Shown: positions 1 through 64,000 of the stretch, piece by piece
Numbering within the stretch: the stretch's first letter is position 1
Layout: the number at the start of each line of letters is the position of its first letter
NCBI RefSeq assembly: GCF_041346945.1
Contig: NZ_CP166850.1
Location: 2,232,001-2,296,000, forward strand
From: Amycolatopsis sp. cg9
GTDB lineage: Bacteria; Actinomycetota; Actinomycetes; Mycobacteriales; Pseudonocardiaceae
DNA: 64,000 bases
Reading direction: 5' to 3'
Made by a program: the position numbers and the translations under genes
Notes under the pieces: generated by a model
The model's database searches: none
What the model saw: only the letters and a program-made list of their open reading frames with translations
What the model was told of the DNA's origin: nothing

Positions 1-1
1 G

Positions 2-1240
2 GGCCTGCTGGTCGCGGTGCCGCTGCTGGTGCCGGTGAACGTCTGGTACCAGCGGCGGATCCCGGCGGTCATGCAGTGGATGCTGGACCGCTGGGCGGAC
101 CTGACCACGAGCGTGCACGAGACGGCCGAGGGCGCGCGCACGGTGGAGGCGCTCGGCCTGACCGACCGGCGGGTCGGCGCGGCGTACGACGCGCTGGACC
201 GCAGCATCTACGGCGAGCGCCGGATGCGGGCGCTGCAGCTGCGCTGGCTGCCGTCGCTCGAGATCAGCTACGTCGTGCCGATGGCGGTCATGCTGCCGCT
301 CGGCCTGCTCGCCCACACGCGGGGCTGGGCCGGGCTCGGCGAGATCACCACGGTGCTGCTGTACATGCAGGCGATGGCGGCGCCGCTGAACGAGGCGCTG
401 TTCTGGCTGGAGGATCTGCAGGTCGCGGCGGCCGCGGCGCGCCGGATCCGCGGCGTCCACTCGGTGGCTTCCGAGGGGGCGCCGAAGGTGACGGAGGTAC
501 CGCGCGGGCGTGACATCGACGTGCACGACGTCCGGTTCGCCTACACCGCCGACCGCGAAGTGCTGCACGGCATCGACCTGCGGGTGCCGCGCGGCGAGCG
601 GCTGGCGATCGTCGGGCCGTCCGGCGCCGGCAAGTCGACGCTCGGCCGGCTGCTGGCGGGCATCGCGGCGCCGTCGTCGGGCTCGGTGCGGATCGGCGGC
701 CAGGACGTCTCGGCGCTGGCCGACGACGTCCTGCGCGGCGAGGTGCTGCTGCTGACCCAGGAGCACCACGTGTTCTCCGGGACGCTGCGGCAGAACCTGG
801 CGCTGCCGGCCCGGCGCTCGGGTGGCGACTGGCCGGACGAGGAACTGCTGGCCGCGCTGGCCTCGGCGGGCGCGTCGGACTGGGTCGCGTCGCTGCCGTC
901 CGGGCTCGACACGAAGCTGGGTTCCGGCGAGCACCCGGTGCCGGCGGCGATCGCACAGCAGCTGGCGCTGGCGCGGGTGGTGCTGGCCGACCCGCACACG
1001 CTGGTGCTCGACGAAGCGACGTCCCTGCTGGACACGGGTTCGGCCCGGGACCTGGAGCGGTCGCTGAACAGCGTGCTGTCCGGGCGGACGGTCATCGCGA
1101 TCGCCCACCGCCTGCACACGGCCGCGGCGGCCGACCGGGTCGCGGTGGTCGAGGACGGCCGCATCACGGAGCTGGGCCCGCACTCGGCCTTGCTGGCGGC
1201 GGGCGGTTCGTACGCCCGCTTGGTGGCGGCGGCTTCGTAG
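2..1240 (+). CDS. ABC exporter, fused TM-ATPase half (5' truncated)
   Basis: C-terminal part of an ABC exporter half-transporter; the reading frame is open from base 2, so the start lies outside the window. The first ~150 codons are the end of a membrane domain of the ABC type 1 fold, followed by a nucleotide-binding domain with Walker A GPSGAGKST (about 613-639) and Walker B LVLDEATS with its glutamate (about 1003-1026). The signature loop expected just before ALARVVLADP does not read LSGGQ; it reads PVPAAIAQQ (about 940-966). A degenerate signature is typical of one subunit of heterodimeric exporters, so a partner gene probably lies just upstream. Substrate cannot be told from sequence. Confidence 0.88.
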   Translation, partial: GLLVAVPLLVPVNVWYQRRIPAVMQWMLDRWADLTTSVHETAEGARTVEALGLTDRRVGAAYDALDRSIYGERRMRALQLRWLPSLEISYVVPMAVMLPLGLLAHTRGWAGLGEITTVLLYMQAMAAPLNEALFWLEDLQVAAAAARRIRGVHSVASEGAPKVTEVPRGRDIDVHDVRFAYTADREVLHGIDLRVPRGERLAIVGPSGAGKSTLGRLLAGIAAPSSGSVRIGGQDVSALADDVLRGEVLLLTQEHHVFSGTLRQNLALPARRSGGDWPDEELLAALASAGASDWVASLPSGLDTKLGSGEHPVPAAIAQQLALARVVLADPHTLVLDEATSLLDTGSARDLERSLNSVLSGRTVIAIAHRLHTAAAADRVAVVEDGRITELGPHSALLAAGGSYARLVAAAS

Positions 1241-1302
1241 TCCGGAATGTCCGGACGCGGTGGCGTGTTGCTCCCCGGTGTCAACGGACGCTGGGGAGTG
1301 AC

Positions 1303-1731
1303 ATGTCGTCTTTCGTGATGACCGTGGCGGAACGCGAAGAGTTCCTGAGCGGGGCGCACATCGGGGTGCTGGCGGTGGAGCGCGCGGGCCGGGCCCCGCT
1401 GGCGGTCCCGGTTTGGTACGACTACTCGCCGGGCGGCGAGCTGCTGATCTGGATGGAGCGGGACACGGTCAAGGACCGCTCGATCCGCGCGGCGGGGCGG
1501 TTGAGCCTGGTGGCGCAGGACGAGACCCCGCCGTACCGGTACGTGACGGTCGAGGGGCCGGTGGTGGCGAACGACTCGCCGCCGACGCGGGAGCAGGCGC
1601 TGCGGATCGCGCACCGGTACTGGCCGGCGGAGCAGGCGACGGCCTATGTGGACGCGTCGCTCGGGGAGCGGTCGGTGCTGGTGCGGGTGCGGCCGGAGAA
1701 GTGGCTGTCGAACGACCAGAGCAAGACCTGA
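1303..1731 (+). CDS. PPOX-family (split beta-barrel) flavin/F420-binding protein
   Basis: 142 aa, the size of the small split-barrel proteins of the pyridoxamine 5'-phosphate oxidase superfamily. The N-terminal part (LSGAHIGVLAVERAGRAPLA, then PVWYDYSPGGELL) matches the first strands of this fold, and the stretch around KDRSIRAAGRLSLVAQDE is the usual cofactor-contacting region. Members bind FMN, F420 or haem and reduce or oxidise small substrates; which applies here cannot be read off. The ATG at 1303 is preceded by GGGGAG at good spacing. It sits 62 nt after the ABC exporter and may be co-transcribed. Confidence 0.85.
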   Translation: MSSFVMTVAEREEFLSGAHIGVLAVERAGRAPLAVPVWYDYSPGGELLIWMERDTVKDRSIRAAGRLSLVAQDETPPYRYVTVEGPVVANDSPPTREQALRIAHRYWPAEQATAYVDASLGERSVLVRVRPEKWLSNDQSKT

Positions 1732-1760
1732 GGGCTCGCCGCCTCAACCGCGGAGCCGGT

Positions 1761-1793
1761 CCGGGCGTGTCAGCGGTGCCGGGGCACGCCCGG
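1761..1793. terminator. inverted repeat, 9-bp stem
   Basis: CCGGGCGTG at 1761-1769 pairs perfectly with CACGCCCGG at 1785-1793 across a 15-nt loop. It lies between the PPOX gene and the secreted-protein gene and could end the first transcript or act in the leader of the second. There is no U-tract. Confidence 0.4.
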
Positions 1794-1815
1794 TCCGACC
1801 TGAGGGAGAAGCCGG

Positions 1816-2265
1816 ATGACGTCGACACGCCTTGCCCTGCGAACCGGGGCGGTCGCCGCCGGAATCGTGATCACCGTGGCGGCCACGCCGGCCGCCGCGG
1901 CCGGCTGGCCGAACGACAGCTTCGACCTGTGCCCCACGACCTGCGCCATCGGCGGAACCATCGGCGGTGTCGCGTGGGGCAACCGGACCGCGGAGGTGCA
2001 GGGAAGCATGACCGACATCGAAGGTTCCGGCACGACCGTCTTCTTCGAGGCCTACTCCGGCTCGGTGAAGATCGACAGCACGACCCGGACCACGCCCGCC
2101 GACAAGACCGAGCCGTTCCACTTCACGATCGGGGACCCGGACCGCGTCGGCGGGTTCGACCGCCTCAAGATCCAGGTGTGCCAGGGGCGCAGCACACCCG
2201 CCTGGTGCAGCAGGCCGGTCAACGCGGACCGCGACGGGGTCGCCGAGGCGCTGAGCAGCCTCTGA
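1816..2265 (+). CDS. secreted hypothetical protein, four cysteines
   Basis: 149 aa. The N-terminus has an Arg near the start (MTSTRLALR), a hydrophobic run (AAGIVITVAATPAAAA) and an Ala-rich cleavage region near residue 30, so it is probably exported by Sec. The mature part is small and polar with four cysteines (two near the new N-terminus in LCPTTC, two near the end in VCQGRSTPAWC) that could form two disulfides. I do not recognise the family. The start is supported by AGGGAGAAG 5 nt upstream of the ATG. The C-terminal motif NADRDGVAEAL looks calcium-loop-like, but that is only a resemblance. Confidence 0.75.
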   Translation: MTSTRLALRTGAVAAGIVITVAATPAAAAGWPNDSFDLCPTTCAIGGTIGGVAWGNRTAEVQGSMTDIEGSGTTVFFEAYSGSVKIDSTTRTTPADKTEPFHFTIGDPDRVGGFDRLKIQVCQGRSTPAWCSRPVNADRDGVAEALSSL

Positions 2266-2272
2266 CCGCGAC

Positions 2273-2301
2273 CAGCCGGGGCGCCACCGGCACCCCGGCT
2301 G
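2273..2301. terminator. bidirectional hairpin terminator
   Basis: CAGCCGGGG (2273-2281) and CCCCGGCTG (2293-2301) form a perfect 9-bp GC stem with an 11-nt loop. It lies exactly between the stop codons of two convergent genes, the secreted protein (2265) and purQ (2309), so it can serve both directions. Confidence 0.6.
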
Positions 2302-2308
2302 CTTCGCG

Positions 2309-2986
2309 TCAGGCCTTGACCAGCGCGTCCACCGCGCTGAAGAACATGCCCAGCCCGTCGTCCGACGGCCCGGTCAGCGCGTCGATCGCGTGCTCCGGGT
2401 GCGGCATCAGCCCGACGACCCGGCCGTTCTCGCTGCGGATGCCCGCGATGTCGTTGCGCGAGCCGTTCGGGTTGCCACCCACGTACCGGAAGACCACGCG
2501 GCCCTCGGCCTCGAGCTCGTCCAAAGTGGACTGCTCGGCCATGTAGCAGCCGTCGATGTTCTTCATCGGGATGAGGATCTCGGCGCCTTCGTCGTACCGC
2601 GTCGTCCACGCCGTGCCGGTGTTCTCGACCCGGAGCCACTGGTCGCGGCAGATGAAGTGGAGGCCCTGGTTGCGGATCATCGCGCCCGGCAGGAGCCCGG
2701 CTTCGCACAGGATCTGGAAGCCGTTGCAGATGCCGAGGACCGGCATGCCGCCCCGCGCCGCCTCGATCACCGGGGTCATCACCGGGGCGAAGCGGGCGAT
2801 CACGCCCGCGCGGAGGTAGTCGCCGTACGAGAAGCCGCCCGGGACGACGACCGCGTCGACGTCGTGCAGGTTCTCGTCCGCGTGCCACAGCGGGACGGCC
2901 TCGGCGCCGGCGTAGCGGACCGCGCGGGCCGCGTCGCCGTCGTCCAGGGTGCCCGGGAAGGTGATGACGCCGATGCGCGCGCTCAC
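2309..2986 (-). CDS. purQ: phosphoribosylformylglycinamidine synthase glutaminase subunit PurQ
   Basis: 225 aa class I glutamine amidotransferase that supplies ammonia to PurL for conversion of FGAR to FGAM. It shows the nucleophile elbow GICNGFQ with catalytic Cys, and the PHPEHA motif carrying the His/Glu of the triad near the C-terminus. An upstream in-frame ATG exists, but the GTG at 2986 is preferred: the protein then begins [15 protein letters not shown] as the family does, and the start overlaps the purS stop in GTGA. It is the last of the pur genes here on the minus strand. purL is not in the window. Confidence 0.95.
2520..2531 (+). repeat. TCCANNGTGGAC motif, first of ten copies
   Basis: TCCAAAGTGGAC. 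Further copies (allowing one variant base at either end): 15972-15983, 19160-19171, 19268-19279, 24287-24298, 27138-27149, 27981-27992, 35797-35808, 52045-52056, 57502-57513. All are on the plus strand whatever the gene direction, and most extend to the palindrome GTCCA-N3-TGGAC. See findings. Confidence 0.6.
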
Positions 2987-3222
2987 GCCTCCACCCGCTT
3001 GATGGTCCACTGCTCGATCACCGGGTTCGCGAGGAAGCCTTCGGCGATCTTCTCCAGCGTGGCGTCGTCGACCGTGTCGTCGACCTCGATCTCGAAGTGC
3101 TTGCCCTGGCGGATCTCCTTGATCCCGGTGAAGCCGAGGCGGCCGGCGGCGCCGAGCGCGGCCTGCCCCTGCGGGTCGAGGATTTCGGGCTTCGGCATGA
3201 CGTCGACGACGACTCGGGCCAC
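2983..3222 (-). CDS. purS: phosphoribosylformylglycinamidine synthase subunit PurS
   Basis: 79 aa, the small structural subunit that bridges PurL and PurQ in the three-part FGAM synthase of Gram-positive bacteria. The sequence [18 protein letters not shown] at the N-terminus is diagnostic, and the length is normal. The GTG start at 3222 is chosen over upstream codons because it has a strong AAGGAG 10 nt upstream and gives the family N-terminus. The stop overlaps the purQ start by 4 nt, so the two are translationally coupled. The 167-bp gap to the divergent GMC gene must hold the purSQ promoter. Confidence 0.95.
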
Positions 3223-3389
3223 GGCAGGCTGCTCCTTATTCACGCAGGTCGTGGGTACCGGGCCAGCATAGTTGACACCGATTGCCGCACTCGCGCCCAG
3301 GTGGCGAGGGCCACCGGAAAACCTAGACTGGCCGAGGGCGCGGCGCTGCGCCATGATGAGTCGTTGACATCTCGCCAACAGGAGGCACC

Positions 3390-4958
3390 GTGGCCGTCCA
3401 GGAGTCCTTCGACTACGTCATCGTCGGCGCCGGCAGCGCGGGCTGCGTGCTCGCCAACCGGCTCACCGAGGACCCGTCGGCCCAGGTCCTGCTGCTCGAA
3501 GCGGGCAGCGAGGACACCGCGGACGAGATCCACATCCCCGCCGCGTTCCCCTCGCTGTTCAAGACCAAGTGGGACTGGAACTACGAGACCGTCGAGCAGA
3601 AGCACACCGGCAAGACGTCCTATTGGCCGCGCGGGAAGGTGCTCGGCGGCTGCTCGTCGATCAACGCGATGATCTACATCCGCGGCAACCGCGCCGACTA
3701 CGACGGCTGGCGCGATTCCCACGGCGCCGAGGGCTGGGGCTGGGACGACGTCCTCCCGTACTTCAAGCGAGCCGAAGGCAACCAGCGGCTCGGCGGGCCG
3801 CTGCACGGCACCGACGGCCCGCTGCACGTCGAGGACCGGCGGTTCACCCACGAGCTGTCGCACGCCTGGGTCGACTCCGCCGTCTCGTGGGGCCTCAAGC
3901 GCACCGACGACTTCAACGGCGAGAGCCAGGAAGGCGCCGGCGTCTACCAGGTGACCTGCAAGAAGGGCCGCCGCTGGTCCACCGCGGACGCCTACCTGCG
4001 CCCGGCGCTCGAGCGGCCGAACCTCACCGTGAAGACGTCCTCGCCCGCGACCCGGATCGTCTTCGAAGGCACCCGCGCGGTCGGCGTGTCCTATTTGGAC
4101 AACGGCGTGGAGCGCACCGCGCACGCGTCGGCCGAGGTCGTCCTCTCCGGCGGGGCGATCAATTCGCCGCAGCTGCTGATGGTTTCCGGCGTCGGTCCGG
4201 CCGAGCACCTGCGCGAGCACGGCATCGACGTCGTCGCGGCGCTGCCCGGCGTCGGCGAGAACCTGCACGACCACCCGGCCTGCGGGATCATCTGGTCCAC
4301 GCGCGGCACCACCGACCTGGTCGACGCGGCGACCCCGCGCGGCCTCGTCCGCTACCAGCTGACCAAGCGCGGGCCGCTGGCGTCCAACATCGGCGAAGCG
4401 GGCGCGTTCTTCCCGACCGGCGACGGCCTGCCCGCACCGGACATGCAGATCCACGTGGCGCCGACGTTGTTCTACGACAACGGCTTGCGCGAACCGACGG
4501 TCCCGGGCTTCACGTCGGCGGCGACGCTGGTGGACGTCGCGAGCCGCGGCCGGCTGCGGCTGAAGTCGGCGAACCCGTTGTGGAAGCCGGAAATCGACCC
4601 GGCGTACTACGCGGAGCCGAAGGACATGGAGACGATGATCGCCGGGCTGCGCGCGCTGATCGACATCGGGAAGTCGGGGCCGCTCAAGCGGTTCCTCGAC
4701 CAGCCGTTCCTGCCCGCGCGGCACGATCTGAGCGATTCCGAGCTGGCCGACCACATCCGCGAGAACACGCAGACGCTCTACCACCCGGTCGGGACCTGCT
4801 CGATCGGCACGGTCGTCGACCCGCAGCTGCGGGTGAACGGCGTCGAGGGCCTGCGCGTGGTCGACGCGTCCGTGATGCCCGTGGTGCCGCGGGGCAACAC
4901 GAACGCGCCGACCGTCATGGTCGCGGAGAAGGCCGCGGATCTGATCCGGGGCCGCTAG
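3390..4958 (+). CDS. GMC family FAD-dependent alcohol/choline oxidoreductase
   Basis: 522 aa, the usual size for choline dehydrogenase-like GMC flavoproteins. The N-terminal FAD-binding Rossmann motif is GAGSAGCVLANRL, followed by the GMC signature around GKVLGGCSSINAMIYIRG. The C-terminal domain ends with YHPVGTCSIG, carrying the active-site His region, and the second FAD contact VVDASVMPVVPRGNTNAPT. It oxidises a primary alcohol to an aldehyde. The facing aldehyde dehydrogenase could take that product onward, but convergent orientation means they are not one operon, and there is no choline transporter nearby. The GTG start has AGGAGG 5 nt upstream. Substrate unknown. Confidence 0.9.
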   Translation: MAVQESFDYVIVGAGSAGCVLANRLTEDPSAQVLLLEAGSEDTADEIHIPAAFPSLFKTKWDWNYETVEQKHTGKTSYWPRGKVLGGCSSINAMIYIRGNRADYDGWRDSHGAEGWGWDDVLPYFKRAEGNQRLGGPLHGTDGPLHVEDRRFTHELSHAWVDSAVSWGLKRTDDFNGESQEGAGVYQVTCKKGRRWSTADAYLRPALERPNLTVKTSSPATRIVFEGTRAVGVSYLDNGVERTAHASAEVVLSGGAINSPQLLMVSGVGPAEHLREHGIDVVAALPGVGENLHDHPACGIIWSTRGTTDLVDAATPRGLVRYQLTKRGPLASNIGEAGAFFPTGDGLPAPDMQIHVAPTLFYDNGLREPTVPGFTSAATLVDVASRGRLRLKSANPLWKPEIDPAYYAEPKDMETMIAGLRALIDIGKSGPLKRFLDQPFLPARHDLSDSELADHIRENTQTLYHPVGTCSIGTVVDPQLRVNGVEGLRVVDASVMPVVPRGNTNAPTVMVAEKAADLIRGR

Positions 4959-6451
4959 CGCTTGCCGTGCAGGATGGTCACCAGCTTGGCGACCAGCGCG
5001 TCCGTCGATTCCTTGCGGGTGAACGACGTCAGCGTCAGCGGGGCCGTGAAGCGCTGACGGGCGATCGCCTTCGTGCGGGCGAACTCGCGCAGCCCCTCGG
5101 GGCCGTGGATGCGCCCGAAGCCCGAGTCGCCGACCCCGCCGAACGGCAGGGACGCGATGCCCGCGAACGACAGCGGCGCGTTGATCGCCGTCATGCCGGT
5201 GCGCAGCTTCTCGGCCAGCTCGACGCCGCGCGACTTCGAGAAGACCGTCGAGCCGAGGCCGTACTTCGTGCTGTTGGCCAGCTCGACCGCTTCGTCCATG
5301 TCGCGGACCTTCGCGATCGTCACCGTCGGGCCGAAGGTCTCCTCGGTGACCGCCTCGGAGTCCTCCGGGACGTCGACCAGCACCGTCGGCTGCGCGTAGC
5401 GGTCGCCGACCGCGTCCTCGCCGCCGAGGACCGCCTTGCCGCCGCGGGCCAGCGCGTCCTGGATGTGGCGCTTGATCACGCCCAGCTGGGACGGCATCGT
5501 CACCGGGCCGTACTGCGCGGCCTCGTCCGAACCCGCGCGGACGTCCTTGGACTTCTCGACGACCTTCGCGACGAACGCGTCGTGCACCTTCTCGTGGACG
5601 TACACGCGCTCGACGCCGATGCAGGTCTGACCGGAGTTGGAGAAGGCGCCCCACACGGTGGCGTCGGCCGCGGCGTCGAGGTCGGCGTCCGCGTCGACGA
5701 GCACCGGGTCCTTGCCGCCCGCCTCGATGACCACCGGGGTGAGCGTCTCGGCGGCAGCGGCCATGATGCGCTTGCCGGTCGCGGTCGAGCCGGTGAACGC
5801 GATCTTGTCGACGCCGGCGCCGACCAGCGCCGCGCCGGTCTCGCCGAAGCCGGTGACCAGCTGCAGCACCGGCTGCTCCGGGACGATCTCGGCGAACGCG
5901 TCGACCAGCCACTTCCCGACGCCGGGGGTGTACTCGCTCGGCTTGAAGACGACGGCGTTGCCCGCCGCGAGCGCGTACGCGATCGAGCCGAGCGGGGTGA
6001 ACACCGGGTAGTTCCACGGGCCGATCACGCCGACGACGCCGAGCGGCTGGTACTCGACGGTGGCGGCCTGGTTCGACATCAGCAGCCCGGCCGAGCGCTT
6101 CTGCTTGCCGAGGATCTTCTTCGCGTGCTTGCCCGCCCAGGCGATGTGCTCGATGGCCAGGACGCTCTCGAGCTGCGCGTCGGCGATCGGCTTGCCGGTC
6201 TCGTCGCGGACCACCTGGCACAGCTGCGGCAGCCGGCGCGTCAGCACGCCCTTCCAGCTCTTCAGCCGCTCCGCGCGCCCGGCGAAGCCGAGGCCTTCCC
6301 ACCACAGCGCCGCGACGCGCGCCCGCTCGACGGCCGCCTTCACGTCGTCCGCCGTGTGGATCGGGTAGGTTCCGACCACCTCGTCGGTCGCCGGGCTGAG
6401 CGAGTCGAAGGTTTCGCCGACCGACGTCGGCTTCGGCTGGACGGCAGTCAT
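4955..6451 (-). CDS. aldehyde dehydrogenase, succinate-semialdehyde dehydrogenase (NADP+)-like
   Basis: 498 aa NAD(P)-dependent aldehyde dehydrogenase. Visible motifs: cofactor site FTGSTATGKR, general-base Glu in VVIEAGGKD (about residue 241) and nucleophilic Cys in SGQTCIGVERVYV (about residue 276). The overall pattern resembles the GabD2-type succinate-semialdehyde dehydrogenases of mycobacteria, but aldehyde specificity is not decided by these motifs. Its TAG stop is the complement of the TAG stop of the convergent GMC gene: both read from the palindrome CTAG at 4955-4958. The ATG is preceded by a purine-rich GGGAGACGCCG. Confidence 0.9.
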   Translation of the reverse strand: MTAVQPKPTSVGETFDSLSPATDEVVGTYPIHTADDVKAAVERARVAALWWEGLGFAGRAERLKSWKGVLTRRLPQLCQVVRDETGKPIADAQLESVLAIEHIAWAGKHAKKILGKQKRSAGLLMSNQAATVEYQPLGVVGVIGPWNYPVFTPLGSIAYALAAGNAVVFKPSEYTPGVGKWLVDAFAEIVPEQPVLQLVTGFGETGAALVGAGVDKIAFTGSTATGKRIMAAAAETLTPVVIEAGGKDPVLVDADADLDAAADATVWGAFSNSGQTCIGVERVYVHEKVHDAFVAKVVEKSKDVRAGSDEAAQYGPVTMPSQLGVIKRHIQDALARGGKAVLGGEDAVGDRYAQPTVLVDVPEDSEAVTEETFGPTVTIAKVRDMDEAVELANSTKYGLGSTVFSKSRGVELAEKLRTGMTAINAPLSFAGIASLPFGGVGDSGFGRIHGPEGLREFARTKAIARQRFTAPLTLTSFTRKESTDALVAKLVTILHGKR

Positions 6452-6484
6452 CGGCGTCTCCCGTGGGTCGAGGTTCAGCCCAGG

Positions 6485-7624
6485 TTACGACGTTACTGAC
6501 ACTGTGCCAATAGCTCGCGCGGGCTTCACCACCAGCATTCCACCGGCGATCGCCGCGGCAAAGACACCGAACAGCGGGGCGAGCCACAACGGCAGCACGC
6601 CGACCGCCAGCGAGCCCAGCCCGAACCCGCACGCCTGCACGGTGAAGCTCAGCGAGAACCCCGCTGACCTGCGGTTCTTCGGCAGGAGACGCTGGAGGTT
6701 GACCGACGTCGCGGCGACCAGCGGCCCGGTGCACCCGCCGATGACCGCGATCGAGGCGATCAGCCCGGGCCAGCCGAAATCGGCCGCGAGGGTGAGCCCG
6801 CCGGCCACGAACCCGGCGAGGAACAGCCGCGGGTCGCCGGTCTTGCCGCGCCACGCGTAGAGCGCGCTGCCCAGGATGCTCGCCCCGCTGAGCACGGCGA
6901 TGACGACCGGCGCGGTCGTTCCCGGCGCGCCGAGGCGCTGCACCAGCGGCAGCGGCGCGACCTCGATCGTCGAGAGCAGCAGCCCGACGGTGAACGCGCA
7001 GCACAGCCACGGCAAGTAGGCGAGGAGCCGCGCGGGCGGGACGTCGACGGCGGACTCCACCCGATCGGGGACACCCGCGCGACGCGGGACGAGCGCGGCG
7101 GCGGCCACGCAGGCCACGGCCATGGCGGCCACCGGGACGACCGGGCCGGCCAGGTCGAGCACCGCGACCAGCGCCGGGCCGCCGATCAGCACGCCTTCGA
7201 GGAGCATCGCGTCGACGGAGATCGCGCGGGGCAGCAGCTCGTCGTCCACCGTGTCGGCCAGCAGCGTCCGGAAGCCGCCGGACAGCGCGCCGGCGGAGAT
7301 CCCCGGCAGCACCACGAGCCCGACGAGCACGGGGGTGGGCGCGTCGGCGGCCAGTGCCAGTGCGGCGAACCCGGCGGCGGTGAAGAGCAGCAGCGCCGTC
7401 AGGCCGCGCGCGGGGCCGACGCGGTCGAGCAGCCGCCCGACCGGCACGGCGCCGGCCATCTCGGCGGCGACGAAGACCGACATGAGCACGCCACCCAGCC
7501 GGTACGAGCCGGTCGTGGCCGTCGTGAGCAAGGTGAACGCGAGCGGCGCCATGGTCGCCGGGAGCCGGGCGAACTGCACGCCTGCCGACCAGCGCCAGTA
7601 GGCGCGATGGGTGAACAACGACAT
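6485..7624 (-). CDS. MFS transporter, 12-TM
   Basis: 379 aa, almost entirely hydrophobic helices, in the major facilitator superfamily. The loop after helix 2 (GRLLDRVGPARGLT) is the conserved G-x-L-x-D-R-x-G motif between helices 2 and 3. The ATG at 7624 is chosen over a GTG further upstream because GGAGAGGG lies at proper spacing. It is divergent from an ArsR-type regulator with a 61-bp control region that contains an inverted repeat, the usual layout of a repressor and the drug or metabolite pump it controls. The exported compound is unknown. Confidence 0.88.
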   Translation of the reverse strand: MSLFTHRAYWRWSAGVQFARLPATMAPLAFTLLTTATTGSYRLGGVLMSVFVAAEMAGAVPVGRLLDRVGPARGLTALLLFTAAGFAALALAADAPTPVLVGLVVLPGISAGALSGGFRTLLADTVDDELLPRAISVDAMLLEGVLIGGPALVAVLDLAGPVVPVAAMAVACVAAAALVPRRAGVPDRVESAVDVPPARLLAYLPWLCCAFTVGLLLSTIEVAPLPLVQRLGAPGTTAPVVIAVLSGASILGSALYAWRGKTGDPRLFLAGFVAGGLTLAADFGWPGLIASIAVIGGCTGPLVAATSVNLQRLLPKNRRSAGFSLSFTVQACGFGLGSLAVGVLPLWLAPLFGVFAAAIAGGMLVVKPARAIGTVSVTS

Positions 7625-7662
7625 GTCGGCACCCTCTCCGGCGGCGTTCGTGCGGCACACTC

Positions 7663-7680
7663 ATTCGGGTGAGAGCGAAT
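7663..7680. promoter_or_regulatory. candidate operator between MFS pump and ArsR regulator
   Basis: ATTCG (7663-7667) and CGAAT (7676-7680) form a perfect 5-bp inverted repeat with an 8-nt spacer, in the short divergent region. The half-site spacing, about 1.5 helical turns centre to centre, suits a winged-helix dimer, so this is the likely site for the adjacent regulator. Confidence 0.4.
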
Positions 7681-7685
7681 CGGCG

Positions 7686-8618
7686 ATGATCGAGCTCGTC
7701 CTGACCGCGGCCGGGAGCCAACGCGTCCGGTTCGCGATTTCGCCGCTGGAAGAGGTGCTCGGCGCCGTCCAGACGCTGCTCGGCGTCCGCGCGCACCCCG
7801 CGCACCCGCCGTGGCTGTCCGATCTTCCCGACGTCCCCGAGCTGGCCGCGGTGCTGAGCGCGCGGCACTACATCACCGAGTTCCTGAGCCCGCCGCCCGA
7901 CGGCCCGGAGACGACGGCTTCGGCTCAGCTGCGGGCCGTGCGCGCGACACCGCCGGCCCAGGTGGCGCTGGAGCTGGGGATGGTCGACGCGGACCTGTCG
8001 CTGCTGCCCGACGATCCGGCGACCGCGCGCGACCTGCTCGCCGACCAGCTCGAGACCGTGTGGCACGCGCTGCTCGCGCCGGAGTGGCCCCGCCTGCGCG
8101 AACTGCTGGCGGCGGACATCGCGTTCCGCACGCGGCAGCTGGGTTCGGGCGGCACCGCGTCGATGTTCGCGGAGCTGCACCCGCGCGTCCGGCTCTCGGG
8201 GACGTCGGTGCTGGTCGACGTCCGGGCCCGCGAGCGGCTGGAGATCGACTCGCGCGGGCTCCTGCTGATCCCGGCGGTGTTCGCGTGGCCGGGCGTCGGG
8301 GTGGTGACGGTGCCGCCGTGGCAGATTTCGGTGTTGTACCCGGCCCGCGGGGTCGCCTCCCTGTGGACGGCCGAGACGGCGGCACCGGAGGCCTTGTCGG
8401 AGATCCTCGGCCGCACGCGGGCACTCCTGCTGACGACGCTGGACCGCCCGGCGGCGACGACCGAGCTCGCCGCCCGGCACGGCCTGGCACCGGCGACGGT
8501 GTCGGCGCACTTGACGGCGTTGCGCGGCGCGGGGCTGCTGGCTTCGGAGCGGCGGGGACACCGGGTGCTGTACCGCCGGACGGAACTCGGCGACGCCTTG
8601 CTGGCGGGGAAGCTTTGA
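7686..8618 (+). CDS. ArsR-type winged-helix regulator with DUF5937-like N-terminus
   Basis: 310 aa. The last ~75 residues (TTLDRPAATTELAARHGLAPATVSAHLTALRGAGLLASERRGH...) form a clear winged-helix DNA-binding domain with HTH helix ATVSAHLTALRGAG. The long N-terminal part beginning MIELVLTAAGSQRVRFAISPL is the domain that recurs in actinobacterial ArsR-like proteins and presumably senses a ligand. No metal-binding cysteine cluster is visible, so metal sensing is unlikely. The ATG at 7686 gives the family N-terminus; an earlier in-frame GTG would run into the divergent MFS gene. Likely represses the MFS pump and itself. Confidence 0.82.
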   Translation: MIELVLTAAGSQRVRFAISPLEEVLGAVQTLLGVRAHPAHPPWLSDLPDVPELAAVLSARHYITEFLSPPPDGPETTASAQLRAVRATPPAQVALELGMVDADLSLLPDDPATARDLLADQLETVWHALLAPEWPRLRELLAADIAFRTRQLGSGGTASMFAELHPRVRLSGTSVLVDVRARERLEIDSRGLLLIPAVFAWPGVGVVTVPPWQISVLYPARGVASLWTAETAAPEALSEILGRTRALLLTTLDRPAATTELAARHGLAPATVSAHLTALRGAGLLASERRGHRVLYRRTELGDALLAGKL

Positions 8619-8656
8619 CTAGGCTGGAATCGTCCACCTGCGAAGGAGAACCATCG

Positions 8657-9292
8657 ATGCGTATCGTCCATTTCGGACACGCCTGCCTGCTCCTGGAGAC
8701 CGGCGCCGAGCGGATCCTGATCGACCCCGGCGCGTTCTCCACCGGGTTCGAGGGTGAGCGGGAACTGTCCGCCGTGCTGGTCACGCACCAGCACTTCGAC
8801 CACCTCGACGTCGAGAAGCTGCCGAAGATCCTGGAAGCCAACCCGGAGGCGAAGCTGATCGTCGATCCCGGGTCCGCCGAAGCCGTCCAGAAGCTGGGGG
8901 TTCCGTTCGACGTCGCCAACGTCGGGGACGCCTTCGCGGTCGGGGACACGTCCGTCAAGGCCGTCGGCGGGGAGCACGCCGTCATCCACTCCGACATTCC
9001 CGTCATCCCGAACATCGGGTACGTCTTCGACGACGGCGCCTTCTTCCACCCCGGTGACTCGTTCTTCGTGCCGGAGCAGAAGATCGACGTGCTGGGGCTG
9101 CCCACCGGGGCGCCGTGGCTGAAGGCCGGGGAAGCGGTCGACTACCTGCGGGCCGTCGCGCCGCGAGTGGCCGTGCCCATTCACGAGGCCGTGCTCGCCA
9201 ACCCCGCCATGCACTACGGCCTGTTCGGCAACCTCGCGCCCGAAGGCACCGAGGTCAAGGTGCTCGACCGGGGCGAACCCGCGAAGTTCTAG
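8657..9292 (+). CDS. metallo-beta-lactamase fold hydrolase (UlaG-like)
   Basis: 211 aa. The zinc-binding motif THQHFDHLD fits HxHxDH; further ligands are probably the His in GGEHAVI and the Asp in FFHPGDSFF, and the final His in VPIHEAVLAN. It starts directly with MRIVHFGHACLLLE, typical of the short MBL hydrolases related to UlaG lactonases. The ATG at 8657 is well placed after AAGGAG (8643-8648). It lies 38 nt after the ArsR-type gene and may share its transcript. The natural substrate (lactone, phosphodiester or other) cannot be inferred. Confidence 0.87.
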   Translation: MRIVHFGHACLLLETGAERILIDPGAFSTGFEGERELSAVLVTHQHFDHLDVEKLPKILEANPEAKLIVDPGSAEAVQKLGVPFDVANVGDAFAVGDTSVKAVGGEHAVIHSDIPVIPNIGYVFDDGAFFHPGDSFFVPEQKIDVLGLPTGAPWLKAGEAVDYLRAVAPRVAVPIHEAVLANPAMHYGLFGNLAPEGTEVKVLDRGEPAKF

Positions 9293-9340
9293 GACACCCC
9301 CCACCGAGGGCTGCGCCCGCGGCCGGCATCGGAACCTGGC

Positions 9341-10036
9341 TCAGGCCGCGACGGTGCGCAGCGAGCCGTAGGTGGCGCCGAACGCGCGGTTCTCCAGCGC
9401 CACGTCGACGGCGTCGAGGAGCGCCTGCCGGAGGCCGGGGCGGGTGAGGTCCGCGGCTTCCACCCCCAGCCGGACCAGCCCGCCCCGGCGGGCCGCGCGC
9501 GCCGCCGCCAGCACCAGCGCGAAGCAGCGCACCGTCTCCGTGCGGTGCGACTGGCTCGTGAACTCACTCACGCGGGCGCGGCGCACCTCGCCGGTGACGA
9601 GGTCCCGCACCGCACCGAGGTCGGCGCACAGCCGGAAACCGTGCTCGGCCAACGCCTGCAGCGTGCCCTGCGACGCGACCCAGCGCGGCGGCGCGAAGCC
9701 GTCGACGTCGAGACCGGCGGTGTCCAGCAACGCCTTCGCCGCGATCAGCCGCAGCCGGGCCTCGTGCGCCGGCAGCGTCGCGAACTCCGCCTTCTTGCCC
9801 AGGTACACCGTGCGGTGGGTGGGCGCGACGGTGTGGTCGTAGCCGTGCAGCAGCACGGAATCGCCGCCGCGGGTGCGGGTGCGCACCCACTCCGTCACCG
9901 GGCCTTCGCCGGTGCGGGCGGCGTACAGCAGTGACAACGGCACTTTGCGGCGGTCGAGCTCGGCCGCGAGGTCGGCGCACCGGTGCAGCGTGCGCGGGGT
10001 GATTCCCGACAGCGAAACCAGCAAGCGAGCGTCCAC
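9341..10036 (-). CDS. DUF2334-like polysaccharide deacetylase family protein
   Basis: 231 aa. The opening VDARLLVSLSGITPRTLHRC and the later LLHGYDHT match the start and the metal-site region of the DUF2334 branch of carbohydrate esterase 4 (NodB-like) proteins, and FAPPRW fits a downstream barrel motif. Members may deacetylate cell-wall or polysaccharide amino sugars; activity here is not shown. The start is uncertain: GTG at 10036 gives the family N-terminus but has only a weak GGTGG upstream. It is followed on the same strand by nothing close and precedes the divergent MBL gene's terminator-free gap. Confidence 0.7.
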   Translation of the reverse strand: MDARLLVSLSGITPRTLHRCADLAAELDRRKVPLSLLYAARTGEGPVTEWVRTRTRGGDSVLLHGYDHTVAPTHRTVYLGKKAEFATLPAHEARLRLIAAKALLDTAGLDVDGFAPPRWVASQGTLQALAEHGFRLCADLGAVRDLVTGEVRRARVSEFTSQSHRTETVRCFALVLAAARAARRGGLVRLGVEAADLTRPGLRQALLDAVDVALENRAFGATYGSLRTVAA

Positions 10037-10110
10037 GCCACCATTGGGACGCACGCGGCTGAAACTCCCGTGAACTGCGCAGAACGGGCCGGCGACCGTT
10101 GCCGGAAGCG

Positions 10111-10626
10111 TCAGCTGCCCTCGCGCAGCAGCTGCACGGCCATCGCGATCCGCCCGCGCAGGTCGGGGTCGGCGACCTGGCCGTCGGCGACGTCCGCGCG
10201 GGAAACCGGGATCCGGGCGCACGCCTCGTCGACGATCTTCGCGCCCGCGTAGGTCAGCACCTTGCGCAGCGAGTCGTGCGCGTCCCGGCCGCCGGTCGGC
10301 GCCGCGATCGAGGACGCGTTGATCCACGCCACCGGCTTGCCGTAGATCTCGCCGCCGCCGACCGTCCAGTCCAGGAGGTTCTTGAACGAGCCCGGCAGCC
10401 CGCCGGCGTACTCCGGCGTGCAGATCAGGATCGCGTCGGCTTCCTTGATCGCCTGCCGGAGCGAAGCGACCTCCGGGTGCAGCGGGTCGCGGTCGTCATC
10501 GGGGTTGAAGTGCGGCAGCTCGCCGAGGCCGGTGTAGGTCGTGCTCGTGGTGAGGGTCGCGACGGTCCCCAGCACCGCCGCATTGCCCGAGCCTGCTCGC
10601 AGGCTGCCGCAGATCAGCAGGATCAC
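10111..10626 (-). CDS. NAD(P)H-dependent FMN reductase
   Basis: 171 aa flavodoxin-fold quinone/FMN reductase. N-terminal GSLRAGSGN is the phosphate-binding loop of the SsuE/ArsH/chromate-reductase group and CTPEYAGGLPGSFKNLLDW is its hallmark second motif (PEYN/A-GG-PG-LKN). It reduces FMN, quinones or metals using NAD(P)H. The GTG start at 10626 has no good ribosome-binding site and lies 131 nt inside the end of purC on the same strand in another frame, so translation probably depends on ribosomes finishing purC or on a local initiation site. Confidence 0.87.
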   Translation of the reverse strand: MILLICGSLRAGSGNAAVLGTVATLTTSTTYTGLGELPHFNPDDDRDPLHPEVASLRQAIKEADAILICTPEYAGGLPGSFKNLLDWTVGGGEIYGKPVAWINASSIAAPTGGRDAHDSLRKVLTYAGAKIVDEACARIPVSRADVADGQVADPDLRGRIAMAVQLLREGS

Positions 10627-11491
10627 GCGGCCAGTCTGCCAGGGAAAGCCCGGTGATGCGGTGGTACGCCTCGATGTACCGGTCGCGGGTGGCGGTCACC
10701 ACCGCCGGGGGCAGCGGCGGCAGCGCGGACACGCAGTCCCAGCCCGACGACGGGCCGACCAGCCAGTCGCGCACGTGCTGCTTGTCGAACGACGGCCGCG
10801 GGCGGCCCGGCCGGTGATCGCCGGCGAGCCAGTAGCGCGCGGAATCCGGGGTCAGCAGCTCGTCCGCGAGCACCAGCCCGCCGCTCGCCCCGATGCCGAA
10901 CTCGAACTTCGTGTCCGCGAGCAGCAGGCCCTGCTCCGCGGCCCGCGCGGCGCCCCGGCGGTACAGCTCCAGCGACGCCTCGCGGACCTCTTCGGCGAGC
11001 GCGCGGCCGAGCACGGACGCGAAGGTGTCGAAGTCGATGTTCTCGTCCGGTTCGCCGGGCCGCGCCTTGGTGGACGGCGTGAAGATCGGCTCGGGCAGCC
11101 GGGCCGCCTCGGGCAGCCCGGCCGGCAGCCCGAGCCCGCAGACCGCGCCGGACCGGCGGTAGTCGGCGTACCCGCGGCCGGTCAGGTACCCGCGGACGAC
11201 CGCCTCCACCGGCAGCATGTCGAGCCGCTCGACCAGCAGCCCGCGGCCGCGGAAGGCCGCGGGCACCAGCGGGCCGTCGGAGGCCACCAGGTGGTTCGGC
11301 AGGACGTCGGCGAGCTCGCGGAACCAGAACGCGCTCATCGCGGTGAGCACCCGGCCCTTGTCCGGGACGGGGGTGGGGAAGACGCGCTCGAAGGCCGAAA
11401 TGCGGTCGGACGCGACGACCAGCAGGTGGTCGTCGCCCACGGCATGGAGGTCGCGGACCTTGCCGGTGGTGAGGGTGGGGAGGGGTGTCAC
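10496..11491 (-). CDS. purC: SAICAR synthetase PurC with unusual C-terminal extension
   Basis: Phosphoribosylaminoimidazole-succinocarboxamide synthase, joining CAIR and aspartate. Family motifs: TTGKVRDLHAVGDDHLL at the start, ASDRISAF, PVEAVVRGYLTGR and LLLADTKFEFG. The family normally ends near YHRITGLSLADW (about residue 288). Here the frame continues about 43 more residues to 10496, overlapping the start of the FMN reductase by 131 nt. The tail is Arg/Pro/His-rich and looks like out-of-frame reductase sequence, so the original stop was probably lost. Start: GTG at 11491 gives VTPLPTLTTGKVRD; a GTG at 11512 is possible but has its SD sequence directly abutting. Confidence 0.9.
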   Translation of the reverse strand: MTPLPTLTTGKVRDLHAVGDDHLLVVASDRISAFERVFPTPVPDKGRVLTAMSAFWFRELADVLPNHLVASDGPLVPAAFRGRGLLVERLDMLPVEAVVRGYLTGRGYADYRRSGAVCGLGLPAGLPEAARLPEPIFTPSTKARPGEPDENIDFDTFASVLGRALAEEVREASLELYRRGAARAAEQGLLLADTKFEFGIGASGGLVLADELLTPDSARYWLAGDHRPGRPRPSFDKQHVRDWLVGPSSGWDCVSALPPLPPAVVTATRDRYIEAYHRITGLSLADWPRDPADLRQPASRLGQCGGAGDRRDPHHEHDLHRPRRAAALQPR

Positions 11492-11538
11492 GCACTGAAC
11501 CCTAACCGGCACCCTCCGCCACCATGGATGATGCTGGC

Positions 11539-12345
11539 ATGGCGTACGACTGGATCTCGGTGACCACCGACTACGGCCTGCGCGACGGCTTCGTGGCGGC
11601 TTGCCATGGCGTGATCGCGCGGCTCGCGCCCGCCGTGCGCGTGATCGACGTGACGCACGAAGTGCCGCCCCAGGACATCCGGCACGGGGCCATGGCGCTG
11701 GCCCAGACGGCGCCGTTCCTGCCGCCGTCGGTGCACGTCGCCGTCGTCGACCCCGGCGTGGGCACCACCCGGCTCGGCGTGGTCGTGGTCGCCGGGGAGG
11801 GGCTGCTGGTCGGGCCGGACAACGGCCTCCTGCTGCCGGCCGCGCACGCGCTGGGCGGGATCCGGGCGGCCTACGAGCTGGCCGAGCCGTCGCTGCGGCT
11901 GCCGGTCACGTCGGCGACGTTCCACGGGCGGGACGTCTTCGCCCCGGCGGCCGCGCACCTGGCGCTGGGGGTGGCACCTTCGGACTTCGGCGACCCGGTC
12001 ACCGACCTGGTCCCGATGCCGGAACCGTTCGTCGCGGCCTTCCCCGGGAAGCTGGTGTCGGAGGTGCTGACCGTCGACCACTTCGGCAACGTCCAACTCG
12101 CCGCGACACCGGCCGACCTCGAGCTGTCCGGGTTGACCGGCGCGGTTTCCGTGCACAGCGAGCGGGTCGCGGTGACGACGGTGCTCGGGCGGACGTTCGC
12201 GGACGTCCCCGCCGGCGCGAGCGTGCTCTACACCGACTCGGCCGGACGGCTCGCGGTCGCCGTCAACGGCGGTTCGGCGGCCGCGGTGCTGGGGCTCGGG
12301 CCCGCCCAGGAGTGCACGATCACCTCGTCGCCCACGGCCAGCTGA
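11539..12345 (+). CDS. S-adenosyl-L-methionine hydrolase/adenosyltransferase (DUF62)
   Basis: 268 aa member of the DUF62 family, whose characterised members split SAM into adenosine and methionine using water; relatives are fluorinases and chlorinases. Recognised by VTTDYGLRDGFVAACHGVI at the N-terminus, VVDPGVGT, LLVGPDNGLLLPAA, FHGRDVFAPAAAHLA and DHFGNVQL, which line the SAM site. The halide-binding loop of fluorinases is not evident, so hydrolase is the simplest reading. The ATG at 11539 is preferred; no SD sequence is visible and only 47 nt separate it from divergent purC, suggesting a leaderless message. Its 3' end overlaps the convergent MOSC gene by 118 nt. Confidence 0.88.
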   Translation: MAYDWISVTTDYGLRDGFVAACHGVIARLAPAVRVIDVTHEVPPQDIRHGAMALAQTAPFLPPSVHVAVVDPGVGTTRLGVVVVAGEGLLVGPDNGLLLPAAHALGGIRAAYELAEPSLRLPVTSATFHGRDVFAPAAAHLALGVAPSDFGDPVTDLVPMPEPFVAAFPGKLVSEVLTVDHFGNVQLAATPADLELSGLTGAVSVHSERVAVTTVLGRTFADVPAGASVLYTDSAGRLAVAVNGGSAAAVLGLGPAQECTITSSPTAS

Positions 12346-13109
12346 CCCGGGCGCAGCACCGCGGCCTTCATCCCGAAGACCACCCCGCCGTCGGCGTGCC
12401 GGCGGTAGGTCGCCAGCGTGCGGATCGGCTCCGGGCCGGCCTTCTCGCCGGTCTCCTGGTCGACCATCGGCACCGTGCAGCGCACGCATTGCTTGGCGTA
12501 GCCGAACTCCGCGGTGCCCACCGCCATCGCGCGGACTTCGTCTTCGGTGTGCGGCTCGAGCCAGCCGGAGACGACGACGTTGGGGCGGAAGCGGTCCATC
12601 GGCACGGGTTCGCCGCCGCGTTCGAGGATGCGGGCGTTCAGTCCGTCCAAAGAGGACTCCGAGGCGACGAGCAGCGCGTGCCCGTCGGCGAACGCGGCCG
12701 TGCCCGGGTGTTCGCCGCCGGTGACGCGCTCGTGGTCCGGCGCGACCCCGATCAGCACCGACGGCAGGCCGAGCAGGTCCGAGAACCATTCGGCTGCGGC
12801 CTTCCCCTGGTGGACACCCTCGCCCTGCCAGGAGAACGTCGAACCCGGGTGCCGGGGACCGTCGCGGCGGATGTCGAGTTCGAGCTCGCCGTGGCCCGGT
12901 GCGGACAGCGCGAGCCGGTCGCCGAGCACCCGCGGCCGGACCGCGGCCAGCACCGGGTAGCGGCGCTGGCTGCGGAAGTCGCCGTCCGGGGCGACGACCT
13001 GGAAGACCCGATCGTGCGCCAGCCCGGCGGGCCCGGCCTCGGCGGACGGCACCGAAGTACCGGCACACCCCTTGACCGGGTAGTACGTCAGCCGCGCGAT
13101 CCTCGCCAT
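12228..13109 (-). CDS. MOSC domain protein (YcbX/mARC-like)
   Basis: 293 aa. The N-terminal part (MARIARLTYYPVKGCAGTSV) is the MOSC beta-barrel domain, and FRPNVVVSG followed by YAKQCVRCTVPMVDQETG carries the conserved Cys that binds the molybdenum-sulfur centre. Relatives reduce N-hydroxylated compounds with a flavin/ferredoxin partner. The family fold should end around GQLAVGDEVIVHSWA; the last ~25 residues lie antisense to the SAM hydrolase gene and are probably a dispensable tail. ATG at 13109; SD weak. Confidence 0.88.
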   Translation of the reverse strand: MARIARLTYYPVKGCAGTSVPSAEAGPAGLAHDRVFQVVAPDGDFRSQRRYPVLAAVRPRVLGDRLALSAPGHGELELDIRRDGPRHPGSTFSWQGEGVHQGKAAAEWFSDLLGLPSVLIGVAPDHERVTGGEHPGTAAFADGHALLVASESSLDGLNARILERGGEPVPMDRFRPNVVVSGWLEPHTEDEVRAMAVGTAEFGYAKQCVRCTVPMVDQETGEKAGPEPIRTLATYRRHADGGVVFGMKAAVLRPGQLAVGDEVIVHSWAGPSPSTAAAEPPLTATASRPAESV

Positions 13110-13226
13110 GCCCGCAGGCTACCCGGGGGCCACCCGGAGGACGGACCGCATTTCCGGAGACGCCCGGCCGCGGTGGCCGGTGCCACGCTCTTGTCGCGCG
13201 AGTCAGGAGAGGATCGGTCGGTCACC

Positions 13227-14453
13227 ATGCCTTCGGACCATGCTCGCCCACGGATCTCCGTGGTCATCCCCACGTACAACCGCTGCGAGATGCTGCGGAC
13301 CACCCTCGAACACCTGACGCGGCAGCAGCTGCCGCCGGGGGAGTTCGAGGTGATCGTCGCGGACGACGGGTCGTCCGACGCGACGAGGGAGGTGGTCGAG
13401 TCCTTCGCGGACCGGCTGCGGGTGAAGTACCACTTCCAGGAGGACCTCGGGTTCCGGGCGGGCACCGCGCGCAACGCGGGGGCGGCGCTGGCCACCGCGC
13501 CCATCCTGTTCTTCCTGGACACCGGGCCGCTGTTCGGCACCGACCTCCTGCTCCGCCACCTCGCGGCGCACCGCGACGACCGGGAACGCCGGGCGGTCAT
13601 CGGGTACGCGCACGGGTACAGCCCGGAGAAGGACACGTCCTGGGTCACCGAAGCCGTGGAGCGGCTCGGACCGGAAGAGACCGTCGCGCGCTACGCCGAC
13701 GACCCGGATTTCCGGGACGTCCGGCACGAGCAGCTGATGGACGTCAAAGCCGGTACCGACCTCCTGCCGTGGCGGCTGTTCTGGACCATCAACTGCTCCA
13801 TGCGCCTGGCCGACTTCCGGGCGGTCGGCGGCTTCGACGAGCGGTTCCACGGCTGGGGCGGGGAGGACACGGAGCTCGGCTTCCGGCTGTCCCGCCACGG
13901 CGTGCGGTTCGAGGTCTCCGAGGACGCCTGGGTGGTCGACCTGCCCCACGAGCGGGAGCAGTTCGACCTGTGGGAGCAGTTCGCCCAGAACATGCTCCAC
14001 TTCCTGGCCCAGCACCGGGAGCCGGTCGTCGAGATCGGCTGGGCGCTGGCCGTCAAGCACCTCTTCATCAGCTACGAAGCGGACTACCGGGCTTTGGTGG
14101 AGTGGCAGGAGCGGGCGCGCGGCACGGATGTGGCGGCCGAGCTGGCCGAGGCCGTGCGGAACCTTCCCCCGGGCGCGAAGATCGCCGTTCTCGGCGCCGG
14201 CGGGGAGATCCCGGCCACCGTGCCGCCCGCGATCCTGCTGGACTTCGACGCCGCGCTGCTGGCGGAGGCGACCGCGTCGGGCCGGCACACCGGGCACCAC
14301 ACCATGGGTCTGCGCACGCCGTTGCCCGACCAGTCCGTGGACGTGGTGATCGTCACGTCGCGGATGGCCGGGCTGTGGGACCGGTGGCGGAGCGAACTGC
14401 TGGCCGAAGCCCGCCGCGTCGGCCGCGAAGTGCACGTACCGACCGGGTTCTGA
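13227..14453 (+). CDS. GT2 glycosyltransferase with C-terminal Rossmann-like domain
   Basis: 408 aa. Residues ~8-215 form a GT-A fold family 2 glycosyltransferase: SVVIPTYNRCEMLR, EVIVADDGSSD (nucleotide-sugar contact), DLGFRAGTARNAGA, and LFFLDTG in the place of the DxD motif. Then WTINCSMRLADFRAVGGFDERFHGWGGEDTELGFRL matches the galactosyltransferase C-terminal (GT7C-like) segment. From about residue 312 there is a separate ~95-residue Rossmann-like piece (AKIAVLGAGG, then LPDQSVDVVIVTSR) that resembles a shortened methyltransferase or nucleotide-binding fold. SD AGGAGAGGA upstream of the ATG. Acceptor unknown; no polysaccharide or RiPP genes adjoin. Confidence 0.8.
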   Translation: MPSDHARPRISVVIPTYNRCEMLRTTLEHLTRQQLPPGEFEVIVADDGSSDATREVVESFADRLRVKYHFQEDLGFRAGTARNAGAALATAPILFFLDTGPLFGTDLLLRHLAAHRDDRERRAVIGYAHGYSPEKDTSWVTEAVERLGPEETVARYADDPDFRDVRHEQLMDVKAGTDLLPWRLFWTINCSMRLADFRAVGGFDERFHGWGGEDTELGFRLSRHGVRFEVSEDAWVVDLPHEREQFDLWEQFAQNMLHFLAQHREPVVEIGWALAVKHLFISYEADYRALVEWQERARGTDVAAELAEAVRNLPPGAKIAVLGAGGEIPATVPPAILLDFDAALLAEATASGRHTGHHTMGLRTPLPDQSVDVVIVTSRMAGLWDRWRSELLAEARRVGREVHVPTGF

Positions 14454-14474
14454 GCGCGGGCACGCCCGCGCTCA
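14451..14474. terminator. hairpin terminator built from two stop codons
   Basis: TGAGCGCGGG (14451-14460) and CCCGCGCTCA (14465-14474) form a perfect 10-bp stem with a CACG loop. The outermost three bases on each side are the TGA stops of the convergent glycosyltransferase (+) and ABC ATPase (-), so the stem fills the whole 18-nt gap and can serve both strands. Confidence 0.6.
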
Positions 14475-15215
14475 GAGCACCTGGGACAGGAACCGCTGCA
14501 GGCGCGGGCTCTGCGGGTCGTCGAAGAGCCGGGCCGGCGGGCCCTGCTCCACGATCTTGCCCGCGTCCATGAACGCCACCTCGTCGGCCACGCTCCTGGC
14601 GAACCCCATCTCGTGCGTGACCACGATCAGCGTCAGGCCCCGCGAAGCCAGCCCGGCCATCAGGTTCAGCACGCCCTTGACCAGTTCCGGGTCGAGCGCG
14701 CTGGTGGCCTCGTCGAAGAGCATCACCTCGGGGTCCATGGCCAGCGCCCGCGCGATCGCGACGCGCTGCTGCTGACCGCCCGAAAGCGCGCTCGGGCGGT
14801 ACGGCGCCTTGTCCGCGAGGCCGACGTCGGCGAGGCGGGCGCGGGCGATCTCCGCCGCTTCCTCCTTGCCGATCTTCTTCACGCTGCGCAGCGGCAGCAC
14901 GATGTTGTCCAGCACGCTCCGGTGGCCGAAGAGGTTGAAGTGCTGGAACACCATGCCGACGCGCTGGCGCAGCGCGTCCGGGTCGGCCTTGATCACGGAC
15001 TCGCCGTCGAGCAGCAGGTCGCCGGAATCGGGCTCCTGCAGGCGGTTCACGCACCGCAGGAGCGTCGACTTGCCGGAGCCGGACGGCCCGATGACGCACG
15101 TCGTCTTGCCGTTGGGCACCTTGAGGTCGACCCCGCGCAGCACTTCGAGCGTGCCGAAGCTGACGTGGATGTCGCGCAGCTCCACGCTGGACGAGCGCAC
15201 CGCCGTCGTCACCAC
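14472..15215 (-). CDS. polar amino acid ABC transporter ATPase (GlnQ-like)
   Basis: 247 aa, single nucleotide-binding domain: Walker A GPSGSGKST, Q-loop VFQHFNLFGH, signature [15 protein letters not shown], Walker B VMLFDEATSALDPE and switch HEMGF. Length and the Q-loop sequence FQHFNLF place it with amino acid importers (GlnQ/HisP/ArtP group). The start is one of two adjacent GTG codons (15215 or 15212) after GAGGGAGGG, overlapping the permease stop, so the two are coupled. It is the last gene of the operon with three binding proteins and one permease. Confidence 0.92.
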   Translation of the reverse strand: MVTTAVRSSSVELRDIHVSFGTLEVLRGVDLKVPNGKTTCVIGPSGSGKSTLLRCVNRLQEPDSGDLLLDGESVIKADPDALRQRVGMVFQHFNLFGHRSVLDNIVLPLRSVKKIGKEEAAEIARARLADVGLADKAPYRPSALSGGQQQRVAIARALAMDPEVMLFDEATSALDPELVKGVLNLMAGLASRGLTLIVVTHEMGFARSVADEVAFMDAGKIVEQGPPARLFDDPQSPRLQRFLSQVL

Positions 15216-15976
15216 GTGCTCACCCTCCCTCCGGGACCGATCTCGACCGGGTCGCTGTCGTCCGGGTCGTCGACGCGCACCTTGCGGCCGGTCCGGAGCT
15301 TCTTGTCGATGTAGTTGACCAGGTGCGTCAGCGGCACGGTGATCACCAGGAAGAACACGCCCGCGGCGACCAGCGGCGAGAGGTTGCCGGTGTTGGCCGC
15401 GAGGTCCTGGCCGATCCGGAACAGCTCGCGCTGCCCGGACAGCAGCCCGAGCACGTAGACGAGGCTGGAGTCCTTGACCAGCGCGATGAACTGGTTCACC
15501 AGCGCGGGCAGCACCCGCCGGACGCCCTGCGGGATGATCACCAGCAGCATCGACTTGGTGTAGCTCATCCCGAGCGCCCGGCTGGCCTCCATCTGCCCCT
15601 TGTCCACGCTCTGGATGCCGGACCGGAAGATCTCGCCGATGTAGGCGGCGGCGATCAGGGACAGCGCCAGGATGCCCATCGGGTACGGGTTCGTGCCGAC
15701 GACGTCCCGCGCGAGCGTGCCGAGCCCCTGGCCGATCAGCAGGATCGTCAGGATGGCCGGCAGCCCGCGGAAGATGTCGGTGTAGATCCGCGCGGGCCAG
15801 CGCAGCCACCACTTGGTGGACAGGCCCATGACGGCCAGCAGCATGCCGAGCACGGTGCCGATCAGCGCCGAGGACACCGACAGGACGAGCGTGTTCAGCA
15901 GACCGGTCTTCAGCAGGTCCGGCAGAACCTGCGAAATGTAGTCCCAGTCCAGGAACGTGTTGACAAAATCGTCCAT
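15209..15976 (-). CDS. polar amino acid ABC transporter permease
   Basis: 255 aa inner-membrane subunit of the HisM/GlnP family with about five TM helices and the cytoplasmic EAA-type loop around EASRALGMSYTKSMLLVIIPQGVRRVLPALVN, which docks the ATPase. The N-terminus MDDFVNTFLDWDYISQVLPDLLKTG is typical. It is the only permease in the operon, so a homodimer is expected to accept all three binding proteins. Starts 6 nt after the third binding-protein gene and overlaps the ATPase start. Confidence 0.92.
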   Translation of the reverse strand: MDDFVNTFLDWDYISQVLPDLLKTGLLNTLVLSVSSALIGTVLGMLLAVMGLSTKWWLRWPARIYTDIFRGLPAILTILLIGQGLGTLARDVVGTNPYPMGILALSLIAAAYIGEIFRSGIQSVDKGQMEASRALGMSYTKSMLLVIIPQGVRRVLPALVNQFIALVKDSSLVYVLGLLSGQRELFRIGQDLAANTGNLSPLVAAGVFFLVITVPLTHLVNYIDKKLRTGRKVRVDDPDDSDPVEIGPGGRVSTW

Positions 15977-15982
15977 TGTGGA

Positions 15983-16762
15983 CTACTGCCCCGCCTTGAA
16001 CTCCGCCGGCACCGGCGCGGTCGGCTCGAACTGGTCGTGCACCTTGACCCAGGTCCCGTCCGCGATGACCTTCTTGAGACCGTCGTTGATCTTGCCGATC
16101 AGGTCGTTGTTGCCCTTCTTGAAGGCGAACCCGTGCGGGATGGTCGTGGTGATCGCCTTGGTCACCTTGAGCTTCGCGTCGGCGTTGTTCTTCGCGTAGT
16201 CCTCGGCGGTGGCCTGGTCGAACACCGCGCCGTCGATCGCGCCGGTCTTGAGCGCGTTGAGGGCGGCCGCGTCGTTCGGGAACCGGACGGCCTGCGCGGT
16301 CGGCGCGTTCGAGCCGAGCCAGGTGTCCGAGACCGTGCCCTGGACGACGCCGATCCGCTTGCCCGCCAACGAGTTCTCGTCGGTGATGCCGGCGGTCTCC
16401 TTGGCCTCGATGCCGAGGGACTGGTAGTTGTACGGCGCGGAGAAGTCGACGGTCTTCTTGCGGGCTTCGGTCTGGGAGATCGCCGAGCTGCCGATGTCGA
16501 ACGTGCCGTTGGCGACCTGGCCGAGCAGCGCCGAGAACTCCGTCGCGGCGAACTCCAGCTTCAGGCCTTCCTTGGCCGCGATCGCCTTGAGCAGCTCGTT
16601 GTCGAACCCGGTGTAGTTGCCGTTCTCCTGGTAGGCGTTCGGCTTCGAGTCGCTCAGCGTGCCGACCCGCAGGGTCTTGCCGTCGCCGCTGTCCGAGCCG
16701 CCGCACGCGGTGAGCGCGGCCAGCAAGGTCGCGGTGAGCGCCGTGACCAGTGTCTTCTTCAT
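15983..16762 (-). CDS. amino acid ABC substrate-binding lipoprotein (copy 1)
   Basis: 259 aa family 3 solute-binding protein. Signal peptide MKKTLVTALTATLLAALTAC with a lipobox ending at Cys20 for lipid anchoring. The mature protein starts with KTLRVGTLSDSKPNAYQ and contains GFDNELLKAIA and FDIGSSAISQTEARKKTVDFS, the standard pattern for polar amino acid binding. It is a clear paralogue of the two genes upstream (shared LRVGTLSD, GFDNELLKAIAAK, KKTVDFSA motifs) and closest to copy 2. ATG preceded by AGGAGAAGC. Confidence 0.9.
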   Translation of the reverse strand: MKKTLVTALTATLLAALTACGGSDSGDGKTLRVGTLSDSKPNAYQENGNYTGFDNELLKAIAAKEGLKLEFAATEFSALLGQVANGTFDIGSSAISQTEARKKTVDFSAPYNYQSLGIEAKETAGITDENSLAGKRIGVVQGTVSDTWLGSNAPTAQAVRFPNDAAALNALKTGAIDGAVFDQATAEDYAKNNADAKLKVTKAITTTIPHGFAFKKGNNDLIGKINDGLKKVIADGTWVKVHDQFEPTAPVPAEFKAGQ

Positions 16763-16769
16763 GCTTCTC

Positions 16770-17537
16770 CTAACCCTGGAACCCGGCCGGCACCGGAGCG
16801 GTCGGCAGGAACTGCTGGTGCAGCTTAAGCCAGGTCCCGTCGGAGATCACCTGCTTGAGCCCGTCGTTGACCTTCCCGAGCAGTTCGGCGTTGCCCTTCT
16901 TCACGGCGAAACCGTGCGGCACGTCGGTGACGAAGCTCTTCACGACGACGAGCTTGGCGTCCGGGTTGTCGGTGACGTTCTTCTCGGCGATGCTCTGGTC
17001 GAGGATGTACGCGTCGACGGCGCCGGTCTTGAGCGCGGTCAGCGCGGCCGCGTAGTCGGGGAAGCGCACGGCCTGCGCGGCGGGCACGGTGCTGGTCAGC
17101 CAGTGGTCGCCGACGGTCGCCTGGATGACGGCGACGCGCTTGCCCGCCAGGCCCTTCTCGTCGGTGACCGGGGTGCCCTGCTTGGCCTGGATGCTCATCG
17201 TCTCGAAGTCGTAGGCCGCGGAGAAGTCGACCGTCTTCTTGCGCTCGTCGGTCTGCGCGATCGCCGAGCTGGCGATGTCGAAGCGGCCGGAGGCGACCTG
17301 CCCGAGCAGCGCGGAGAAGTCGGTCGAGGCGAACTCCAGCTTCAGGTTCTGCTTGGCCGCGATGGCCTTGAGCAGCTCGTTGTCGAAGCCGGTGTAGTTC
17401 CCGTCCTTCAGGTAGACGTTGGGCGGCGCGTCGCTCAGCGTCCCCACGCGCAGCGTCGAGGAAGCGCTCTCGGAACCCCCGCCGCACGCGGTGAGCGTGA
17501 GGGCGGCGGCCAGCACGGTGACGATCAGCTTCTTCAT
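16770..17537 (-). CDS. amino acid ABC substrate-binding lipoprotein (copy 2)
   Basis: 255 aa, second of three tandem paralogues. Signal peptide MKKLIVTVLAAALTLTAC with lipobox Cys18, then SSTLRVGTLSDAPPNVYLKD. The binding-fold motifs GFDNELLKAIAAKQNLKLEF and TDERKKTVDFSAAYDF match copy 1 closely, so the pair looks like a recent duplication. The ATG at 17537 follows the copy 3 stop after a single base; an in-frame GTG 9 nt earlier would give MRDMKK. It has no strong SD sequence, so translation is likely coupled to copy 3. Confidence 0.9.
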   Translation of the reverse strand: MKKLIVTVLAAALTLTACGGGSESASSTLRVGTLSDAPPNVYLKDGNYTGFDNELLKAIAAKQNLKLEFASTDFSALLGQVASGRFDIASSAIAQTDERKKTVDFSAAYDFETMSIQAKQGTPVTDEKGLAGKRVAVIQATVGDHWLTSTVPAAQAVRFPDYAAALTALKTGAVDAYILDQSIAEKNVTDNPDAKLVVVKSFVTDVPHGFAVKKGNAELLGKVNDGLKQVISDGTWLKLHQQFLPTAPVPAGFQG

Positions 17538-17538
17538 G

Positions 17539-18357
17539 TCACGCACCCGCGTTCTTGACCGGCAGCCCGGGGCCGCCCTGCTGGAGTTCCTTCGACAGCG
17601 GCGTGTTCTTGTAGAACTGGCCGTAGATCCGGGCGACCGTACCGTCGGCGACGGCTTTCCGCAGGCCGTCGTTGAGCTTGTTCAGCAGATCGGTGTTCGT
17701 CTTGGCGACCGCGAACGCCGACGGGGTGTCCTTGTCCTCGACCGTGTAGCCGAGCTCCAGCGGCACGCCGGGGTTCTGGTCCAGGTACTTCTGGCCGATG
17801 TCCTGCGGCACGACCCAGCCGTCGAGCGTGCCGTTCTTCAGCTGCGCGAAGCCCGCGTTGTAGTCGGGGAAGCGGACGACCTGCGCACCGGCGGTCTTGC
17901 CGGCGAGCTCGTCCTGCACCGAACCCTGGACCACGCCGAGGCGCTTGCCCGACAGCGCGGCGACGTCCTTGAGGTTGGCGCCCTTCGCCGTGACGACGGT
18001 GGTGAAGCCGGTGTTGTAGCCGTCGGAGAAGGCGACCGTCTTCTTGCGCGCCTCGGTGCTCGAGATCGTCGAGCTGCCGATGTCGAACTTGCCGGTCGCG
18101 ACGCCGGCCAGCAGGCTGGAGAACTCGGTGCCGACGAACTCGACCTCGAAGCCCTCACGCTTGGCGATGTCGCGCAGCAACTCGTTGTCGTAGCCGGTGA
18201 AGCGGCCGTTCTCCAGGTAGATCGACGGCGGGGCGTCGCTCAGGGTCCCGACGCGCAGGGTCTTCGTCCCCGCGTCGGAACCACCGCAGGCGGCCAGGGT
18301 CAACGTCAGCGCGCCCGCGGTGAGGGCGGCGGCGATCTTGGACAGCGTGGATCTCAT
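17539..18357 (-). CDS. amino acid ABC substrate-binding lipoprotein (copy 3)
   Basis: 272 aa, first gene of the operon and the most divergent of the three. The signal peptide ends in LTLAAC (lipobox), then TKTLRVGTLSDAPPSIYLENGRFTGYDNELLRDIA. Binding-pocket residues in the second lobe (QVVRFPDYNAGFAQLKNGTLDG) differ from the other copies, hinting at another ligand, and the C-terminus is longer. The ATG at 18357 (MRSTLSK) is preferred over one 12 nt upstream because GGAAGAAG then serves as SD. A 114-nt gap to purB should contain the operon promoter; TAATCT around 18413-18418 (minus strand) is a possible -10. Confidence 0.88.
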   Translation of the reverse strand: MRSTLSKIAAALTAGALTLTLAACGGSDAGTKTLRVGTLSDAPPSIYLENGRFTGYDNELLRDIAKREGFEVEFVGTEFSSLLAGVATGKFDIGSSTISSTEARKKTVAFSDGYNTGFTTVVTAKGANLKDVAALSGKRLGVVQGSVQDELAGKTAGAQVVRFPDYNAGFAQLKNGTLDGWVVPQDIGQKYLDQNPGVPLELGYTVEDKDTPSAFAVAKTNTDLLNKLNDGLRKAVADGTVARIYGQFYKNTPLSKELQQGGPGLPVKNAGA

Positions 18358-18471
18358 CGCTTCTTCCATGGTGAGGACTGGCGCTTCACAGCGCTCCGTG
18401 GTCAGCGATCGAGATTAGGGATTTCGCCCGTTCGAGTGGATTCGTTCCATTCTGTGGACGGGTGCGTCAGC

Positions 18472-19899
18472 TCACAAGATCGGCTGCGGCGCGTAGCCCG
18501 CCGCTTCGGGGAACCGCTCGAGCAGCTGCGTGACGCGCTCGGCCACCTGCGCCACCTGGCGCCCGGCCGTCCCGGTGAACGAGATCCGGTCGGCGAGGAG
18601 TTTGTCCAGCTCACCGCGGTCGAGCGGGATGCGCTCGTCGGCGGCGAAGCGGTCGAGGAGGTCGTTGTCGGCGCGGCCTTCGCGCATCTCGAGCGCGACG
18701 GCGACGGCGTGCTCCTTGATCGCTTCGTGGGCCGTCTCACGCCCGACGCCACCGCGGACCGACGCCATGAGCACCTTCGTCGTCGTCAGGAACGGCAGGT
18801 AGCGATCCAGCTCACGCTCGATCACCGCCGGGAAGGCGCCGAACTCGGTGAGCACCGTGAGGAAGGTCTCCAGCAGGCCGTCGAGCGCGAAGAACGCGTC
18901 CGGCAGCGCGACGCGGCGGACGACCGAGTCGGAGACGTCGCCCTCGTTCCACTGGTCGCCGGCCAGCTCGCCGATCATCGACAGGTAGCCGCGCAGCACG
19001 ACGGCGAGGCCGTTCACGCGCTCGCACGAGCGGGTGTTCATCTTGTGCGGCATGGCCGACGAGCCGACCTGGCCGGGCTTGAAGCCCTCGGTGACCAGCT
19101 CGTGGCCCGCCATCAGCCGGATCGTCTTGGCCAGGCTGGACGGCGCCGCGGCGAGCTGGACCACAGTGGACAGCACGTCGAAGTCGAGCGAGCGCGGGTA
19201 CACCTGGCCGACGCTGGTGAACCGGCGGTTGAAGCCGAGGTGCTGCATCACGCGGTCTTCGAGCTGGTCCAAAGTGGACTCGTCGCCGAGCAGGTCGAGC
19301 ATGTCCTGCGCGGTGCCGACCGGGCCCTTGATGCCGCGCAGCGGGTACCGCTCGATCAGGTTGTCGAGCCGCTCGAAGGCGACCAGCAGCTCGTCGGCGG
19401 CGGTGGCGAACCGCTTGCCGAGCGTGGTGGCCTGCGCGGCGACGTTGTGCGAACGCCCGGCCATGACGGTGTCCGTGTGCTCGACGGCGAGCGCGGCCAG
19501 CCGCGCCAGCACCGCGGCGACGCGGGTGCGGACCAGCTCGAGCGAGCGGAGCAGCTGCAGCTGCTCGACGTTCTCGGTGAGGTCGCGCGAGGTCATGCCC
19601 TTGTGGACGTGCTCCTGCCCGGCGAGCTCGCTGAACTCCTCGATCCGCGCCTTGACGTCGTGCCGGGTGACGCGCTCCCGCTCGGCGATCGAGTTCAGCC
19701 GCACGTCGTCGACGACCCGCTCGTACGCCTCGACGACCCCGTCGGGCACCTCGACGCCGAGGTCCTTCTGCGCCTTGAGGACGGCGAGCCAGAGCTGCCG
19801 TTCGAGGACGACCTTCTGCTCCGGCGACCAGAGCGAGACCAGCTCCGCCGAGGCGTAGCGGGCGGCGAGCACGTTCGGAATGCGGGGCTTGTCCGTCAC
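18472..19899 (-). CDS. purB: adenylosuccinate lyase
   Basis: 475 aa. PurB acts twice, releasing fumarate from SAICAR and from adenylosuccinate. The superfamily signature GSSAMPHKMNTRSCERVN is present with the flexible-loop Ser pair, and GRSHNVAAQATTLGKRFA and TSRDLTENVEQLQL hold the other active-site histidine/threonine regions. Start GTG at 19899 overlaps the stop of the upstream mutarotase-like gene as GTGA, so this essential gene is translationally coupled to a sugar catabolic operon. Its own promoter, if any, must lie inside the upstream genes. Two copies of the motif TCCANNGTGGAC or its close variant occur in the gene. Confidence 0.95.
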   Translation of the reverse strand: MTDKPRIPNVLAARYASAELVSLWSPEQKVVLERQLWLAVLKAQKDLGVEVPDGVVEAYERVVDDVRLNSIAERERVTRHDVKARIEEFSELAGQEHVHKGMTSRDLTENVEQLQLLRSLELVRTRVAAVLARLAALAVEHTDTVMAGRSHNVAAQATTLGKRFATAADELLVAFERLDNLIERYPLRGIKGPVGTAQDMLDLLGDESTLDQLEDRVMQHLGFNRRFTSVGQVYPRSLDFDVLSTVVQLAAAPSSLAKTIRLMAGHELVTEGFKPGQVGSSAMPHKMNTRSCERVNGLAVVLRGYLSMIGELAGDQWNEGDVSDSVVRRVALPDAFFALDGLLETFLTVLTEFGAFPAVIERELDRYLPFLTTTKVLMASVRGGVGRETAHEAIKEHAVAVALEMREGRADNDLLDRFAADERIPLDRGELDKLLADRISFTGTAGRQVAQVAERVTQLLERFPEAAGYAPQPIL

Positions 19900-20738
19900 G
19901 CCCTAACGATACCTGTGCAGGTCAGGCTCATCGAAGCACCCGGGGCCAGCACGGTCAGCGGGCCGAGCACCTCCAGCTCGACGATCCGCGCCGGCGGGTC
20001 CAGGTCACCCAGCTCCGCGAGCGGCGAAGGCAGCGGGTGCTCCAGCCAGATCTCCAGCGGCGAGCCCTCGTCCGGGTACTCCCCGGCCGGATCCACGTCG
20101 AAGGAGAGCGTCAACGCCCCGTACGTCACCCACCCCGCCGTGCCCGGCACGCCCAGCTTGCCGACGACGTCCTGCGGCGGCACGACCAGCCGGTCACCGT
20201 CCACTGTGTACTCCGGCGTGCCGGTGCCCGCCACCAGCGCGACGACCTCGGGCGTCCGGAGCCCCGCGGTGACCGCGCCGCCGCCCGGGAGCTGGGTCAC
20301 GTTCCACAGCGCCCAGCGCACCCGGCGCCCGGACACGTTCTCCGCGCGCAGGTCCAGCCGGTAGCCGTCGTCGAGGATCGTGATCGCGCGCGTGAGCCGC
20401 AAGCCGGTGCGCGGGTCCGGTGCGCTGGTCATGGTCACCGTGTCGCCGTTCGTCACCGCGGTGTACGGGCCGGAGTCGAGGACCGGGTCGGGCGGGCCGG
20501 GCCACTGGTCCGGACCATCCCACCCCTGCGGCGCGGGCCACGTCTTGTCGCCGCCGTAGTTGACCCAGTCGCCCATCCGGCCGGAGTTCGGGCCGTACTC
20601 GCCGCGCAGGTCGTCGCCGAGCAGCGCCGGGTCGCGCCAGAGCAGCTCGGCGTCGCGGTACCGCACCGACAGGAGCCGGCCGCCCAGCTCCGGGACCAGG
20701 CCGAGGCGCAGGTCGCCGCGCTCGAGCCAGGTCACCAT
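19896..20738 (-). CDS. DUF4380/galactose mutarotase-like protein
   Basis: 280 aa. The N-terminus WLERGDLRLGLVPELGGRLLSVRYRDAELLW and the later segments VNYGGDKTWPAPQGW and LWNVTQLPGGG are typical of DUF4380 proteins, which have the aldose-1-epimerase beta-sandwich fold. Given its place between galactonate dehydratase and purB in a galactose operon, an epimerase (mutarotase) acting on galactose is a sensible guess, but no tested member is known to me. ATG 20738 overlaps the dehydratase stop by 7 nt and its own stop overlaps purB by 4 nt. Confidence 0.72.
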   Translation of the reverse strand: MVTWLERGDLRLGLVPELGGRLLSVRYRDAELLWRDPALLGDDLRGEYGPNSGRMGDWVNYGGDKTWPAPQGWDGPDQWPGPPDPVLDSGPYTAVTNGDTVTMTSAPDPRTGLRLTRAITILDDGYRLDLRAENVSGRRVRWALWNVTQLPGGGAVTAGLRTPEVVALVAGTGTPEYTVDGDRLVVPPQDVVGKLGVPGTAGWVTYGALTLSFDVDPAGEYPDEGSPLEIWLEHPLPSPLAELGDLDPPARIVELEVLGPLTVLAPGASMSLTCTGIVRA

Positions 20739-21877
20739 TCGGCGAGGCTCCCGTCGTCGTGGCGCCACACCGGCGAGCGCCACGCGTGCCCGGTTTCGTC
20801 GGCGCGGCGGACGGCCGCTTCGTCGACCTCGATGCCGAGCCCGGGCTTCAGCGGCCGGGCCGCGTAGCCGTCCTGGAAGGCGAAGAGCGACGGGTCCACG
20901 AGGTACTGGTGCTCGCGGCCCTCGTGGTAGTGCATGCCGACGCTCTGTTCCTGGATCAGGAAGTTCGGCGTCGCGAACGCCACCTGCAGCGAGGCCGCCA
21001 GGGAGATCGGGCCCAGCGGGCAGTGCGGTGCGAGCGAAGCGCCGTACACCTCCGCGAGCGCGCCGATCCGCCGCAGCTCGGAAATGCCGCCGGCGTGCGA
21101 GGGGTCCGGCTGGACCACCGCGACGCCGGCGTCGAGCACCGGCTTGAACTCCCAGCGCGAGTAGAGCCGTTCGCCGACCGCGATCGGCACGGTGGACGCC
21201 TCGACCACCGAGCGCAGCGCGTCGCCTTGGGTCTCCGGCAGGATCGGTTCCTCGACGAACATCGGCTGGACCTCTTCGAGCAGCCTGACCAGCCGCCGGG
21301 CCATCGCCGGGGAGACGCGGCCGTGGAAGTCGATCGCCAGGTCGCGGTGCGGGCCGAGCACCTCCCGCGCCTCCCACGCGCGCGCCACCGCCGCCTCGGC
21401 TTCGGCGGGCGACGCGATCGCCGTCAGCGGGCCGGCGACGTTCATCTTCACCGCGGTGAACCCGGCTTCGACCTGCGCGGACACGGCTTCGCGGATGCCG
21501 GACGGCCGGTCGCCGCCGACCCAGCTGTAGACGCGGACGCGGTCGCGGACCGGGCCGCCGAGCAGCTCGTGGACCGGCGCGTCGCGGACCTTGCCCGCGA
21601 TGTCCCACAGCGCGTGGTCGTAGCCCGCCAAAGCACTCGAAAGCACCGGCCCGCCGCGGTAGAAGCCGCCGCGGCGCAGCACCTGCCAGTGGTCCTCGAT
21701 CCGCAGCGGGTCCTGGCCGATCAGCAGCTCGGACAGCTCGTGCACGGCCGCGCGCACGGTCTCCGCGCGGCCCTCGACCACGGGCTCGCCCCAGCCGCAG
21801 ACGCCCTCGTCGGTGCTGAGCTTGAGGAACAGCCAGCGCGGCGCGACCAGAAACGTTTCAACCCCGGTGATCTTCAC
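20732..21877 (-). CDS. dgoD: D-galactonate dehydratase family enolase-superfamily enzyme
   Basis: 381 aa mandelate-racemase/muconate-lactonising enzyme. Metal ligands are visible in AIDFHGR (Asp), FVEEPILPE (Glu) and VGERLYSR (Glu); HCPLGPISLAASLQVA contains the catalytic His region and EQSVGMHYHEG matches the DgoD-type C-terminus. It dehydrates D-galactonate to 2-keto-3-deoxygalactonate. The start MKITGVETFLVAPRWLFLKL is family-standard. It sits 13 nt after the SDR and overlaps the mutarotase-like gene. Related acid-sugar dehydratases cannot be fully excluded, but the alpha-galactosidases and aldolase around it support galactonate. Confidence 0.87.
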   Translation of the reverse strand: MKITGVETFLVAPRWLFLKLSTDEGVCGWGEPVVEGRAETVRAAVHELSELLIGQDPLRIEDHWQVLRRGGFYRGGPVLSSALAGYDHALWDIAGKVRDAPVHELLGGPVRDRVRVYSWVGGDRPSGIREAVSAQVEAGFTAVKMNVAGPLTAIASPAEAEAAVARAWEAREVLGPHRDLAIDFHGRVSPAMARRLVRLLEEVQPMFVEEPILPETQGDALRSVVEASTVPIAVGERLYSRWEFKPVLDAGVAVVQPDPSHAGGISELRRIGALAEVYGASLAPHCPLGPISLAASLQVAFATPNFLIQEQSVGMHYHEGREHQYLVDPSLFAFQDGYAARPLKPGLGIEVDEAAVRRADETGHAWRSPVWRHDDGSLAEW

Positions 21878-21890
21878 CCGTGTCCCCCAT

Positions 21891-22574
21891 CTACGCGGAA
21901 TCCTTGGCGGCGGACCAGCCGCCGTCGACGGTCAGCTCGGCCCCGGTGACGAACGACGCGGCGGCCGAGAGCAGGAAGGCGATCACGTTCGCCACCTCGG
22001 CCGGGTCACCGAGCCGGCCCACCGGCGTCGCCCGCGCGCTGCGTTCGCGGTCCGCCGCCGAGATGCGGTTCCAGGCTTCGGTCAGCACCGGCCCCGGCAG
22101 CACGGAGTTGACGCGCACGTCGGGCGCGTATTCGACGGCCAGCTGCCGGGCCAGCGCGACCAGCGCGCCCTTGCTCGCGGCGTACGCGGGGTGGCCCGGC
22201 AGCCCGAAGTGGGCGTGCACCGACGAGACCAGCACGACCGCGCCGCGCCGTTCGCGAAGGGAGGGCAGGCAGGCTTTCAGCGCGAGGTACGTGCCGGTCA
22301 GGTTGACGTCGAGCTGGCGCTGCCACTCGGCGCGGTCGATCTCGTGCAGGGGCCCGGTGCTGGGGACGTAGGCGTTGCTGACCAGGGCGTCCACCTCACC
22401 GATGCCGGCCCAGGTCGTTTCGTCGGTGACGCTGCCCCGGATCGGGACGACGCCGTCGGGGAGTTCGGCGATGTCCACGCCCAGCACGCGGTAGCCGTCT
22501 GCGAGGAGCTTCCGGGCGGTCGCTTTGCCGATCCCGGACGCCGCTCCGGTCACCACCGCGGTGCGCGTGGACAT
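21891..22574 (-). CDS. SDR family oxidoreductase, probable sugar 1-dehydrogenase
   Basis: 227 aa classical short-chain dehydrogenase: NAD(P)-binding TGAASGIG, active-site Ser in VLVSSVHAH, catalytic YAASK and the C-terminal VTGAELTVDGGW. The acidic residue at the end of the second strand (VLGVDIAE) favours NAD+ over NADP+. In this operon the likely job is oxidation of D-galactose to galactonolactone, the first step of the oxidative pathway, but SDR specificity is hard to predict. ATG 22574 follows AGGAGAGCGGCG and lies 16 nt after the GH27 gene. Confidence 0.87.
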   Translation of the reverse strand: MSTRTAVVTGAASGIGKATARKLLADGYRVLGVDIAELPDGVVPIRGSVTDETTWAGIGEVDALVSNAYVPSTGPLHEIDRAEWQRQLDVNLTGTYLALKACLPSLRERRGAVVLVSSVHAHFGLPGHPAYAASKGALVALARQLAVEYAPDVRVNSVLPGPVLTEAWNRISAADRERSARATPVGRLGDPAEVANVIAFLLSAAASFVTGAELTVDGGWSAAKDSA

Positions 22575-22590
22575 CGCCGCTCTCCTGTTC

Positions 22591-24630
22591 CTAGAACTTC
22601 GCTACGTGGACATGGTCGTCCGGTCCGCGGGCGGCGAACCACAGCGACGCGCCGTCGGCCGCCGCCCCCAGGGTGCCCACGATGCTCCCGCTCGGGTACT
22701 CCGGCCGCTTGAACCAGCCCGCCCAGGAGCCGGTCCAGTCGTTGGCCCACAGCGTGTAGTCGCTCGCGGACGCGGTGAGCGCGACCTTCGCGCCGACGGC
22801 GACGAGCGTCGGGCTGCTGCTGACCGTGCCGCCGATGGACGTCCAGTCGGACCAGCTGCCGCCGGTCTTCGTGCGAGCCCAGACGCTGTCGTCGGCGGTC
22901 CGGACGGCGACGACCGTGCCGCTCGTCGACGTCGCCGCGCCGGGCCGGCCGTAGCTCGGCTTGCCACCCGGGGCGCCGAGACCGGACCACTGACCCGTGC
23001 TGGTCCGCTGCCAGACCTGACCGTCGGCGCCACGCGCGAAGACCGTTCCGTCGGTGGTCGCGGACGGCGAGTCGGTGAGCGTGCCGCCGAGCCGCTTCCA
23101 GTCGCCCCAGCTCTTCTGGTAGCTGCGCTGGTAGAGGGCGTTGTCGAGGCCGCGAACGTAGACGTCGACGCCGGTCGCGGTGGCGATGGCGGCGGGCTGG
23201 CCGAGGAACCCGCCGCCGACCTGGCGCGGCCCGTCGAGACCGGTCTGCTGGAGGTTCCCGGCGCGGTCGCGGAAGAACGTGACGGTCTTCCCGCCGGTGC
23301 GGACCACCGCGGGGCTGGCCGACGCGGGCCCGGCCACGTCGGCGCCGGGGACGAGGTCGGTGCCGTGCAGGCGCAGGAACGCCGTTCCGTGCGCGGGCAC
23401 GGTGACCGAGTACTCGCCGGTGGCGCTGCCGCGGTCGGCGCGGGCCCGGAGGTCGCGAACGGACACCCGGCCGGTGAGCCCGGCGTCGGCGAACTGGAGC
23501 GTCATCCGCGTCGGCGCCTCACCGCGGTTGAGCAGCACGACCGCGCGGTCGCCGGAGCGGGAGAGGACCTTGCTGTAGGTGTCCGTGGTGCCGGTCGTCG
23601 CGACGCGGACGCCCTGGGTGCCGAGGCCGTCCTGGTTGACGCCGATGATCTCCGGGTTCTTCAGGGTCTTGAGCATCGACGGGGGCAGCGTGCGCGGGTC
23701 CGAGCCGAGGATCAGCGGGGAGGCCATTTCCGCCCACATGACGAACTGGGTGGTCGACTCCTCTTCGTTCAGCTCGTAGGTGCCCTGCTCGGTCTTGCGC
23801 ATCGGGATCAGGTAGTCGGGGTCGTTGTAGTGGCCGGGCCCGTTCGCCTCGGGGTGCGCGGCGTTGGCGTCCATGTTGCGCAGGACGTCCTTCCAGATGC
23901 CTTCGTACGGCGTGCCGAACGCGATGTCCGTGCTGGTGCGCCAGGAGTCGGCGACGAGCGGGCCGTAGCTGTAGGCGATGCCGGCGACCTGGTCCGGGCC
24001 GTGCGGGACGCCCCACTCGTCGGTGACCGGGTTGCAGACGTTCAGCACCATCGGGCGGCCCGCCTTCGCGAGGGCCCGGCTGAACTGCGTGAACGCCTCG
24101 GCGGGCTTGAGGTTCTGGGCGATGCCGCAGAGGAAGTCGACCTTGACCGCGTCGAACTTCCAGCTCGCGAAGCGCTTGGTGTCCTGCTCGTAGTAGCCGC
24201 CGGAGCCGGCCGCGCAGTTCTTGCCGTCGGAGGCACCCGCGTCGGTGTAGATGCCGGCCTTGAGGCCCTTGCCGTGCAGATAGCTGACCAAAGTGGACAG
24301 TCCGCTGGGGAACTTGGCGGTGTCCTCGTGGAGGTTTCCGCTCGCGTCACGGGGTTCGGGCGCGGTCCAGCCGCCGTCGATCCAGACGTAGCGGTAGCCG
24401 GCGTCGCGCAGGCCGCCGGCGACGAGGAAGTCCGCGACGGACTTGACGGACGCCTCGCTGGGCGCGCCGAGGCCGTAGTAGGTGTTCCAGCCCATGTACG
24501 GGGTCCTCGCGACCCCGCTGTCGTAGTAGTCGGGTGCGCCTTGGTCTGCCGCCGGGGTCGCGTGCGCGGGTACCGCCGTGCAGGTGGCGGCGACCGCGGC
24601 GACCACCGCGAGGGTTCTCTTCAGGAGCAT
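22591..24630 (-). CDS. secreted GH27 alpha-galactosidase with beta-propeller lectin-like tail
   Basis: 679 aa. Signal peptide (MLLKRTLAVVAAVAATCTAVPAHA), then a GH27 catalytic barrel beginning RTPYMGWNTYYGLG, with the nucleophile Asp in AVKVDFLCG and the acid/base Asp in WRTSTDIAFG, followed by the usual C-terminal beta domain. The last ~230 residues are repeats of a WxxLGG/W-Q-R type (DWKRLGGTLTDSPSAT, DWTSIGGTVSSSPTLV), a PLL/tectonin-like beta-propeller that probably binds carbohydrate or the cell surface. It releases galactose outside the cell. First gene of the operon; ATG 24630 chosen for the signal peptide, with GGAGAAAGG upstream. Confidence 0.92.
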   Translation of the reverse strand: MLLKRTLAVVAAVAATCTAVPAHATPAADQGAPDYYDSGVARTPYMGWNTYYGLGAPSEASVKSVADFLVAGGLRDAGYRYVWIDGGWTAPEPRDASGNLHEDTAKFPSGLSTLVSYLHGKGLKAGIYTDAGASDGKNCAAGSGGYYEQDTKRFASWKFDAVKVDFLCGIAQNLKPAEAFTQFSRALAKAGRPMVLNVCNPVTDEWGVPHGPDQVAGIAYSYGPLVADSWRTSTDIAFGTPYEGIWKDVLRNMDANAAHPEANGPGHYNDPDYLIPMRKTEQGTYELNEEESTTQFVMWAEMASPLILGSDPRTLPPSMLKTLKNPEIIGVNQDGLGTQGVRVATTGTTDTYSKVLSRSGDRAVVLLNRGEAPTRMTLQFADAGLTGRVSVRDLRARADRGSATGEYSVTVPAHGTAFLRLHGTDLVPGADVAGPASASPAVVRTGGKTVTFFRDRAGNLQQTGLDGPRQVGGGFLGQPAAIATATGVDVYVRGLDNALYQRSYQKSWGDWKRLGGTLTDSPSATTDGTVFARGADGQVWQRTSTGQWSGLGAPGGKPSYGRPGAATSTSGTVVAVRTADDSVWARTKTGGSWSDWTSIGGTVSSSPTLVAVGAKVALTASASDYTLWANDWTGSWAGWFKRPEYPSGSIVGTLGAAADGASLWFAARGPDDHVHVAKF

Positions 24631-24671
24631 GTGCCGGACGCCTTTCTCCGGTGAACTGCGAGCCGGGAGCA

Positions 24672-24723
24672 GCATGCCGGGGCGCCTCGGCCGCCGTCAA
24701 GAATAAATCCTAAATTAAGATTT
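24672..24723 (-). promoter_or_regulatory. operator-promoter module of the GH27 operon
   Basis: A 19-bp palindrome at 24705-24723, pattern AAATCnTAAnTTAnGATTT, lies between the divergent GH27 operon and the aldolase gene. Reading the minus strand, its core TCnTAAnTTAnGA is followed after exactly 7 nt by TTGACG (24700-24695), a -35 box. A weak -10 (CATGCT, 24676-24671) is 18 nt further. The same arrangement, core-7 nt-TTGACA, recurs at 31489-31514 before the sugar ABC operon. Likely site of the GntR/FCD regulator at 31576. Confidence 0.7.
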
Positions 24724-24730
24724 CACGCGG

Positions 24731-24743
24731 TAGGCTGGCCCGA
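24731..24743 (+). promoter_or_regulatory. probable leaderless -10 element for the aldolase gene
   Basis: TAGGCT at 24731-24736 is followed by six bases and then the ATG at 24743, the spacing of leaderless actinobacterial transcripts. No SD sequence precedes the ATG. The palindrome at 24705-24723 covers the -35 region, so binding there should affect this promoter as well. Confidence 0.5.
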
Positions 24744-25360
24744 TGAGCTATCGATGGGAGATCACCGCGAACGCGTTGCGCCAGGGCGTCGTCGGCATCG
24801 TCCGGACGCACGACGCGGAATCGGCGGTGTCCGCGGCCCGCGCGATCCTGGAGGCCGGGTTGCGCTCGGTGGAGCTGCCGCTGACCAACCCCGGCGCGCT
24901 CGACGCGATCTCCGGGCTCTCGGCGGCCTACCCGGACGCGACGATCGGCGCCGGCACCGTCCTCGACGAGGCCTCCGCGGTGCTCGCGATCCGCGCGGGC
25001 GCCCGGTTCCTCGTGTCCCCGTCGGTCGACGCGGGCGTGATCCGCACCGCTCACCGGTACGGCGCGGCGGCGTTCCCGGGCGCCGGCTCGGTGACCGAAA
25101 TCGTTCAGGCGCTGACGGAAGGCGCCGACGCGGTGAAGGTGTTCCCGGCCTCCGCGTTGTCGCCGTCGTGGGTGTCGGACGTGCGGGCGGCGCTGCCGCA
25201 GGCCCCGCTGGTACCCACCGGCGGCATCGCGCCGGAAGACGTGCCAGGCTGGCTGGCAGCGGGCGCGGTGGCGTGCGGGGTCGGTTCGGCGCTGACCCGG
25301 GGCACCGCCGCGGAGATCGCCGCCCGGGTCGGAACGCTGTTGAGGAGCGCGCATGGCTGA
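24743..25360 (+). CDS. KDPG/KDPGal-type aldolase
   Basis: 205 aa class I aldolase of the Eda/DgoA family. The Glu of the family is in SVELPLTNPGAL, the GAGTVLD loop follows, and the Schiff-base Lys is in DAVKVFPA; PTGGIAPEDVPGWLAAGA binds the phosphate end. It cleaves 2-keto-3-deoxy-6-phosphogalactonate (or -gluconate) to pyruvate and glyceraldehyde 3-phosphate. Location opposite galactonate dehydratase argues for the galacto substrate. No 2-keto-3-deoxygalactonate kinase is in the window, so either the kinase is elsewhere or the enzyme also takes the unphosphorylated acid. Overlaps the lactonase start by 8 nt. Confidence 0.88.
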   Translation: MSYRWEITANALRQGVVGIVRTHDAESAVSAARAILEAGLRSVELPLTNPGALDAISGLSAAYPDATIGAGTVLDEASAVLAIRAGARFLVSPSVDAGVIRTAHRYGAAAFPGAGSVTEIVQALTEGADAVKVFPASALSPSWVSDVRAALPQAPLVPTGGIAPEDVPGWLAAGAVACGVGSALTRGTAAEIAARVGTLLRSAHG

Positions 25361-26354
25361 ACTGGTCTTCGTCGGGTGCTACACCGGTGAAGCGGGGAAC
25401 GGCACGGGGATCACGACGTTCTCCCGGTCCGCCTCCGGTTCGCTGACGGAAGTGGCGTCGCTGCCGCTGGAGTGTCCTTCGTGGCTGGTGCGGCACCCGT
25501 CGCTGCCGGTGCTGTACGCGGTGAACGAGACCGCGACCGGGTCCGTGACGGCGTTGTCGTTCGACGCTTCGGGCTCGTTGTCCGTGCTCGGCGCGCTGGA
25601 GACGGGCGGGGCGCACCCGTGCCACCTGGCGGTGACCCCGGACGGCCGGTTCCTGCTGTGCGCCAACTACACCGGCGGCAGCCTCGCGGTGTTCTCGCTG
25701 TCGCCCTCGGGCGCTTTGCTTTCGCGGACCGCGCTGGCGCAGCACACCGGCAGCGGGCCGCGCACCGATCGCCAAGAGGCGGCCCACGTCCACATGGCGC
25801 TCCCCGGCCCGGGCATCGTGAGCGCGGTCGACCTGGGCACCGACGAGATCCGCAGCTACACGCTCACCCCGTCGGGCGGCCTGGAACCGCTGGCGGTGTC
25901 TTCCCTGCCGCCGGGCACCGGCCCGCGCCAGCTGGTCCGGCGGCCGGGAACGGACCTCGCCTACGTCGTCGGGGAGCTGGCCGGCACGCTGGTGACGGTC
26001 CGGGAAACGGCCCCGGGCGCGTTTTCGGTGGTCGCTTCGACCGCGTCGACCGTCAAGCCGCCTTCGGTGCCGAACCTGGTGGCGCACGTGGAACTGGCCG
26101 ACTCGCGCCTGTACCTGTCGAACCGCGGCCCCGACTGCGTGACGGAGTTCGCCCTCGACGAGGCGGCCGCGGTGGCGGACCAGCCGTGCGGGGCGAATCC
26201 CCGGCACTTCGCGTTGGTGGACGGGACGTGCTACGTGGCGGCGCAGTCGGAGGACGCGATCACGGCGTTCACGCTGACCGCGTCCGGGGAGTCGGAGCTG
26301 CGGTACTACCCGACGGGGTCACCGACGTTCGTGCTGCCGGTTTCCCTGCCCTGA
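25353..26354 (+). CDS. lactonase family beta-propeller protein (YbhE/Lactonase_7-like)
   Basis: 333 aa. The opening LVFVGCYTGEAGNGTGITTFSR and repeats such as HPSLPVLYAVNE, GGAHPCHLAVTPDGRFLLCANYTGGSLAVF and TGPRQLVRRPGTDLAYVVGE are characteristic of the seven-bladed 6-phosphogluconolactonase-like fold. Here it is well placed to open galactono-lactone to galactonate between the SDR and the dehydratase. Translationally coupled to the aldolase (8-nt overlap, ATG in GCGCATGG). Its 3' end overlaps the convergent GH36 gene by 49 nt. Confidence 0.85.
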   Translation: MAELVFVGCYTGEAGNGTGITTFSRSASGSLTEVASLPLECPSWLVRHPSLPVLYAVNETATGSVTALSFDASGSLSVLGALETGGAHPCHLAVTPDGRFLLCANYTGGSLAVFSLSPSGALLSRTALAQHTGSGPRTDRQEAAHVHMALPGPGIVSAVDLGTDEIRSYTLTPSGGLEPLAVSSLPPGTGPRQLVRRPGTDLAYVVGELAGTLVTVRETAPGAFSVVASTASTVKPPSVPNLVAHVELADSRLYLSNRGPDCVTEFALDEAAAVADQPCGANPRHFALVDGTCYVAAQSEDAITAFTLTASGESELRYYPTGSPTFVLPVSLP

Positions 26355-28375
26355 CGGCGCAGGACCACGACGTCGGCGTCGTGGTCCGCCGTCCAGTCGA
26401 ACGGGAGGCCCGCGTACTTGAGGTGCGCACCCGAGTACCGGGCCCCCTTTCCGTCCACATAGGACGACTCCGCGCACACCGCGAGCCGCACCCGGGAGGA
26501 CCGGGCCGGGGTCAGTGGGGCCCCCGTCAACGGGCCCGTGCTCCACGCGAGCACGACCACCGTGTCGCCGTCCTCCGAGGTGTACTGCGTGGCCGCGGTC
26601 GGCGCCGTGGGGGCCGACCGCACCCGGGCCGTGCCGTGGTGGAGCACGTCGCGGATCGACTTGTACGCCGTGATCAGCGCGGCCGCCTCGGAATTCTGCG
26701 CCGGGGTCCAGCGTGAGAGATCCGCGCCGATGCCCAGCACGCCCGCCATCGCCGTGACGAAGCGGAAGCGCAGCGAGCGGGGGCGGGGGTCGAAGACGCC
26801 CGGGGAGTCCGTCACCCAGGAGCTCATCAGGTGCGGTGCGTGCATCAGCAGGAACCCGTCCTGGATCGCGAGGCGGTCCAGCGGCCCGGTGTTGTCGCTC
26901 GGCCACACCACGTCCGCGCGGGCCACCGTCGCCAGGTCGGTCCGGCCGCCGCCGCCCGCGCACGCCTCCACCGTCACGTGCGGGTGGGAAGCGCGCAGGT
27001 GGTCCAGCACCGACAGGTACCCCGCGACGTGCTCGGCGTCCAGGTCCGCGAACGGCGAGCCCGGGCGGCCGCGTTCGGTCGGCGGGCGGTTCATGTCCCA
27101 CTTCAGGTACGAAATCGGATACGTCGTCAGCAATGAGTCCAGAGTGGACTTCACGAAGTCCACCACCGAAGGAAGCCCCAGGTCCAGCAGCAGCTGGTTG
27201 CGGATCAACGTCAGCGGGCGGCCGTCGATGCGGTACACCCAGTCCGGGTGCTCCGCGTACAGCCGTGACTTCGGGCTGACCGCCTCCGGCTCGACCCACA
27301 AGCCGAACTCCAGGCCCAGTTCCCGCACCGAGTCGACGAACGCGCCGAACGCCGGTTCCGCGGGCGTCCAGTCGCCGAGGCCGCCGGTGTCGTCGTCGCG
27401 GCCGGTGAACCAGCCGTCGTCCACCACGAACAGCTCGACGCCGAGGTCCGCCGCCCGCTTCGCCAGCTCCAGCTGGTGCGAGGCCCGGACGTCGAAGCCG
27501 GTCGCCTCCCACGAGTTGTACAACACCGGACGCGGGCGCTGCCACCGCGAACCCGCCAGGACACGGTCGTAGTCGTGCCACACCGCGGCCAGTCCCGCCA
27601 GTCCGTCCGCACTGGACGCCAGAGCGACGCGCGGGGTGGCCAGGGTGGCACCCGGTTCCAAGAGAACCGGGCCCGGTGAGGGCAGCCGCCCGGCCCGGAC
27701 GCGCGTCAACCCCGAAGGCTCGACGTCCGCCTCGATGGACCACGAACCCGGCCATTCCAGCGAGACGCCGAAAGCGGGCCCACCGGACGCGTCCTGCACC
27801 GCCAGCCACGGCACGTGCGCGTGCCCGGGGACGCCGAAGCGGCTCTCCATCCGGAAGCCGCCCGCGGGCAGGTCCAGCGAGCGGCGGGTGAACTCCTGCG
27901 ACCACTGGCCGGTCAAGTACGTCAAGCGGGCGCCGGAAACCGTCGGCACGCAGACGCCCGCCGAGCCGAGCCGGTCGAACTCCAAAGTGGACGATCCCGT
28001 GTTCTCGAACTCGACCCAGCGGGTGAGCACGTCGGTCTCCGGGACCGCGCGGTAGCAGAGCACGGCCCGCAAGCCGGAAACCTCGTCCACGAAGGCCAGG
28101 CGCAGGTCAGCACCCGAAGAAGCCGAGTCGAACCGCCACCACGAGCCACCGCGCACGGCGACGTCCGCGCCGGAGAACGGGCGCAGGCCCAGCGGGGCGT
28201 ACTCCACCGGCGCCGCGTCGGCTTCGGTGATGAAGTGCACGGCACCGCGGTTGGCGAACACCGACGGCCCGTCCTCGATCCCGGCCGGTCCCCACGCGAT
28301 GAGCTCGGCCCACCGGGCGGACGGATCCAGCGCCACGGTGTACGAAGTCGTCGCCATCGACACGGTCCACGTCAC
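26306..28375 (-). CDS. cytoplasmic GH36 alpha-galactosidase
   Basis: 689 aa without signal peptide. N-terminal beta-sandwich, then the GH36 barrel starting near RPVLYNSWEATGFDV; the nucleophile Asp is in YLKWDMNRP and the acid/base Asp in WPSDNTGPLDR, with CAGGGGRTDL between them. Hydrolyses alpha-galactosides such as melibiose or raffinose after import. Last gene of the sugar ABC operon: start GTG 28375 overlaps the permease stop in GTGA; an internal ATG at 28357 is possible. Together with the secreted GH27 enzyme it allows digestion outside and inside the cell. It carries two copies of the TCCANNGTGGAC motif. Confidence 0.92.
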   Translation of the reverse strand: MTWTVSMATTSYTVALDPSARWAELIAWGPAGIEDGPSVFANRGAVHFITEADAAPVEYAPLGLRPFSGADVAVRGGSWWRFDSASSGADLRLAFVDEVSGLRAVLCYRAVPETDVLTRWVEFENTGSSTLEFDRLGSAGVCVPTVSGARLTYLTGQWSQEFTRRSLDLPAGGFRMESRFGVPGHAHVPWLAVQDASGGPAFGVSLEWPGSWSIEADVEPSGLTRVRAGRLPSPGPVLLEPGATLATPRVALASSADGLAGLAAVWHDYDRVLAGSRWQRPRPVLYNSWEATGFDVRASHQLELAKRAADLGVELFVVDDGWFTGRDDDTGGLGDWTPAEPAFGAFVDSVRELGLEFGLWVEPEAVSPKSRLYAEHPDWVYRIDGRPLTLIRNQLLLDLGLPSVVDFVKSTLDSLLTTYPISYLKWDMNRPPTERGRPGSPFADLDAEHVAGYLSVLDHLRASHPHVTVEACAGGGGRTDLATVARADVVWPSDNTGPLDRLAIQDGFLLMHAPHLMSSWVTDSPGVFDPRPRSLRFRFVTAMAGVLGIGADLSRWTPAQNSEAAALITAYKSIRDVLHHGTARVRSAPTAPTAATQYTSEDGDTVVVLAWSTGPLTGAPLTPARSSRVRLAVCAESSYVDGKGARYSGAHLKYAGLPFDWTADHDADVVVLRRQGRETGSTNVGDPVG

Positions 28376-29190
28376 TTGATCGCCCCGATCGCGAGCCCGG
28401 AAATGAAGTGCTTCTGGAACCGCAGGAACACGGCCACGGTCGGGACGGCCGCGAGGACCGACCCCGCCGCGATCACGTTCCAGTTGGACACGTACTGCCC
28501 CTGCAGGCCGAGCAGCGCCGGCGTCACCGGCATCACCGAGCCGGTGCGCAGCACGGTGATCGACCACAGCAGGTCGTTGAACGTCCAGGTGAACGCCAGC
28601 GCGCCGAGCGCCGCGAGCGCCGGGCGGGTCATCGGCAGGATGATCCGCCAGAAGATCTGGACGACACCGGCGCCGTCGATCAGCGCGGCCTGCTGCACCT
28701 CGTCCGGGATCGACCGCATGAACCCCTGCAGCACGAACGTGTAGAACCCCAGTCCGAACCCGACCTGGACGACGATCAGCGCGGTCAGCGTGTCGTAGAT
28801 GCCGAGCAGCTCGGCCAGCTTCGCCACCGGTACCAGCAGGATCTGCGGCGGCAGCAGGTTGCCGGACAGCATCACCAGGATCAGCGTGCGGCGAAACGGG
28901 ATCGCGTACCGGCTCAGCGCGAACGCCGCCGCCGCGCTCAGCAGCAGCGCGAGCAGCACCGTCGGGATGGTGACGAGCAGGCTGTTCAGCATCGCGTGCC
29001 CACCGCCGCCCTCGCCCCACGCCTGGCCGAAGCCGTCGAGCGTGAACGACGAAGGCAGCGCGCCCAGCCCGTTCGACGCGATGTCCGGAAAGGACCGGAC
29101 GCTCGTGGTCAGCACGAGCAGGATCGGCAGCAGCCACAGCACCGCGAGCCCGCCCGCGACCAGGTGGAAACCGAAGGTCCGCGGCTTCAC
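28372..29190 (-). CDS. carbohydrate ABC transporter permease (MalG-like)
   Basis: 272 aa, six predicted TM helices. The C-terminal half has the EAA loop EVQQAALIDGAGVVQIFWRIILPMTRPALAALG, which contacts the ATPase. Such importers use the shared MsiK-type ATPase encoded elsewhere in actinobacteria; none is found in this operon. GTG 29190 overlaps the upstream permease stop in GTGA. Likely imports alpha-galactosides for the GH36 enzyme downstream. Confidence 0.92.
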   Translation of the reverse strand: MKPRTFGFHLVAGGLAVLWLLPILLVLTTSVRSFPDIASNGLGALPSSFTLDGFGQAWGEGGGGHAMLNSLLVTIPTVLLALLLSAAAAFALSRYAIPFRRTLILVMLSGNLLPPQILLVPVAKLAELLGIYDTLTALIVVQVGFGLGFYTFVLQGFMRSIPDEVQQAALIDGAGVVQIFWRIILPMTRPALAALGALAFTWTFNDLLWSITVLRTGSVMPVTPALLGLQGQYVSNWNVIAAGSVLAAVPTVAVFLRFQKHFISGLAIGAIK

Positions 29191-30104
29191 GAGTCCTCCC
29201 GGAAGGCACGCACGAGGTAGGTGACGATCACGCCGAACGCCAGCACGAAGATCACCACGGCCAGCGCGGACGCGTAGCCGAGCCGCAGCGACTGGAACGC
29301 CGTCGCGTACATGTACGTGCTGAGCAGCTCGGACGAGTGGTACGGCCCGCCCTTCGTCATCGACCAGACGACGTCGAAGGAGCGCAGGGAGTCGATGATG
29401 ATCACCGACAGGACGACGGAGTTGACGCTGCGCAGCTGCGGCCACGTCACGTTGCGGAACTGCTGCCACGCGGTGGCACCGTCCAATTTGGCCGCCTCGT
29501 AGAGCGCCGGGTCGATGCCCTTGAGCCCGGCCAGGTACAGCACCATGACGTACCCGACCTGGCGCCACAGCGCCGGCACGAGCACCGCGTACAGCGCGGT
29601 CTTCGGGTCGGCCAGCCACGAGTGCTGCCAGCTTTCCAGCCCGAGCGCGCCGAGCACCTTGTTGAAGACGCCGTCCGGCTGGTAGATCACCTGCCAGATC
29701 AGCGACGTCGCGACCAGCGAGAACACCACCGGCGTGAACAGCGCGGCCCGGTAGAACCCGACCCCGCGCCGCTCGCGCTGCAGGAGCGTGGCCAACGCGA
29801 GCCCGCCGGCCGCCGAGAGCCCGCCGAAGAGCACCAGCCAGATCACCGTGTCCAGCGCGGCGGTCTTGAAGATGTCGTCGGAGAACATCTCGGCGAAGTT
29901 CCCGAAGCCGACGAACGCCGGCGCCGAGACGCCGTCCCAGTTCGTCAGCGCCAGGTAGAACCCCTGCAGCGCGGGCCAGAACACCCAGAACCCCTCGACC
30001 AGGAGGGGTACCAGGACGAACGCGAGCAGCACGGGCGAGACGCGGCGACGGCGCTTCGGGGCCCGCGCCGCCGTCTTCGGCCGTTCGGCGGTCAGCACCG
30101 CCAT
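29187..30104 (-). CDS. carbohydrate ABC transporter permease (MalF-like)
   Basis: 305 aa. A short basic N-terminus (RAPKRRRRVSPVLL) precedes the first of six TM helices; the EAA loop is DPALYEAAKLDGATAWQQFRNVTWPQLRSVN. Forms the heterodimeric channel with the following permease. ATG 30104 lies 1 nt after the binding-protein stop, so the operon is tightly packed. Confidence 0.92.
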   Translation of the reverse strand: MAVLTAERPKTAARAPKRRRRVSPVLLAFVLVPLLVEGFWVFWPALQGFYLALTNWDGVSAPAFVGFGNFAEMFSDDIFKTAALDTVIWLVLFGGLSAAGGLALATLLQRERRGVGFYRAALFTPVVFSLVATSLIWQVIYQPDGVFNKVLGALGLESWQHSWLADPKTALYAVLVPALWRQVGYVMVLYLAGLKGIDPALYEAAKLDGATAWQQFRNVTWPQLRSVNSVVLSVIIIDSLRSFDVVWSMTKGGPYHSSELLSTYMYATAFQSLRLGYASALAVVIFVLAFGVIVTYLVRAFREDS

Positions 30105-30105
30105 G

Positions 30106-31404
30106 TCAGGACTGCCAGACCTTCTGCGCGGCGGTCTGCCAGTCGGCCAGGATCGAGTCGAGCTCGTTCGGCTTCTGGATGAACCGGATCAGCGCGGCGT
30201 CGGCGGTCGGCTGCAGCGCGTCGGAGGAGTCGCGGTTGAAGAACTGCGTGATCTCCTTGGCGTCCGCGAGCATCTTCCGTCCCTTTTGGACCAGTGGTGT
30301 GCCGGTGTCCTTCGCGGACGGGTTGGTCGGCAGCACGGTGCCGGAGGAGTTCTTGATGTAGAGCTCCTGCGCCTCGGCGGTCGCGACGTAGGAGAACCAC
30401 TCCTTGACCTCGGCGACGTGCGGCGTGCGCGCGCTGGCGAAGAAGCCGTCGGTCGGGCCCTCTTCGGCGACCGGCACCGCGGGGTCGAGGATCGGGAACT
30501 GGAAGAAGTCGAGGTCGCCGAGCGCGTCCTTCGGCGCGGCGTCGGCGAAGAACGTGCCGGTCAGGACCATGCCGGTGCGGCCCTGCAGCAGCACGGTGGT
30601 GGCGTCCTGGAACGCGATCGCGGTGCCGTTCGGGTCGAAGTACGGCAGGGCCTGGCGCCACGGGTCGAAGACCTTCTTGACGCGCGGGTCGTCGAAGCGC
30701 TGCTTGCCCGCGAGCAACTCGCGGTGGAAGGGCGCGCCGTTGATCCGGATGTTCAGGTAGTCGAACCACGCCGACGCGGTCCACGGCGTGTTGCCGCCCG
30801 CGCCGAGGCCGATCGGCGCGATCCCCTTGCCCTTCAGGGTTTCGCAGAGCGCGAGGAACTCGGTCCAGTTCGTCGGCGGCTGGACGCCCCACTTCGCGAA
30901 GTTGGACTTCCGGTAGAAGAAGCCCCACCAGTAGTAGGACGTCGGGACGAAGACCTGGTGCCCGGCACCGTCGCCGGAGAGCGCGCGGAAGGCGGCGCTG
31001 TAGCCGTCCATGGTCTGCCAGACGTCGCCGATGTCGAGAAGCAGGCCCTTGCGGGCGTAGCCGGACAGCAGCGAACCCGGGTACCACGTGTAGGTGTCGG
31101 GCGGGTTGGCCGCGGTGAGGTAGCTGGGCAGCTGGGTGCGGAAGGTTTCCGACGCCACCGTGTTCACGGTCGCCGTCGCGCCGCCCTTCTCGCCGAACGC
31201 CTTGGCCAGCGCCTCGATGGCCTTCTTGGCTTCGGGCGAGGACAGGTTCGACTGGACGGTGACCGCGCCGGCGGCCTGCTTGACCGGGCCGTTGGACGCG
31301 GAAGTGGCGCAGGCGGCGAGGAAGCTGCTCGAGCCGATGGCCCCCAGCCCGGCGAGGCTCGCGTTGCGCAGGAAACGACGGCGGGACAGGCCGGCACTCG
31401 TCAT
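30106..31404 (-). CDS. sugar-binding lipoprotein, Tat-exported
   Basis: 432 aa family 1 extracellular solute-binding protein. The N-terminus has a twin-arginine signal (SRRRFLRNAS) and a lipobox ending LAAC near residue 32, so it is folded before export and lipid anchored. The body matches sugar-binding proteins of ABC importers (TYTWYPGSLLSGYARKGLLLDIGDVW, YYWWGFFYRKSNFAKWG with several aromatics likely lining the sugar pocket). First gene of the operon with two permeases and GH36. ATG 31404 follows AAAGGGG. The promoter with GntR-type operator is ~90 nt upstream. Confidence 0.92.
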   Translation of the reverse strand: MTSAGLSRRRFLRNASLAGLGAIGSSSFLAACATSASNGPVKQAAGAVTVQSNLSSPEAKKAIEALAKAFGEKGGATATVNTVASETFRTQLPSYLTAANPPDTYTWYPGSLLSGYARKGLLLDIGDVWQTMDGYSAAFRALSGDGAGHQVFVPTSYYWWGFFYRKSNFAKWGVQPPTNWTEFLALCETLKGKGIAPIGLGAGGNTPWTASAWFDYLNIRINGAPFHRELLAGKQRFDDPRVKKVFDPWRQALPYFDPNGTAIAFQDATTVLLQGRTGMVLTGTFFADAAPKDALGDLDFFQFPILDPAVPVAEEGPTDGFFASARTPHVAEVKEWFSYVATAEAQELYIKNSSGTVLPTNPSAKDTGTPLVQKGRKMLADAKEITQFFNRDSSDALQPTADAALIRFIQKPNELDSILADWQTAAQKVWQS

Positions 31405-31470
31405 GTCGTGACCCCTTTGTCTTGGCGCGCTGTCTAGGTGCCCGCACGGGCGTGACTGCTGCCAAAGAGT

Positions 31471-31537
31471 GCAACCGGGCGCCGCCGCTGTCAAGATGTA
31501 TTCATAATTTATGACGACTTCGCAGGCAGCGTAGGAT
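31471..31537. promoter_or_regulatory. divergent operator-promoter of sugar ABC operon and gntR-type gene
   Basis: TCATAATTTATGA at 31502-31514 is a perfect 13-bp palindrome. On the minus strand it is followed after 7 nt by TTGACA (31494-31489), the -35 box for the sugar ABC operon. On the plus strand its right half supplies TTATGA (31509-31514), 17 nt before TAGGAT (31532-31537), a likely promoter for the regulator gene. A bound repressor would block both. The layout matches the module at 24672-24723. Confidence 0.7.
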
Positions 31538-31575
31538 GACGGTCCGCCAGTCCGCCAGCTGAGAGGGCCCCTCCA

Positions 31576-32277
31576 TTGACCGAACACCGGCCACGCGGGT
31601 TGCACGGCCAGACCGTGGAGGCACTGGCCAGCCGGATCCTCTCCGACGAGTGGGGCGAGGGAACCGTCCTCGACCTGCCGGCACTGCGCGAAGAGCTCGA
31701 CATCAGCCTGACCGCGCTGCGCGAAGCGCTGAAAGTGCTGGCCGCGAAGGGCATGATCGACGCCCGGCAGAAGCGCGGCACGTTCGTCCAGCCGCGCGAG
31801 AAGTGGAACATGCTCGACGCCGACGTGATGCGCTGGCAGACCGCGGCCGCCGACGACCCGGGCCTGCTCGACGAGCTCACCGAAGTCCGCGCGGTCGTGG
31901 AGCCCGCCGCGGCCCGGATCGCCGCCGGGCGCGCGTCGGAGGAGGACGTCGAGGGGCTGCGGGAAGCGCTCGCCGACATGGCCGCGGCCGCCGGCGACGC
32001 GGAGGCGAGCGTCCAGGCCGACCTCGCCTTCCACCGGCGGCTGATGGCCGCCACCCACAACAACTTCCTGATGCGGATGGAGCGGGTCATCGCGATCGGC
32101 CTGGCCGAGCGCGACAAGCTGGTGCACGGGGCGTCATCGGCGGAGGACCCGGTGCCGAGCCACCGGAAGGTCTTCGACGCGATCGTGTCCGGCGACCCCG
32201 CGGCAGCCGAGCAGGCGATGCTGGCCCTGGTCACGAAGTCCCGCGACGACCTCGAGCGGGCTCAGCGCAAGTCGTGA
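31576..32277 (+). CDS. GntR-family regulator, FadR/FCD subfamily (DgoR-like)
   Basis: 233 aa. N-terminal winged helix (LHGQTVEALASRILSDEW ... LREELDISLTALREALKVLAAKGMIDARQKRGTFV) and a C-terminal all-helical FCD domain with likely metal/ligand residues in ADLAFHRRLMAATHN and SHRKVFDAI. Relatives such as DgoR sense galactonate-like acids. Start is TTG at 31576, eight bases after GAGAGGG. It is divergent from the sugar ABC operon and its promoter overlaps the shared palindrome, so autoregulation and control of both galactose operons is the natural inference. Confidence 0.87.
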   Translation: MTEHRPRGLHGQTVEALASRILSDEWGEGTVLDLPALREELDISLTALREALKVLAAKGMIDARQKRGTFVQPREKWNMLDADVMRWQTAAADDPGLLDELTEVRAVVEPAAARIAAGRASEEDVEGLREALADMAAAAGDAEASVQADLAFHRRLMAATHNNFLMRMERVIAIGLAERDKLVHGASSAEDPVPSHRKVFDAIVSGDPAAAEQAMLALVTKSRDDLERAQRKS

Positions 32278-32281
32278 GCGC

Positions 32282-32872
32282 TCAGGCCAGCGCGGCCTGG
32301 AGCATGCGGGCCGCGGCCGCGCGGGGTTCGGGGTCGATCTCGATCAGCGCGTTCACGACCGCGCCGTCGACCAGGGCGATCAGCCGCTCGAGGTCGGTGG
32401 CGGAGACCGGCGTGCCCGAGCGGGCGAAGATCTCCGTCAGCAGCTCGTTGAGCTGGGCCGACAGCGTCCGCATCAACGGCCGCAGGTAGGGCCGGCGGCC
32501 GGTCGCGACCAGCCGCTCGTAGCGCAGGAGGACGGCTTCGGCGTCGGCCTCCGGGTCGCCGCTCTCCGGGCCCAGCAGCATCTCCAGCACCAGCTCGACC
32601 GTCGCCTGCACGCCGCGGTTGCGGGTCGCCAGCTCCTCGAGCCGGCGGCGACCCGTCTCCAGCTCGGCGTTCGCGTGGTGCTCGACGGCCGCCGTGACGA
32701 GCTCCTCGAGCGAGTCGAAGTAGTACGTCGTCGACGCGAGCGGCAGGCCGGCCCGTTCGGCGACCGCCCGGTGCCGGACGGCGTCGAACCCGCCCTCGGC
32801 GAGCAGCTTCGCGGCGGCCTCGACGAGCGCGGCGCGGCGTCGCTCCCCCTTCGGGGTGGTCGCTCCGGTCAT
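32282..32872 (-). CDS. TetR family transcriptional regulator
   Basis: 196 aa. HTH region RRAALVEAAAKLLAEGGFDAVRHRAVAERAGLPLASTTYYFDSLEEL is classic TetR_N; the rest is the helical ligand domain with no recognisable specificity. Converges on the GntR gene with 4 nt between stops and is divergent from no obvious target, so its regulon is unknown. The ATG at 32872 has no clear SD and may be leaderless. Confidence 0.88.
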   Translation of the reverse strand: MTGATTPKGERRRAALVEAAAKLLAEGGFDAVRHRAVAERAGLPLASTTYYFDSLEELVTAAVEHHANAELETGRRRLEELATRNRGVQATVELVLEMLLGPESGDPEADAEAVLLRYERLVATGRRPYLRPLMRTLSAQLNELLTEIFARSGTPVSATDLERLIALVDGAVVNALIEIDPEPRAAAARMLQAALA

Positions 32873-32906
32873 GGCCGGTCATTCTGCCAACCGGGCGAAC
32901 CCGGGC

Positions 32907-33623
32907 TCAGAAGCGGGCCGCGAGTGCGCGCGCGAACTGGTCCACTTGCCCCGCGTACGGCGCTGTCGCCCCGGCGGCAGGCACGCTGACCAGCAGGAGC
33001 TGCCCGCCGGACGCCGTGGGGACCTGCGCCGTGACCGTGCCGGCCGGCTGGGACTTGAAGACCACCGGGATGCCCTTCGGGTACACCGCCGCGGCCACTT
33101 CGCCACCCGGCACCGGGAACCCGGCGGATCGCGAGGCCGTCGAACAGGCGCCGCCCGGGGACGCCTGGGAAGCGGCGACGGGGACGGGGAGCTCGCCAGC
33201 GAGGGCGATGGCGAGCTCCCCGTCCACCTGTTCGCACCCGGAGGCGCCTTCGGCCAGGTGGCCGGTCTTCCCGCCCCCGTCACCCCCCTGCTGAGGTGGC
33301 TGGGCCGGGAAGTTCGGTGACTCCCCACCGACTTGAGGACGCATCGAGCCGTCCCCGGGTTGCGCGGAGCCGGCTTCCGATTGCGCCGACACGGCGTTGT
33401 CCTTGGCCGCGGTCAACGATCCCGGGGTACCCCCGGACAGCACTCCGTACGCACCGAATCCGACGACGACCAGCGCGGCGGCGCTCACGCCCGCCGTGAT
33501 CCGGTTGCGGCGGCGCACGGTCTGGCGGCGGGACTCGCGGACGACGTCGTCCTGGGAGAACGTGGGTGCGGGCGCCTCCGGCGGCGCGGCGGAGAACAAC
33601 GAGCGCAGCTCCTGCTCATCCAT
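32907..33623 (-). CDS. membrane-anchored putative anti-sigma partner
   Basis: 238 aa. Cytoplasmic N-terminus of ~40 residues (MDEQELRSLFSAAPPEAP...RESRRQTVRRRNR), one TM helix (about residues 42-63, ITAGVSAAALVVVGFGAYGV) and an outer domain with a low-complexity Pro/Gly/Gln linker followed by a small domain with two cysteines. Position directly after a sigma gene, with 8-nt overlap, and topology suggest it restrains that sigma factor. The zinc-binding HxxxCxxC motif of ZAS anti-sigma factors is absent. Function is inferred from context only. Confidence 0.7.
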   Translation of the reverse strand: MDEQELRSLFSAAPPEAPAPTFSQDDVVRESRRQTVRRRNRITAGVSAAALVVVGFGAYGVLSGGTPGSLTAAKDNAVSAQSEAGSAQPGDGSMRPQVGGESPNFPAQPPQQGGDGGGKTGHLAEGASGCEQVDGELAIALAGELPVPVAASQASPGGACSTASRSAGFPVPGGEVAAAVYPKGIPVVFKSQPAGTVTAQVPTASGGQLLLVSVPAAGATAPYAGQVDQFARALAARF

Positions 33624-34161
33624 TGGTCTCCACCTCCCGTTCCAGCACCTGCTTGAGGTTGGCCAGCCCGCGCGCGGTCTGGCTCTTCACGTTGCCTTCG
33701 CTGCAGCCCAGCGCCTTCGCCGCGCTGGTCACGTCGAGTCCTTCGAAGTACCGCATGACCAGCACCGCCCGCTGCCTGGGCGGCACTTCCTTCAACGCCG
33801 CGAGCAGGTCTTCCCTGGTCGCGACGAGGTCGTCGAGGCCGGGCGAGTCGTCGGCCGGTTCCGGCAGCGTCTCGGTCTGCCACTCCCGCCGCCACGGACG
33901 CCGCGATTCGTCGATCGACGCCCGGACGAGCGTCTTGCGGACGTACGCGTCGGTCGCCGCGCGATCCCTGATCTTCGTCCACCTCCGGTGCAGTGCGACG
34001 AACGCCGTCTGCGCGAGGTCGTCCGCCCGGTGCCAGTCTCCGCAGAGCATGTACGCGGTCCGGCGCACGGCGTCCCGCCTGGCGGCGAAGTACTCCGCGA
34101 ACTCCTCCTCGTCGCGCTGGTCCACGCGCAGTCGTGCTCCGCTCTGTTGTCGTTCGCCCAT
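33616..34161 (-). CDS. SigE-family ECF-type RNA polymerase sigma factor
   Basis: 181 aa with sigma region 2 (EEFAEYFAARRDAVRRTAYMLCGDWHRADDLAQTAFVALHRRW) and region 4 (LKEVPPRQRAVLVMRYFEGLDVTSAAKALGCSEGNVKSQTARGLANL), lacking regions 1 and 3. This is the SigE family frequent in actinomycetes (the name is that of the domain family, not of mycobacterial SigE). The start may be ATG 34161 or GTG 34125 (VDQRDEEEFAEY, closer to the usual family start); neither has a strong SD. Cotranscribed with the downstream membrane protein. Confidence 0.88.
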   Translation of the reverse strand: MGERQQSGARLRVDQRDEEEFAEYFAARRDAVRRTAYMLCGDWHRADDLAQTAFVALHRRWTKIRDRAATDAYVRKTLVRASIDESRRPWRREWQTETLPEPADDSPGLDDLVATREDLLAALKEVPPRQRAVLVMRYFEGLDVTSAAKALGCSEGNVKSQTARGLANLKQVLEREVETNG

Positions 34162-34261
34162 GAGGACGGAATCAGGGGCGTCCACGGTTGCACGGACCGA
34201 GTGGGTTCGACCACCCGAGGGCTGATTGATCCCCGCGAGGTGGGTGTGATGTGATCGCTCT

Positions 34262-35284
34262 GTGACCTTCACCCTGCCGCCGCTGGATTTCCGCTCCGAC
34301 ACCGTCACCCGTCCGGATGAAACGATGCGCGCGGCGATGGCGTCGGCCGAGGTCGGCGACAACGTCCTCGAGCACGACCCGACGGTCGCCGCCCTGGAGG
34401 AGCGGGCCGCCCACGTCCTGGGCATGGCCGCCGCGCTCTGGGTGCCGAGCGGGACGATGGCCAACCTGATCGCGCTCAGCCTGCACCTGCAGCGCGGCGA
34501 CCGGTTCCTGGCCACCCGCGGCGCGCACGTGCTGAACAACGAGCTGGGCTCGGCCGCGTGGCTGGCCGGCGGCATGCCGGACATCCTCGAGCACGACGGC
34601 GGCCCGGGCCGCCCGTCTCCCGACGCCCTCGCGGCCGCGATCGGACAACCCGGGCCGTACTTCACATTACGGACATCGCTGCTCTGCCTGGAGAACACCC
34701 ACAACGCGGCCGGCGGCGCCGTGACCCCGCCGGACGAGCACGCCCAGCTGCTGTCCGTCGCGAAGGAAGCCGGCCTGACCGTGCACCTCGACGGCGCCCG
34801 GCTCTGGCAGGCCGCGGTGGCGCTGGAGGTGCCGCCCGCCGCGCTGACCGTCGGCGTCGACACCGTGTCGGCCTGCTTCAGCAAGGGCCTCGGCGCGCCG
34901 GTCGGCTCGGTGGTCGCCGGCAGCAAGACGTTCGTCGAGCGGGCCCGCCGGATGCGCCAGATGCTCGGCGGCGGCGTCCGGCAGGGCGGCGTGCTGGCCG
35001 CGGCCTGCCTGGTCGGGCTGGACCGCGTCCCGGAGCTGGCCGACTCGCACGAGAACGCCGCGCGCCTCGCCGACGGGCTGCGCGAGTACGGCTGGCCGAC
35101 GAACTCGCCGGACACCAACATCGTGCTCGCCGAGGTCCCCGACATCCCGACCGCGCTGAACTGGCTCGACTCGCTCGGGATCCGCGCGGTGCCGATGGCG
35201 GGCAAGGTCCGGTTCGTCACCCACCGGGACCTCAGCGCGACCGACGTCGAAGAAGCCCTGCGCCGGATCAAGGCCGGCGCCTGA
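34262..35284 (+). CDS. low-specificity L-threonine aldolase
   Basis: 340 aa fold-type I PLP enzyme of the beta-eliminating lyase family: N-terminal DFRSDTVTRPDETMRAAMASAEVGDNV, PLP-stacking region AALWVPSGTMANLIAL, Asp in LTVHLDGARLW and the PLP Lys in ACFSKGLGAPVGS. Cleaves L-threonine or L-allo-threonine to glycine and acetaldehyde. GTG start at 34262; SD weak. A HAD hydrolase follows by 17 nt, probably in the same transcript. Confidence 0.92.
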   Translation: MTFTLPPLDFRSDTVTRPDETMRAAMASAEVGDNVLEHDPTVAALEERAAHVLGMAAALWVPSGTMANLIALSLHLQRGDRFLATRGAHVLNNELGSAAWLAGGMPDILEHDGGPGRPSPDALAAAIGQPGPYFTLRTSLLCLENTHNAAGGAVTPPDEHAQLLSVAKEAGLTVHLDGARLWQAAVALEVPPAALTVGVDTVSACFSKGLGAPVGSVVAGSKTFVERARRMRQMLGGGVRQGGVLAAACLVGLDRVPELADSHENAARLADGLREYGWPTNSPDTNIVLAEVPDIPTALNWLDSLGIRAVPMAGKVRFVTHRDLSATDVEEALRRIKAGA

Positions 35285-35301
35285 AACACCCGGGGGACCC
35301 C

Positions 35302-35880
35302 GTGAACTGGATCGTGTTCGACTACGGCGACGTGCTGAGCAAGCCGAGCGCCGCCCGCCCCGACCTGGCCGCGGCGATGGGCGCGCCGCTGCCGGAGTTC
35401 GAAAAGGCGTACTGGGACCTCCGGCTGCCGTACGACGCCGGCGGCACGCCGCTGGAGTACTGGCAGACCGTGGGCAAGGCGCTCGGCGTGCCGGTCGACG
35501 AAGCGCTGTCGGCCGAGCTGACCCGCATCGACGTCGAGGGCTGGGGCCACCTGGAGCCGTCGTCGGAAGCCCTGCTCGAGACGCTCTCCGAAGCCGGCGC
35601 GGCGCTGGCGCTGCTGTCGAACGCGCCTTCGGTGTTCGGCGAATGGGTCCGCGCGCAGGACTGGGTGCGGCACTTCCGCGTGACGCTGTTCTCCGGCGAC
35701 GTCCGGTGCGTCAAGCCGGACGCGAAGATCTTCCACCTGCTGCTCGACGAGCTCGGCGCGGAGCCGGCGGACTGCCTGTTCTTCGACGACCGGGAGTCCA
35801 ATGTGGACGGCGCACGGGCGGTGGGGCTCAAGGCCCAGGTGTGGAACGGCGCCGACGCGGCCCAGGCCTGGCTGGGCTGA
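35302..35880 (+). CDS. HAD-superfamily hydrolase
   Basis: 192 aa. Motif I is FDYGDVLS (nucleophilic Asp and acid/base Asp), motif II LLSNAP, the conserved Lys in CVKPDAKIF and motif III FFDDRESNVDGA, so all catalytic residues are present. The pattern is close to YihX-like sugar or nucleotide phosphatases. GTG at 35302 preceded by GGGGGA. The substrate is not predictable. TCCANNGTGGAC occurs at 35797-35808. Confidence 0.87.
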   Translation: MNWIVFDYGDVLSKPSAARPDLAAAMGAPLPEFEKAYWDLRLPYDAGGTPLEYWQTVGKALGVPVDEALSAELTRIDVEGWGHLEPSSEALLETLSEAGAALALLSNAPSVFGEWVRAQDWVRHFRVTLFSGDVRCVKPDAKIFHLLLDELGAEPADCLFFDDRESNVDGARAVGLKAQVWNGADAAQAWLG

Positions 35881-35971
35881 AACTCACCCACCCCGCACGG
35901 CCGCCTACCCGCCGTGATCCACGTGTCCTAGGCTGGGCGCGTCCCCCGCCGACTTACCCGGTAGGTAGCCC

Positions 35972-36787
35972 ATGGCGACGAGCGAACGACCGTCGGCCCG
36001 CGTCGACTTCGACCGGCCGAGCATCGCTCGCGTCTCGGACGCGTTGCTGGGCGGGCAGAACAACTACGAGGCCGACCGCGCCGTCCTGCGGCAGATCCTC
36101 GACATCGCGCCGGAGGCCCCGGCGATGGCGCGGGAGCTGCGGCAGTGGCTCGTCCGCGCCGTCCGCTACCTGACCGAACGGCTGGGCGTCGACCAGTTCG
36201 CCGACCTCGGCTCGGGCTTCCCGACGGTGGAGAACACCCACCAGGTGGCGCAGAAGTACAACCCGGAAGCGCACGTCGTCTACGTCGACGACGACCCGGT
36301 GGTGGAAGCGCACGGGCGGGCCCTGCTCGTCGACAACGACTTCACGCACTTCTGCGGCACCGACCCCCTGAACCCCGGCGAGACGCTCGCCGGGCTGGGG
36401 CGGTTCCTCGACCTCGACCGCCCCGCCGGGCTCGTCCTGTGCGGGGTCGTCGACCACGTCGCCGACCTCCAGCAGGCGCAGCAGGTGGTCAAGTCCTACG
36501 CCGGCGCGCTGGCCCCGGGCTCGTACCTGCTCCTGCTGCACCGCCACAACCCGCTCGACGCCACCGAGGCCGCCACCGTCGCGGCGGCGCTGGAGGACCG
36601 GTTCGGCCGTACCGATCTCGCCACGCGCTACCGCTCGCGGGCCGAGATCGCGTCCTTCTTCGACGGGCTCGAGCTGCTCGAACCCGGCTTGACCGAGCCG
36701 CACCTGTGGTGGCCGGACGGGCCGCGCCTGGCGCCGCTGACGCCGGTCAACCGGACGGCGCTGGGCGGCGTGGCGCGGATCCCGTAG
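35972..36787 (+). CDS. DUF574 (SAV2177-like) SAM-dependent methyltransferase
   Basis: 271 aa. The family opening RPSIARVSDALLGGQNNYEADRAVL is diagnostic for DUF574, and the SAM-binding motif appears as FADLGSGFPTVENTH with acidic VVYVDDDPVVEAHG. These proteins are abundant in actinomycetes and mostly uncharacterised. SD GGTAGG before the ATG. No linked pathway is visible. Confidence 0.88.
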   Translation: MATSERPSARVDFDRPSIARVSDALLGGQNNYEADRAVLRQILDIAPEAPAMARELRQWLVRAVRYLTERLGVDQFADLGSGFPTVENTHQVAQKYNPEAHVVYVDDDPVVEAHGRALLVDNDFTHFCGTDPLNPGETLAGLGRFLDLDRPAGLVLCGVVDHVADLQQAQQVVKSYAGALAPGSYLLLLHRHNPLDATEAATVAAALEDRFGRTDLATRYRSRAEIASFFDGLELLEPGLTEPHLWWPDGPRLAPLTPVNRTALGGVARIP

Positions 36788-36790
36788 AAC

Positions 36791-36979
36791 TCAGTAACGG
36801 TTGATGCGCTTGGTGTCCTTGTTGCCGGTGATCGCCTTGTAGCCGGCCGCGCCGAGGAAGGCGATGCCGCCGATGATGGCGATCCACAGGACGGCCTTGA
36901 ACACGAACCCGATCACGGCGCCCAGCACCATGAACGCCACCCAGGCGACGATCAGGCCGCCGACGATCTTCCAGAACAT
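36791..36979 (-). CDS. small membrane protein, two TM helices
   Basis: 62 aa. MFWKIVGGLIVAWVAFMVLG and KAVLWIAIIGGIAFLGAAGY are two consecutive membrane helices, with a short charged C-terminus (GNKDTKRINRY). The ATG at 36979 is supported by GGAGGAACC. I do not recognise a named family, though comparable two-helix proteins are common in actinomycetes. It converges on the methyltransferase gene (3-nt gap). Confidence 0.7.
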   Translation of the reverse strand: MFWKIVGGLIVAWVAFMVLGAVIGFVFKAVLWIAIIGGIAFLGAAGYKAITGNKDTKRINRY

Positions 36980-37080
36980 GGTTCCTCCGCTGTGTCCCCG
37001 TGGCCCCACCGGCCCGGTGACTCCAATGTGCCACCTCCGGCGGGGAAACTCCCTCTCGACGGCCAACGTTCGGGGTTAAA

Positions 37081-38259
37081 TCAGGGTTCCCCCTGGCCGA
37101 GCCACGCGCCGAGCCGCCGGACGCCTTCGTCGATGTCCTCGGCGCTGCCGGCGAAGGAGAACCGCACGTACTTCCCGCCGTCGACCGGGTCGAAGTCGAC
37201 GCCGGGGGTGATGGCGAGCCCGGTGTCGGCGAGCAGCCGCTGGCACCAGCTCAGGCTGTCTTCGGTGTACGCGCTGACGTCGGCATACGCGTAGAAGGCG
37301 CCGTCCGCGGGCGCGAGCTCGGTCAGGCCGATGCGCCGCAGGCCGGCGAAGAGCCGGTCGCGGTTGGCACGGTACCGCTCGACGTGCGTGTCGGCTTCCG
37401 CGTACGCCTCGGGCGTGAAGGCGGCGAGGGCCGCGTACTGCGAGACGGCGGGCGGGCAGATGGTGAAGTTGCCGGTCAGGACGTCGATCGCGCGGTGGAG
37501 GCGCTGCGGCGCGAGCATCCAGCCGAGCCGCCAGCCGGTCATCGCGAAGTACTTGGAGAAGCTGCCGAGCACGATCGGCTCCCGGCCGTACTGCCACGCG
37601 CAGTCGAGCTCGGCACCGTAGGAGATGCCGTGGTAGATCTCGTCGCTGATCAGCTGCACGCCGTGCGACGCGCACCACCCGGTGATGGCGGCCAGCTCCC
37701 CGGGCGGCAGCACGGTCCCGGTCGGGTTGCCGGGGCTCGCGACGATCAGGCCGTCGATCGGCCCGAGCTCGTCGAGGAGCCCGACGGTCGGCTGGAAGTT
37801 CGTCTCGGCGGTGGTGGCGAACTCGACGACTTCGCAGCCCAGCACGGAGAGCAGGTTGCGGTAGGCCGGGTAGCCGGGGCGCGCCATGGCGACCTTCGCG
37901 CCGGGGTCGAAGGCGCTGAGGAAGGCGAGCAGGAAGCCCCCGGAGGACCCGGTCGTCAGGACGACGTCGTGCGCCTGGACGTCGACGTCGTACCGCTGCC
38001 GGTAGTGCCCGGCCACGGCCTCGCGCAGCTCGGGGATGCCGAGCTGTTCGGTGTAGCCGAGGGTGCTGTCCCGCAGGGCGTTTGCCGCGGCTTCCAGCAC
38101 CGGCTTCGGCGCGGGCGCGGAGGGCTGCCCGGCCGCGAGCGACACGAGGTCACCGTGGCTGCGCTGCCGCGCACCGGCCGCGGAGAGGACGTCCATGACG
38201 TGGAAGGGCGGCACGCCGGCCCGCAGCGCGGGACCGGCGAAGGCTCCGAGGTCGACCAT
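37081..38259 (-). CDS. class I/II PLP aminotransferase
   Basis: 392 aa AspC-like fold type I aminotransferase. Motifs: SLAAGQPSAPAPKPV, TTGSSGGFLLAF, VASPGNPTGTVLP (Asn-Pro-Gly), LISDEIYHGISYG (Asp for the pyridine N, Tyr), and the Schiff-base Lys in GSFSKYFAMTGWRLGW. C-terminal KYVRFSFAGS holds the carboxylate-binding Arg. The amino donor cannot be predicted. GTG/ATG start at 38259. Confidence 0.9.
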   Translation of the reverse strand: MVDLGAFAGPALRAGVPPFHVMDVLSAAGARQRSHGDLVSLAAGQPSAPAPKPVLEAAANALRDSTLGYTEQLGIPELREAVAGHYRQRYDVDVQAHDVVLTTGSSGGFLLAFLSAFDPGAKVAMARPGYPAYRNLLSVLGCEVVEFATTAETNFQPTVGLLDELGPIDGLIVASPGNPTGTVLPPGELAAITGWCASHGVQLISDEIYHGISYGAELDCAWQYGREPIVLGSFSKYFAMTGWRLGWMLAPQRLHRAIDVLTGNFTICPPAVSQYAALAAFTPEAYAEADTHVERYRANRDRLFAGLRRIGLTELAPADGAFYAYADVSAYTEDSLSWCQRLLADTGLAITPGVDFDPVDGGKYVRFSFAGSAEDIDEGVRRLGAWLGQGEP

Positions 38260-38274
38260 GCGGCCAGGCTAGTT

Positions 38275-39414
38275 CTAGTAGCCCCGGTAGGCACCGCCGT
38301 GGGCCATGGCCTTGATGCCCGGCACGTTGTCGAGGCTGCCGTACCGGTCGAACGAGTACCGGACGCCCGCGATGATGTTGTCGACCGGGTTGTAGATGTT
38401 GTCGTGCCCGGCCAGCTTGTGCGCGTTGAAGGTCGAGTCGATGCACTGCATGAGCCCCTTGGATGGGTGCCCGGCGGCGGCATTGGAATCCCAGTTGTTT
38501 ATAGCGTTGGGGTTCCCGCCCGACTCGTGCTGGATGATCGCCCAGATCTTGGGGATGTCGGCGTCGGTCACCGGGATGCCCGCGGCCTGGAGGGCCTTCA
38601 TGGCTTCCTGGATCCACTGCTGGACGTTGCCCGGGGGCGGGGAAGAGGGCGGGCCGCCGCTGGGGCCGAGGCCGCCACCGCCCCCGCCGCCACCACCGCC
38701 GCCTCCACCACCGCCACCGCCGTGGGAGGAGCCGTTGCTGTGGATGCCGCCGGTGCTCTTGGGGGCCGCGGCGGAGCTGCTCGGCAGCGGGACCTGGTCG
38801 TAGCCGCCCTCGATCTGCTGGGACATCAGCTTCTGCGACGCCTTGATCGCGGTGTCGGCCTGGGTCTGCAGGCCGGTCACGTCCCCGTCGAAGCCCGCGG
38901 TGATGGTGTGGATGTCGGCCGCGGCCTTCGCCTTGATCTCCGCGGAGGTCTGGGCCGGCGCCGGCTGGTTCTGATCGCGTTCGTGCGCCGCGGCCGCCTG
39001 GTCCGCCGCCTTCATCGCGGTCTCGGCCGTCGCGTTGCGCTCGTTGACCGCCTTCTCCGCGGCGAGCTGCTTGTCCCCGACGTTCTTCTTGATCTGGTCG
39101 AGGGTCGACGCGAGGTCGTCGAGGTCCTTGGCGACGTCCTCGAGGTGGGTCTGCACCTTGGTCCCGGCGTCGCGGACCTGGCGGACGTACTTGAAGAATT
39201 CGTCGGCCGCCGGACCGGCCCACACGCCGCCGTTGAGCGCTTCCGTCGAATTCTTCAGCGACGCGGTGTGGTCACCGGCGTTCTTGCCCGCCTCGCGGAA
39301 CTGCGTCGCGGCAGCGGTGATTTTTCCCAAATCGACCTTTTCGACCTGATCGACCTTCTTCATGAAGGCTTCCCAGTTGTCCGGCGTTCCGGCGCCGCCC
39401 GGGTTCAATCCCAC
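38275..39414 (-). CDS. WXG-domain protein fused to lytic transglycosylase (type VII substrate)
   Basis: 379 aa. Residues ~25-110 form a helical hairpin with W65-A-G67 in the turn (GGVWAGPAADEF), the WXG100 signature; a long coiled helical region follows to ~200. Residues 232-248 are 17 consecutive glycines. The C-terminal ~115 residues are a soluble lytic transglycosylase/lysozyme-like domain: catalytic Glu in IIQHESGG (E297), then PSKGLMQ and NPVDNIIAGVRY. There is no Sec signal, so export as a type VII substrate and cleavage of peptidoglycan is the best reading. Second in a two-gene unit after the small Esp-like gene. Confidence 0.87.
   Translation of the reverse strand: MGLNPGGAGTPDNWEAFMKKVDQVEKVDLGKITAAATQFREAGKNAGDHTASLKNSTEALNGGVWAGPAADEFFKYVRQVRDAGTKVQTHLEDVAKDLDDLASTLDQIKKNVGDKQLAAEKAVNERNATAETAMKAADQAAAAHERDQNQPAPAQTSAEIKAKAAADIHTITAGFDGDVTGLQTQADTAIKASQKLMSQQIEGGYDQVPLPSSSAAAPKSTGGIHSNGSSHGGGGGGGGGGGGGGGGGLGPSGGPPSSPPPGNVQQWIQEAMKALQAAGIPVTDADIPKIWAIIQHESGGNPNAINNWDSNAAAGHPSKGLMQCIDSTFNAHKLAGHDNIYNPVDNIIAGVRYSFDRYGSLDNVPGIKAMAHGGAYRGY
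38671..38721 (-). repeat. GGN trinucleotide run encoding 17 glycines
   Basis: Seventeen consecutive glycine codons inside the WXG/transglycosylase gene, forming the linker. Such a triplet tract is liable to slip in replication, so its length may vary between strains. Confidence 0.9.
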
Positions 39415-39434
39415 TCTGGTGCCCCCTGCTCAGT

Positions 39435-39746
39435 TCACTTGTCGACGTGCAGCTTGAGGTCGCTCGCCCCGACCTGGTCGGTCTCGGCGATCAGCCCCGC
39501 GGCCTTGCGCATGGCGAACCCCAGTGCCTCCATGTGCTTGCCCGCGGCGTCGAACTGGCTGTGCACGCCGTCCTTGAACTTGCCGACCGCGCCGTGCGCG
39601 TCACCCTTGTCGTCCATGCCGCCGAAGGGGCTTTCCTTCTCGTGGTCCAAGCCGGTGACCTTCTGCTTGGACTTTTCGAACTCGTCCTTGAGCTTCTCCA
39701 CCTGGCCGGCCGCGATGGCCATCGAGTCGGCGTCGTAGACAGGCAC
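39435..39746 (-). CDS. WXG100-like/Esp-type small protein
   Basis: 103 aa, all alpha, of the size of ESX-secreted helical-hairpin proteins; DKGDAHGAVGKFKDGVHSQFDAAGKHMEALGFAMRKAAGLIAETD resembles the DUF2580/EspC group. No Trp-x-Gly is present. Start GTG 39746 after AAGGGGATG. It is directly upstream of the WXG/transglycosylase gene (20-nt gap) and probably its partner in secretion. Confidence 0.7.
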   Translation of the reverse strand: MPVYDADSMAIAAGQVEKLKDEFEKSKQKVTGLDHEKESPFGGMDDKGDAHGAVGKFKDGVHSQFDAAGKHMEALGFAMRKAAGLIAETDQVGASDLKLHVDK

Positions 39747-39787
39747 GGTTCGTCATCCCCTTCGGAAAACTTGTGTCCGCCCGGTCA

Positions 39788-39814
39788 GACGTCGTCATGA
39801 CCAAGACGGTTCCC
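39788..39814 (-). promoter_or_regulatory. ECF-like promoter upstream of the Esp-type gene
   Basis: On the minus strand GGAACC (39813-39808) is followed after 16 nt by CGTC (39791-39788), a typical ECF sigma promoter layout, about 40 nt before the GTG at 39746. GGGAACCGT is repeated once more 43 nt upstream (39857-39849). Confidence 0.4.
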
Positions 39815-39880
39815 GCGCTTACTTTATGACTTCCCGAGGGGTGCGCGTACGGTTCCCGGCCAACTTCCACCCGGCGGGGC

Positions 39881-40639
39881 TCAGGCCTCCGCCATCAGTT
39901 CCCGGATCCTCGTCGCGAGCAGGGCGTTGTCCGCCGGGGTCACCGTCGCCCACTCGCGGCCGTCCCGGTCGGTCTCCACCTGGAACAGGTAGCGGCCCGA
40001 GTCCGTGTCGAAGAACGCCACGACCCGGCCCGCGCGGTGGACGACGCCGTCGCGGCCCACGCGCTCCGCGCCGAACTGGCCGCGGGCTTCCTGGCCCAGC
40101 AGCATCCCCGACAGCTCCTGGGCCTGGAACAGCGCCACGCCGCGGTCCTCCAGCGCCGTCACCAGCGCCTTCGGGTCGCCCTTCGCCGCCGCGTCGGCCG
40201 ACTTCAGCGTCGAATACGGGATGCTCACCGTCTGGCCGACGCCCGGGGCCAGGTCGCCCGCCACCGAGACCGCCGCCTCCGGGAGGGCGTCTTCCGTGGC
40301 CGGGATCAGCCACACCTCCGCGTTGTCCACCACCGCCAGCACCGCCTGGCCGCGGTGGCTGACCGCGCGGCCGCGGATCTCGCGTTCCGCCCAGACCCAG
40401 ACGTCGACGCCGAACTGGGGGCGGGCCAGCAGGTGGAGCAGGTCGGTCAGCTCGCCGGACGGGCGGCGGTTGCGGGCCAGGCGCCGCTCGCCGAGCGACG
40501 CCCACGCCGACTCGACCAGCTCCGACCGCTCGGTGCGGGTGGTTCCTTCGCTCGGCACGTCGATCGCGACGTGCCGCCGGGGCAGTTCGAACGACTCCCA
40601 GAGCACGTCGAACTCGGACGCGGACAGCACCAGCGACAC
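39881..40639 (-). CDS. EspG-family ESX secretion chaperone
   Basis: 252 aa. The N-terminus LVLSASEFDVLWESFELPRRHVAIDVPSEG and the later segments match ESX secretion-associated EspG proteins, cytosolic chaperones that hold PE-PPE heterodimers before export. It lies 2 nt after the PPE-like gene, exactly where a cognate chaperone is expected. The GTG at 40639 gives the family N-terminus. Confidence 0.85.
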   Translation of the reverse strand: MSLVLSASEFDVLWESFELPRRHVAIDVPSEGTTRTERSELVESAWASLGERRLARNRRPSGELTDLLHLLARPQFGVDVWVWAEREIRGRAVSHRGQAVLAVVDNAEVWLIPATEDALPEAAVSVAGDLAPGVGQTVSIPYSTLKSADAAAKGDPKALVTALEDRGVALFQAQELSGMLLGQEARGQFGAERVGRDGVVHRAGRVVAFFDTDSGRYLFQVETDRDGREWATVTPADNALLATRIRELMAEA

Positions 40640-40641
40640 GG

Positions 40642-42213
40642 TCAGCGACCGTCCGAACCGTGGTCGCCGATCACGTCGGGGGAAACCATCCGCTGGTCGG
40701 CGAACAGGTCCTGGTCGTCGACGCCGAAGCGGCGGACGTGCTCGGCGTCCTCCTCCTGCGGGGCCGCCTCCGACAGGAACTTCGCCTCGCCGCGCTGCTG
40801 CTTCGGGCTGATCTGCTCGGACTTCCGCAGCGCGACGGCCTCCTCCTCGGGCAGCTCGCCGACCGGCAGCGGCCGCACCGGGCCCTTCGGCTGGCTCTTT
40901 TCCCGCCGCTGGCGTTCCTTGTCGCCGCTGAGCGCGCCACCGGCGGCGCCCGCGCCGACCGCCGCCGCGCCCGCGCCGATTTCGCCCGGGGTCGCGCCCG
41001 GCTTCGCCACGAAGCCGCGTTCGGCCGTGAACTGGCCGGGCTGGAGCGGAGCCTGCGGCATCGAGCCGACCGTGCGGCCCTTGGCCAGCAGGCCGTCGGG
41101 GCCGCGGCTGAGCGAGCTGTCGACGCCGCCCGAACCGGTGGACGTGCCACCGCCCCCGAGGGACTTGATCGGCGCCGTCGCCGGGTTCGAGCCGGGCGGC
41201 AGGGAACCGGGCGCGCCCGGCGGGACGAACTGCTCGCCGCCGCCGACGGCCAGGCCGGGCGAGAAGTGCGTGGAATCGCCGCCGGACGGGCCGCGGCCCG
41301 GGGTGTTGACCCAGCCGGGCGCGGGCGTCGACGTCGGCGGCTTCACACCGGACGGCGTCGTCGTCGACGAAGGTGTCGTGTGCTGCGCGGCCGGCGCGGT
41401 CACCGAGCCGGTCTGCCGCGACGACCCGATGGGCCGGGACGGCGGCTGCTGCTGCGCCGCGACGCCGTAGACCGGGGTCGGCGGGTCGGCGTGCACCTGG
41501 TGCGCGACCGGCTGCACCACCGGCGGGTCGACGTGCACCGACCGGACCTTGTCCGACGCGGGCCGCACGCCGCCGTCCGGCGTCACCGCGACCGCCGCGC
41601 CGGCGACGTCGAGCACGCCCGGCGTGACCCCCGGTGCGGCCAGCTTCAGCGACTCGGGGTCGGACAGCGACTGCGTCGAGAGCAGGTTCGTGCCGCTCTC
41701 CTGCGCGTACTCGTTGAGCGCCTGCTGCGCCTGCGCCTTGGCGTTGTTCGCCGCCTCGACCTGCCGGGCGTGGTCGGTCTCGAAACCGATGAGGGACAGC
41801 AGCAGCCCGTCGGTCAGCGTGTAGCCGCCCGCGCCCTTCCGGACCGTCTCGGCGTCCGGGAGCTTGTACTTGGTGCGGTTGAAGGACTCGCCCTGCTCGA
41901 AGACCATTTCCGCGGCGTGCGCGACCTTCGTGGTGGCGTCCTGGGAGAACCCGGCCTGCTCGGTCAGCACCTGGCCGGCCGCGCCCCCGGCCTGGCTCTG
42001 CCACTCGACGCCGAGCTTCAGCAGCTGCGCGCGCAGCGTCTGGTCGGTGTGGGCGAGCGCGGTCGCGACGGCTTTCAGCGCGTCGACGGCGGTGCCGATG
42101 CTGCCGGTGCCGTCGCCGTTGACGATCCGCGTGATCTGGTCGGCGATCGCGGTGTTGGTCCAGCCGTCGAACCGGTGGTTCTGGATCCCGGCCGCGAGCT
42201 CGGAGAATTCCAC
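40642..42213 (-). CDS. PPE-like type VII secretion substrate
   Basis: 523 aa. The N-terminal ~170 residues form a helical hairpin with VEWQSQAGGAAG (W-x-S/x at the turn, WXG-like), corresponding to the PPE/WXG fold of actinobacteria outside Mycobacterium. Residues ~200-450 are a long disordered region rich in Pro, Gly, Thr and Gln; the C-terminus is charged (PQEEDAEHVRRFGVDDQDLF). Neighbours are a PE-like protein, EspG and a DUF3558 lipoprotein, so this is the PPE partner of that set. No enzymatic domain is visible. Confidence 0.82.
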   Translation of the reverse strand: MEFSELAAGIQNHRFDGWTNTAIADQITRIVNGDGTGSIGTAVDALKAVATALAHTDQTLRAQLLKLGVEWQSQAGGAAGQVLTEQAGFSQDATTKVAHAAEMVFEQGESFNRTKYKLPDAETVRKGAGGYTLTDGLLLSLIGFETDHARQVEAANNAKAQAQQALNEYAQESGTNLLSTQSLSDPESLKLAAPGVTPGVLDVAGAAVAVTPDGGVRPASDKVRSVHVDPPVVQPVAHQVHADPPTPVYGVAAQQQPPSRPIGSSRQTGSVTAPAAQHTTPSSTTTPSGVKPPTSTPAPGWVNTPGRGPSGGDSTHFSPGLAVGGGEQFVPPGAPGSLPPGSNPATAPIKSLGGGGTSTGSGGVDSSLSRGPDGLLAKGRTVGSMPQAPLQPGQFTAERGFVAKPGATPGEIGAGAAAVGAGAAGGALSGDKERQRREKSQPKGPVRPLPVGELPEEEAVALRKSEQISPKQQRGEAKFLSEAAPQEEDAEHVRRFGVDDQDLFADQRMVSPDVIGDHGSDGR

Positions 42214-42222
42214 GCGCCCTCC

Positions 42223-42840
42223 CTAGTTGCGTGCTTTCAAGGTCTGCAGCGCCAGGTCGGCGGCGTGCGCCGACATGTCGCACAGCTGCGGCTGGGTGAG
42301 CTTGCCGCGGGTGATGGGGAACGTCCGGATGGTCAGCGTCCGGCCCTTCGCGACGCCGACGAGGGTGCTGCAGTCGGCCGGATCGGCGGCCGCGCGGTAG
42401 CTCGTCAACGCCGGGTAGCCACCGATCGCCTTCGGTTCGGTGGTCATGCTGTTCTTGCGCCGGGCCCCGGTGATCCACTCGTCGAGGTCCGCGGTCACCG
42501 CGCCCACCTGGTAGCCGTGGAACGGCTCCTCGCGGTCGGCGTCGAGCACGCAGACCGGTCCGTCGGCGCTGTCGGCCTGCCGGGGCGTGCTGCTGATCTT
42601 CATCGCGTCGAGCTGCACCTGCGGGAAGAGGTCGCAGAGGTCGACGCCCTGCACCGGCAGGTCGGCCGGGCGCTGCGGCAGCTGGGCGGCCTTCGCGCTC
42701 TGCGACGCCGCGGTGGCGGCCGTCTCGATCGGGTACGGCGTGCCGTCCTTGTCCGCGGAGCAGCCGGCGAGCGCCGCCGTCGCGAGCACCCCGCCGGTGA
42801 TCAGCACCGCGCTGTTACGCACCGTGCTTGCCGCGGTCAC
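42223..42840 (-). CDS. DUF3558 lipoprotein
   Basis: 205 aa. Hydrophobic signal with lipobox TAALAGC (Cys about residue 27), then a DUF3558 domain (DLCDLFPQVQLDAMKI, CVLDADREEPFHGYQVGAV, CSTLVGVAKGRTLTI). These lipoproteins recur beside PPE/EspG genes in Pseudonocardiaceae; role unknown. GTG 42840 overlaps the PE-like gene by 26 nt; GTG 42822 is an alternative. Confidence 0.85.
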   Translation of the reverse strand: MTAASTVRNSAVLITGGVLATAALAGCSADKDGTPYPIETAATAASQSAKAAQLPQRPADLPVQGVDLCDLFPQVQLDAMKISSTPRQADSADGPVCVLDADREEPFHGYQVGAVTADLDEWITGARRKNSMTTEPKAIGGYPALTSYRAAADPADCSTLVGVAKGRTLTIRTFPITRGKLTQPQLCDMSAHAADLALQTLKARN

Positions 42841-43195
42841 CGAACACCGCCGCCTTTTCCTCGTCGCTGACCTTGTAGTCCTTCGCGGCTTCGCGCAGCT
42901 GCGACACCAGGCGCTTGAGGCCCGCGACGTACTCGCGGACCTGGCCGGCGTAGGACCGGTCGCCGTCGGCGATCAGGGAGTTCCACGCTTCGATCGACTG
43001 GGTGCTGACGACGTCCGCCGAAGGCGCGTCGACCCGCAGCTGGTCCAGGCGGGTGATCAGCTGGTCTTCGAGGGCGTTGGCCTGCTCTTCGACGATCCGG
43101 GCGACGTCGAGGAGCTTGTCCGGGCGGACCAGGACGTCCGCCACGGCCGGCGCCACCGGGACGGCCGGACTCAGGTCGTACGAGGGTCCTGACAT
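42815..43195 (-). CDS. PE-like type VII secretion protein with YxxxD signal
   Basis: 126 aa. Two long helices (LLDVARIVEEQANALEDQLITRLDQL and YAGQVREYVAGLKRLVSQLREAAKD) separated by a turn, then YKVSD, which fits the YxxxD/E secretion signal directly after the second helix. This is the organisation of PE-type partners of PPE proteins. First gene of the set; ATG 43195 after GGGGAG. Confidence 0.72.
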   Translation of the reverse strand: MSGPSYDLSPAVPVAPAVADVLVRPDKLLDVARIVEEQANALEDQLITRLDQLRVDAPSADVVSTQSIEAWNSLIADGDRSYAGQVREYVAGLKRLVSQLREAAKDYKVSDEEKAAVFGDRGKHGA

Positions 43196-43319
43196 GCTCT
43201 CCCCTGACGTCATACGGACAGTGACCGGCCGGCTCCTCGTCGAGGCTACCAACGCAAGTGTGGCAGCAGCCTGAAGTTGGACGAAGTCCGTGCCCGGCCG
43301 GTTCCCCGTTCCCGTGAAA

Positions 43320-44594
<1,275 letters not shown>

Positions 44595-44745
44595 GCAGCA
44601 CAGCGTATCCGGCCGGGTTCGCGCCGGACATTTCGCGGCCCCCGGGCACCCGGGGTGAGGGACGTGGCGCCGTCCGTGACGAGCGGTGCGCAGGAGTCCA
44701 CGCGCCGTTTACCGCCCCGACCGCCCAGATACCCCCGCGAGACGC

Positions 44746-44775
44746 TTGCGGCATCGAAGGTGACGCGGGTAGTCA
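44746..44775 (+). promoter_or_regulatory. possible promoter of the phosphodiesterase gene
   Basis: TTGCGG (44746-44751) and TAGTCA (44770-44775) with an 18-nt spacer, about 30 nt before the SD and ATG at 44807. The rest of the 212-bp divergent region shows no other clear signal. Confidence 0.35.
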
Positions 44776-44806
44776 GGGCACACCCTGTGTGAAAAGAGGT
44801 CACCAG

Positions 44807-45943
44807 ATGAAGCGCAAACGTGTGGGTGTACTGGCATTGGCCGGACTGGCGTTGCTGAGCGTCACCGGTGTCGCGATCGGGTCGGCGAACGCCGCCGAGA
44901 CCGGGTCCGCCGATGCGGCCGCGCACGGGCGGGGCCACGATGACCCCGTGATCATCGGACACCGCGGCGCGCCCGGGTACCGGCCGGAGCACACCCTCGC
45001 CTCGTACGAGCTCGCCTACCGGATGGGCGTCGACTGGGTCGACGTCGACCTCGTGCCCACGAAGGACGGCCAGCTCGTCGCCCGGCACGAGCCGGAGATC
45101 GGCGGCACCACCGACGTCGCCAAGCACCCGGAGTTCGCGAGCCGCAAGAAGACCGTCGTGCTCGACGGGGTCACCACGACCGGCTGGTTCACCCAGGACT
45201 TCACGCTGGCCGAGCTGAAGACGCTGCGCGCGGTCGAGCGGATCCCGGCGAACCGCCCGCACAACACGCTCTACAACGGCCGCTACCAGATCGCCACCTA
45301 CCAGGAGGTGCTCGACCTGACCAAGCGGCTCGGCCGGGAACTGCACCGGACGCTGGGCACCTACCCCGAGGTCAAGCACTCGACGTTCTTCTCCTCGATC
45401 GGCAACCCGACCGAGCCGAAGCTGGTGTCGATCCTCAAGCGCAACGGCCTCGACCGGCCGGACGCGCCGGCGATCATCCAGTCGTTCGAGGTGTCGAACC
45501 TGATCGACCTGCACAAGCAGGTCCGGACGCCGCTGCTGCAGCTGACCTCGGCCACCGGCGCCCCCGCGGACTTCGTCGCGAAGGGCGACAAGCGGACCTA
45601 CGCCGACCTCGTGACCCCGCAGGGCCTGCGCGACGTCGCGAAGTACGCGAAGTACCTCGGGCCGGAGAAGGCGCAGATCATCCCGCTGGACGCCGCCGGG
45701 AACCTGACGAAGCCGACCGCGCTCGTCGCCGACGCGCACAAGGCGGGCCTGAAGGTGCAGCCGTACACCTTCCGGAACGAGAACCCGTTCCTGCCGGCGA
45801 ACCTGCGGTCCTCGGCCGAGCCGGACGCCTACGGTGACGTCTTCACCGAGGAGTCGGCGTTCTTCAAGGCCGGCGTCGACGGCTTCTTCGCCGACCAGCC
45901 GGACACCGCGCTCGAGTCGCTGCACGCGTTCCTGGGCCGGTAA
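44807..45943 (+). CDS. secreted glycerophosphodiester phosphodiesterase
   Basis: 378 aa. Signal peptide MKRKRVGVLALAGLALLSVTGVAIGSANA. Catalytic region IIGHRGAPGYRPEHTLASYELAYRMGVDWVDVDLVPTKDGQLVARHEPE contains the HRG, E-x-D-type metal ligands and the second His of the GlpQ family. The C-terminal QPYTFRNEN and GVDGFFADQPDTA complete the barrel. Releases glycerol-3-phosphate from phospholipid headgroups outside the cell. ATG 44807 chosen, with AAGAGG upstream. Confidence 0.92.
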   Translation: MKRKRVGVLALAGLALLSVTGVAIGSANAAETGSADAAAHGRGHDDPVIIGHRGAPGYRPEHTLASYELAYRMGVDWVDVDLVPTKDGQLVARHEPEIGGTTDVAKHPEFASRKKTVVLDGVTTTGWFTQDFTLAELKTLRAVERIPANRPHNTLYNGRYQIATYQEVLDLTKRLGRELHRTLGTYPEVKHSTFFSSIGNPTEPKLVSILKRNGLDRPDAPAIIQSFEVSNLIDLHKQVRTPLLQLTSATGAPADFVAKGDKRTYADLVTPQGLRDVAKYAKYLGPEKAQIIPLDAAGNLTKPTALVADAHKAGLKVQPYTFRNENPFLPANLRSSAEPDAYGDVFTEESAFFKAGVDGFFADQPDTALESLHAFLGR

Positions 45944-45955
45944 TCGGCTGGTCAC

Positions 45956-45998
45956 GAGGGGCACCTTCGTGGACGCTTGAGCCATGAAGGTGCCCCTC
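45956..45998. repeat. 17-bp inverted repeat spanning a start codon
   Basis: GAGGGGCACCTTCGTGG (45956-45972) and CCATGAAGGTGCCCCTC (45982-45998) pair at 16 of 17 positions with a 9-nt loop. It begins 13 nt after the phosphodiesterase stop and its right arm contains the ATG (45984) and first codons of the serine hydrolase. It could terminate the first gene or mask the start of the second. Confidence 0.75.
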
Positions 45999-46913
45999 AC
46001 GGACTTCTCCGGGGTCGTGCTGGTCAGCCGCGGCGACGAGACGCTGTTCGCCGAAGCGTCCGGCTACGCGCACATCGCTTACGGCGTCGAGAACACCGTC
46101 GACACGCGGTTCGCGATCGCCAGCGGCACCAAGGGGTTCACCGCGCTGGTCGTCGTCGGCCTGGTCGCCGAGGGACGGCTGGAGCTGAAGACCCCGGCGC
46201 GCGAGGTGCTCGGCGCCGACCTGCCGCTGATCGACGACCGCGTGACGGTCGAGCACCTGCTGACACACACGTCCGGCATCGGCGACTACTGCGACGACGA
46301 AAACCCGCCCGAGACACCGCCCGGCCTGGTCACCTCGGCCGACTACCTCGCCGCGCTCGACGGTTATCCGCAGCAGTTCCCGCCGGGCCAACGCTTCCAC
46401 TACCACAACGGCGCCTTCGCGGTCCTGAGCCTGATCGCCGAACGGATCGCGGGCATACCTTTCGCCGAGCTCGTCCGGACCCGCGTGACCGAACCCGCCG
46501 GGATGACGGACACGGCGTTCCTGCGCTCCGACGCGCTGCCCGCCCGCACGGCCACCGGCTACCAGGAAGACGGCCGCACCAACGTGTTCAGCCTGCCCGT
46601 CGTGGGCTTCGGCGACGGCGGGATCTACAGCTCCGCGCCGGACTTCCGGAAGTTCTGGCCGGCCCTGCTCGACGGCCGGATCGTGCCCCGCGAGTGGGTC
46701 GAGCGGATGCTCCACCCGCACGCGGACGGCTACGGCCTCGGCTTCTGGCTGCCGCGGCCCGGCGCGGTGCACCTCGACGGCGGCGACCACGGCGTCACGT
46801 TCTGGAGCACGCACGTGCCGGCGGCCGGGCTCACCGCGACCCTGATCTCGAACGACCACCGGGGTGGCGGGCCCCTGCTGAGGCAGCTGGACGAGTTCTT
46901 GACGAAAGCTTGA
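45984..46913 (+). CDS. beta-lactamase-like serine hydrolase
   Basis: 309 aa class C beta-lactamase/DD-peptidase fold: SxxK is ASGTK (Ser-Gly-Thr-Lys), YxN is YHN in FHYHNGAFAV, and HTSGIGDY and GDGGIYSSA are the other family segments; the third motif lies near HLDGGDHGVT. No signal peptide, so it acts in the cytoplasm unless the true start is elsewhere. Start ATG 45984 lies in a hairpin; GTG 46017 (LVSRGDETL) is an alternative. Confidence 0.85.
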   Translation: MKVPLTDFSGVVLVSRGDETLFAEASGYAHIAYGVENTVDTRFAIASGTKGFTALVVVGLVAEGRLELKTPAREVLGADLPLIDDRVTVEHLLTHTSGIGDYCDDENPPETPPGLVTSADYLAALDGYPQQFPPGQRFHYHNGAFAVLSLIAERIAGIPFAELVRTRVTEPAGMTDTAFLRSDALPARTATGYQEDGRTNVFSLPVVGFGDGGIYSSAPDFRKFWPALLDGRIVPREWVERMLHPHADGYGLGFWLPRPGAVHLDGGDHGVTFWSTHVPAAGLTATLISNDHRGGGPLLRQLDEFLTKA

Positions 46914-46938
46914 CACACCTCGGGACCAGGGCTACTTT
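46910..46938 (+). promoter_or_regulatory. strong sigma-70-type promoter for the APC permease
   Basis: TTGACA (46910-46915), a 17-nt spacer and TACTTT (46933-46938): nearly consensus. The -35 box overlaps the stop codon of the serine hydrolase. The transcript would have a ~40-nt leader with AGAGG before the ATG at 46984. Confidence 0.65.
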
Positions 46939-46983
46939 CGGCGAATTCAATGGTCTGGCCGCATACCTTTCAAGAGGTGCCCG

Positions 46984-48528
46984 ATGGACGTTTCCGACCA
47001 GCAGACCACTCCCGACCACGCTGACGAAGACAGCGCCCGCCTGCACCAGCTGGGGTACGCGCAGGAACTCAAACGGACGATGTCGGCGTTCTCGAACTTC
47101 GCCGTCTCCTTCACGATCATTTCGATCCTCTCCGGCTGCCTGACGCTCTACGGCTTCGGCATGAAGACCGGCGGCCCGGCCGCGATGATCTGGGGCTGGC
47201 CGCTGGTCGGGGTGTTCGTCATCCTGGTCGGCCTCGGCATGGCCGAGGTCTGCTCCAGCTACCCGACCGCGGGCGGCCTCTACTACTGGGCGGCGAAGCT
47301 GGCGCCGGGCAGGTCCGGGCCCGCGTGGTCGTGGTTCACCGGCTGGTTCAACCTCATCGGGCAGATCGCCGTCACCGCGGGCATCGACTTCGGCGCGGCG
47401 CTGTTCCTCAACGCCTTCCTCGACCTGCAGTGGGGCTTCGCCGCGACCCCGGGGCACACGATCCTGCTGCTCGCGGTCATCCTCGTGGTGCACGGCCTGC
47501 TGAACACCTTCGGCGTCCGGATCGTCGCGATCCTCAACAACGTCAGCGTGTGGTGGCACCTCATCGGCGTGCTGGTGATCGTCGGCGTGCTGGTCTTCGT
47601 GCCGGCCAAGCACCAGGACGCGTCGTTCGTCTTCGGCAGCTTCGTGAACCAGACGGGCTGGGGTTCGACCTTCTACGTCTTCGCGCTCGGGTTGCTGGTC
47701 GCCCAGTACACGCTGACCGGGTACGACGCCTCCGCGCACATGACCGAGGAGACGAAGAGCGCGGCGACGGCCGGGCCGCGCGGGATCGTCATGTCGATCG
47801 TCGTGTCGCTCGTCGCGGGCTGGATCCTGCTGATCGGCCTGACGTTCGCGATCCAGGACTACGACGGCGCGGTCGGGTCCGCGACCGGCGTCCCGCCCGC
47901 GCAGATCTTCATCGACGCCACCGGCGCGGTCACCGGCAAGTTCCTGCTGCTGATCTGCATCGGCGCGCAGCTGTTCTGCGGCATGGCGTCGGTGACGGCG
48001 AACTCGCGGATGATCTACGCGTTCGCCCGCGACGGCGCGATCCCCGGGTCCGGCTTCTGGCACAACATCAACAAGCGCACGCAGACGCCGACCAACGCCG
48101 TGTGGCTCGCCGCGGGCGGCGCGCTGGTCCTGGCCCTGCCGTACCTCTGGAGCGCGACGGCCTACGCGGCGGTGACGTCGATCGCCGTGGTCGGCCTGTA
48201 CGTGGCGTACGTGATCCCCGTGTTCCTGCGCGTCCGGCGCGGCGACTCGTTCGAGCCGGGACCGTGGACGCTCGGCCGCTGGGGCAAGCCGATCGGCATC
48301 ATCGCGACGGTGTGGGTCGCGCTGATCTTCGTGCTGTTCATGCTGCCGCAGGTGTCGCCGGTGACGGTGGATTCCTTCAACTACACGCCGATCGCGTTCC
48401 TGGTGGTGCTCGGCGGCGCGGCGCTGTGGTGGGCGCTCTCGGCCCGCAAGTGGTTCACGGGCCCGAAGGTCCAGGGCTCCGAAGCCGAACTCGCGGCGGT
48501 GGAACAGGAACTGAAGGACCTCGGCTGA
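46984..48528 (+). CDS. APC family amino acid permease (GABA/amino acid transporter-like)
   Basis: 514 aa with 12 hydrophobic helices. After the N-terminal DEDSARLHQLGYAQELKRTMSAFSNFAVSFTIISILSG (typical of the BAT1/UGA4-like branch) come the unwound helix-1 and the consensus amphipathic region SSYPTAGGLYYWAAKL. Imports amino acids or GABA, substrate not defined. The GABA idea would fit the SSADH-like gene at 4955, but that is 42 kb away. Ends at a strong terminator. Confidence 0.88.
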   Translation: MDVSDQQTTPDHADEDSARLHQLGYAQELKRTMSAFSNFAVSFTIISILSGCLTLYGFGMKTGGPAAMIWGWPLVGVFVILVGLGMAEVCSSYPTAGGLYYWAAKLAPGRSGPAWSWFTGWFNLIGQIAVTAGIDFGAALFLNAFLDLQWGFAATPGHTILLLAVILVVHGLLNTFGVRIVAILNNVSVWWHLIGVLVIVGVLVFVPAKHQDASFVFGSFVNQTGWGSTFYVFALGLLVAQYTLTGYDASAHMTEETKSAATAGPRGIVMSIVVSLVAGWILLIGLTFAIQDYDGAVGSATGVPPAQIFIDATGAVTGKFLLLICIGAQLFCGMASVTANSRMIYAFARDGAIPGSGFWHNINKRTQTPTNAVWLAAGGALVLALPYLWSATAYAAVTSIAVVGLYVAYVIPVFLRVRRGDSFEPGPWTLGRWGKPIGIIATVWVALIFVLFMLPQVSPVTVDSFNYTPIAFLVVLGGAALWWALSARKWFTGPKVQGSEAELAAVEQELKDLG

Positions 48529-48543
48529 CGTTCGGCGCAAGTC

Positions 48544-48588
48544 GTCGTGAGTGAGAAACAGGGTTGGAACCTGTTTCTCACTCACGAC
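48544..48588. terminator. 19-bp perfect hairpin, bidirectional terminator
   Basis: GTCGTGAGTGAGAAACAGG (48544-48562) pairs perfectly with its complement at 48570-48588, loop gttggaa. It lies between convergent APC (+) and AAHS (-) transporter genes. Its sequence is AT-richer than the surroundings and could be a copy of a dispersed palindromic element. Confidence 0.8.
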
Positions 48589-48604
48589 CACCCGCACGGC
48601 ACGC

Positions 48605-49840
48605 TCAGGGAGTCGCGTGGCTTTCCGGGGCGGGGACGGCATCGGGAGTCGGGGACTGGCGGCCCGGGCGGACCATCGTGACCGCGGCCGCGCCCAGTGC
48701 GCCGACGCCGGCGAACGCGTAGAAGCCCCACGGGTACGCGATGCCGGCCGTCAGCAGGGCGCCGCCGAGGAGCGGGCCCGAGATCGCACCGATGCGGCCG
48801 ATGCCGGCGGACCAGCCGAGGCCGGTCGCGCGGATCGCGTCCGGGTAGATGCGGCCGATGTAGGCGTACACCAGCACCTGGGCGCTGAACACGAAGCAGC
48901 CGGTCAGGAACACCGCCGCGTACAGCCCGACCGCCGGCAGCTTCACGCTCAGCAGGGCCAAGAACACCGCGCCCGCGACGAACCAGACCCGCGCCGACGG
49001 GCGGATGCCGACGCGGTCGGCGACCCGGCCCGCGACGAGCAGCCCGACGATGCCGCCGACGTTCAGCGTCAGCAGCAGGCTCAGCGCGGCGCCGAGCGGG
49101 TAGCCGGCCTGGCGCATGATCTCCGGCAGCCAGGTGTTCAGCCCGTACACCAGCAGCAGGCCCATGAACGACGTGATCCAGAAGGCGATCGTCGCGCGCA
49201 GCAGGCCGCCGCGGAACAGGCCGGCGACGGCGTGCCCGGCCGACCGCTCGGTCTCGCGGACCCGCTGGAACGACTCGGACTCCGGCAGGAACTTCAGCAT
49301 CAGCGGGATCAGCACCACGGCCGGGATCGCCCCGGCGACGAACATCGCGCGCCAGCCCAGCGGCGCGATCAGCACGATGCCCAGCAGCGCCGTCAGCACC
49401 GCGCCGACGTGGTAGCCGGTCATCACCGTGGTCGTCGCGCTGCCGGCCTTGCCGCGGCGCGCGTACTCGGTGACCAGCGTGATCGCCGTCGGCAGGCAGC
49501 CGCCGAGGCCGAGCCCGGCGACGAAGCGCAGCAGCCCGAAGACGAACGTCGACGGCGCGAACGCGCACAGCAGCGTGCACAGGGAGAACAGCGTCACGGA
49601 GATGATCAGGGACTTCCGGCGCCCGATGACGTCGGTGATCGTGCCGATCGCCAGCCCGCCCAGCATCATCCCGGCCAGCCCGACCGTCGACACGAGCGAC
49701 GCCGTGCCGGGGGTCAGGCCCCAGACGTGGTCGCGGAGCAGCACGGGCAGCACGGTGCCGAGCACGACCAGGTCGAACCCGTCGAGCAGGACGGCGGTCC
49801 AGGCCAGGGGCACGACCCAGGAGCGAGTGCCAGGGGACAT
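48605..49840 (-). CDS. MFS transporter, aromatic acid:H+ symporter (AAHS) type
   Basis: 411 aa, 12 TM. The first helix has the AAHS motif LLDGFDLVVLGTVLP with two Asp residues, and the 2-3 loop GTITDVIGRRKSLI is the MFS motif; GLGLGGCLPTAITLVTEYARRGKAGS follows. Such carriers take up benzoate, 4-hydroxybenzoate or protocatechuate-like acids; no degradation genes are nearby. ATG 49840 after GGAGG. The upstream region contains a perfect operator-like palindrome. Confidence 0.88.
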   Translation of the reverse strand: MSPGTRSWVVPLAWTAVLLDGFDLVVLGTVLPVLLRDHVWGLTPGTASLVSTVGLAGMMLGGLAIGTITDVIGRRKSLIISVTLFSLCTLLCAFAPSTFVFGLLRFVAGLGLGGCLPTAITLVTEYARRGKAGSATTTVMTGYHVGAVLTALLGIVLIAPLGWRAMFVAGAIPAVVLIPLMLKFLPESESFQRVRETERSAGHAVAGLFRGGLLRATIAFWITSFMGLLLVYGLNTWLPEIMRQAGYPLGAALSLLLTLNVGGIVGLLVAGRVADRVGIRPSARVWFVAGAVFLALLSVKLPAVGLYAAVFLTGCFVFSAQVLVYAYIGRIYPDAIRATGLGWSAGIGRIGAISGPLLGGALLTAGIAYPWGFYAFAGVGALGAAAVTMVRPGRQSPTPDAVPAPESHATP

Positions 49841-49876
49841 GGGAGAACCTCCGGATGTGCGTCGGTGCACGTGATC

Positions 49877-49901
49877 CGCACAGGTGTGCGTATTGCGCAC
49901 A
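49877..49901. promoter_or_regulatory. operator-like palindromes upstream of the AAHS transporter
   Basis: CGCACAGGTGTGCG (49877-49890) is a perfect 6+2+6 palindrome, and the overlapping TGTGCG-TATTG-CGCACA (49885-49901) is a second. A related TGCGCACAAGTATGCA follows. The cluster lies in the 150-bp divergent region and looks like a site for an IclR/MarR-type repressor; no such gene adjoins. Confidence 0.45.
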
Positions 49902-49990
49902 AGTATGCACAGCGGCTCCGGCGTAAGCCAGGTCACTTCCATTGAGCGGAAGCCGAGCGCAGCGCTTCTACCTGCGGGAAGATCACGCGA

Positions 49991-51625
49991 GTGGAGACCC
50001 TGACGCTGATGGGCGTGCTCGCCGGCTCGCTCGCGCTGACCGCTCTGGCCCGGCGCTACAACCTGTCCGCGCCACTGCTGGTGGTGGTCGTCGCGCTCGG
50101 GGTCGCGCTGATCCCCGGCGTGCCGCGGTTCGAGCTCGAACCGGAACTGGTCCTCACCGTCGTGCTGCCGCCGTTGCTCTACTCGACGTCGCTGGAAAGC
50201 TCGCTGACGCACTTCAAGCGGGCGCTGCGGCCGATCGTCGCGCTCGGCGTGGTGCTGGTGGCGGTGACCGCCGTGGTCGTCGCCGTCGTCGTGCACCTGC
50301 TGCTGCCGGACGTGCCCTTCGCGTCGGCACTGGTCCTCGGCGCGGTCGTGGCGCCGCCGGACGCGGTGACGGCGGTGGCGATCGGCCGCAAGCTCGGCCT
50401 GCCGCGCCGGGTGATGACCGTGCTGACCGGGGAAAGCCTGGTCAACGACGCCGCCGCGCTGACGCTGTACAAGGTCGCGCTCGCCGCGGTCGCGGGCACC
50501 GCGGGCTCGGCCGGGCACGGGTTCGCGGTGTTCGGCGTCGCGACCGTGCTGGGCATCGGGGTCGGGCTGGCGATCGGCGCGCTCGTCGTGCTGATCCGCC
50601 GCCAGCTCGACGACCCGCTGATGGAGTCGGCGTTCGGCATCATCGTGCCGTTCGCCGCGTACGTCACCGCCGAGCACCTGCACCCCTTCAGCGAAGACTT
50701 CAGCGGCTCCGGCGTGCTCGCCGTCGTGGCGGCGGGCTTGCTCCTGGGGCATCGCGCGCTCTACGCATCTCCCGCGACGCGCATGCAGGACAGATCCGTG
50801 TGGGCCTCCATCGACGTCCTGCTGGAAGCACTGGTGTTCGCGCTGATGGGGCTGCAGCTGCCGTTCGTGCTCGAAGGCGCGCAGCACGCGGCCCGCGACA
50901 ACGGGACGCTCGCGCTGGTCGCGGTGATCGTGCTCGGCGTGACGATGCTCGTGCGGGTCCCGGCGGTCTTCGTTTCCGCGTACCTGCCGCAAACCGTCCG
51001 GCTGTTCGGCCGGGACCGCGCCACGCCCTCGTGGCGGACGCTGGCGGTGGTGTCGTGGACCGGCATGCGCGGCGTGGTCACGCTCGCCGCCGCGGCCGGT
51101 GTCCCGGCCGCGACCCCGGGCCGCGAGGAGATCCAGCTCTTCGCGTTCACCGTGGCGATCGGGACGGTGCTGATCCAGGGGCTGACACTGCCGCCGCTGA
51201 TCCGGGTGCTGAAGGTGGAGGACCCCCAGGAGGCGTCGCGGGACGAGGCCGAGGAACTCGCCGCGCGCGAGGTCGCGAAGAAGGCGGCGCAGGAACGGCT
51301 GCGCGAGATCAGCCACGAGCGGCTGGCTTCGCTGGACCTGCCCCAGGAGAAGGTCGACCGGCTCAAGGAGCGGCTCCAGCGGCTGATCGACACGCGGTAC
51401 CGCTTCGCCAAGGCCGCGATCACGTTGTCCGGCGAAGACCGGACCGGCAGCCCTCAGGCCCAGTTCGCGAAGGCCCGGCGCGAGCTCCTGATCACCCAGC
51501 GCAAGGCGATGATCGAGGAGAACCGCGCCGGACGGCTCGACGACGAAGTCCTGCAGAAGGTGCTGCGGGAGCTCGACCTCGAGGAGCTTTCGGTGTCGGC
51601 GACCCTCACGAACCGGCTGAGCTGA
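49991..51625 (+). CDS. CPA1 family Na+(K+)/H+ antiporter
   Basis: 544 aa. About 12 TM helices with the ion-binding motif LTGESLVNDAAALTLY (Asn-Asp), and APPDAVTAVAIGRKLGLP before it; SWTGMRGVVTLAAAAGVP is the conserved late helix. A ~130-residue hydrophilic C-terminal region (VEDPQEASRDEAEELAAREVAKKAAQ...) is helical and may regulate activity. GTG start at 49991 with CGGGAAG upstream. Exchanges Na+ or K+ for protons across the cell membrane. Confidence 0.9.
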   Translation: METLTLMGVLAGSLALTALARRYNLSAPLLVVVVALGVALIPGVPRFELEPELVLTVVLPPLLYSTSLESSLTHFKRALRPIVALGVVLVAVTAVVVAVVVHLLLPDVPFASALVLGAVVAPPDAVTAVAIGRKLGLPRRVMTVLTGESLVNDAAALTLYKVALAAVAGTAGSAGHGFAVFGVATVLGIGVGLAIGALVVLIRRQLDDPLMESAFGIIVPFAAYVTAEHLHPFSEDFSGSGVLAVVAAGLLLGHRALYASPATRMQDRSVWASIDVLLEALVFALMGLQLPFVLEGAQHAARDNGTLALVAVIVLGVTMLVRVPAVFVSAYLPQTVRLFGRDRATPSWRTLAVVSWTGMRGVVTLAAAAGVPAATPGREEIQLFAFTVAIGTVLIQGLTLPPLIRVLKVEDPQEASRDEAEELAAREVAKKAAQERLREISHERLASLDLPQEKVDRLKERLQRLIDTRYRFAKAAITLSGEDRTGSPQAQFAKARRELLITQRKAMIEENRAGRLDDEVLQKVLRELDLEELSVSATLTNRLS

Positions 51626-52508
51626 TCACCTCCCACGTCCGCAGCCGCTCCTCGGCGGAGCGGATGCCGGTCTGCGAAACGAGGACGTCGGTCGCGCCGG
51701 CGTCGTAGTACCGCTGGAGTCCTTCCAGGACGGTCTTCTCGTCGCCGATGATCGCCAGCTCGGCCGCGTGCTCGACGCCTTCCGCGGCCAGGATCCGCTG
51801 GTACGACGGGATCTGGCTGTAGAACGCCATCTGTTCGAAGGCGAGCGCGCGCACGGCGTCGGGTTCGTCGGTGACGATCGCCGGCACGGCCGCGAGGATC
51901 CGCTTGCCGTCGGGCAGGTGCGGGACGATCTGCTCGGAAAGCGCTCTCGGCCCGGCCAGGAACGGCAGCGTGCCGTCGGCGAGCTCGCCGGTCACCCGCA
52001 GCGCCTGCGGCCCCATGGCGGCGACGACGATCCGCACGTCCCCGCCCACAGTGGACGGTCCGGGCGGGTGCGCTTCGAGCGTCTCGCCGTGGAAGTCGAC
52101 GGTTTCGCCGTCGAAGACCCGCCGCAGGACCGTGAGGTACTCGCGCAGGTGCCGGATCGGCGGCGGGTACTCGACGCCGTAGACGGGCCCGAGGAACCCC
52201 TTCGACCCGAGCCCGATCCCGAGCGTGAACCGGCCACCGGTGGCGGCCTGCGCGGTCTGCGCCGCGCTCGCGACCAGCAGCGGGTGCCGCGGGTAGGTGG
52301 GCACGACGGAGGTCCCGACCTCGATGCCCGGGACTTCGCGGCCCGCGAGCGCGGCGACGGTGATGGCGTCCTGGCTCAGCGGCAGCTGCGAAAACCAGAC
52401 GGACTTCAGCCCGGCGTCGGCGGCCTGGCGGGTCTGGGCGATGAGCTCGTCGACGAGGTTCGCCGCGGCCCCGGTGTCCCCGGCCGGCAGCGTGACTCCG
52501 ATGGTCAT
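51606..52508 (-). CDS. luciferase-like (LLM) F420-type flavin oxidoreductase
   Basis: 300 aa TIM-barrel bacterial-luciferase-like monooxygenase. N-terminus TIGVTLPAGDTGAAANLVDELIAQTRQAADAGLKSVWFSQLP and GRFTLGIGLGSKGFLGPVYG are typical of the F420-dependent subgroup common in Actinobacteria. Substrate unknown. Convergent with the antiporter, 20-nt 3' overlap. ATG 52508 has no perfect SD. Confidence 0.87.
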   Translation of the reverse strand: MTIGVTLPAGDTGAAANLVDELIAQTRQAADAGLKSVWFSQLPLSQDAITVAALAGREVPGIEVGTSVVPTYPRHPLLVASAAQTAQAATGGRFTLGIGLGSKGFLGPVYGVEYPPPIRHLREYLTVLRRVFDGETVDFHGETLEAHPPGPSTVGGDVRIVVAAMGPQALRVTGELADGTLPFLAGPRALSEQIVPHLPDGKRILAAVPAIVTDEPDAVRALAFEQMAFYSQIPSYQRILAAEGVEHAAELAIIGDEKTVLEGLQRYYDAGATDVLVSQTGIRSAEERLRTWEVISSAGS

Positions 52509-52628
52509 GGTCCCAAGCTAGCGAGCGGCGCCACCGATTTCCGGCTTCCCAGGAGTTGAGAACCCGAGCGGGCGCGGCGGGATTCGCCCACCCTGTGGCA
52601 CATCCCTCACGATCTTCAGGAGAGCCCC

Positions 52629-53126
52629 ATGTCGCTGACCGAAGTCATCGAAGGCACCCGCAAGGCCGTCGACGCCGATCCGCACAACGCCGCCGTTTCC
52701 TTCAGCGTCGACCACACCCTCAAGCCCGGCACCAGGACCGAGGTCGAGGTCAAGGTGCGGGACCACGGCTTCACCGTCGACGAGCCGCCCGCGCTCGGCG
52801 GCGCGGACCAGGCCGCCAACCCCGTCGAGTACGCGCTCGCCGCGCTCGGGTCGTGCCAGGTCATCACCTACCAGTTCTGGGCGGCGAAGCGCGGGATCCC
52901 GATCGACTCGATCAAGGTCACCGTGGACGGCGACCTCGACCTGCACGGCTTCTTCGGGTTCGCCTTCAACACCCGCCCCGGGTTCGGGGACGTCCGGGTG
53001 TCCGTCGAGCTGGAAGGCCCGGCGAGCCGGGAGCGCTACGAAGACCTCAAGCGCGAGGTCGACGAGCACTGCCCGGTGCTCGACCTGTTCCGCAACGAGA
53101 CGCCGGTGACGACGAAGCTGACCTGA
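52629..53126 (+). CDS. OsmC/Ohr family peroxiredoxin-like protein
   Basis: 165 aa. Two cysteines at the family positions: ALGSCQVIT (peroxidatic) and DEHCPVLDLF (resolving). These reduce organic hydroperoxides. The ATG at 52629 follows CAGGAGAGCC. Ends 1 nt before the stop of convergent purA. Monocistronic. Confidence 0.9.
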   Translation: MSLTEVIEGTRKAVDADPHNAAVSFSVDHTLKPGTRTEVEVKVRDHGFTVDEPPALGGADQAANPVEYALAALGSCQVITYQFWAAKRGIPIDSIKVTVDGDLDLHGFFGFAFNTRPGFGDVRVSVELEGPASRERYEDLKREVDEHCPVLDLFRNETPVTTKLT

Positions 53127-53127
53127 C

Positions 53128-55171
<2,044 letters not shown>

Positions 55172-55311
55172 CCTGCTATTTTCACGGTCGAGTGAGCCTG
55201 CGGACACGCCGTGTTCACCGACGGACAGCAACATGTCACCTATACGTGTTGCATACGCCACTCCCGTGTATCAGGGTTAGCTGTCCCCACACCTGACACG
55301 GAGGCAGCAAA

Positions 55312-55950
55312 ATGCCAACCAGGCGTGCTGTTCGTCATTCGTTCACCATCCTCGCGGCCACCGCCGTGCTCTCCGGGACGCTGGTCAGCGTCGCGGAGGC
55401 CACCCCGCCGGGCATCCCCTCGGCGACCACGGCGAAGTCCGAGCTCGCGTCCCTGACCGTCAAGGCCGACGGTTCGCAGGACGGCTACAGCCGCGACAAG
55501 TTCCCGCACTGGATCGACCAGGGCAGCGGCTGCAACACCCGTGAAGTGGTGCTCAAGCGCGACGGTACGAACGTGGTCACCGACTCCAGCTGCGCGGCGA
55601 CGTCCGGCAGCTGGAAGAGCCCGTACGACGGCGCGACCTGGACCGCGGCGTCCGATGTGGACATCGACCACGTCGTGCCGCTGGCCGACGCGTGGCGCAC
55701 CGGCGCGTCGTCGTGGACGACCGCGCAGCGCCAGGCGTACGCGAACGACCTCACCGACCCGCAGCTGATCGCCGTGACGGACAACGTCAACCAGGAGAAG
55801 GGCGACAAGTCGCCCGACCAGTGGAAGCCGCCGCTCACGTCGTACTGGTGCACGTACGCGAAGATGTGGGTCGCCGTGAAGTACAAGTTCAAGCTGACGA
55901 TCAACACCGCGGAGAAGACGGCGTTGACGGACATGCTGGGCCGCTGCTGA
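55312..55950 (+). CDS. secreted HNH-type nuclease (DUF1524/GmrSD C-terminal-like)
   Basis: 212 aa. Signal peptide (MPTRRAVRHSFTILAATAVLSGTLVSVAEA), then a domain with SDVDIDHVVPLADAWRTGAS (the catalytic His motif) and DNVNQEKGDKSPDQW (the Asn and later HNH metal residues), the pattern of actinomycete extracellular DUF1524 nucleases. Cysteines CNTRE, SSCAAT, YWC and GRC could form disulfides. No immunity gene is adjacent, so a nutritional nuclease is more likely than a toxin. ATG 55312 after GGAGG. Confidence 0.88.
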   Translation: MPTRRAVRHSFTILAATAVLSGTLVSVAEATPPGIPSATTAKSELASLTVKADGSQDGYSRDKFPHWIDQGSGCNTREVVLKRDGTNVVTDSSCAATSGSWKSPYDGATWTAASDVDIDHVVPLADAWRTGASSWTTAQRQAYANDLTDPQLIAVTDNVNQEKGDKSPDQWKPPLTSYWCTYAKMWVAVKYKFKLTINTAEKTALTDMLGRC

Positions 55951-56008
55951 TCCCTGTCAAGGGCGAATCCCCGCGGTGCCAGGGAATGGGACCGAGGTTC
56001 GCCTGCTG

Positions 56009-56075
56009 GGACGGCCTTCAGCGCGAGATTAGCGTCGCCGGTTGAAGACGCAACCACTCCCGCTGGAGGCCGTCC
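56009..56075 (+). promoter_or_regulatory. leader able to sequester the SD of the peptide ABC operon
   Basis: GGACGGCCTTCAG (56009-56021) can pair over all 13 positions (one G-U) with CTGGAGGCCGTCC (56063-56075), which contains the SD GGAGG of the GTG at 56077. Inside the 41-nt loop GGTTG (56040-56044)/CAACC (56051-56055) and GCGTC (56032-56036)/GACGC (56047-56051) form mutually exclusive small stems. Confidence 0.4.
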
Positions 56076-56076
56076 G

Positions 56077-57684
56077 GTGTCCCCATCCCCCCGCGCCCGC
56101 ACTGCCGCGGCCTTGCTCGCCCTGCCCCTGCTGCTGACCGCGTGCTCCGCCGCCGGCACCGGACAAGCCGCTTCCGGTCCACCGAAGGCCGGCGGCACGC
56201 TGCGGCTCGGCATCTCGTCCGCGCCCGACTGCATCGACCCGCAGCAGACGTCCACGAACGCCTCGATCAACGTGTCCCGGCAGCTGGCGGACTCCCTCAC
56301 CGACCAGGACCCGAAGACCGGCGAGATCAAGCCGTGGCTGGCCGAAAAGTGGGAGAGCACCGCGGATTCGACGGCGTTCACCTTCCACCTGCGTGCCGGC
56401 GCGACCTTCTCCGACGGCAGCCCGGTCGACGCCGCCGCCGTCAAAACCAGCTTCGACGGCCTGAAGGCGCTGGGCACCAAGGCACCCCTCGGCTACGGCT
56501 ACCTCGCCGGGTACCGGGGCACCACCGTCGTCGACCCGCGGACCGCGCGGATCGAGTTCTCCGCGCCCAGCGCCCAGTTCCTGCAGGCCAGTTCGACGGT
56601 TTCGCTCGCCGTCCTGGCGCCGGCGGCGTTCAAGAAGACGCCGGAACAGCGCTGCCAGGGCGACGGCCTGATCGCGTCCGGCCCCTTCGTCTTCGAGAGC
56701 CTGAAGCAGAACCAGGAGATCGTCCTGGCCAAGCGCAAGGGGTACGCCTGGGGCTCGTCGCTGTTCAAGCACCAGGGCGAGGCCTACCTCGACAAGATCG
56801 ACTACAAGATCGTGCCGGAACCCGGCGTCCGCACCGGCAGCCTCGCTTCCGGCCAGCTCGACGCGATCACCGACGTGCAGCCGGTCGACGAGCCGCAGTT
56901 CACCGGCAGCGGCTTCAGCGAGAACATCCGGCCGAACCCGGGCGTGGTGTTCAACCTGCACGCCAACACCACCCGCGGGGTGCTCACCGACGAGAAGGTG
57001 CGCCAGGCCGTGCTCAAGGGCGTCGACCGCACCGAGGTCGTGAACACCGTGCTGACGCCGAACTACAAGGCCGCCACGAGCATCCTCGGCTCGGCGACGC
57101 CGCTGGTCAGCGACCTGTCCGCCCAGCTCGCCTACGACCCGAAGGGCGCGACGGCGCTCCTCGACGGCGACGGCTGGGTGCCCGGCGCAGACGGGATCCG
57201 CGCGAAGAACGGGCAGCGGCTGAGCGCGGCCGTCGTGTTCTCGCCGGTGTTCAACCAGAACCGCAGCGCGCTGGAGCTGATCCAGCAGCAGCTGCGCAAG
57301 ATCGGCTTCGACCTGAAGATCGAGCAGCACACCAACGCCGAGACCACGCAGATCCAGCTGGCCGGGAACTACGACTTCCTCTGGTACAACGTCACCCGCG
57401 CCGACCCGGACATCCTGCGCGGCCAGTTCTCGACGAAGGCGGGCAACCGCAGCCGGCTCGCACCCGGCAACCCGCTCGACGCCGCCCTCGACGCCCAGTC
57501 GTCCACAGTGGACACCGCGAAGCGCAAGCCGTCCGCCGAGGAAGCCCAGAAGCTGATCATCGAGCACGCCTACGCGGTCCCGGTGTTCGAGCTGACCCAG
57601 GTGGTCGCGCTGAGCTCGAAGGCACACGCCGTCGACTTCGAAGCGTCGTCACGGCTGCAGCTCTTCGACGCGTGGCTCTCGTGA
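56077..57684 (+). CDS. ABC transporter substrate-binding lipoprotein (oligopeptide/nickel family 5)
   Basis: 535 aa. Lipobox LLTACS (Cys about residue 24) after a hydrophobic signal. Mature start GGTLRLGISSAPDCIDPQQT and the segments KPWLAEKWE, DGSPVDAAAVKTSFDGL and ANTTRGVLTDEKVRQAVLKGVDR are those of SBP family 5 (DppA/OppA/NikA). The bound ligand is not predictable. First gene of a four-gene operon; GTG 56077 with CTGGAGG upstream, which is also part of a hairpin arm. Stop overlaps the next start (GTGA). Confidence 0.92.
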   Translation: MSPSPRARTAAALLALPLLLTACSAAGTGQAASGPPKAGGTLRLGISSAPDCIDPQQTSTNASINVSRQLADSLTDQDPKTGEIKPWLAEKWESTADSTAFTFHLRAGATFSDGSPVDAAAVKTSFDGLKALGTKAPLGYGYLAGYRGTTVVDPRTARIEFSAPSAQFLQASSTVSLAVLAPAAFKKTPEQRCQGDGLIASGPFVFESLKQNQEIVLAKRKGYAWGSSLFKHQGEAYLDKIDYKIVPEPGVRTGSLASGQLDAITDVQPVDEPQFTGSGFSENIRPNPGVVFNLHANTTRGVLTDEKVRQAVLKGVDRTEVVNTVLTPNYKAATSILGSATPLVSDLSAQLAYDPKGATALLDGDGWVPGADGIRAKNGQRLSAAVVFSPVFNQNRSALELIQQQLRKIGFDLKIEQHTNAETTQIQLAGNYDFLWYNVTRADPDILRGQFSTKAGNRSRLAPGNPLDAALDAQSSTVDTAKRKPSAEEAQKLIIEHAYAVPVFELTQVVALSSKAHAVDFEASSRLQLFDAWLS

Positions 57685-58634
57685 GGCGCTACCTGCTCCG
57701 CCGCGTCGGGCAGGCGGTGTTCGTGCTGTGGGCGGCGTTCACGCTGTCGTTCCTGATCCTCTACCTGCTGCCGGGCGACGCCGTTTCGGCGAAGCTCGCC
57801 GGCGGGGAGGCCGGCGCGTCGATGACGCCGGAGCAGGTCGCCGCGGCCCGCACCGAGTACGGCCTCGACTCGCCGCTGCCGGTCCAGTACCTGAAACGGC
57901 TGGTCTCGGCGCTGCACGGCGACTTCGGGCGCAGCGTGGCGACCGGCGACGACGCGACGCACATGGTCGTCACCGCGCTGCCGCCGACGCTCGCGGTGAC
58001 CGGGCTGGCGCTCGTGTTCGCGGTGCTGTTCGGCGGCGGCTCGGCGTTCCTCGGCACGTTCACGCGGTTCCGCTGGCTGCGGCAGGCGCTGCTGTCCCTG
58101 CCGTCGCTGGCGATCTCGCTGCCGCCGTTCTGGGTCGGGCTGCTGCTGATCCAGTTCTTCTCGTTCCGCCTGCGGCTGCTGCCCGCGCTCGGCACCCAGG
58201 GCTTCGAGACGATCATCCTGCCCGCGCTCACGCTGGCCCTGCCGACCGGCGCGATCATCGGCCAGGTGCTGGCCAAGAGCCTGGCGACGCAGCAGGAAGA
58301 GCCGTACGCGGAGATCGCGGCGGCCAAGGGTGCCAGCCGCTGGCGCGTCCACTTCGGACACCTGCTGCGCAACGCGGCCGTGCCGACGCTGACCGTCGCC
58401 GGGGTCGTCGCGGGCAACCTCGTCGCGGGTTCGGTGATCACCGAGACGGTGTTCTCGCGCGACGGCGTCGGCCGGATCACCGCCTCCGCCGTCACCGCGC
58501 AGGACGTCCCGGTGGTGCAGGCGGTGATCGTGCTGGCCGCGCTGGTGTTCGTGGTGCTCAACCTGATCGTCGACCTGCTCTACCCGCTGCTCGACCCGCG
58601 CATCGCCCGGACGCCGGAGGTGGCCCGTGGTTGA
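57681..58634 (+). CDS. peptide/nickel ABC permease (DppB-like)
   Basis: 317 aa, six TM helices. N-terminal MRRYLLRRVGQAVFVLWAAFTLSFLILYLLPGDAV is characteristic of DppB/OppB; the C-terminal EAA loop is YAEIAAAKGASRWRVHFGHLLRNAAVPTLTV. GTG 57681 overlaps the binding-protein stop. The permease pairs with the following DppC-like subunit. Confidence 0.92.
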   Translation: MRRYLLRRVGQAVFVLWAAFTLSFLILYLLPGDAVSAKLAGGEAGASMTPEQVAAARTEYGLDSPLPVQYLKRLVSALHGDFGRSVATGDDATHMVVTALPPTLAVTGLALVFAVLFGGGSAFLGTFTRFRWLRQALLSLPSLAISLPPFWVGLLLIQFFSFRLRLLPALGTQGFETIILPALTLALPTGAIIGQVLAKSLATQQEEPYAEIAAAKGASRWRVHFGHLLRNAAVPTLTVAGVVAGNLVAGSVITETVFSRDGVGRITASAVTAQDVPVVQAVIVLAALVFVVLNLIVDLLYPLLDPRIARTPEVARG

Positions 58635-59466
58635 CCTCGCCAAGACCCCCGAGCCGCACTTTCACGTGAAAGTGCGGCTTCCGGCCGGGCTCGTGCTCGC
58701 GGTGGCGGTGTTGGCGTTCGTGCTGCTCGCGGCCTTCGTGCCGGGGCTGCTGACCGGCTACGACCCGATCGCCGGCGTCCCGGCCGAACGCCTGCAGGGG
58801 CCGTCGGTGCACCACCTGTTCGGCACCGACGAGACCGGCCGTGACGTCTACGCGCGGGTGATCCACGGCGCGTCGCTCTCGTTGCGGGCCACCGCGATCG
58901 CCGTGCTCGTCGCGCTGGTGGCCGGCTCGGCGCTCGGCCTGCTGGCCGGGTTCCGCGGCGGCTGGGCGGACACGGTGATCATGCGGGTGGTCGACGTCTT
59001 CCTGGCCATCCCGCCGATCCTGCTGTCGCTGGCGCTGGTCACGGCGCTGGGCTTCGGCACGACGAACGTCGCCATCGCCGTCGGCATCGCGAACCTCGCG
59101 TCCTTCGCGCGGGTGATGCGCGCGGAGGTGCTCCGCGTGCGCAACGGCGTGTTCGTCGAAGCCGCGCGGGCTTCCGGCGTGCGCTGGTCGGGCGTGCTGC
59201 TGCGGCACGTCCTGCCGAACGCGGCGGGCCCGGTGCTCGCGCTGGCGACGGTGACGCTGGGCACCGCGGTGCTCGAGGTGTCGGCGCTGAGCTTCCTGGG
59301 CTTCGGCGCGACCCCGCCGACCCCGGAGTGGGGCTCGCTGGTCGCGGGCGGCCGCAGTTTCCTGGCCACGGCCTGGTGGATGACGACGTTCCCGGGCCTG
59401 ACGGTGGCAGCGGTGGTCCTCGCCGCGAACCGGCTGTCCCGCGCGCTGGACGGAGGCGAACGATGA
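58627..59466 (+). CDS. peptide/nickel ABC permease (DppC-like) with palindrome-encoded insert
   Basis: 279 aa, DppC-like: [21 protein letters not shown] and [30 protein letters not shown] (EAA loop). Residues 9-17 (about 58651-58680, [10 protein letters not shown]) are encoded by a perfect 28-bp palindrome and sit in the cytoplasmic N-terminal tail just before the first TM helix. The insert keeps the frame. GTG 58627 overlaps the upstream gene by 8 nt, SD GGAGG. Confidence 0.92.
58652..58679. repeat. perfect 28-bp palindrome inside dppC-like coding region
   Basis: All 14 base pairs match around a centre between 58665 and 58666; the middle reads ACTTTCACGTGAAAGT. The stretch is less GC-rich than its surroundings. 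It has no loop, so it extrudes as a cruciform or, in RNA, a near-perfect hairpin. It is in frame with the permease. It looks like a copy of a dispersed palindromic element. Confidence 0.85.
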
Positions 59467-61013
59467 CCCTGCTGCGGATTTCGGACCTGGCGGTGTCCTA
59501 CCGGGGCGTCCCGGCGGTCCGCGACGTCGGCCTGACCGTCGACGCGGGCGAAGTCGTCGCCGTCGTCGGCGAATCGGGCTCGGGCAAGTCGACCACGGCG
59601 CACGCGGCGATCGGCCTGCTGCCCCGCGGCGGCCGCGTCGACGGCGGCTCGATCACGTTCGACGGCCGGGACCTGCTGGCGTTGTCGGACAAGCGGTGGC
59701 GCGGGGTGCGCGGCCGGGAGATCGCGCTGGTGCCGCAGGACCCGGCGGTGTCGCTGAACCCCGTGCACCGCATCGGCGACCAGGTCGCGGAGGTGCTGAA
59801 GATCCACGGCCTCGCGGACCGCCGATCGGCGTCAGCGCAGGCCATCGAGCTGCTGGAACGGGCAGGCGTCCCCCGGCCGTCGTTGCGCGCCCGGCAGTAC
59901 CCGCACCAGCTGTCGGGCGGGCTCCGGCAGCGCGTGCTGATCGCGGCCGCGCTGGCCGGGCGGCCGAAGCTGATCATCGCGGACGAGCCGACGTCGGCGC
60001 TGGACGTCACGGTGCAGCGCCGGATCCTCGACCACCTGACTTCGCTGGCCGCCGAGGCCGGGACGGCGATCCTGCTGATCACGCACGACCTCGGCGTCGC
60101 GGCCGACCGCGCGTCGCGGATCGTGGTGCTGTCCCAGGGTTCGGTCGTGGAAGAGGGTTCGTCGGTCGTCAGCGCGCCGGCGCACCCGTACACGCGGCAG
60201 CTGATCGCGGCGGCGCCGAGCCTGTCGAGCACCCCGCGCCCGCCCGTCCCGCCCGCCGAGCCGCTGGTCTCGGTGCGCGACCTCGCGAAGACGTTCGACG
60301 GCGGCATCCGCGCGGTCGACGGCGTTTCGTTCGACGTCCCGCGCGGCCAGACCCTGGCCCTGGTCGGCGAGTCCGGCTCCGGCAAGTCGACGACGGCGCG
60401 CATGGTGCTCCGGCTGGAGACCCCGTCCGCGGGCTCGGTTTCCTTCGACGGCCGGGACATCACCGCGCTCGCGGGCCCCGAGCTGCGCCGGCTGCGGCGG
60501 CGGATGCAGGTCGTGTACCAGAACCCGTACGCGTCGCTGAACCCGAAGTTTTCGATCGAGGACGTCGTCGCGGAGCCGTTGCGGGCGTTCGGGCTCCCGC
60601 GCACCCGGGTCCCGGAGCTGCTGGAACAGGTGGCGCTGCCGTCGTCGGTCGCGCGCCGAAAGCCGTCGGAACTGTCCGGCGGCCAACGCCAGCGGGTGGC
60701 GATCGCGCGGGCCCTGGCGCTGCGACCGGACCTGGTGGTGTGCGACGAACCGGTGTCGGCGCTCGACGTCTCGGTACAGGCCCAGATCCTGAAGCTGCTG
60801 GCGGACCTGCAGTCGGAACTCGGGCTGTCGTACCTGTTCATCTCGCACGACCTCGCGGTGGTCCGGCAGCTGGCGGACCAGGTGGGCGTCATGCGGGACG
60901 GCGTCTTGGTGGAGCTGGGCCCGGCTTCGCAGGTGCTGACGGACCCGCGGGCGGAGTACACGAAGGAGCTGCTCGACGCGATCCCCGGGCGTTCGGTGCA
61001 GGAGGTGGGCTGA
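59463..61013 (+). CDS. dual ATPase of peptide/nickel ABC importer (DppD-DppF fusion)
   Basis: 516 aa with two complete nucleotide-binding domains. First: Walker [13 protein letters not shown], signature [15 protein letters not shown], Walker [13 protein letters not shown]. Second: [40 protein letters not shown]. Both end with the oligopeptide-type C-terminal extension ([27 protein letters not shown]). Both signatures and Walker sites are intact. ATG 59463 overlaps the permease stop in ATGA. Completes the four-gene operon. Confidence 0.94.
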
Positions 61014-61068
61014 GACAAGAACCGGACAGGATCGACGGTGTGTGTTTCCCCAACCACCCACCGCGACG

Positions 61069-61082
61069 TATGGTCTGGACCA
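61069..61082 (+). promoter_or_regulatory. DasR-like operator over a leaderless promoter
   Basis: TGGTCTGGACCA at 61071-61082 differs at one base from the DasR-box core TGGTCTAGACCA and extends to the perfect palindrome ATGGTC-TG-GACCAT (61070-61083). TATGGT (61069-61074) lies seven bases before the A of ATG at 61082, the spacing of a leaderless -10 box. No SD is present before the ATG. Confidence 0.6.
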
Positions 61083-61975
61083 TGCGGAGGATCGGTGTGG
61101 CCTTCGTGGCCTTGGTGCTGATGATTTCGGGTGCGGTGCCGGCTTCGGCCGCCGCCGGGCGCAGGGTTGTCGTCTACTACCAGACCATCTACAACGGCTC
61201 GACCTACGTCTCGCCGCTCACCCTCCAGGGCACCGGTGTCACCGATGTCATCGTGGGCGCCATCCACCTCGACGCCGGCAGCGTCGTGCACCTCAACGAC
61301 GATCCGCCGAACGCCGCGAAGTTCACCAGGATGTGGCAGGACCTCGCCACCCTCAAGAACAGCGGTGTGCACGTGCTCGCGTTCGTCGGCGGCGCCGCCG
61401 CGGGCAGCTTCCAGCGGCTCGAAACGCAGTTCGACACCTACTACCCCCTGCTGCGCAACCTGATCCGGACGTACTCGCTCTCCGGCATCGACCTCGACGT
61501 CGAAGAGCACATGTCCAACGCCGCGCTGAACAAGGTCATCGACGCGCTGCGGGCCGACTTCGGCAGCTCGTTCCTCGTCACGCTCGCGCCGGTCGCGACC
61601 GAGCTCAGCGGCGGGGGCGGGCTCTCCGGGCTGAACTACGACACCCTCTACCGCGAGCGCGGCGCGCAGATCTCGTGGTTCAACGCGCAGTTCTACTGCG
61701 GCTGGGGCTCGCTGAGCAGCACCTCGGGCTACGACAACATCGTCCGCCGCGGCGTCGTGCCGGCGAGCAAGGTCGTCGCCGGGACCGTGACCAACCCGGC
61801 CAACTGCAGCGGTTACGTCGCCATGTCGACGCTCCAGTCCACCGTGCGGAGCCTGATCGGCAAGTACCCGGACTTCGGCGGGGTCGACGGCTGGGAGTAC
61901 TTCAACTCCCTGCCCGGCGGCACGTCGGCGCCGCAGCAGTGGGTGCAGCAAATCGCTCCGGTGGTCAAGGGCTGA
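61082..61975 (+). CDS. secreted GH18-family glycosidase (chitinase/endo-GlcNAcase-like)
   Basis: 297 aa. Signal peptide MRRIGVAFVALVLMISGAVPASAAA. The GH18 motif DGxDxDxE appears as SGIDLDVEE, keeping both Asp and the catalytic Glu but with Ser in place of the first Asp. Secondary features: VLAFVGGA, VTLAPVA, WFNAQFYCG, GVDGWEYF. Shorter than modular chitinases; no binding domain. The DasR-like operator in front fits control by N-acetylglucosamine. ATG 61082; an in-frame ATG 12 nt upstream (MVWTM) is possible. Confidence 0.85.
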   Translation: MRRIGVAFVALVLMISGAVPASAAAGRRVVVYYQTIYNGSTYVSPLTLQGTGVTDVIVGAIHLDAGSVVHLNDDPPNAAKFTRMWQDLATLKNSGVHVLAFVGGAAAGSFQRLETQFDTYYPLLRNLIRTYSLSGIDLDVEEHMSNAALNKVIDALRADFGSSFLVTLAPVATELSGGGGLSGLNYDTLYRERGAQISWFNAQFYCGWGSLSSTSGYDNIVRRGVVPASKVVAGTVTNPANCSGYVAMSTLQSTVRSLIGKYPDFGGVDGWEYFNSLPGGTSAPQQWVQQIAPVVKG

Positions 61976-61991
61976 GCGGTACGCTCGGGCG

Positions 61992-63098
61992 GTGCGGATC
62001 CTCTTCACGTGCCGCCCGGCGTACGGCCACCTCTTCCCCTTGCTGCCCTTGGCGAACGCGGCCGCGGAAGCCGGGCACGAAGTCGTCTTCGGCACCGGCG
62101 AGGCGTTCGTGCCCAAGGTGCGCGACCTCGGCTTCGCGGTCCACCGCGCCGGGATCTCGATCGGTGCGGCGGAGGCCGAGGCCAAGCGGCGGCACGGCGA
62201 GGACGCGGGGTTCCTCGACCTCGGCATCACGATGTTCGCCGAACTGCTCCCCAATTCGCTGCTCGACGACCTGACGCCGCTGCTCCCGCGACTGCGCCCG
62301 GACCTGGTGGTCTACGAGATGAGCGACGTCGGCGCCGCGATCGCCGCACGCCGGGCGGGTGTTCCCGCCGTCTCGGTCGTGATCGGGCGGTCCATGCCGC
62401 CCGCGGTGCTGGCCGTCGCCGCCGATCGGCTGCGGCCGCTCTGGGGGACGCTGCCCGCGGACGCGCTGCTCGGCGACGCCTGCGTCGACGTCTGGCCCGA
62501 CCGGCTTCGCGACCCGGGCACCGCGGGCGTGCCGAAGGTGTTCCGGATGCGCCCGACGCCGTACGACCCGGACGTCCCGCTGCCGCCGCTCCCGGCCGAC
62601 GGCTTCGCCTACCTCACGCTGGGCACGGTCGTCTTCGGCGCGACGGACGTGCTGCGCGGCGCGATCGCCGCGCTGTCGCGTCTGGACATTGACGTGCTGG
62701 TGGCGCTCGGTCCCGGCGACCCGGCCGCGCTGGGTCCGCTGCCGGACCGGGTGCGGGCCACCGGGTTCGTGCCGCAGGCCCGGGTCCTCGCGCACGCCGG
62801 CCTGGTCGTCCACCACGGCGGCACCGGCACGGTGCTCGCCTCGCTCGCCGCCGGCCTGCCGCAGCTGGTGCTGCCCCAGGGCGCCGACCAGTTCGCCAAC
62901 GCCGAAACCCTCGAAACGCTCGGCGCGGCGAAGTCGCTGGTCGGCGCCGCGATCCGGATCCCCGCCGTCGAAGCCGCGGTCCGGACCCTGCTCGACGACC
63001 CGAAGCCGCGCGAGGTCGCGCGGGGCGTCGCGGCCGAGATCGCGGAAATGCCTTCGCCGGAACAGGTGCTCGGCGAGCTCGTCAGCTGGGCGGGTTGA
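61992..63098 (+). CDS. GT1 family glycosyltransferase (UGT-like)
   Basis: 368 aa. N-terminal RILFTCRPAYGHLFPLLPLANAAAEAGHEVVFGTG is the acceptor domain start with the catalytic His (GHLFP), and VVHHGGTGTVLASLAAGLPQLVLPQGADQFANAETL is the nucleotide-sugar motif of the macrolide/UGT type. Glycosylates a small molecule such as an antibiotic. GTG 61992, 16 nt after the GH18 stop. Overlaps the convergent FAD protein by 17 nt. Confidence 0.9.
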   Translation: MRILFTCRPAYGHLFPLLPLANAAAEAGHEVVFGTGEAFVPKVRDLGFAVHRAGISIGAAEAEAKRRHGEDAGFLDLGITMFAELLPNSLLDDLTPLLPRLRPDLVVYEMSDVGAAIAARRAGVPAVSVVIGRSMPPAVLAVAADRLRPLWGTLPADALLGDACVDVWPDRLRDPGTAGVPKVFRMRPTPYDPDVPLPPLPADGFAYLTLGTVVFGATDVLRGAIAALSRLDIDVLVALGPGDPAALGPLPDRVRATGFVPQARVLAHAGLVVHHGGTGTVLASLAAGLPQLVLPQGADQFANAETLETLGAAKSLVGAAIRIPAVEAAVRTLLDDPKPREVARGVAAEIAEMPSPEQVLGELVSWAG

Positions 63099-64000
63099 CC
63101 AGCGCCAGGATCTCGCGCGCGACGGAGTCGTTCTGGCGGAAGGACAAGGCGTTCGTCCGCGGCCGCGTGAACGCCGCCGCCGAGCGGGCGCTCGTGTGCG
63201 GTCCCACGGCGAAGCGGTGCGGGTGGGGCCGGCCGGTGCCGTCGAGCAGGCGGGAATCCGAGACGCGCGTGTGGATGCGGCCCGACGGCAGGTGCGCGCC
63301 GGTGACCGGGTCCGCCACCGTTTCCTCGGCCAGCTCGCCCGCGTCGCGCAGCTGCCGCAGCAGGCCGTCGGCCGCCCGGGTCACGCTCGGGCCGGGCAGC
63401 CGCGCTTCGACGAGCGTCCGGGCCTCGACGGTCCCCGGGAAACTGGCGCTGGCCGCGACGAAGGCGCCGCGCTCCGCCGTCACCTCCAGGTCCGCGCCCG
63501 CGAAGGAAACGATCCCCGCGTCGTGCAGCGCCAGCAGCTCCTCCAGCCGGCGCGGCGGCGGACCGCTCGCGTAGTAGGAGAAGAAGCCGTGGAACCAGCC
63601 GTCCATATCGGACACCTGGGAGGCCGCACCCAGCCGTCCTTTTTGGACCAACGCGGGCAGCTGGCTGTACACCGAAAGCAACGCCGTGAACGCACCCAGG
63701 TCGGCGCTGAACTCCTGGTCGGCGCGGCGCGCCAGGTCGCCTTCGACGTATTCGCGCAGCTCCTTGCCGAACTCCTCCGGCGTGCCGAACACGCGCCCCG
63801 CCATCGGGCGGTCGATGCGGTCGAGGTCGAGCCGGTCCGCTTCGGCGGGCACCGCCCGCGCGACGAGGTCGCGCATGCCCGGCGAATCCCAGTCCAGGTC
63901 GGCGAAAGCGTCCGCGAACACCGCGAAGTCCAGGCGCACCCGGTCCGGGTGGCCGGTGAACAGCTCGCTGTAGTAGCCCCAGGCCAGTTCCTTCGCGATC
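63082..64000 (-). CDS. FAD/NAD(P)-binding protein, C-terminal part (5' truncated by window)
   Basis: At least 305 codons visible; the frame stays open to the window edge, so the N-terminal FAD domain lies beyond 64000. The C-terminal sequence (IHTRVSDSRLLDGTGRPHPHRFAVGPHTSARSAAAFTRPRTNALSFRQNDSVAREIL) matches the end of the FAD-NAD(P)-binding (PF13454-type) proteins, where NxxxFRQND is conserved. Function unknown. An internal GTG at 63939 is not a credible start because ...SELFTGHPDRVRLDF reads through. Confidence 0.75.
   Translation of the reverse strand, partial: IAKELAWGYYSELFTGHPDRVRLDFAVFADAFADLDWDSPGMRDLVARAVPAEADRLDLDRIDRPMAGRVFGTPEEFGKELREYVEGDLARRADQEFSADLGAFTALLSVYSQLPALVQKGRLGAASQVSDMDGWFHGFFSYYASGPPPRRLEELLALHDAGIVSFAGADLEVTAERGAFVAASASFPGTVEARTLVEARLPGPSVTRAADGLLRQLRDAGELAEETVADPVTGAHLPSGRIHTRVSDSRLLDGTGRPHPHRFAVGPHTSARSAAAFTRPRTNALSFRQNDSVAREILALVNPPS

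Follow-up and report, generated by a model that had tools for sequence, protein, structure and literature searches.

Two palindromic operators and a DgoR-like GntR regulator as the putative switch of alpha-galactoside and galactose use in Amycolatopsis sp. cg9

E. coli DgoR, the GntR/FadR-family repressor of D-galactonate metabolism, uses two repeats that lie close together and overlap its promoter (PMC12288454). According to PMC4494728, DgoR sites have the form GT-N3-AC, the operator consensus of the FadR subfamily is TKGT/ACMA with a GT-N2/3-AC core, and BioR (TTATMKATAA) and NanR are exceptions to this core. For the DgoR protein, a metal triad of D146/H150/H195 together with R102 is given in PMC7674646. 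Here we describe a gene cluster of the soil actinomycete Amycolatopsis sp. cg9 (genome of 10.6 Mb), in which alpha-galactoside uptake, cleavage and galactose oxidation appear to be switched on together by one GntR-type regulator. Among the matches listed from open-licence papers, judged by titles and abstract beginnings, no report of such a regulon, or of its motif, in Amycolatopsis or Pseudonocardiaceae was found, and a search of the same literature yielded nothing on galactonate and Amycolatopsis together.

The regulator and its gene cluster

The regulator gene (31576..32277, plus strand, TTG start) encodes a DgoR-like protein of 233 aa. Both its N-terminal GntR winged helix-turn-helix (PF00392, 46.8 bits) and its C-terminal FCD domain (PF07729, 85.7 bits) score above the Pfam cut-offs, and the predicted fold (pLDDT 89.6) matches GntR/FCD structures. 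The 50 matches listed in the fold comparison were all other GntR/FCD proteins, with DgoR not singled out; by sequence, however, E. coli DgoR (7c7e) is the best solved relative (E 6e-32). The DgoR triad and R102 correspond to D149/H153/H196 and R105, which are invariant in all 30 aligned proteins (alignment A1, including six of the more distant loci L046-L085). The regulator is DgoR-like and would be a sugar-acid sensor, probably with a bound metal. In the alignment, read by eye, Val183 and Pro192 stand opposite the DgoR pocket residues W181 and T191, and R224 lies near Arg223/Asp225. Since W181 and T191 are replaced by Val and Pro, galactonate is not assured as the effector. At the position of Arg45 of FadR, a base-reading residue, the regulator has Leu.

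Within the window, i.e. the whole stretch of 64,000 nucleotides analysed, the regulator gene is linked to both a galactonate dehydratase and a KDPGal-type aldolase. D-galactonate dehydratase (DgoD; 20732..21877, minus strand) was assigned by the NCBIfam equivalog NF010624 with 587 bits against a cut-off of 311. It is preceded on the same strand by an SDR oxidoreductase (21891..22574), a candidate galactose dehydrogenase by context only, and by a GH27 alpha-galactosidase (22591..24630; Pfam Melibiase_2) whose N-terminus resembles a signal peptide by eye. Divergently, on the plus strand, lie the KDPGal/KDPG-type aldolase (24743..25360; Pfam Aldolase PF01081, TIGR01182 barely over its cut-off) and a seven-bladed propeller lactonase (25353..26354; PF10282), a candidate galactonolactonase by context. 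A second minus-strand group comprises a sugar ABC solute-binding protein (30106..31404; SBP_bac_1, signal with RRRFLR), permease 1 (29187..30104) and permease 2 (28372..29208, 5' end approximate), both BPD_transp_1, and a GH36 alpha-galactosidase (26306..28390; Melibiase PF02065, start codon uncertain). A TetR gene (32282-32872) is found near gntR.

No DGOK-family kinase was detected in the genome, in a search whose control was positive in 2 of 14 known genomes. One relative (L012) has a pfkB-type, KDG/KDGal-like kinase within the operon, and a query with this protein found no kinase in the window. Elsewhere in the genome pfkB-type kinases resembling KDG/KDGal kinases are present, with scores below the NCBIfam cut-offs.

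Operator sequences and putative promoters

The operator pattern TCNTAANTTANGA is a 13-letter palindrome of the TAA-N-TTA type. Operator 1, TCCTAAATTAAGA (24708..24720, no strand assigned), is located between the GH27 and aldolase promoters, and conserved flanks lengthen it to approximately AATAAATCCTAAATTAAGATTT. Operator 2, TCATAATTTATGA (31502..31514, likewise strandless), lies between the ABC and gntR promoters. On the minus strand, operator 1 is followed by TTTATTC and operator 2 by ATACATC, each of 7 nt, and then by a TTGAC element, which reads TTGACGGCGGC or TTGACAGCGGC across the two sites. Re-reading of the sequence confirmed this arrangement as first described, and a recount of the two 31-mers gave the same agreement of 23/31 positions. 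Consequently the modules are similar rather than identical, as the title of the initial annotation had called them.

The genome-wide motif search that the initial annotation had proposed returned exact matches to TCNTAANTTANGA at two places in the 10.6 Mb, both in this cluster, and none for the reversed-pattern control. With up to one mismatch, five places including both operators were found versus three in the control, so that a clear contrast with the control is seen for the exact sites only. The three additional one-mismatch palindromes equal the control in number and were rejected as regulon members. The asymmetric pattern ATTCNTAANTTA with one mismatch added a single place (C1:1940802), which lies inside a mechanical ORF; it was not taken as a further member either.

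Promoter boxes were read from the sequence and transcription starts deduced from them. On the minus strand, the putative GH27-SDR-dgoD promoter (24671..24700) consists of TTGACG (24695-24700), 18 nt and CATGCT (24671-24676), with the centre of operator 1 at about -50. The corresponding ABC/GH36 promoter (31466..31494) has TTGACA (31489-31494), 17 nt and CACTCT (31466-31471), which places operator 2 at about -49. For the plus-strand genes, the initial annotation had located site 1 over the -35 region of the aldolase gene and site 2 over that of gntR, and both placements fit the sequence. The aldolase-lactonase promoter (24708..24736) has its -35 region inside operator 1, a -10 box TAGGCT at 24731-24736 and the ATG at 24743; judging from this spacing the transcript is probably leaderless. 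In the gntR promoter (31509..31537) the right half of operator 2 supplies TTATGA (31509-31514), and 17 nt separate it from TAGGAT (31532-31537). The operators thus overlap the aldolase and gntR core promoters, without -35/-10 overlap at the minus-strand promoters. There the operators lie near -50, outside the core promoter, a position that counts against simple repression at these two promoters.

Conservation and distribution of the sites

The motif scan covered the best 40 of 80 fetched GntR loci, the more distant L046-L085 being left out. A motif within two mismatches is present in 32/40 loci across several related genera, with conservation of both halves of the palindrome. A site precedes gntR in each of the 19 ABC-bearing loci (16 exact, two with one mismatch and one with two), and just 23 other places in the 797 kb scanned reach two mismatches. 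Seven homologue loci from Streptomyces and Saccharopolyspora (L038-L041, L043-L045) gave no match at up to two mismatches; the sole hit in L042, with one mismatch, is dissimilar. DgoD was found in 29/40 and the aldolase in 23/40 fetched stretches, several of which end ahead of dgoD.

In ten of the 40 loci the arrangement is compact: regulator, operator and galactonate genes are present, with no GH27, GH36 or ABC gene within the fetched stretch. Because these loci keep regulator and operator without alpha-galactosidase or ABC genes nearby, the core of the regulon seems to be galactose/galactonate oxidation. The earlier statement that all four transcripts handle alpha-galactosides therefore holds for two of them (GH27 and GH36) and is too narrow for the whole. 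In the compact loci gntR follows the lactonase gene, and none of the ten has a gntR-proximal site within two mismatches, although half-site remnants occur in several; the aldolase-side site is retained. Conversely, the aldolase-side site is missing in three of 16 GH27 loci, where GH27 adjoins GH36 on its downstream side. In both arrangements the missing site is the one for which the order of the genes leaves no need.

The TTGAC element lies exactly 7 nt from the operator in 19/19 ABC-bearing loci and at 12/13 GH27-side sites, and is gone at 11/12 sites without a GH27 gene alongside (L011, identical to L010 there, is omitted from these tables). This absence suggests that TTGAC serves as the -35 box of the minus-strand promoters and does not belong to the operator. 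An AATAAA-like spacer is kept at compact sites whose TTGAC is lost, and may be a piece of a longer operator.

At genus level, orthologues were defined by a cut of E <= 1e-90 chosen by us (at E <= 1e-30, 53/80 genomes have one; the four weaker were counted as lacking). An exact site is present in 32/49 Amycolatopsis genomes with a gntR orthologue versus 2/31 without (Fisher p 1e-7), and for 46/53 exact sites the distance to the orthologue is at most 12 kb. No exact site near gntR was found in 21/49 orthologue-bearing genomes; variant sites are present in named relatives. The remaining 7/53 exact sites have no gntR orthologue within 12 kb; five of them were fetched, and a cluster gene is present at none of these. 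Among family loci outside this genome, 15/26 13-mer sites have no cluster gene inside their 3 kb. With these off-cluster sites, the motif is not specific enough to serve as a stand-alone marker beyond the cluster.

Proposed regulation and relation to known systems

Taken together, the comparative data favour the earlier proposal of one regulator, two operators and four transcripts, as the motif travels with the GntR gene from genus to genus and, within the genus, is mostly found close to it. We consider it likely that an autoregulated galactonate-type FCD/GntR repressor (31576-32277) controls four promoters via the two operators; binding, direction of control and effector we infer from sequence comparison. 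At operator 2, a dimer would cover the gntR -35 box together with AT-rich DNA upstream of the ABC/GH36 -35 box; at operator 1, a dimer would cover the aldolase-lactonase -35/spacer region together with DNA upstream of the GH27-SDR-dgoD promoter. As long as inducer is absent, all four promoters would be kept down, the minus-strand ones presumably by blocked upstream contacts of RNA polymerase. Imported alpha-galactosides would be cleaved and the galactose oxidised to galactonate. Galactonate, or a close product, may then bind the FCD pocket and release the protein from DNA.

It is also conceivable, but unlikely, that one dimer represses gntR and the aldolase gene and activates the ABC and GH27 promoters through contact with RNA polymerase from a position near -50. 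The fixed 7 nt to TTGAC would suit contact on one helical face, and the minus-strand operators are clear of -35 and -10. However, the AATAAA-like spacer persists where TTGAC is lost and may simply belong to a longer operator, and sugar-acid GntR/FadR regulators usually repress (PMC12288454). Slightly more doubtful still is the combination of such a dual-acting dimer at the fixed 7 nt with a DgoR-like regulator of changed DNA code (Arg to Leu in the recognition helix; GT-N3-AC to TAA-N-TTA).

That a different regulator owns the palindrome, with gntR a mere neighbour or target, we regard as very improbable. In its favour, the GT...AC core of FadR-type operators (PMC4494728) is missing from the motif, which also occurs off-cluster, at the genus and family sites described above. 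Nevertheless, the site tracks gntR across genera. The nearby TetR was rejected as owner: its gene is present in 16/40 loci, all Amycolatopsis, and was found in none of L022-L045, yet in L022-L037 the motif is retained at up to two mismatches. Furthermore, the Leu at the FadR Arg45 position agrees with the unusual, non-GT...AC motif, though the motif is absent from seven homologues that share this Leu. Scarcely credible is a role of the sites as promoter or UP elements kept for RNA polymerase only, with no dedicated repressor. They are indeed AT-rich and immediately upstream of TTGAC, but both palindrome halves are conserved, the aldolase-side site outlives TTGAC, compact loci show a decayed gntR-side site, and exact sites follow gntR presence among the genomes.

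In Amycolatopsis and its kin, the use of alpha-galactosides and galactose would, under the preferred repressor model, fall to a sharply defined and testable regulon, whose regulator is tied by comparative evidence to an operator unlike the published FadR-type consensus. If recognition helix and operator changed together, as is possible, this and the operator loss linked to gene order would make the cluster a good natural case for the evolution of repressor-DNA codes.

In comparison with known systems, the regulator shares with DgoR the winged helix-turn-helix and FCD domains, the Asp-His-His metal set and Arg102, and the link to a galactonate dehydratase/aldolase pathway. In contrast to DgoR, the pocket residues W181/T191 are not kept, and single TAA-N-TTA palindromes are found in two divergons whose genes also include alpha-galactosidases and an ABC importer. 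Like other FadR-subfamily operators, the site is a short AT-rich palindrome in a divergon with the regulator gene, a usual position in the subfamily, but the GT-N2/3-AC core is absent from both sites, a difference that concerns the operator and not the protein family. Finally, a dehydrogenase candidate, lactonase, DgoD and KDPGal-type aldolase of the De Ley-Doudoroff galactose pathway are assembled here in one putative regulon, whose kinase step, lacking a DGOK-family member in the genome, has pfkB-type candidates elsewhere.

Gene content and operators of the cluster

From the palindrome at 24708..24720 (operator 1), a GH27 alpha-galactosidase, an SDR and a D-galactonate dehydratase (NF010624, 587 bits vs a cut-off of 311) are encoded on the minus strand, and a KDPGal/KDPG-type aldolase and a propeller lactonase on the plus strand. 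From the palindrome at 31502..31514 (operator 2), the minus strand carries a sugar ABC binding protein, two permeases and a GH36 alpha-galactosidase, and the plus strand the GntR/FCD regulator (31576..32277). The cluster is one of alpha-galactoside uptake and cleavage plus a galactose route of the De Ley-Doudoroff type; judged by context, the SDR is a candidate galactose dehydrogenase and the lactonase a candidate galactonolactonase. A KDGal kinase was not found in the window cluster, nor any member of the DGOK family in the whole genome. Kinases of the pfkB type similar to KDG/KDGal kinases are encoded elsewhere in the genome, under the curated cut-offs, and in the relative L012 a pfkB-type kinase sits between operator and aldolase. 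At 15983-18369 on the minus strand, three tandem related amino-acid-type solute-binding proteins (assigned by eye) are followed by one permease and an ATPase, an unusual multiplicity of solute-binding proteins.

The palindrome pair with 23 of 31 agreeing positions is present in the window as the initial annotation described it. In the genome-wide motif search that it proposed, the exact pattern occurs at 2 places in the whole 10.6 Mb, both in the window, and the reversed-pattern control at 0. With one mismatch allowed there are 5 places, including the two window sites, vs 3 in the control, so looser matches are regarded as noise.

Conservation and specificity of the operators

Of 80 GntR loci retrieved, the best 40 (L006-L045) were analysed; the nearest named ones are all from Amycolatopsis (94-98% identity), evidently the genus of the window as well. 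Every locus from L006 to L037 has at least one control-region site at ≤2 mismatches, and only 23 other places in the same 797 kb reach this level. The ABC operon is present in 19 of the 40 loci. In all 19 the palindrome precedes gntR (exact in 16, one mismatch in 2, two mismatches in 1) and a minus-strand TTGAC lies exactly 7 nt from it, with a CANNCT box 17 nt past TTGAC in 16 and 18 nt in 2 (GAGCCT in L029). In a less redundant set (n=12 sites) the conserved block TGTCAAGA...ATTC.TAATTTA is distinct from its surroundings. Of the 16 loci with GH27, 13 carry a site at ≤2 mismatches on the GH27/aldolase side, 12 of these with TTGAC at 7 nt (exception L032); among 12 sites without an adjacent GH27 gene, 11 have no TTGAC at this distance and L035 retains it. 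The GH27 loci lacking a second site are L023, L024 and L029; in all three, GH27 adjoins GH36 on its downstream side with no aldolase-lactonase pair in between, so that one promoter could serve. Among distant homologues, no match at ≤2 mismatches came from seven loci, six of Streptomyces and one of Saccharopolyspora (L038-L041, L043-L045), and L042 of Rugosimonospora gave nothing but a dissimilar match. Two of the Streptomyces loci, L040 and L041, have AATAAATTA(G/C)TAATAAATATTGACG in common before gntR, perhaps a drifted operator across a -35 box on the other side.

At an orthologue cut of E ≤ 1e-90, 49 of 80 Amycolatopsis genomes were positive. The exact site occurs in 32 of these 49 vs 2 of the 31 others (p 1e-7, which overstates independence since the genomes are related). 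Of the 53 exact sites in the genus, 46, spread over 28 genomes, are within 12 kb of gntR and 7 are not; 21 of the 49 orthologue-bearing genomes have no exact site near gntR. A narrower pattern, with only A or T as centre base, matched in 24 of 150 family genomes. Outside this genome these gave 26 loci, 11 of them next to a homologue of GntR, SBP or GH27 and 15 not, many of the latter matches lying inside other palindromes. Because of the sites away from the cluster (7/53 in the genus, 15/26 in the family), the 13-mer alone is an unsafe marker beyond it. At L121:1501, L125:1501, L167:1501 and L177:1501 a different site recurs, TCATAATTTATGAT next to GACGTC arms with a TTGACA/GTTAATGATGA-like stretch close by; in several genomes it precedes another gene. 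In L155, L157-L161, L163, L166, L168, L178 and L180, TCCTAATTTAGGA forms part of other palindromes or sits in recurrent flanks, and the 3 kb contain no cluster gene. L169-L172 carry a GH27 gene (~61% identity) and, by eye, the operator with TTGAC 7 nt off; no GntR match was found in their 3 kb stretches, and regulation in trans is possible.

By comparison only, the proposal that one regulator acts at both operators is well supported. No description of the regulon was found in the open-licence literature, among the matches listed.

Proposed core of the regulon and probable mode of regulation

Ten of the 40 loci are compact, with dgoD-SDR on one side and aldolase-lactonase-gntR on the other (aldolase not found in two); GH27, GH36 and ABC genes were not found in their fetched stretches. 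All ten retain the aldolase-side operator (exact in 7, one mismatch in 1, two mismatches in 2); upstream of gntR, none has a complete site. The left half-site TTCATAAT is retained there in L009, L013, L015 and L016, and the -10 box TAGGAT in L018, L019 and L020. The gntR-side operator has thus decayed where its promoter is unneeded, and therefore behaves as a real operator would. The compact loci suggest that the core of the regulon is galactose/galactonate use rather than alpha-galactosides. The earlier statement that all four transcripts handle alpha-galactosides is too narrow, two of them carrying alpha-galactosidases (GH27, GH36). In one assembly (Amycolatopsis sp. MtRt-6; L010, L011) the cluster occurs twice, alike at the cluster, as either a duplication or an assembly artefact.

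On the plus strand the operators overlap the -35 regions of aldolase and gntR, in agreement with the initial annotation, with centres at ~-29 and ~-36 (start inferred from spacing). Because of this overlap, plain repression of aldolase and autoregulation of gntR would fit. On the minus strand the operators lie just upstream of TTGAC with centres at ~-50 (start again inferred from spacing), and from this position repression would have to work through a block of upstream contacts of polymerase. Activation at the minus-strand promoters is also allowed, as the operator-TTGAC spacing is fixed at 7 nt. That the spacer is kept at compact sites without TTGAC speaks for an extended operator rather than a contact distance. 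Within 24731-24745, the aldolase ATG lies 6 nt past the -10 box TAGGCT, suggesting a leaderless transcript; -10-to-start spacing is similar in the Lentzea gntR and SBP genes.

Comparison with DgoR

By sequence, the best solved relative of the regulator is 7c7e (E 6e-32; next 1e-14), identified in two papers (PMC12288454, PMC7674646) as the C-terminal domain of the E. coli protein DgoR. Among the 50 matches listed, a fold search returned other GntR/FCD proteins and did not single out DgoR. The DgoR metal ligands D146, H150 and H195 correspond to D149, H153 and H196 in the window protein and the pocket residue Arg102 to R105; none of the four varies among the 30 aligned proteins. Pocket residues W181 and T191 of DgoR align with Val and Pro, and thus the exact sugar acid is not fixed by alignment.

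At recognition-helix position 45 the window protein has Leu, as do the aligned actinobacterial homologues other than Rugosimonospora and the distant L055. These two have Arg, and so do the aligned proteobacterial relatives. In FadR this position presumably reads the G of GT...AC. A published survey gives GT-N3-AC as the DgoR operator and lists other exceptions among FadR-type operators (PMC4494728). Loss of the Arg would fit the loss of GT...AC, as a correlation only; seven homologues with Leu45 show no such site as the operator found here, which counts against a simple Leu/operator rule. This DgoR-like regulon belongs to a known kind; its gene content is wider, and its putative operator falls outside the published consensus.
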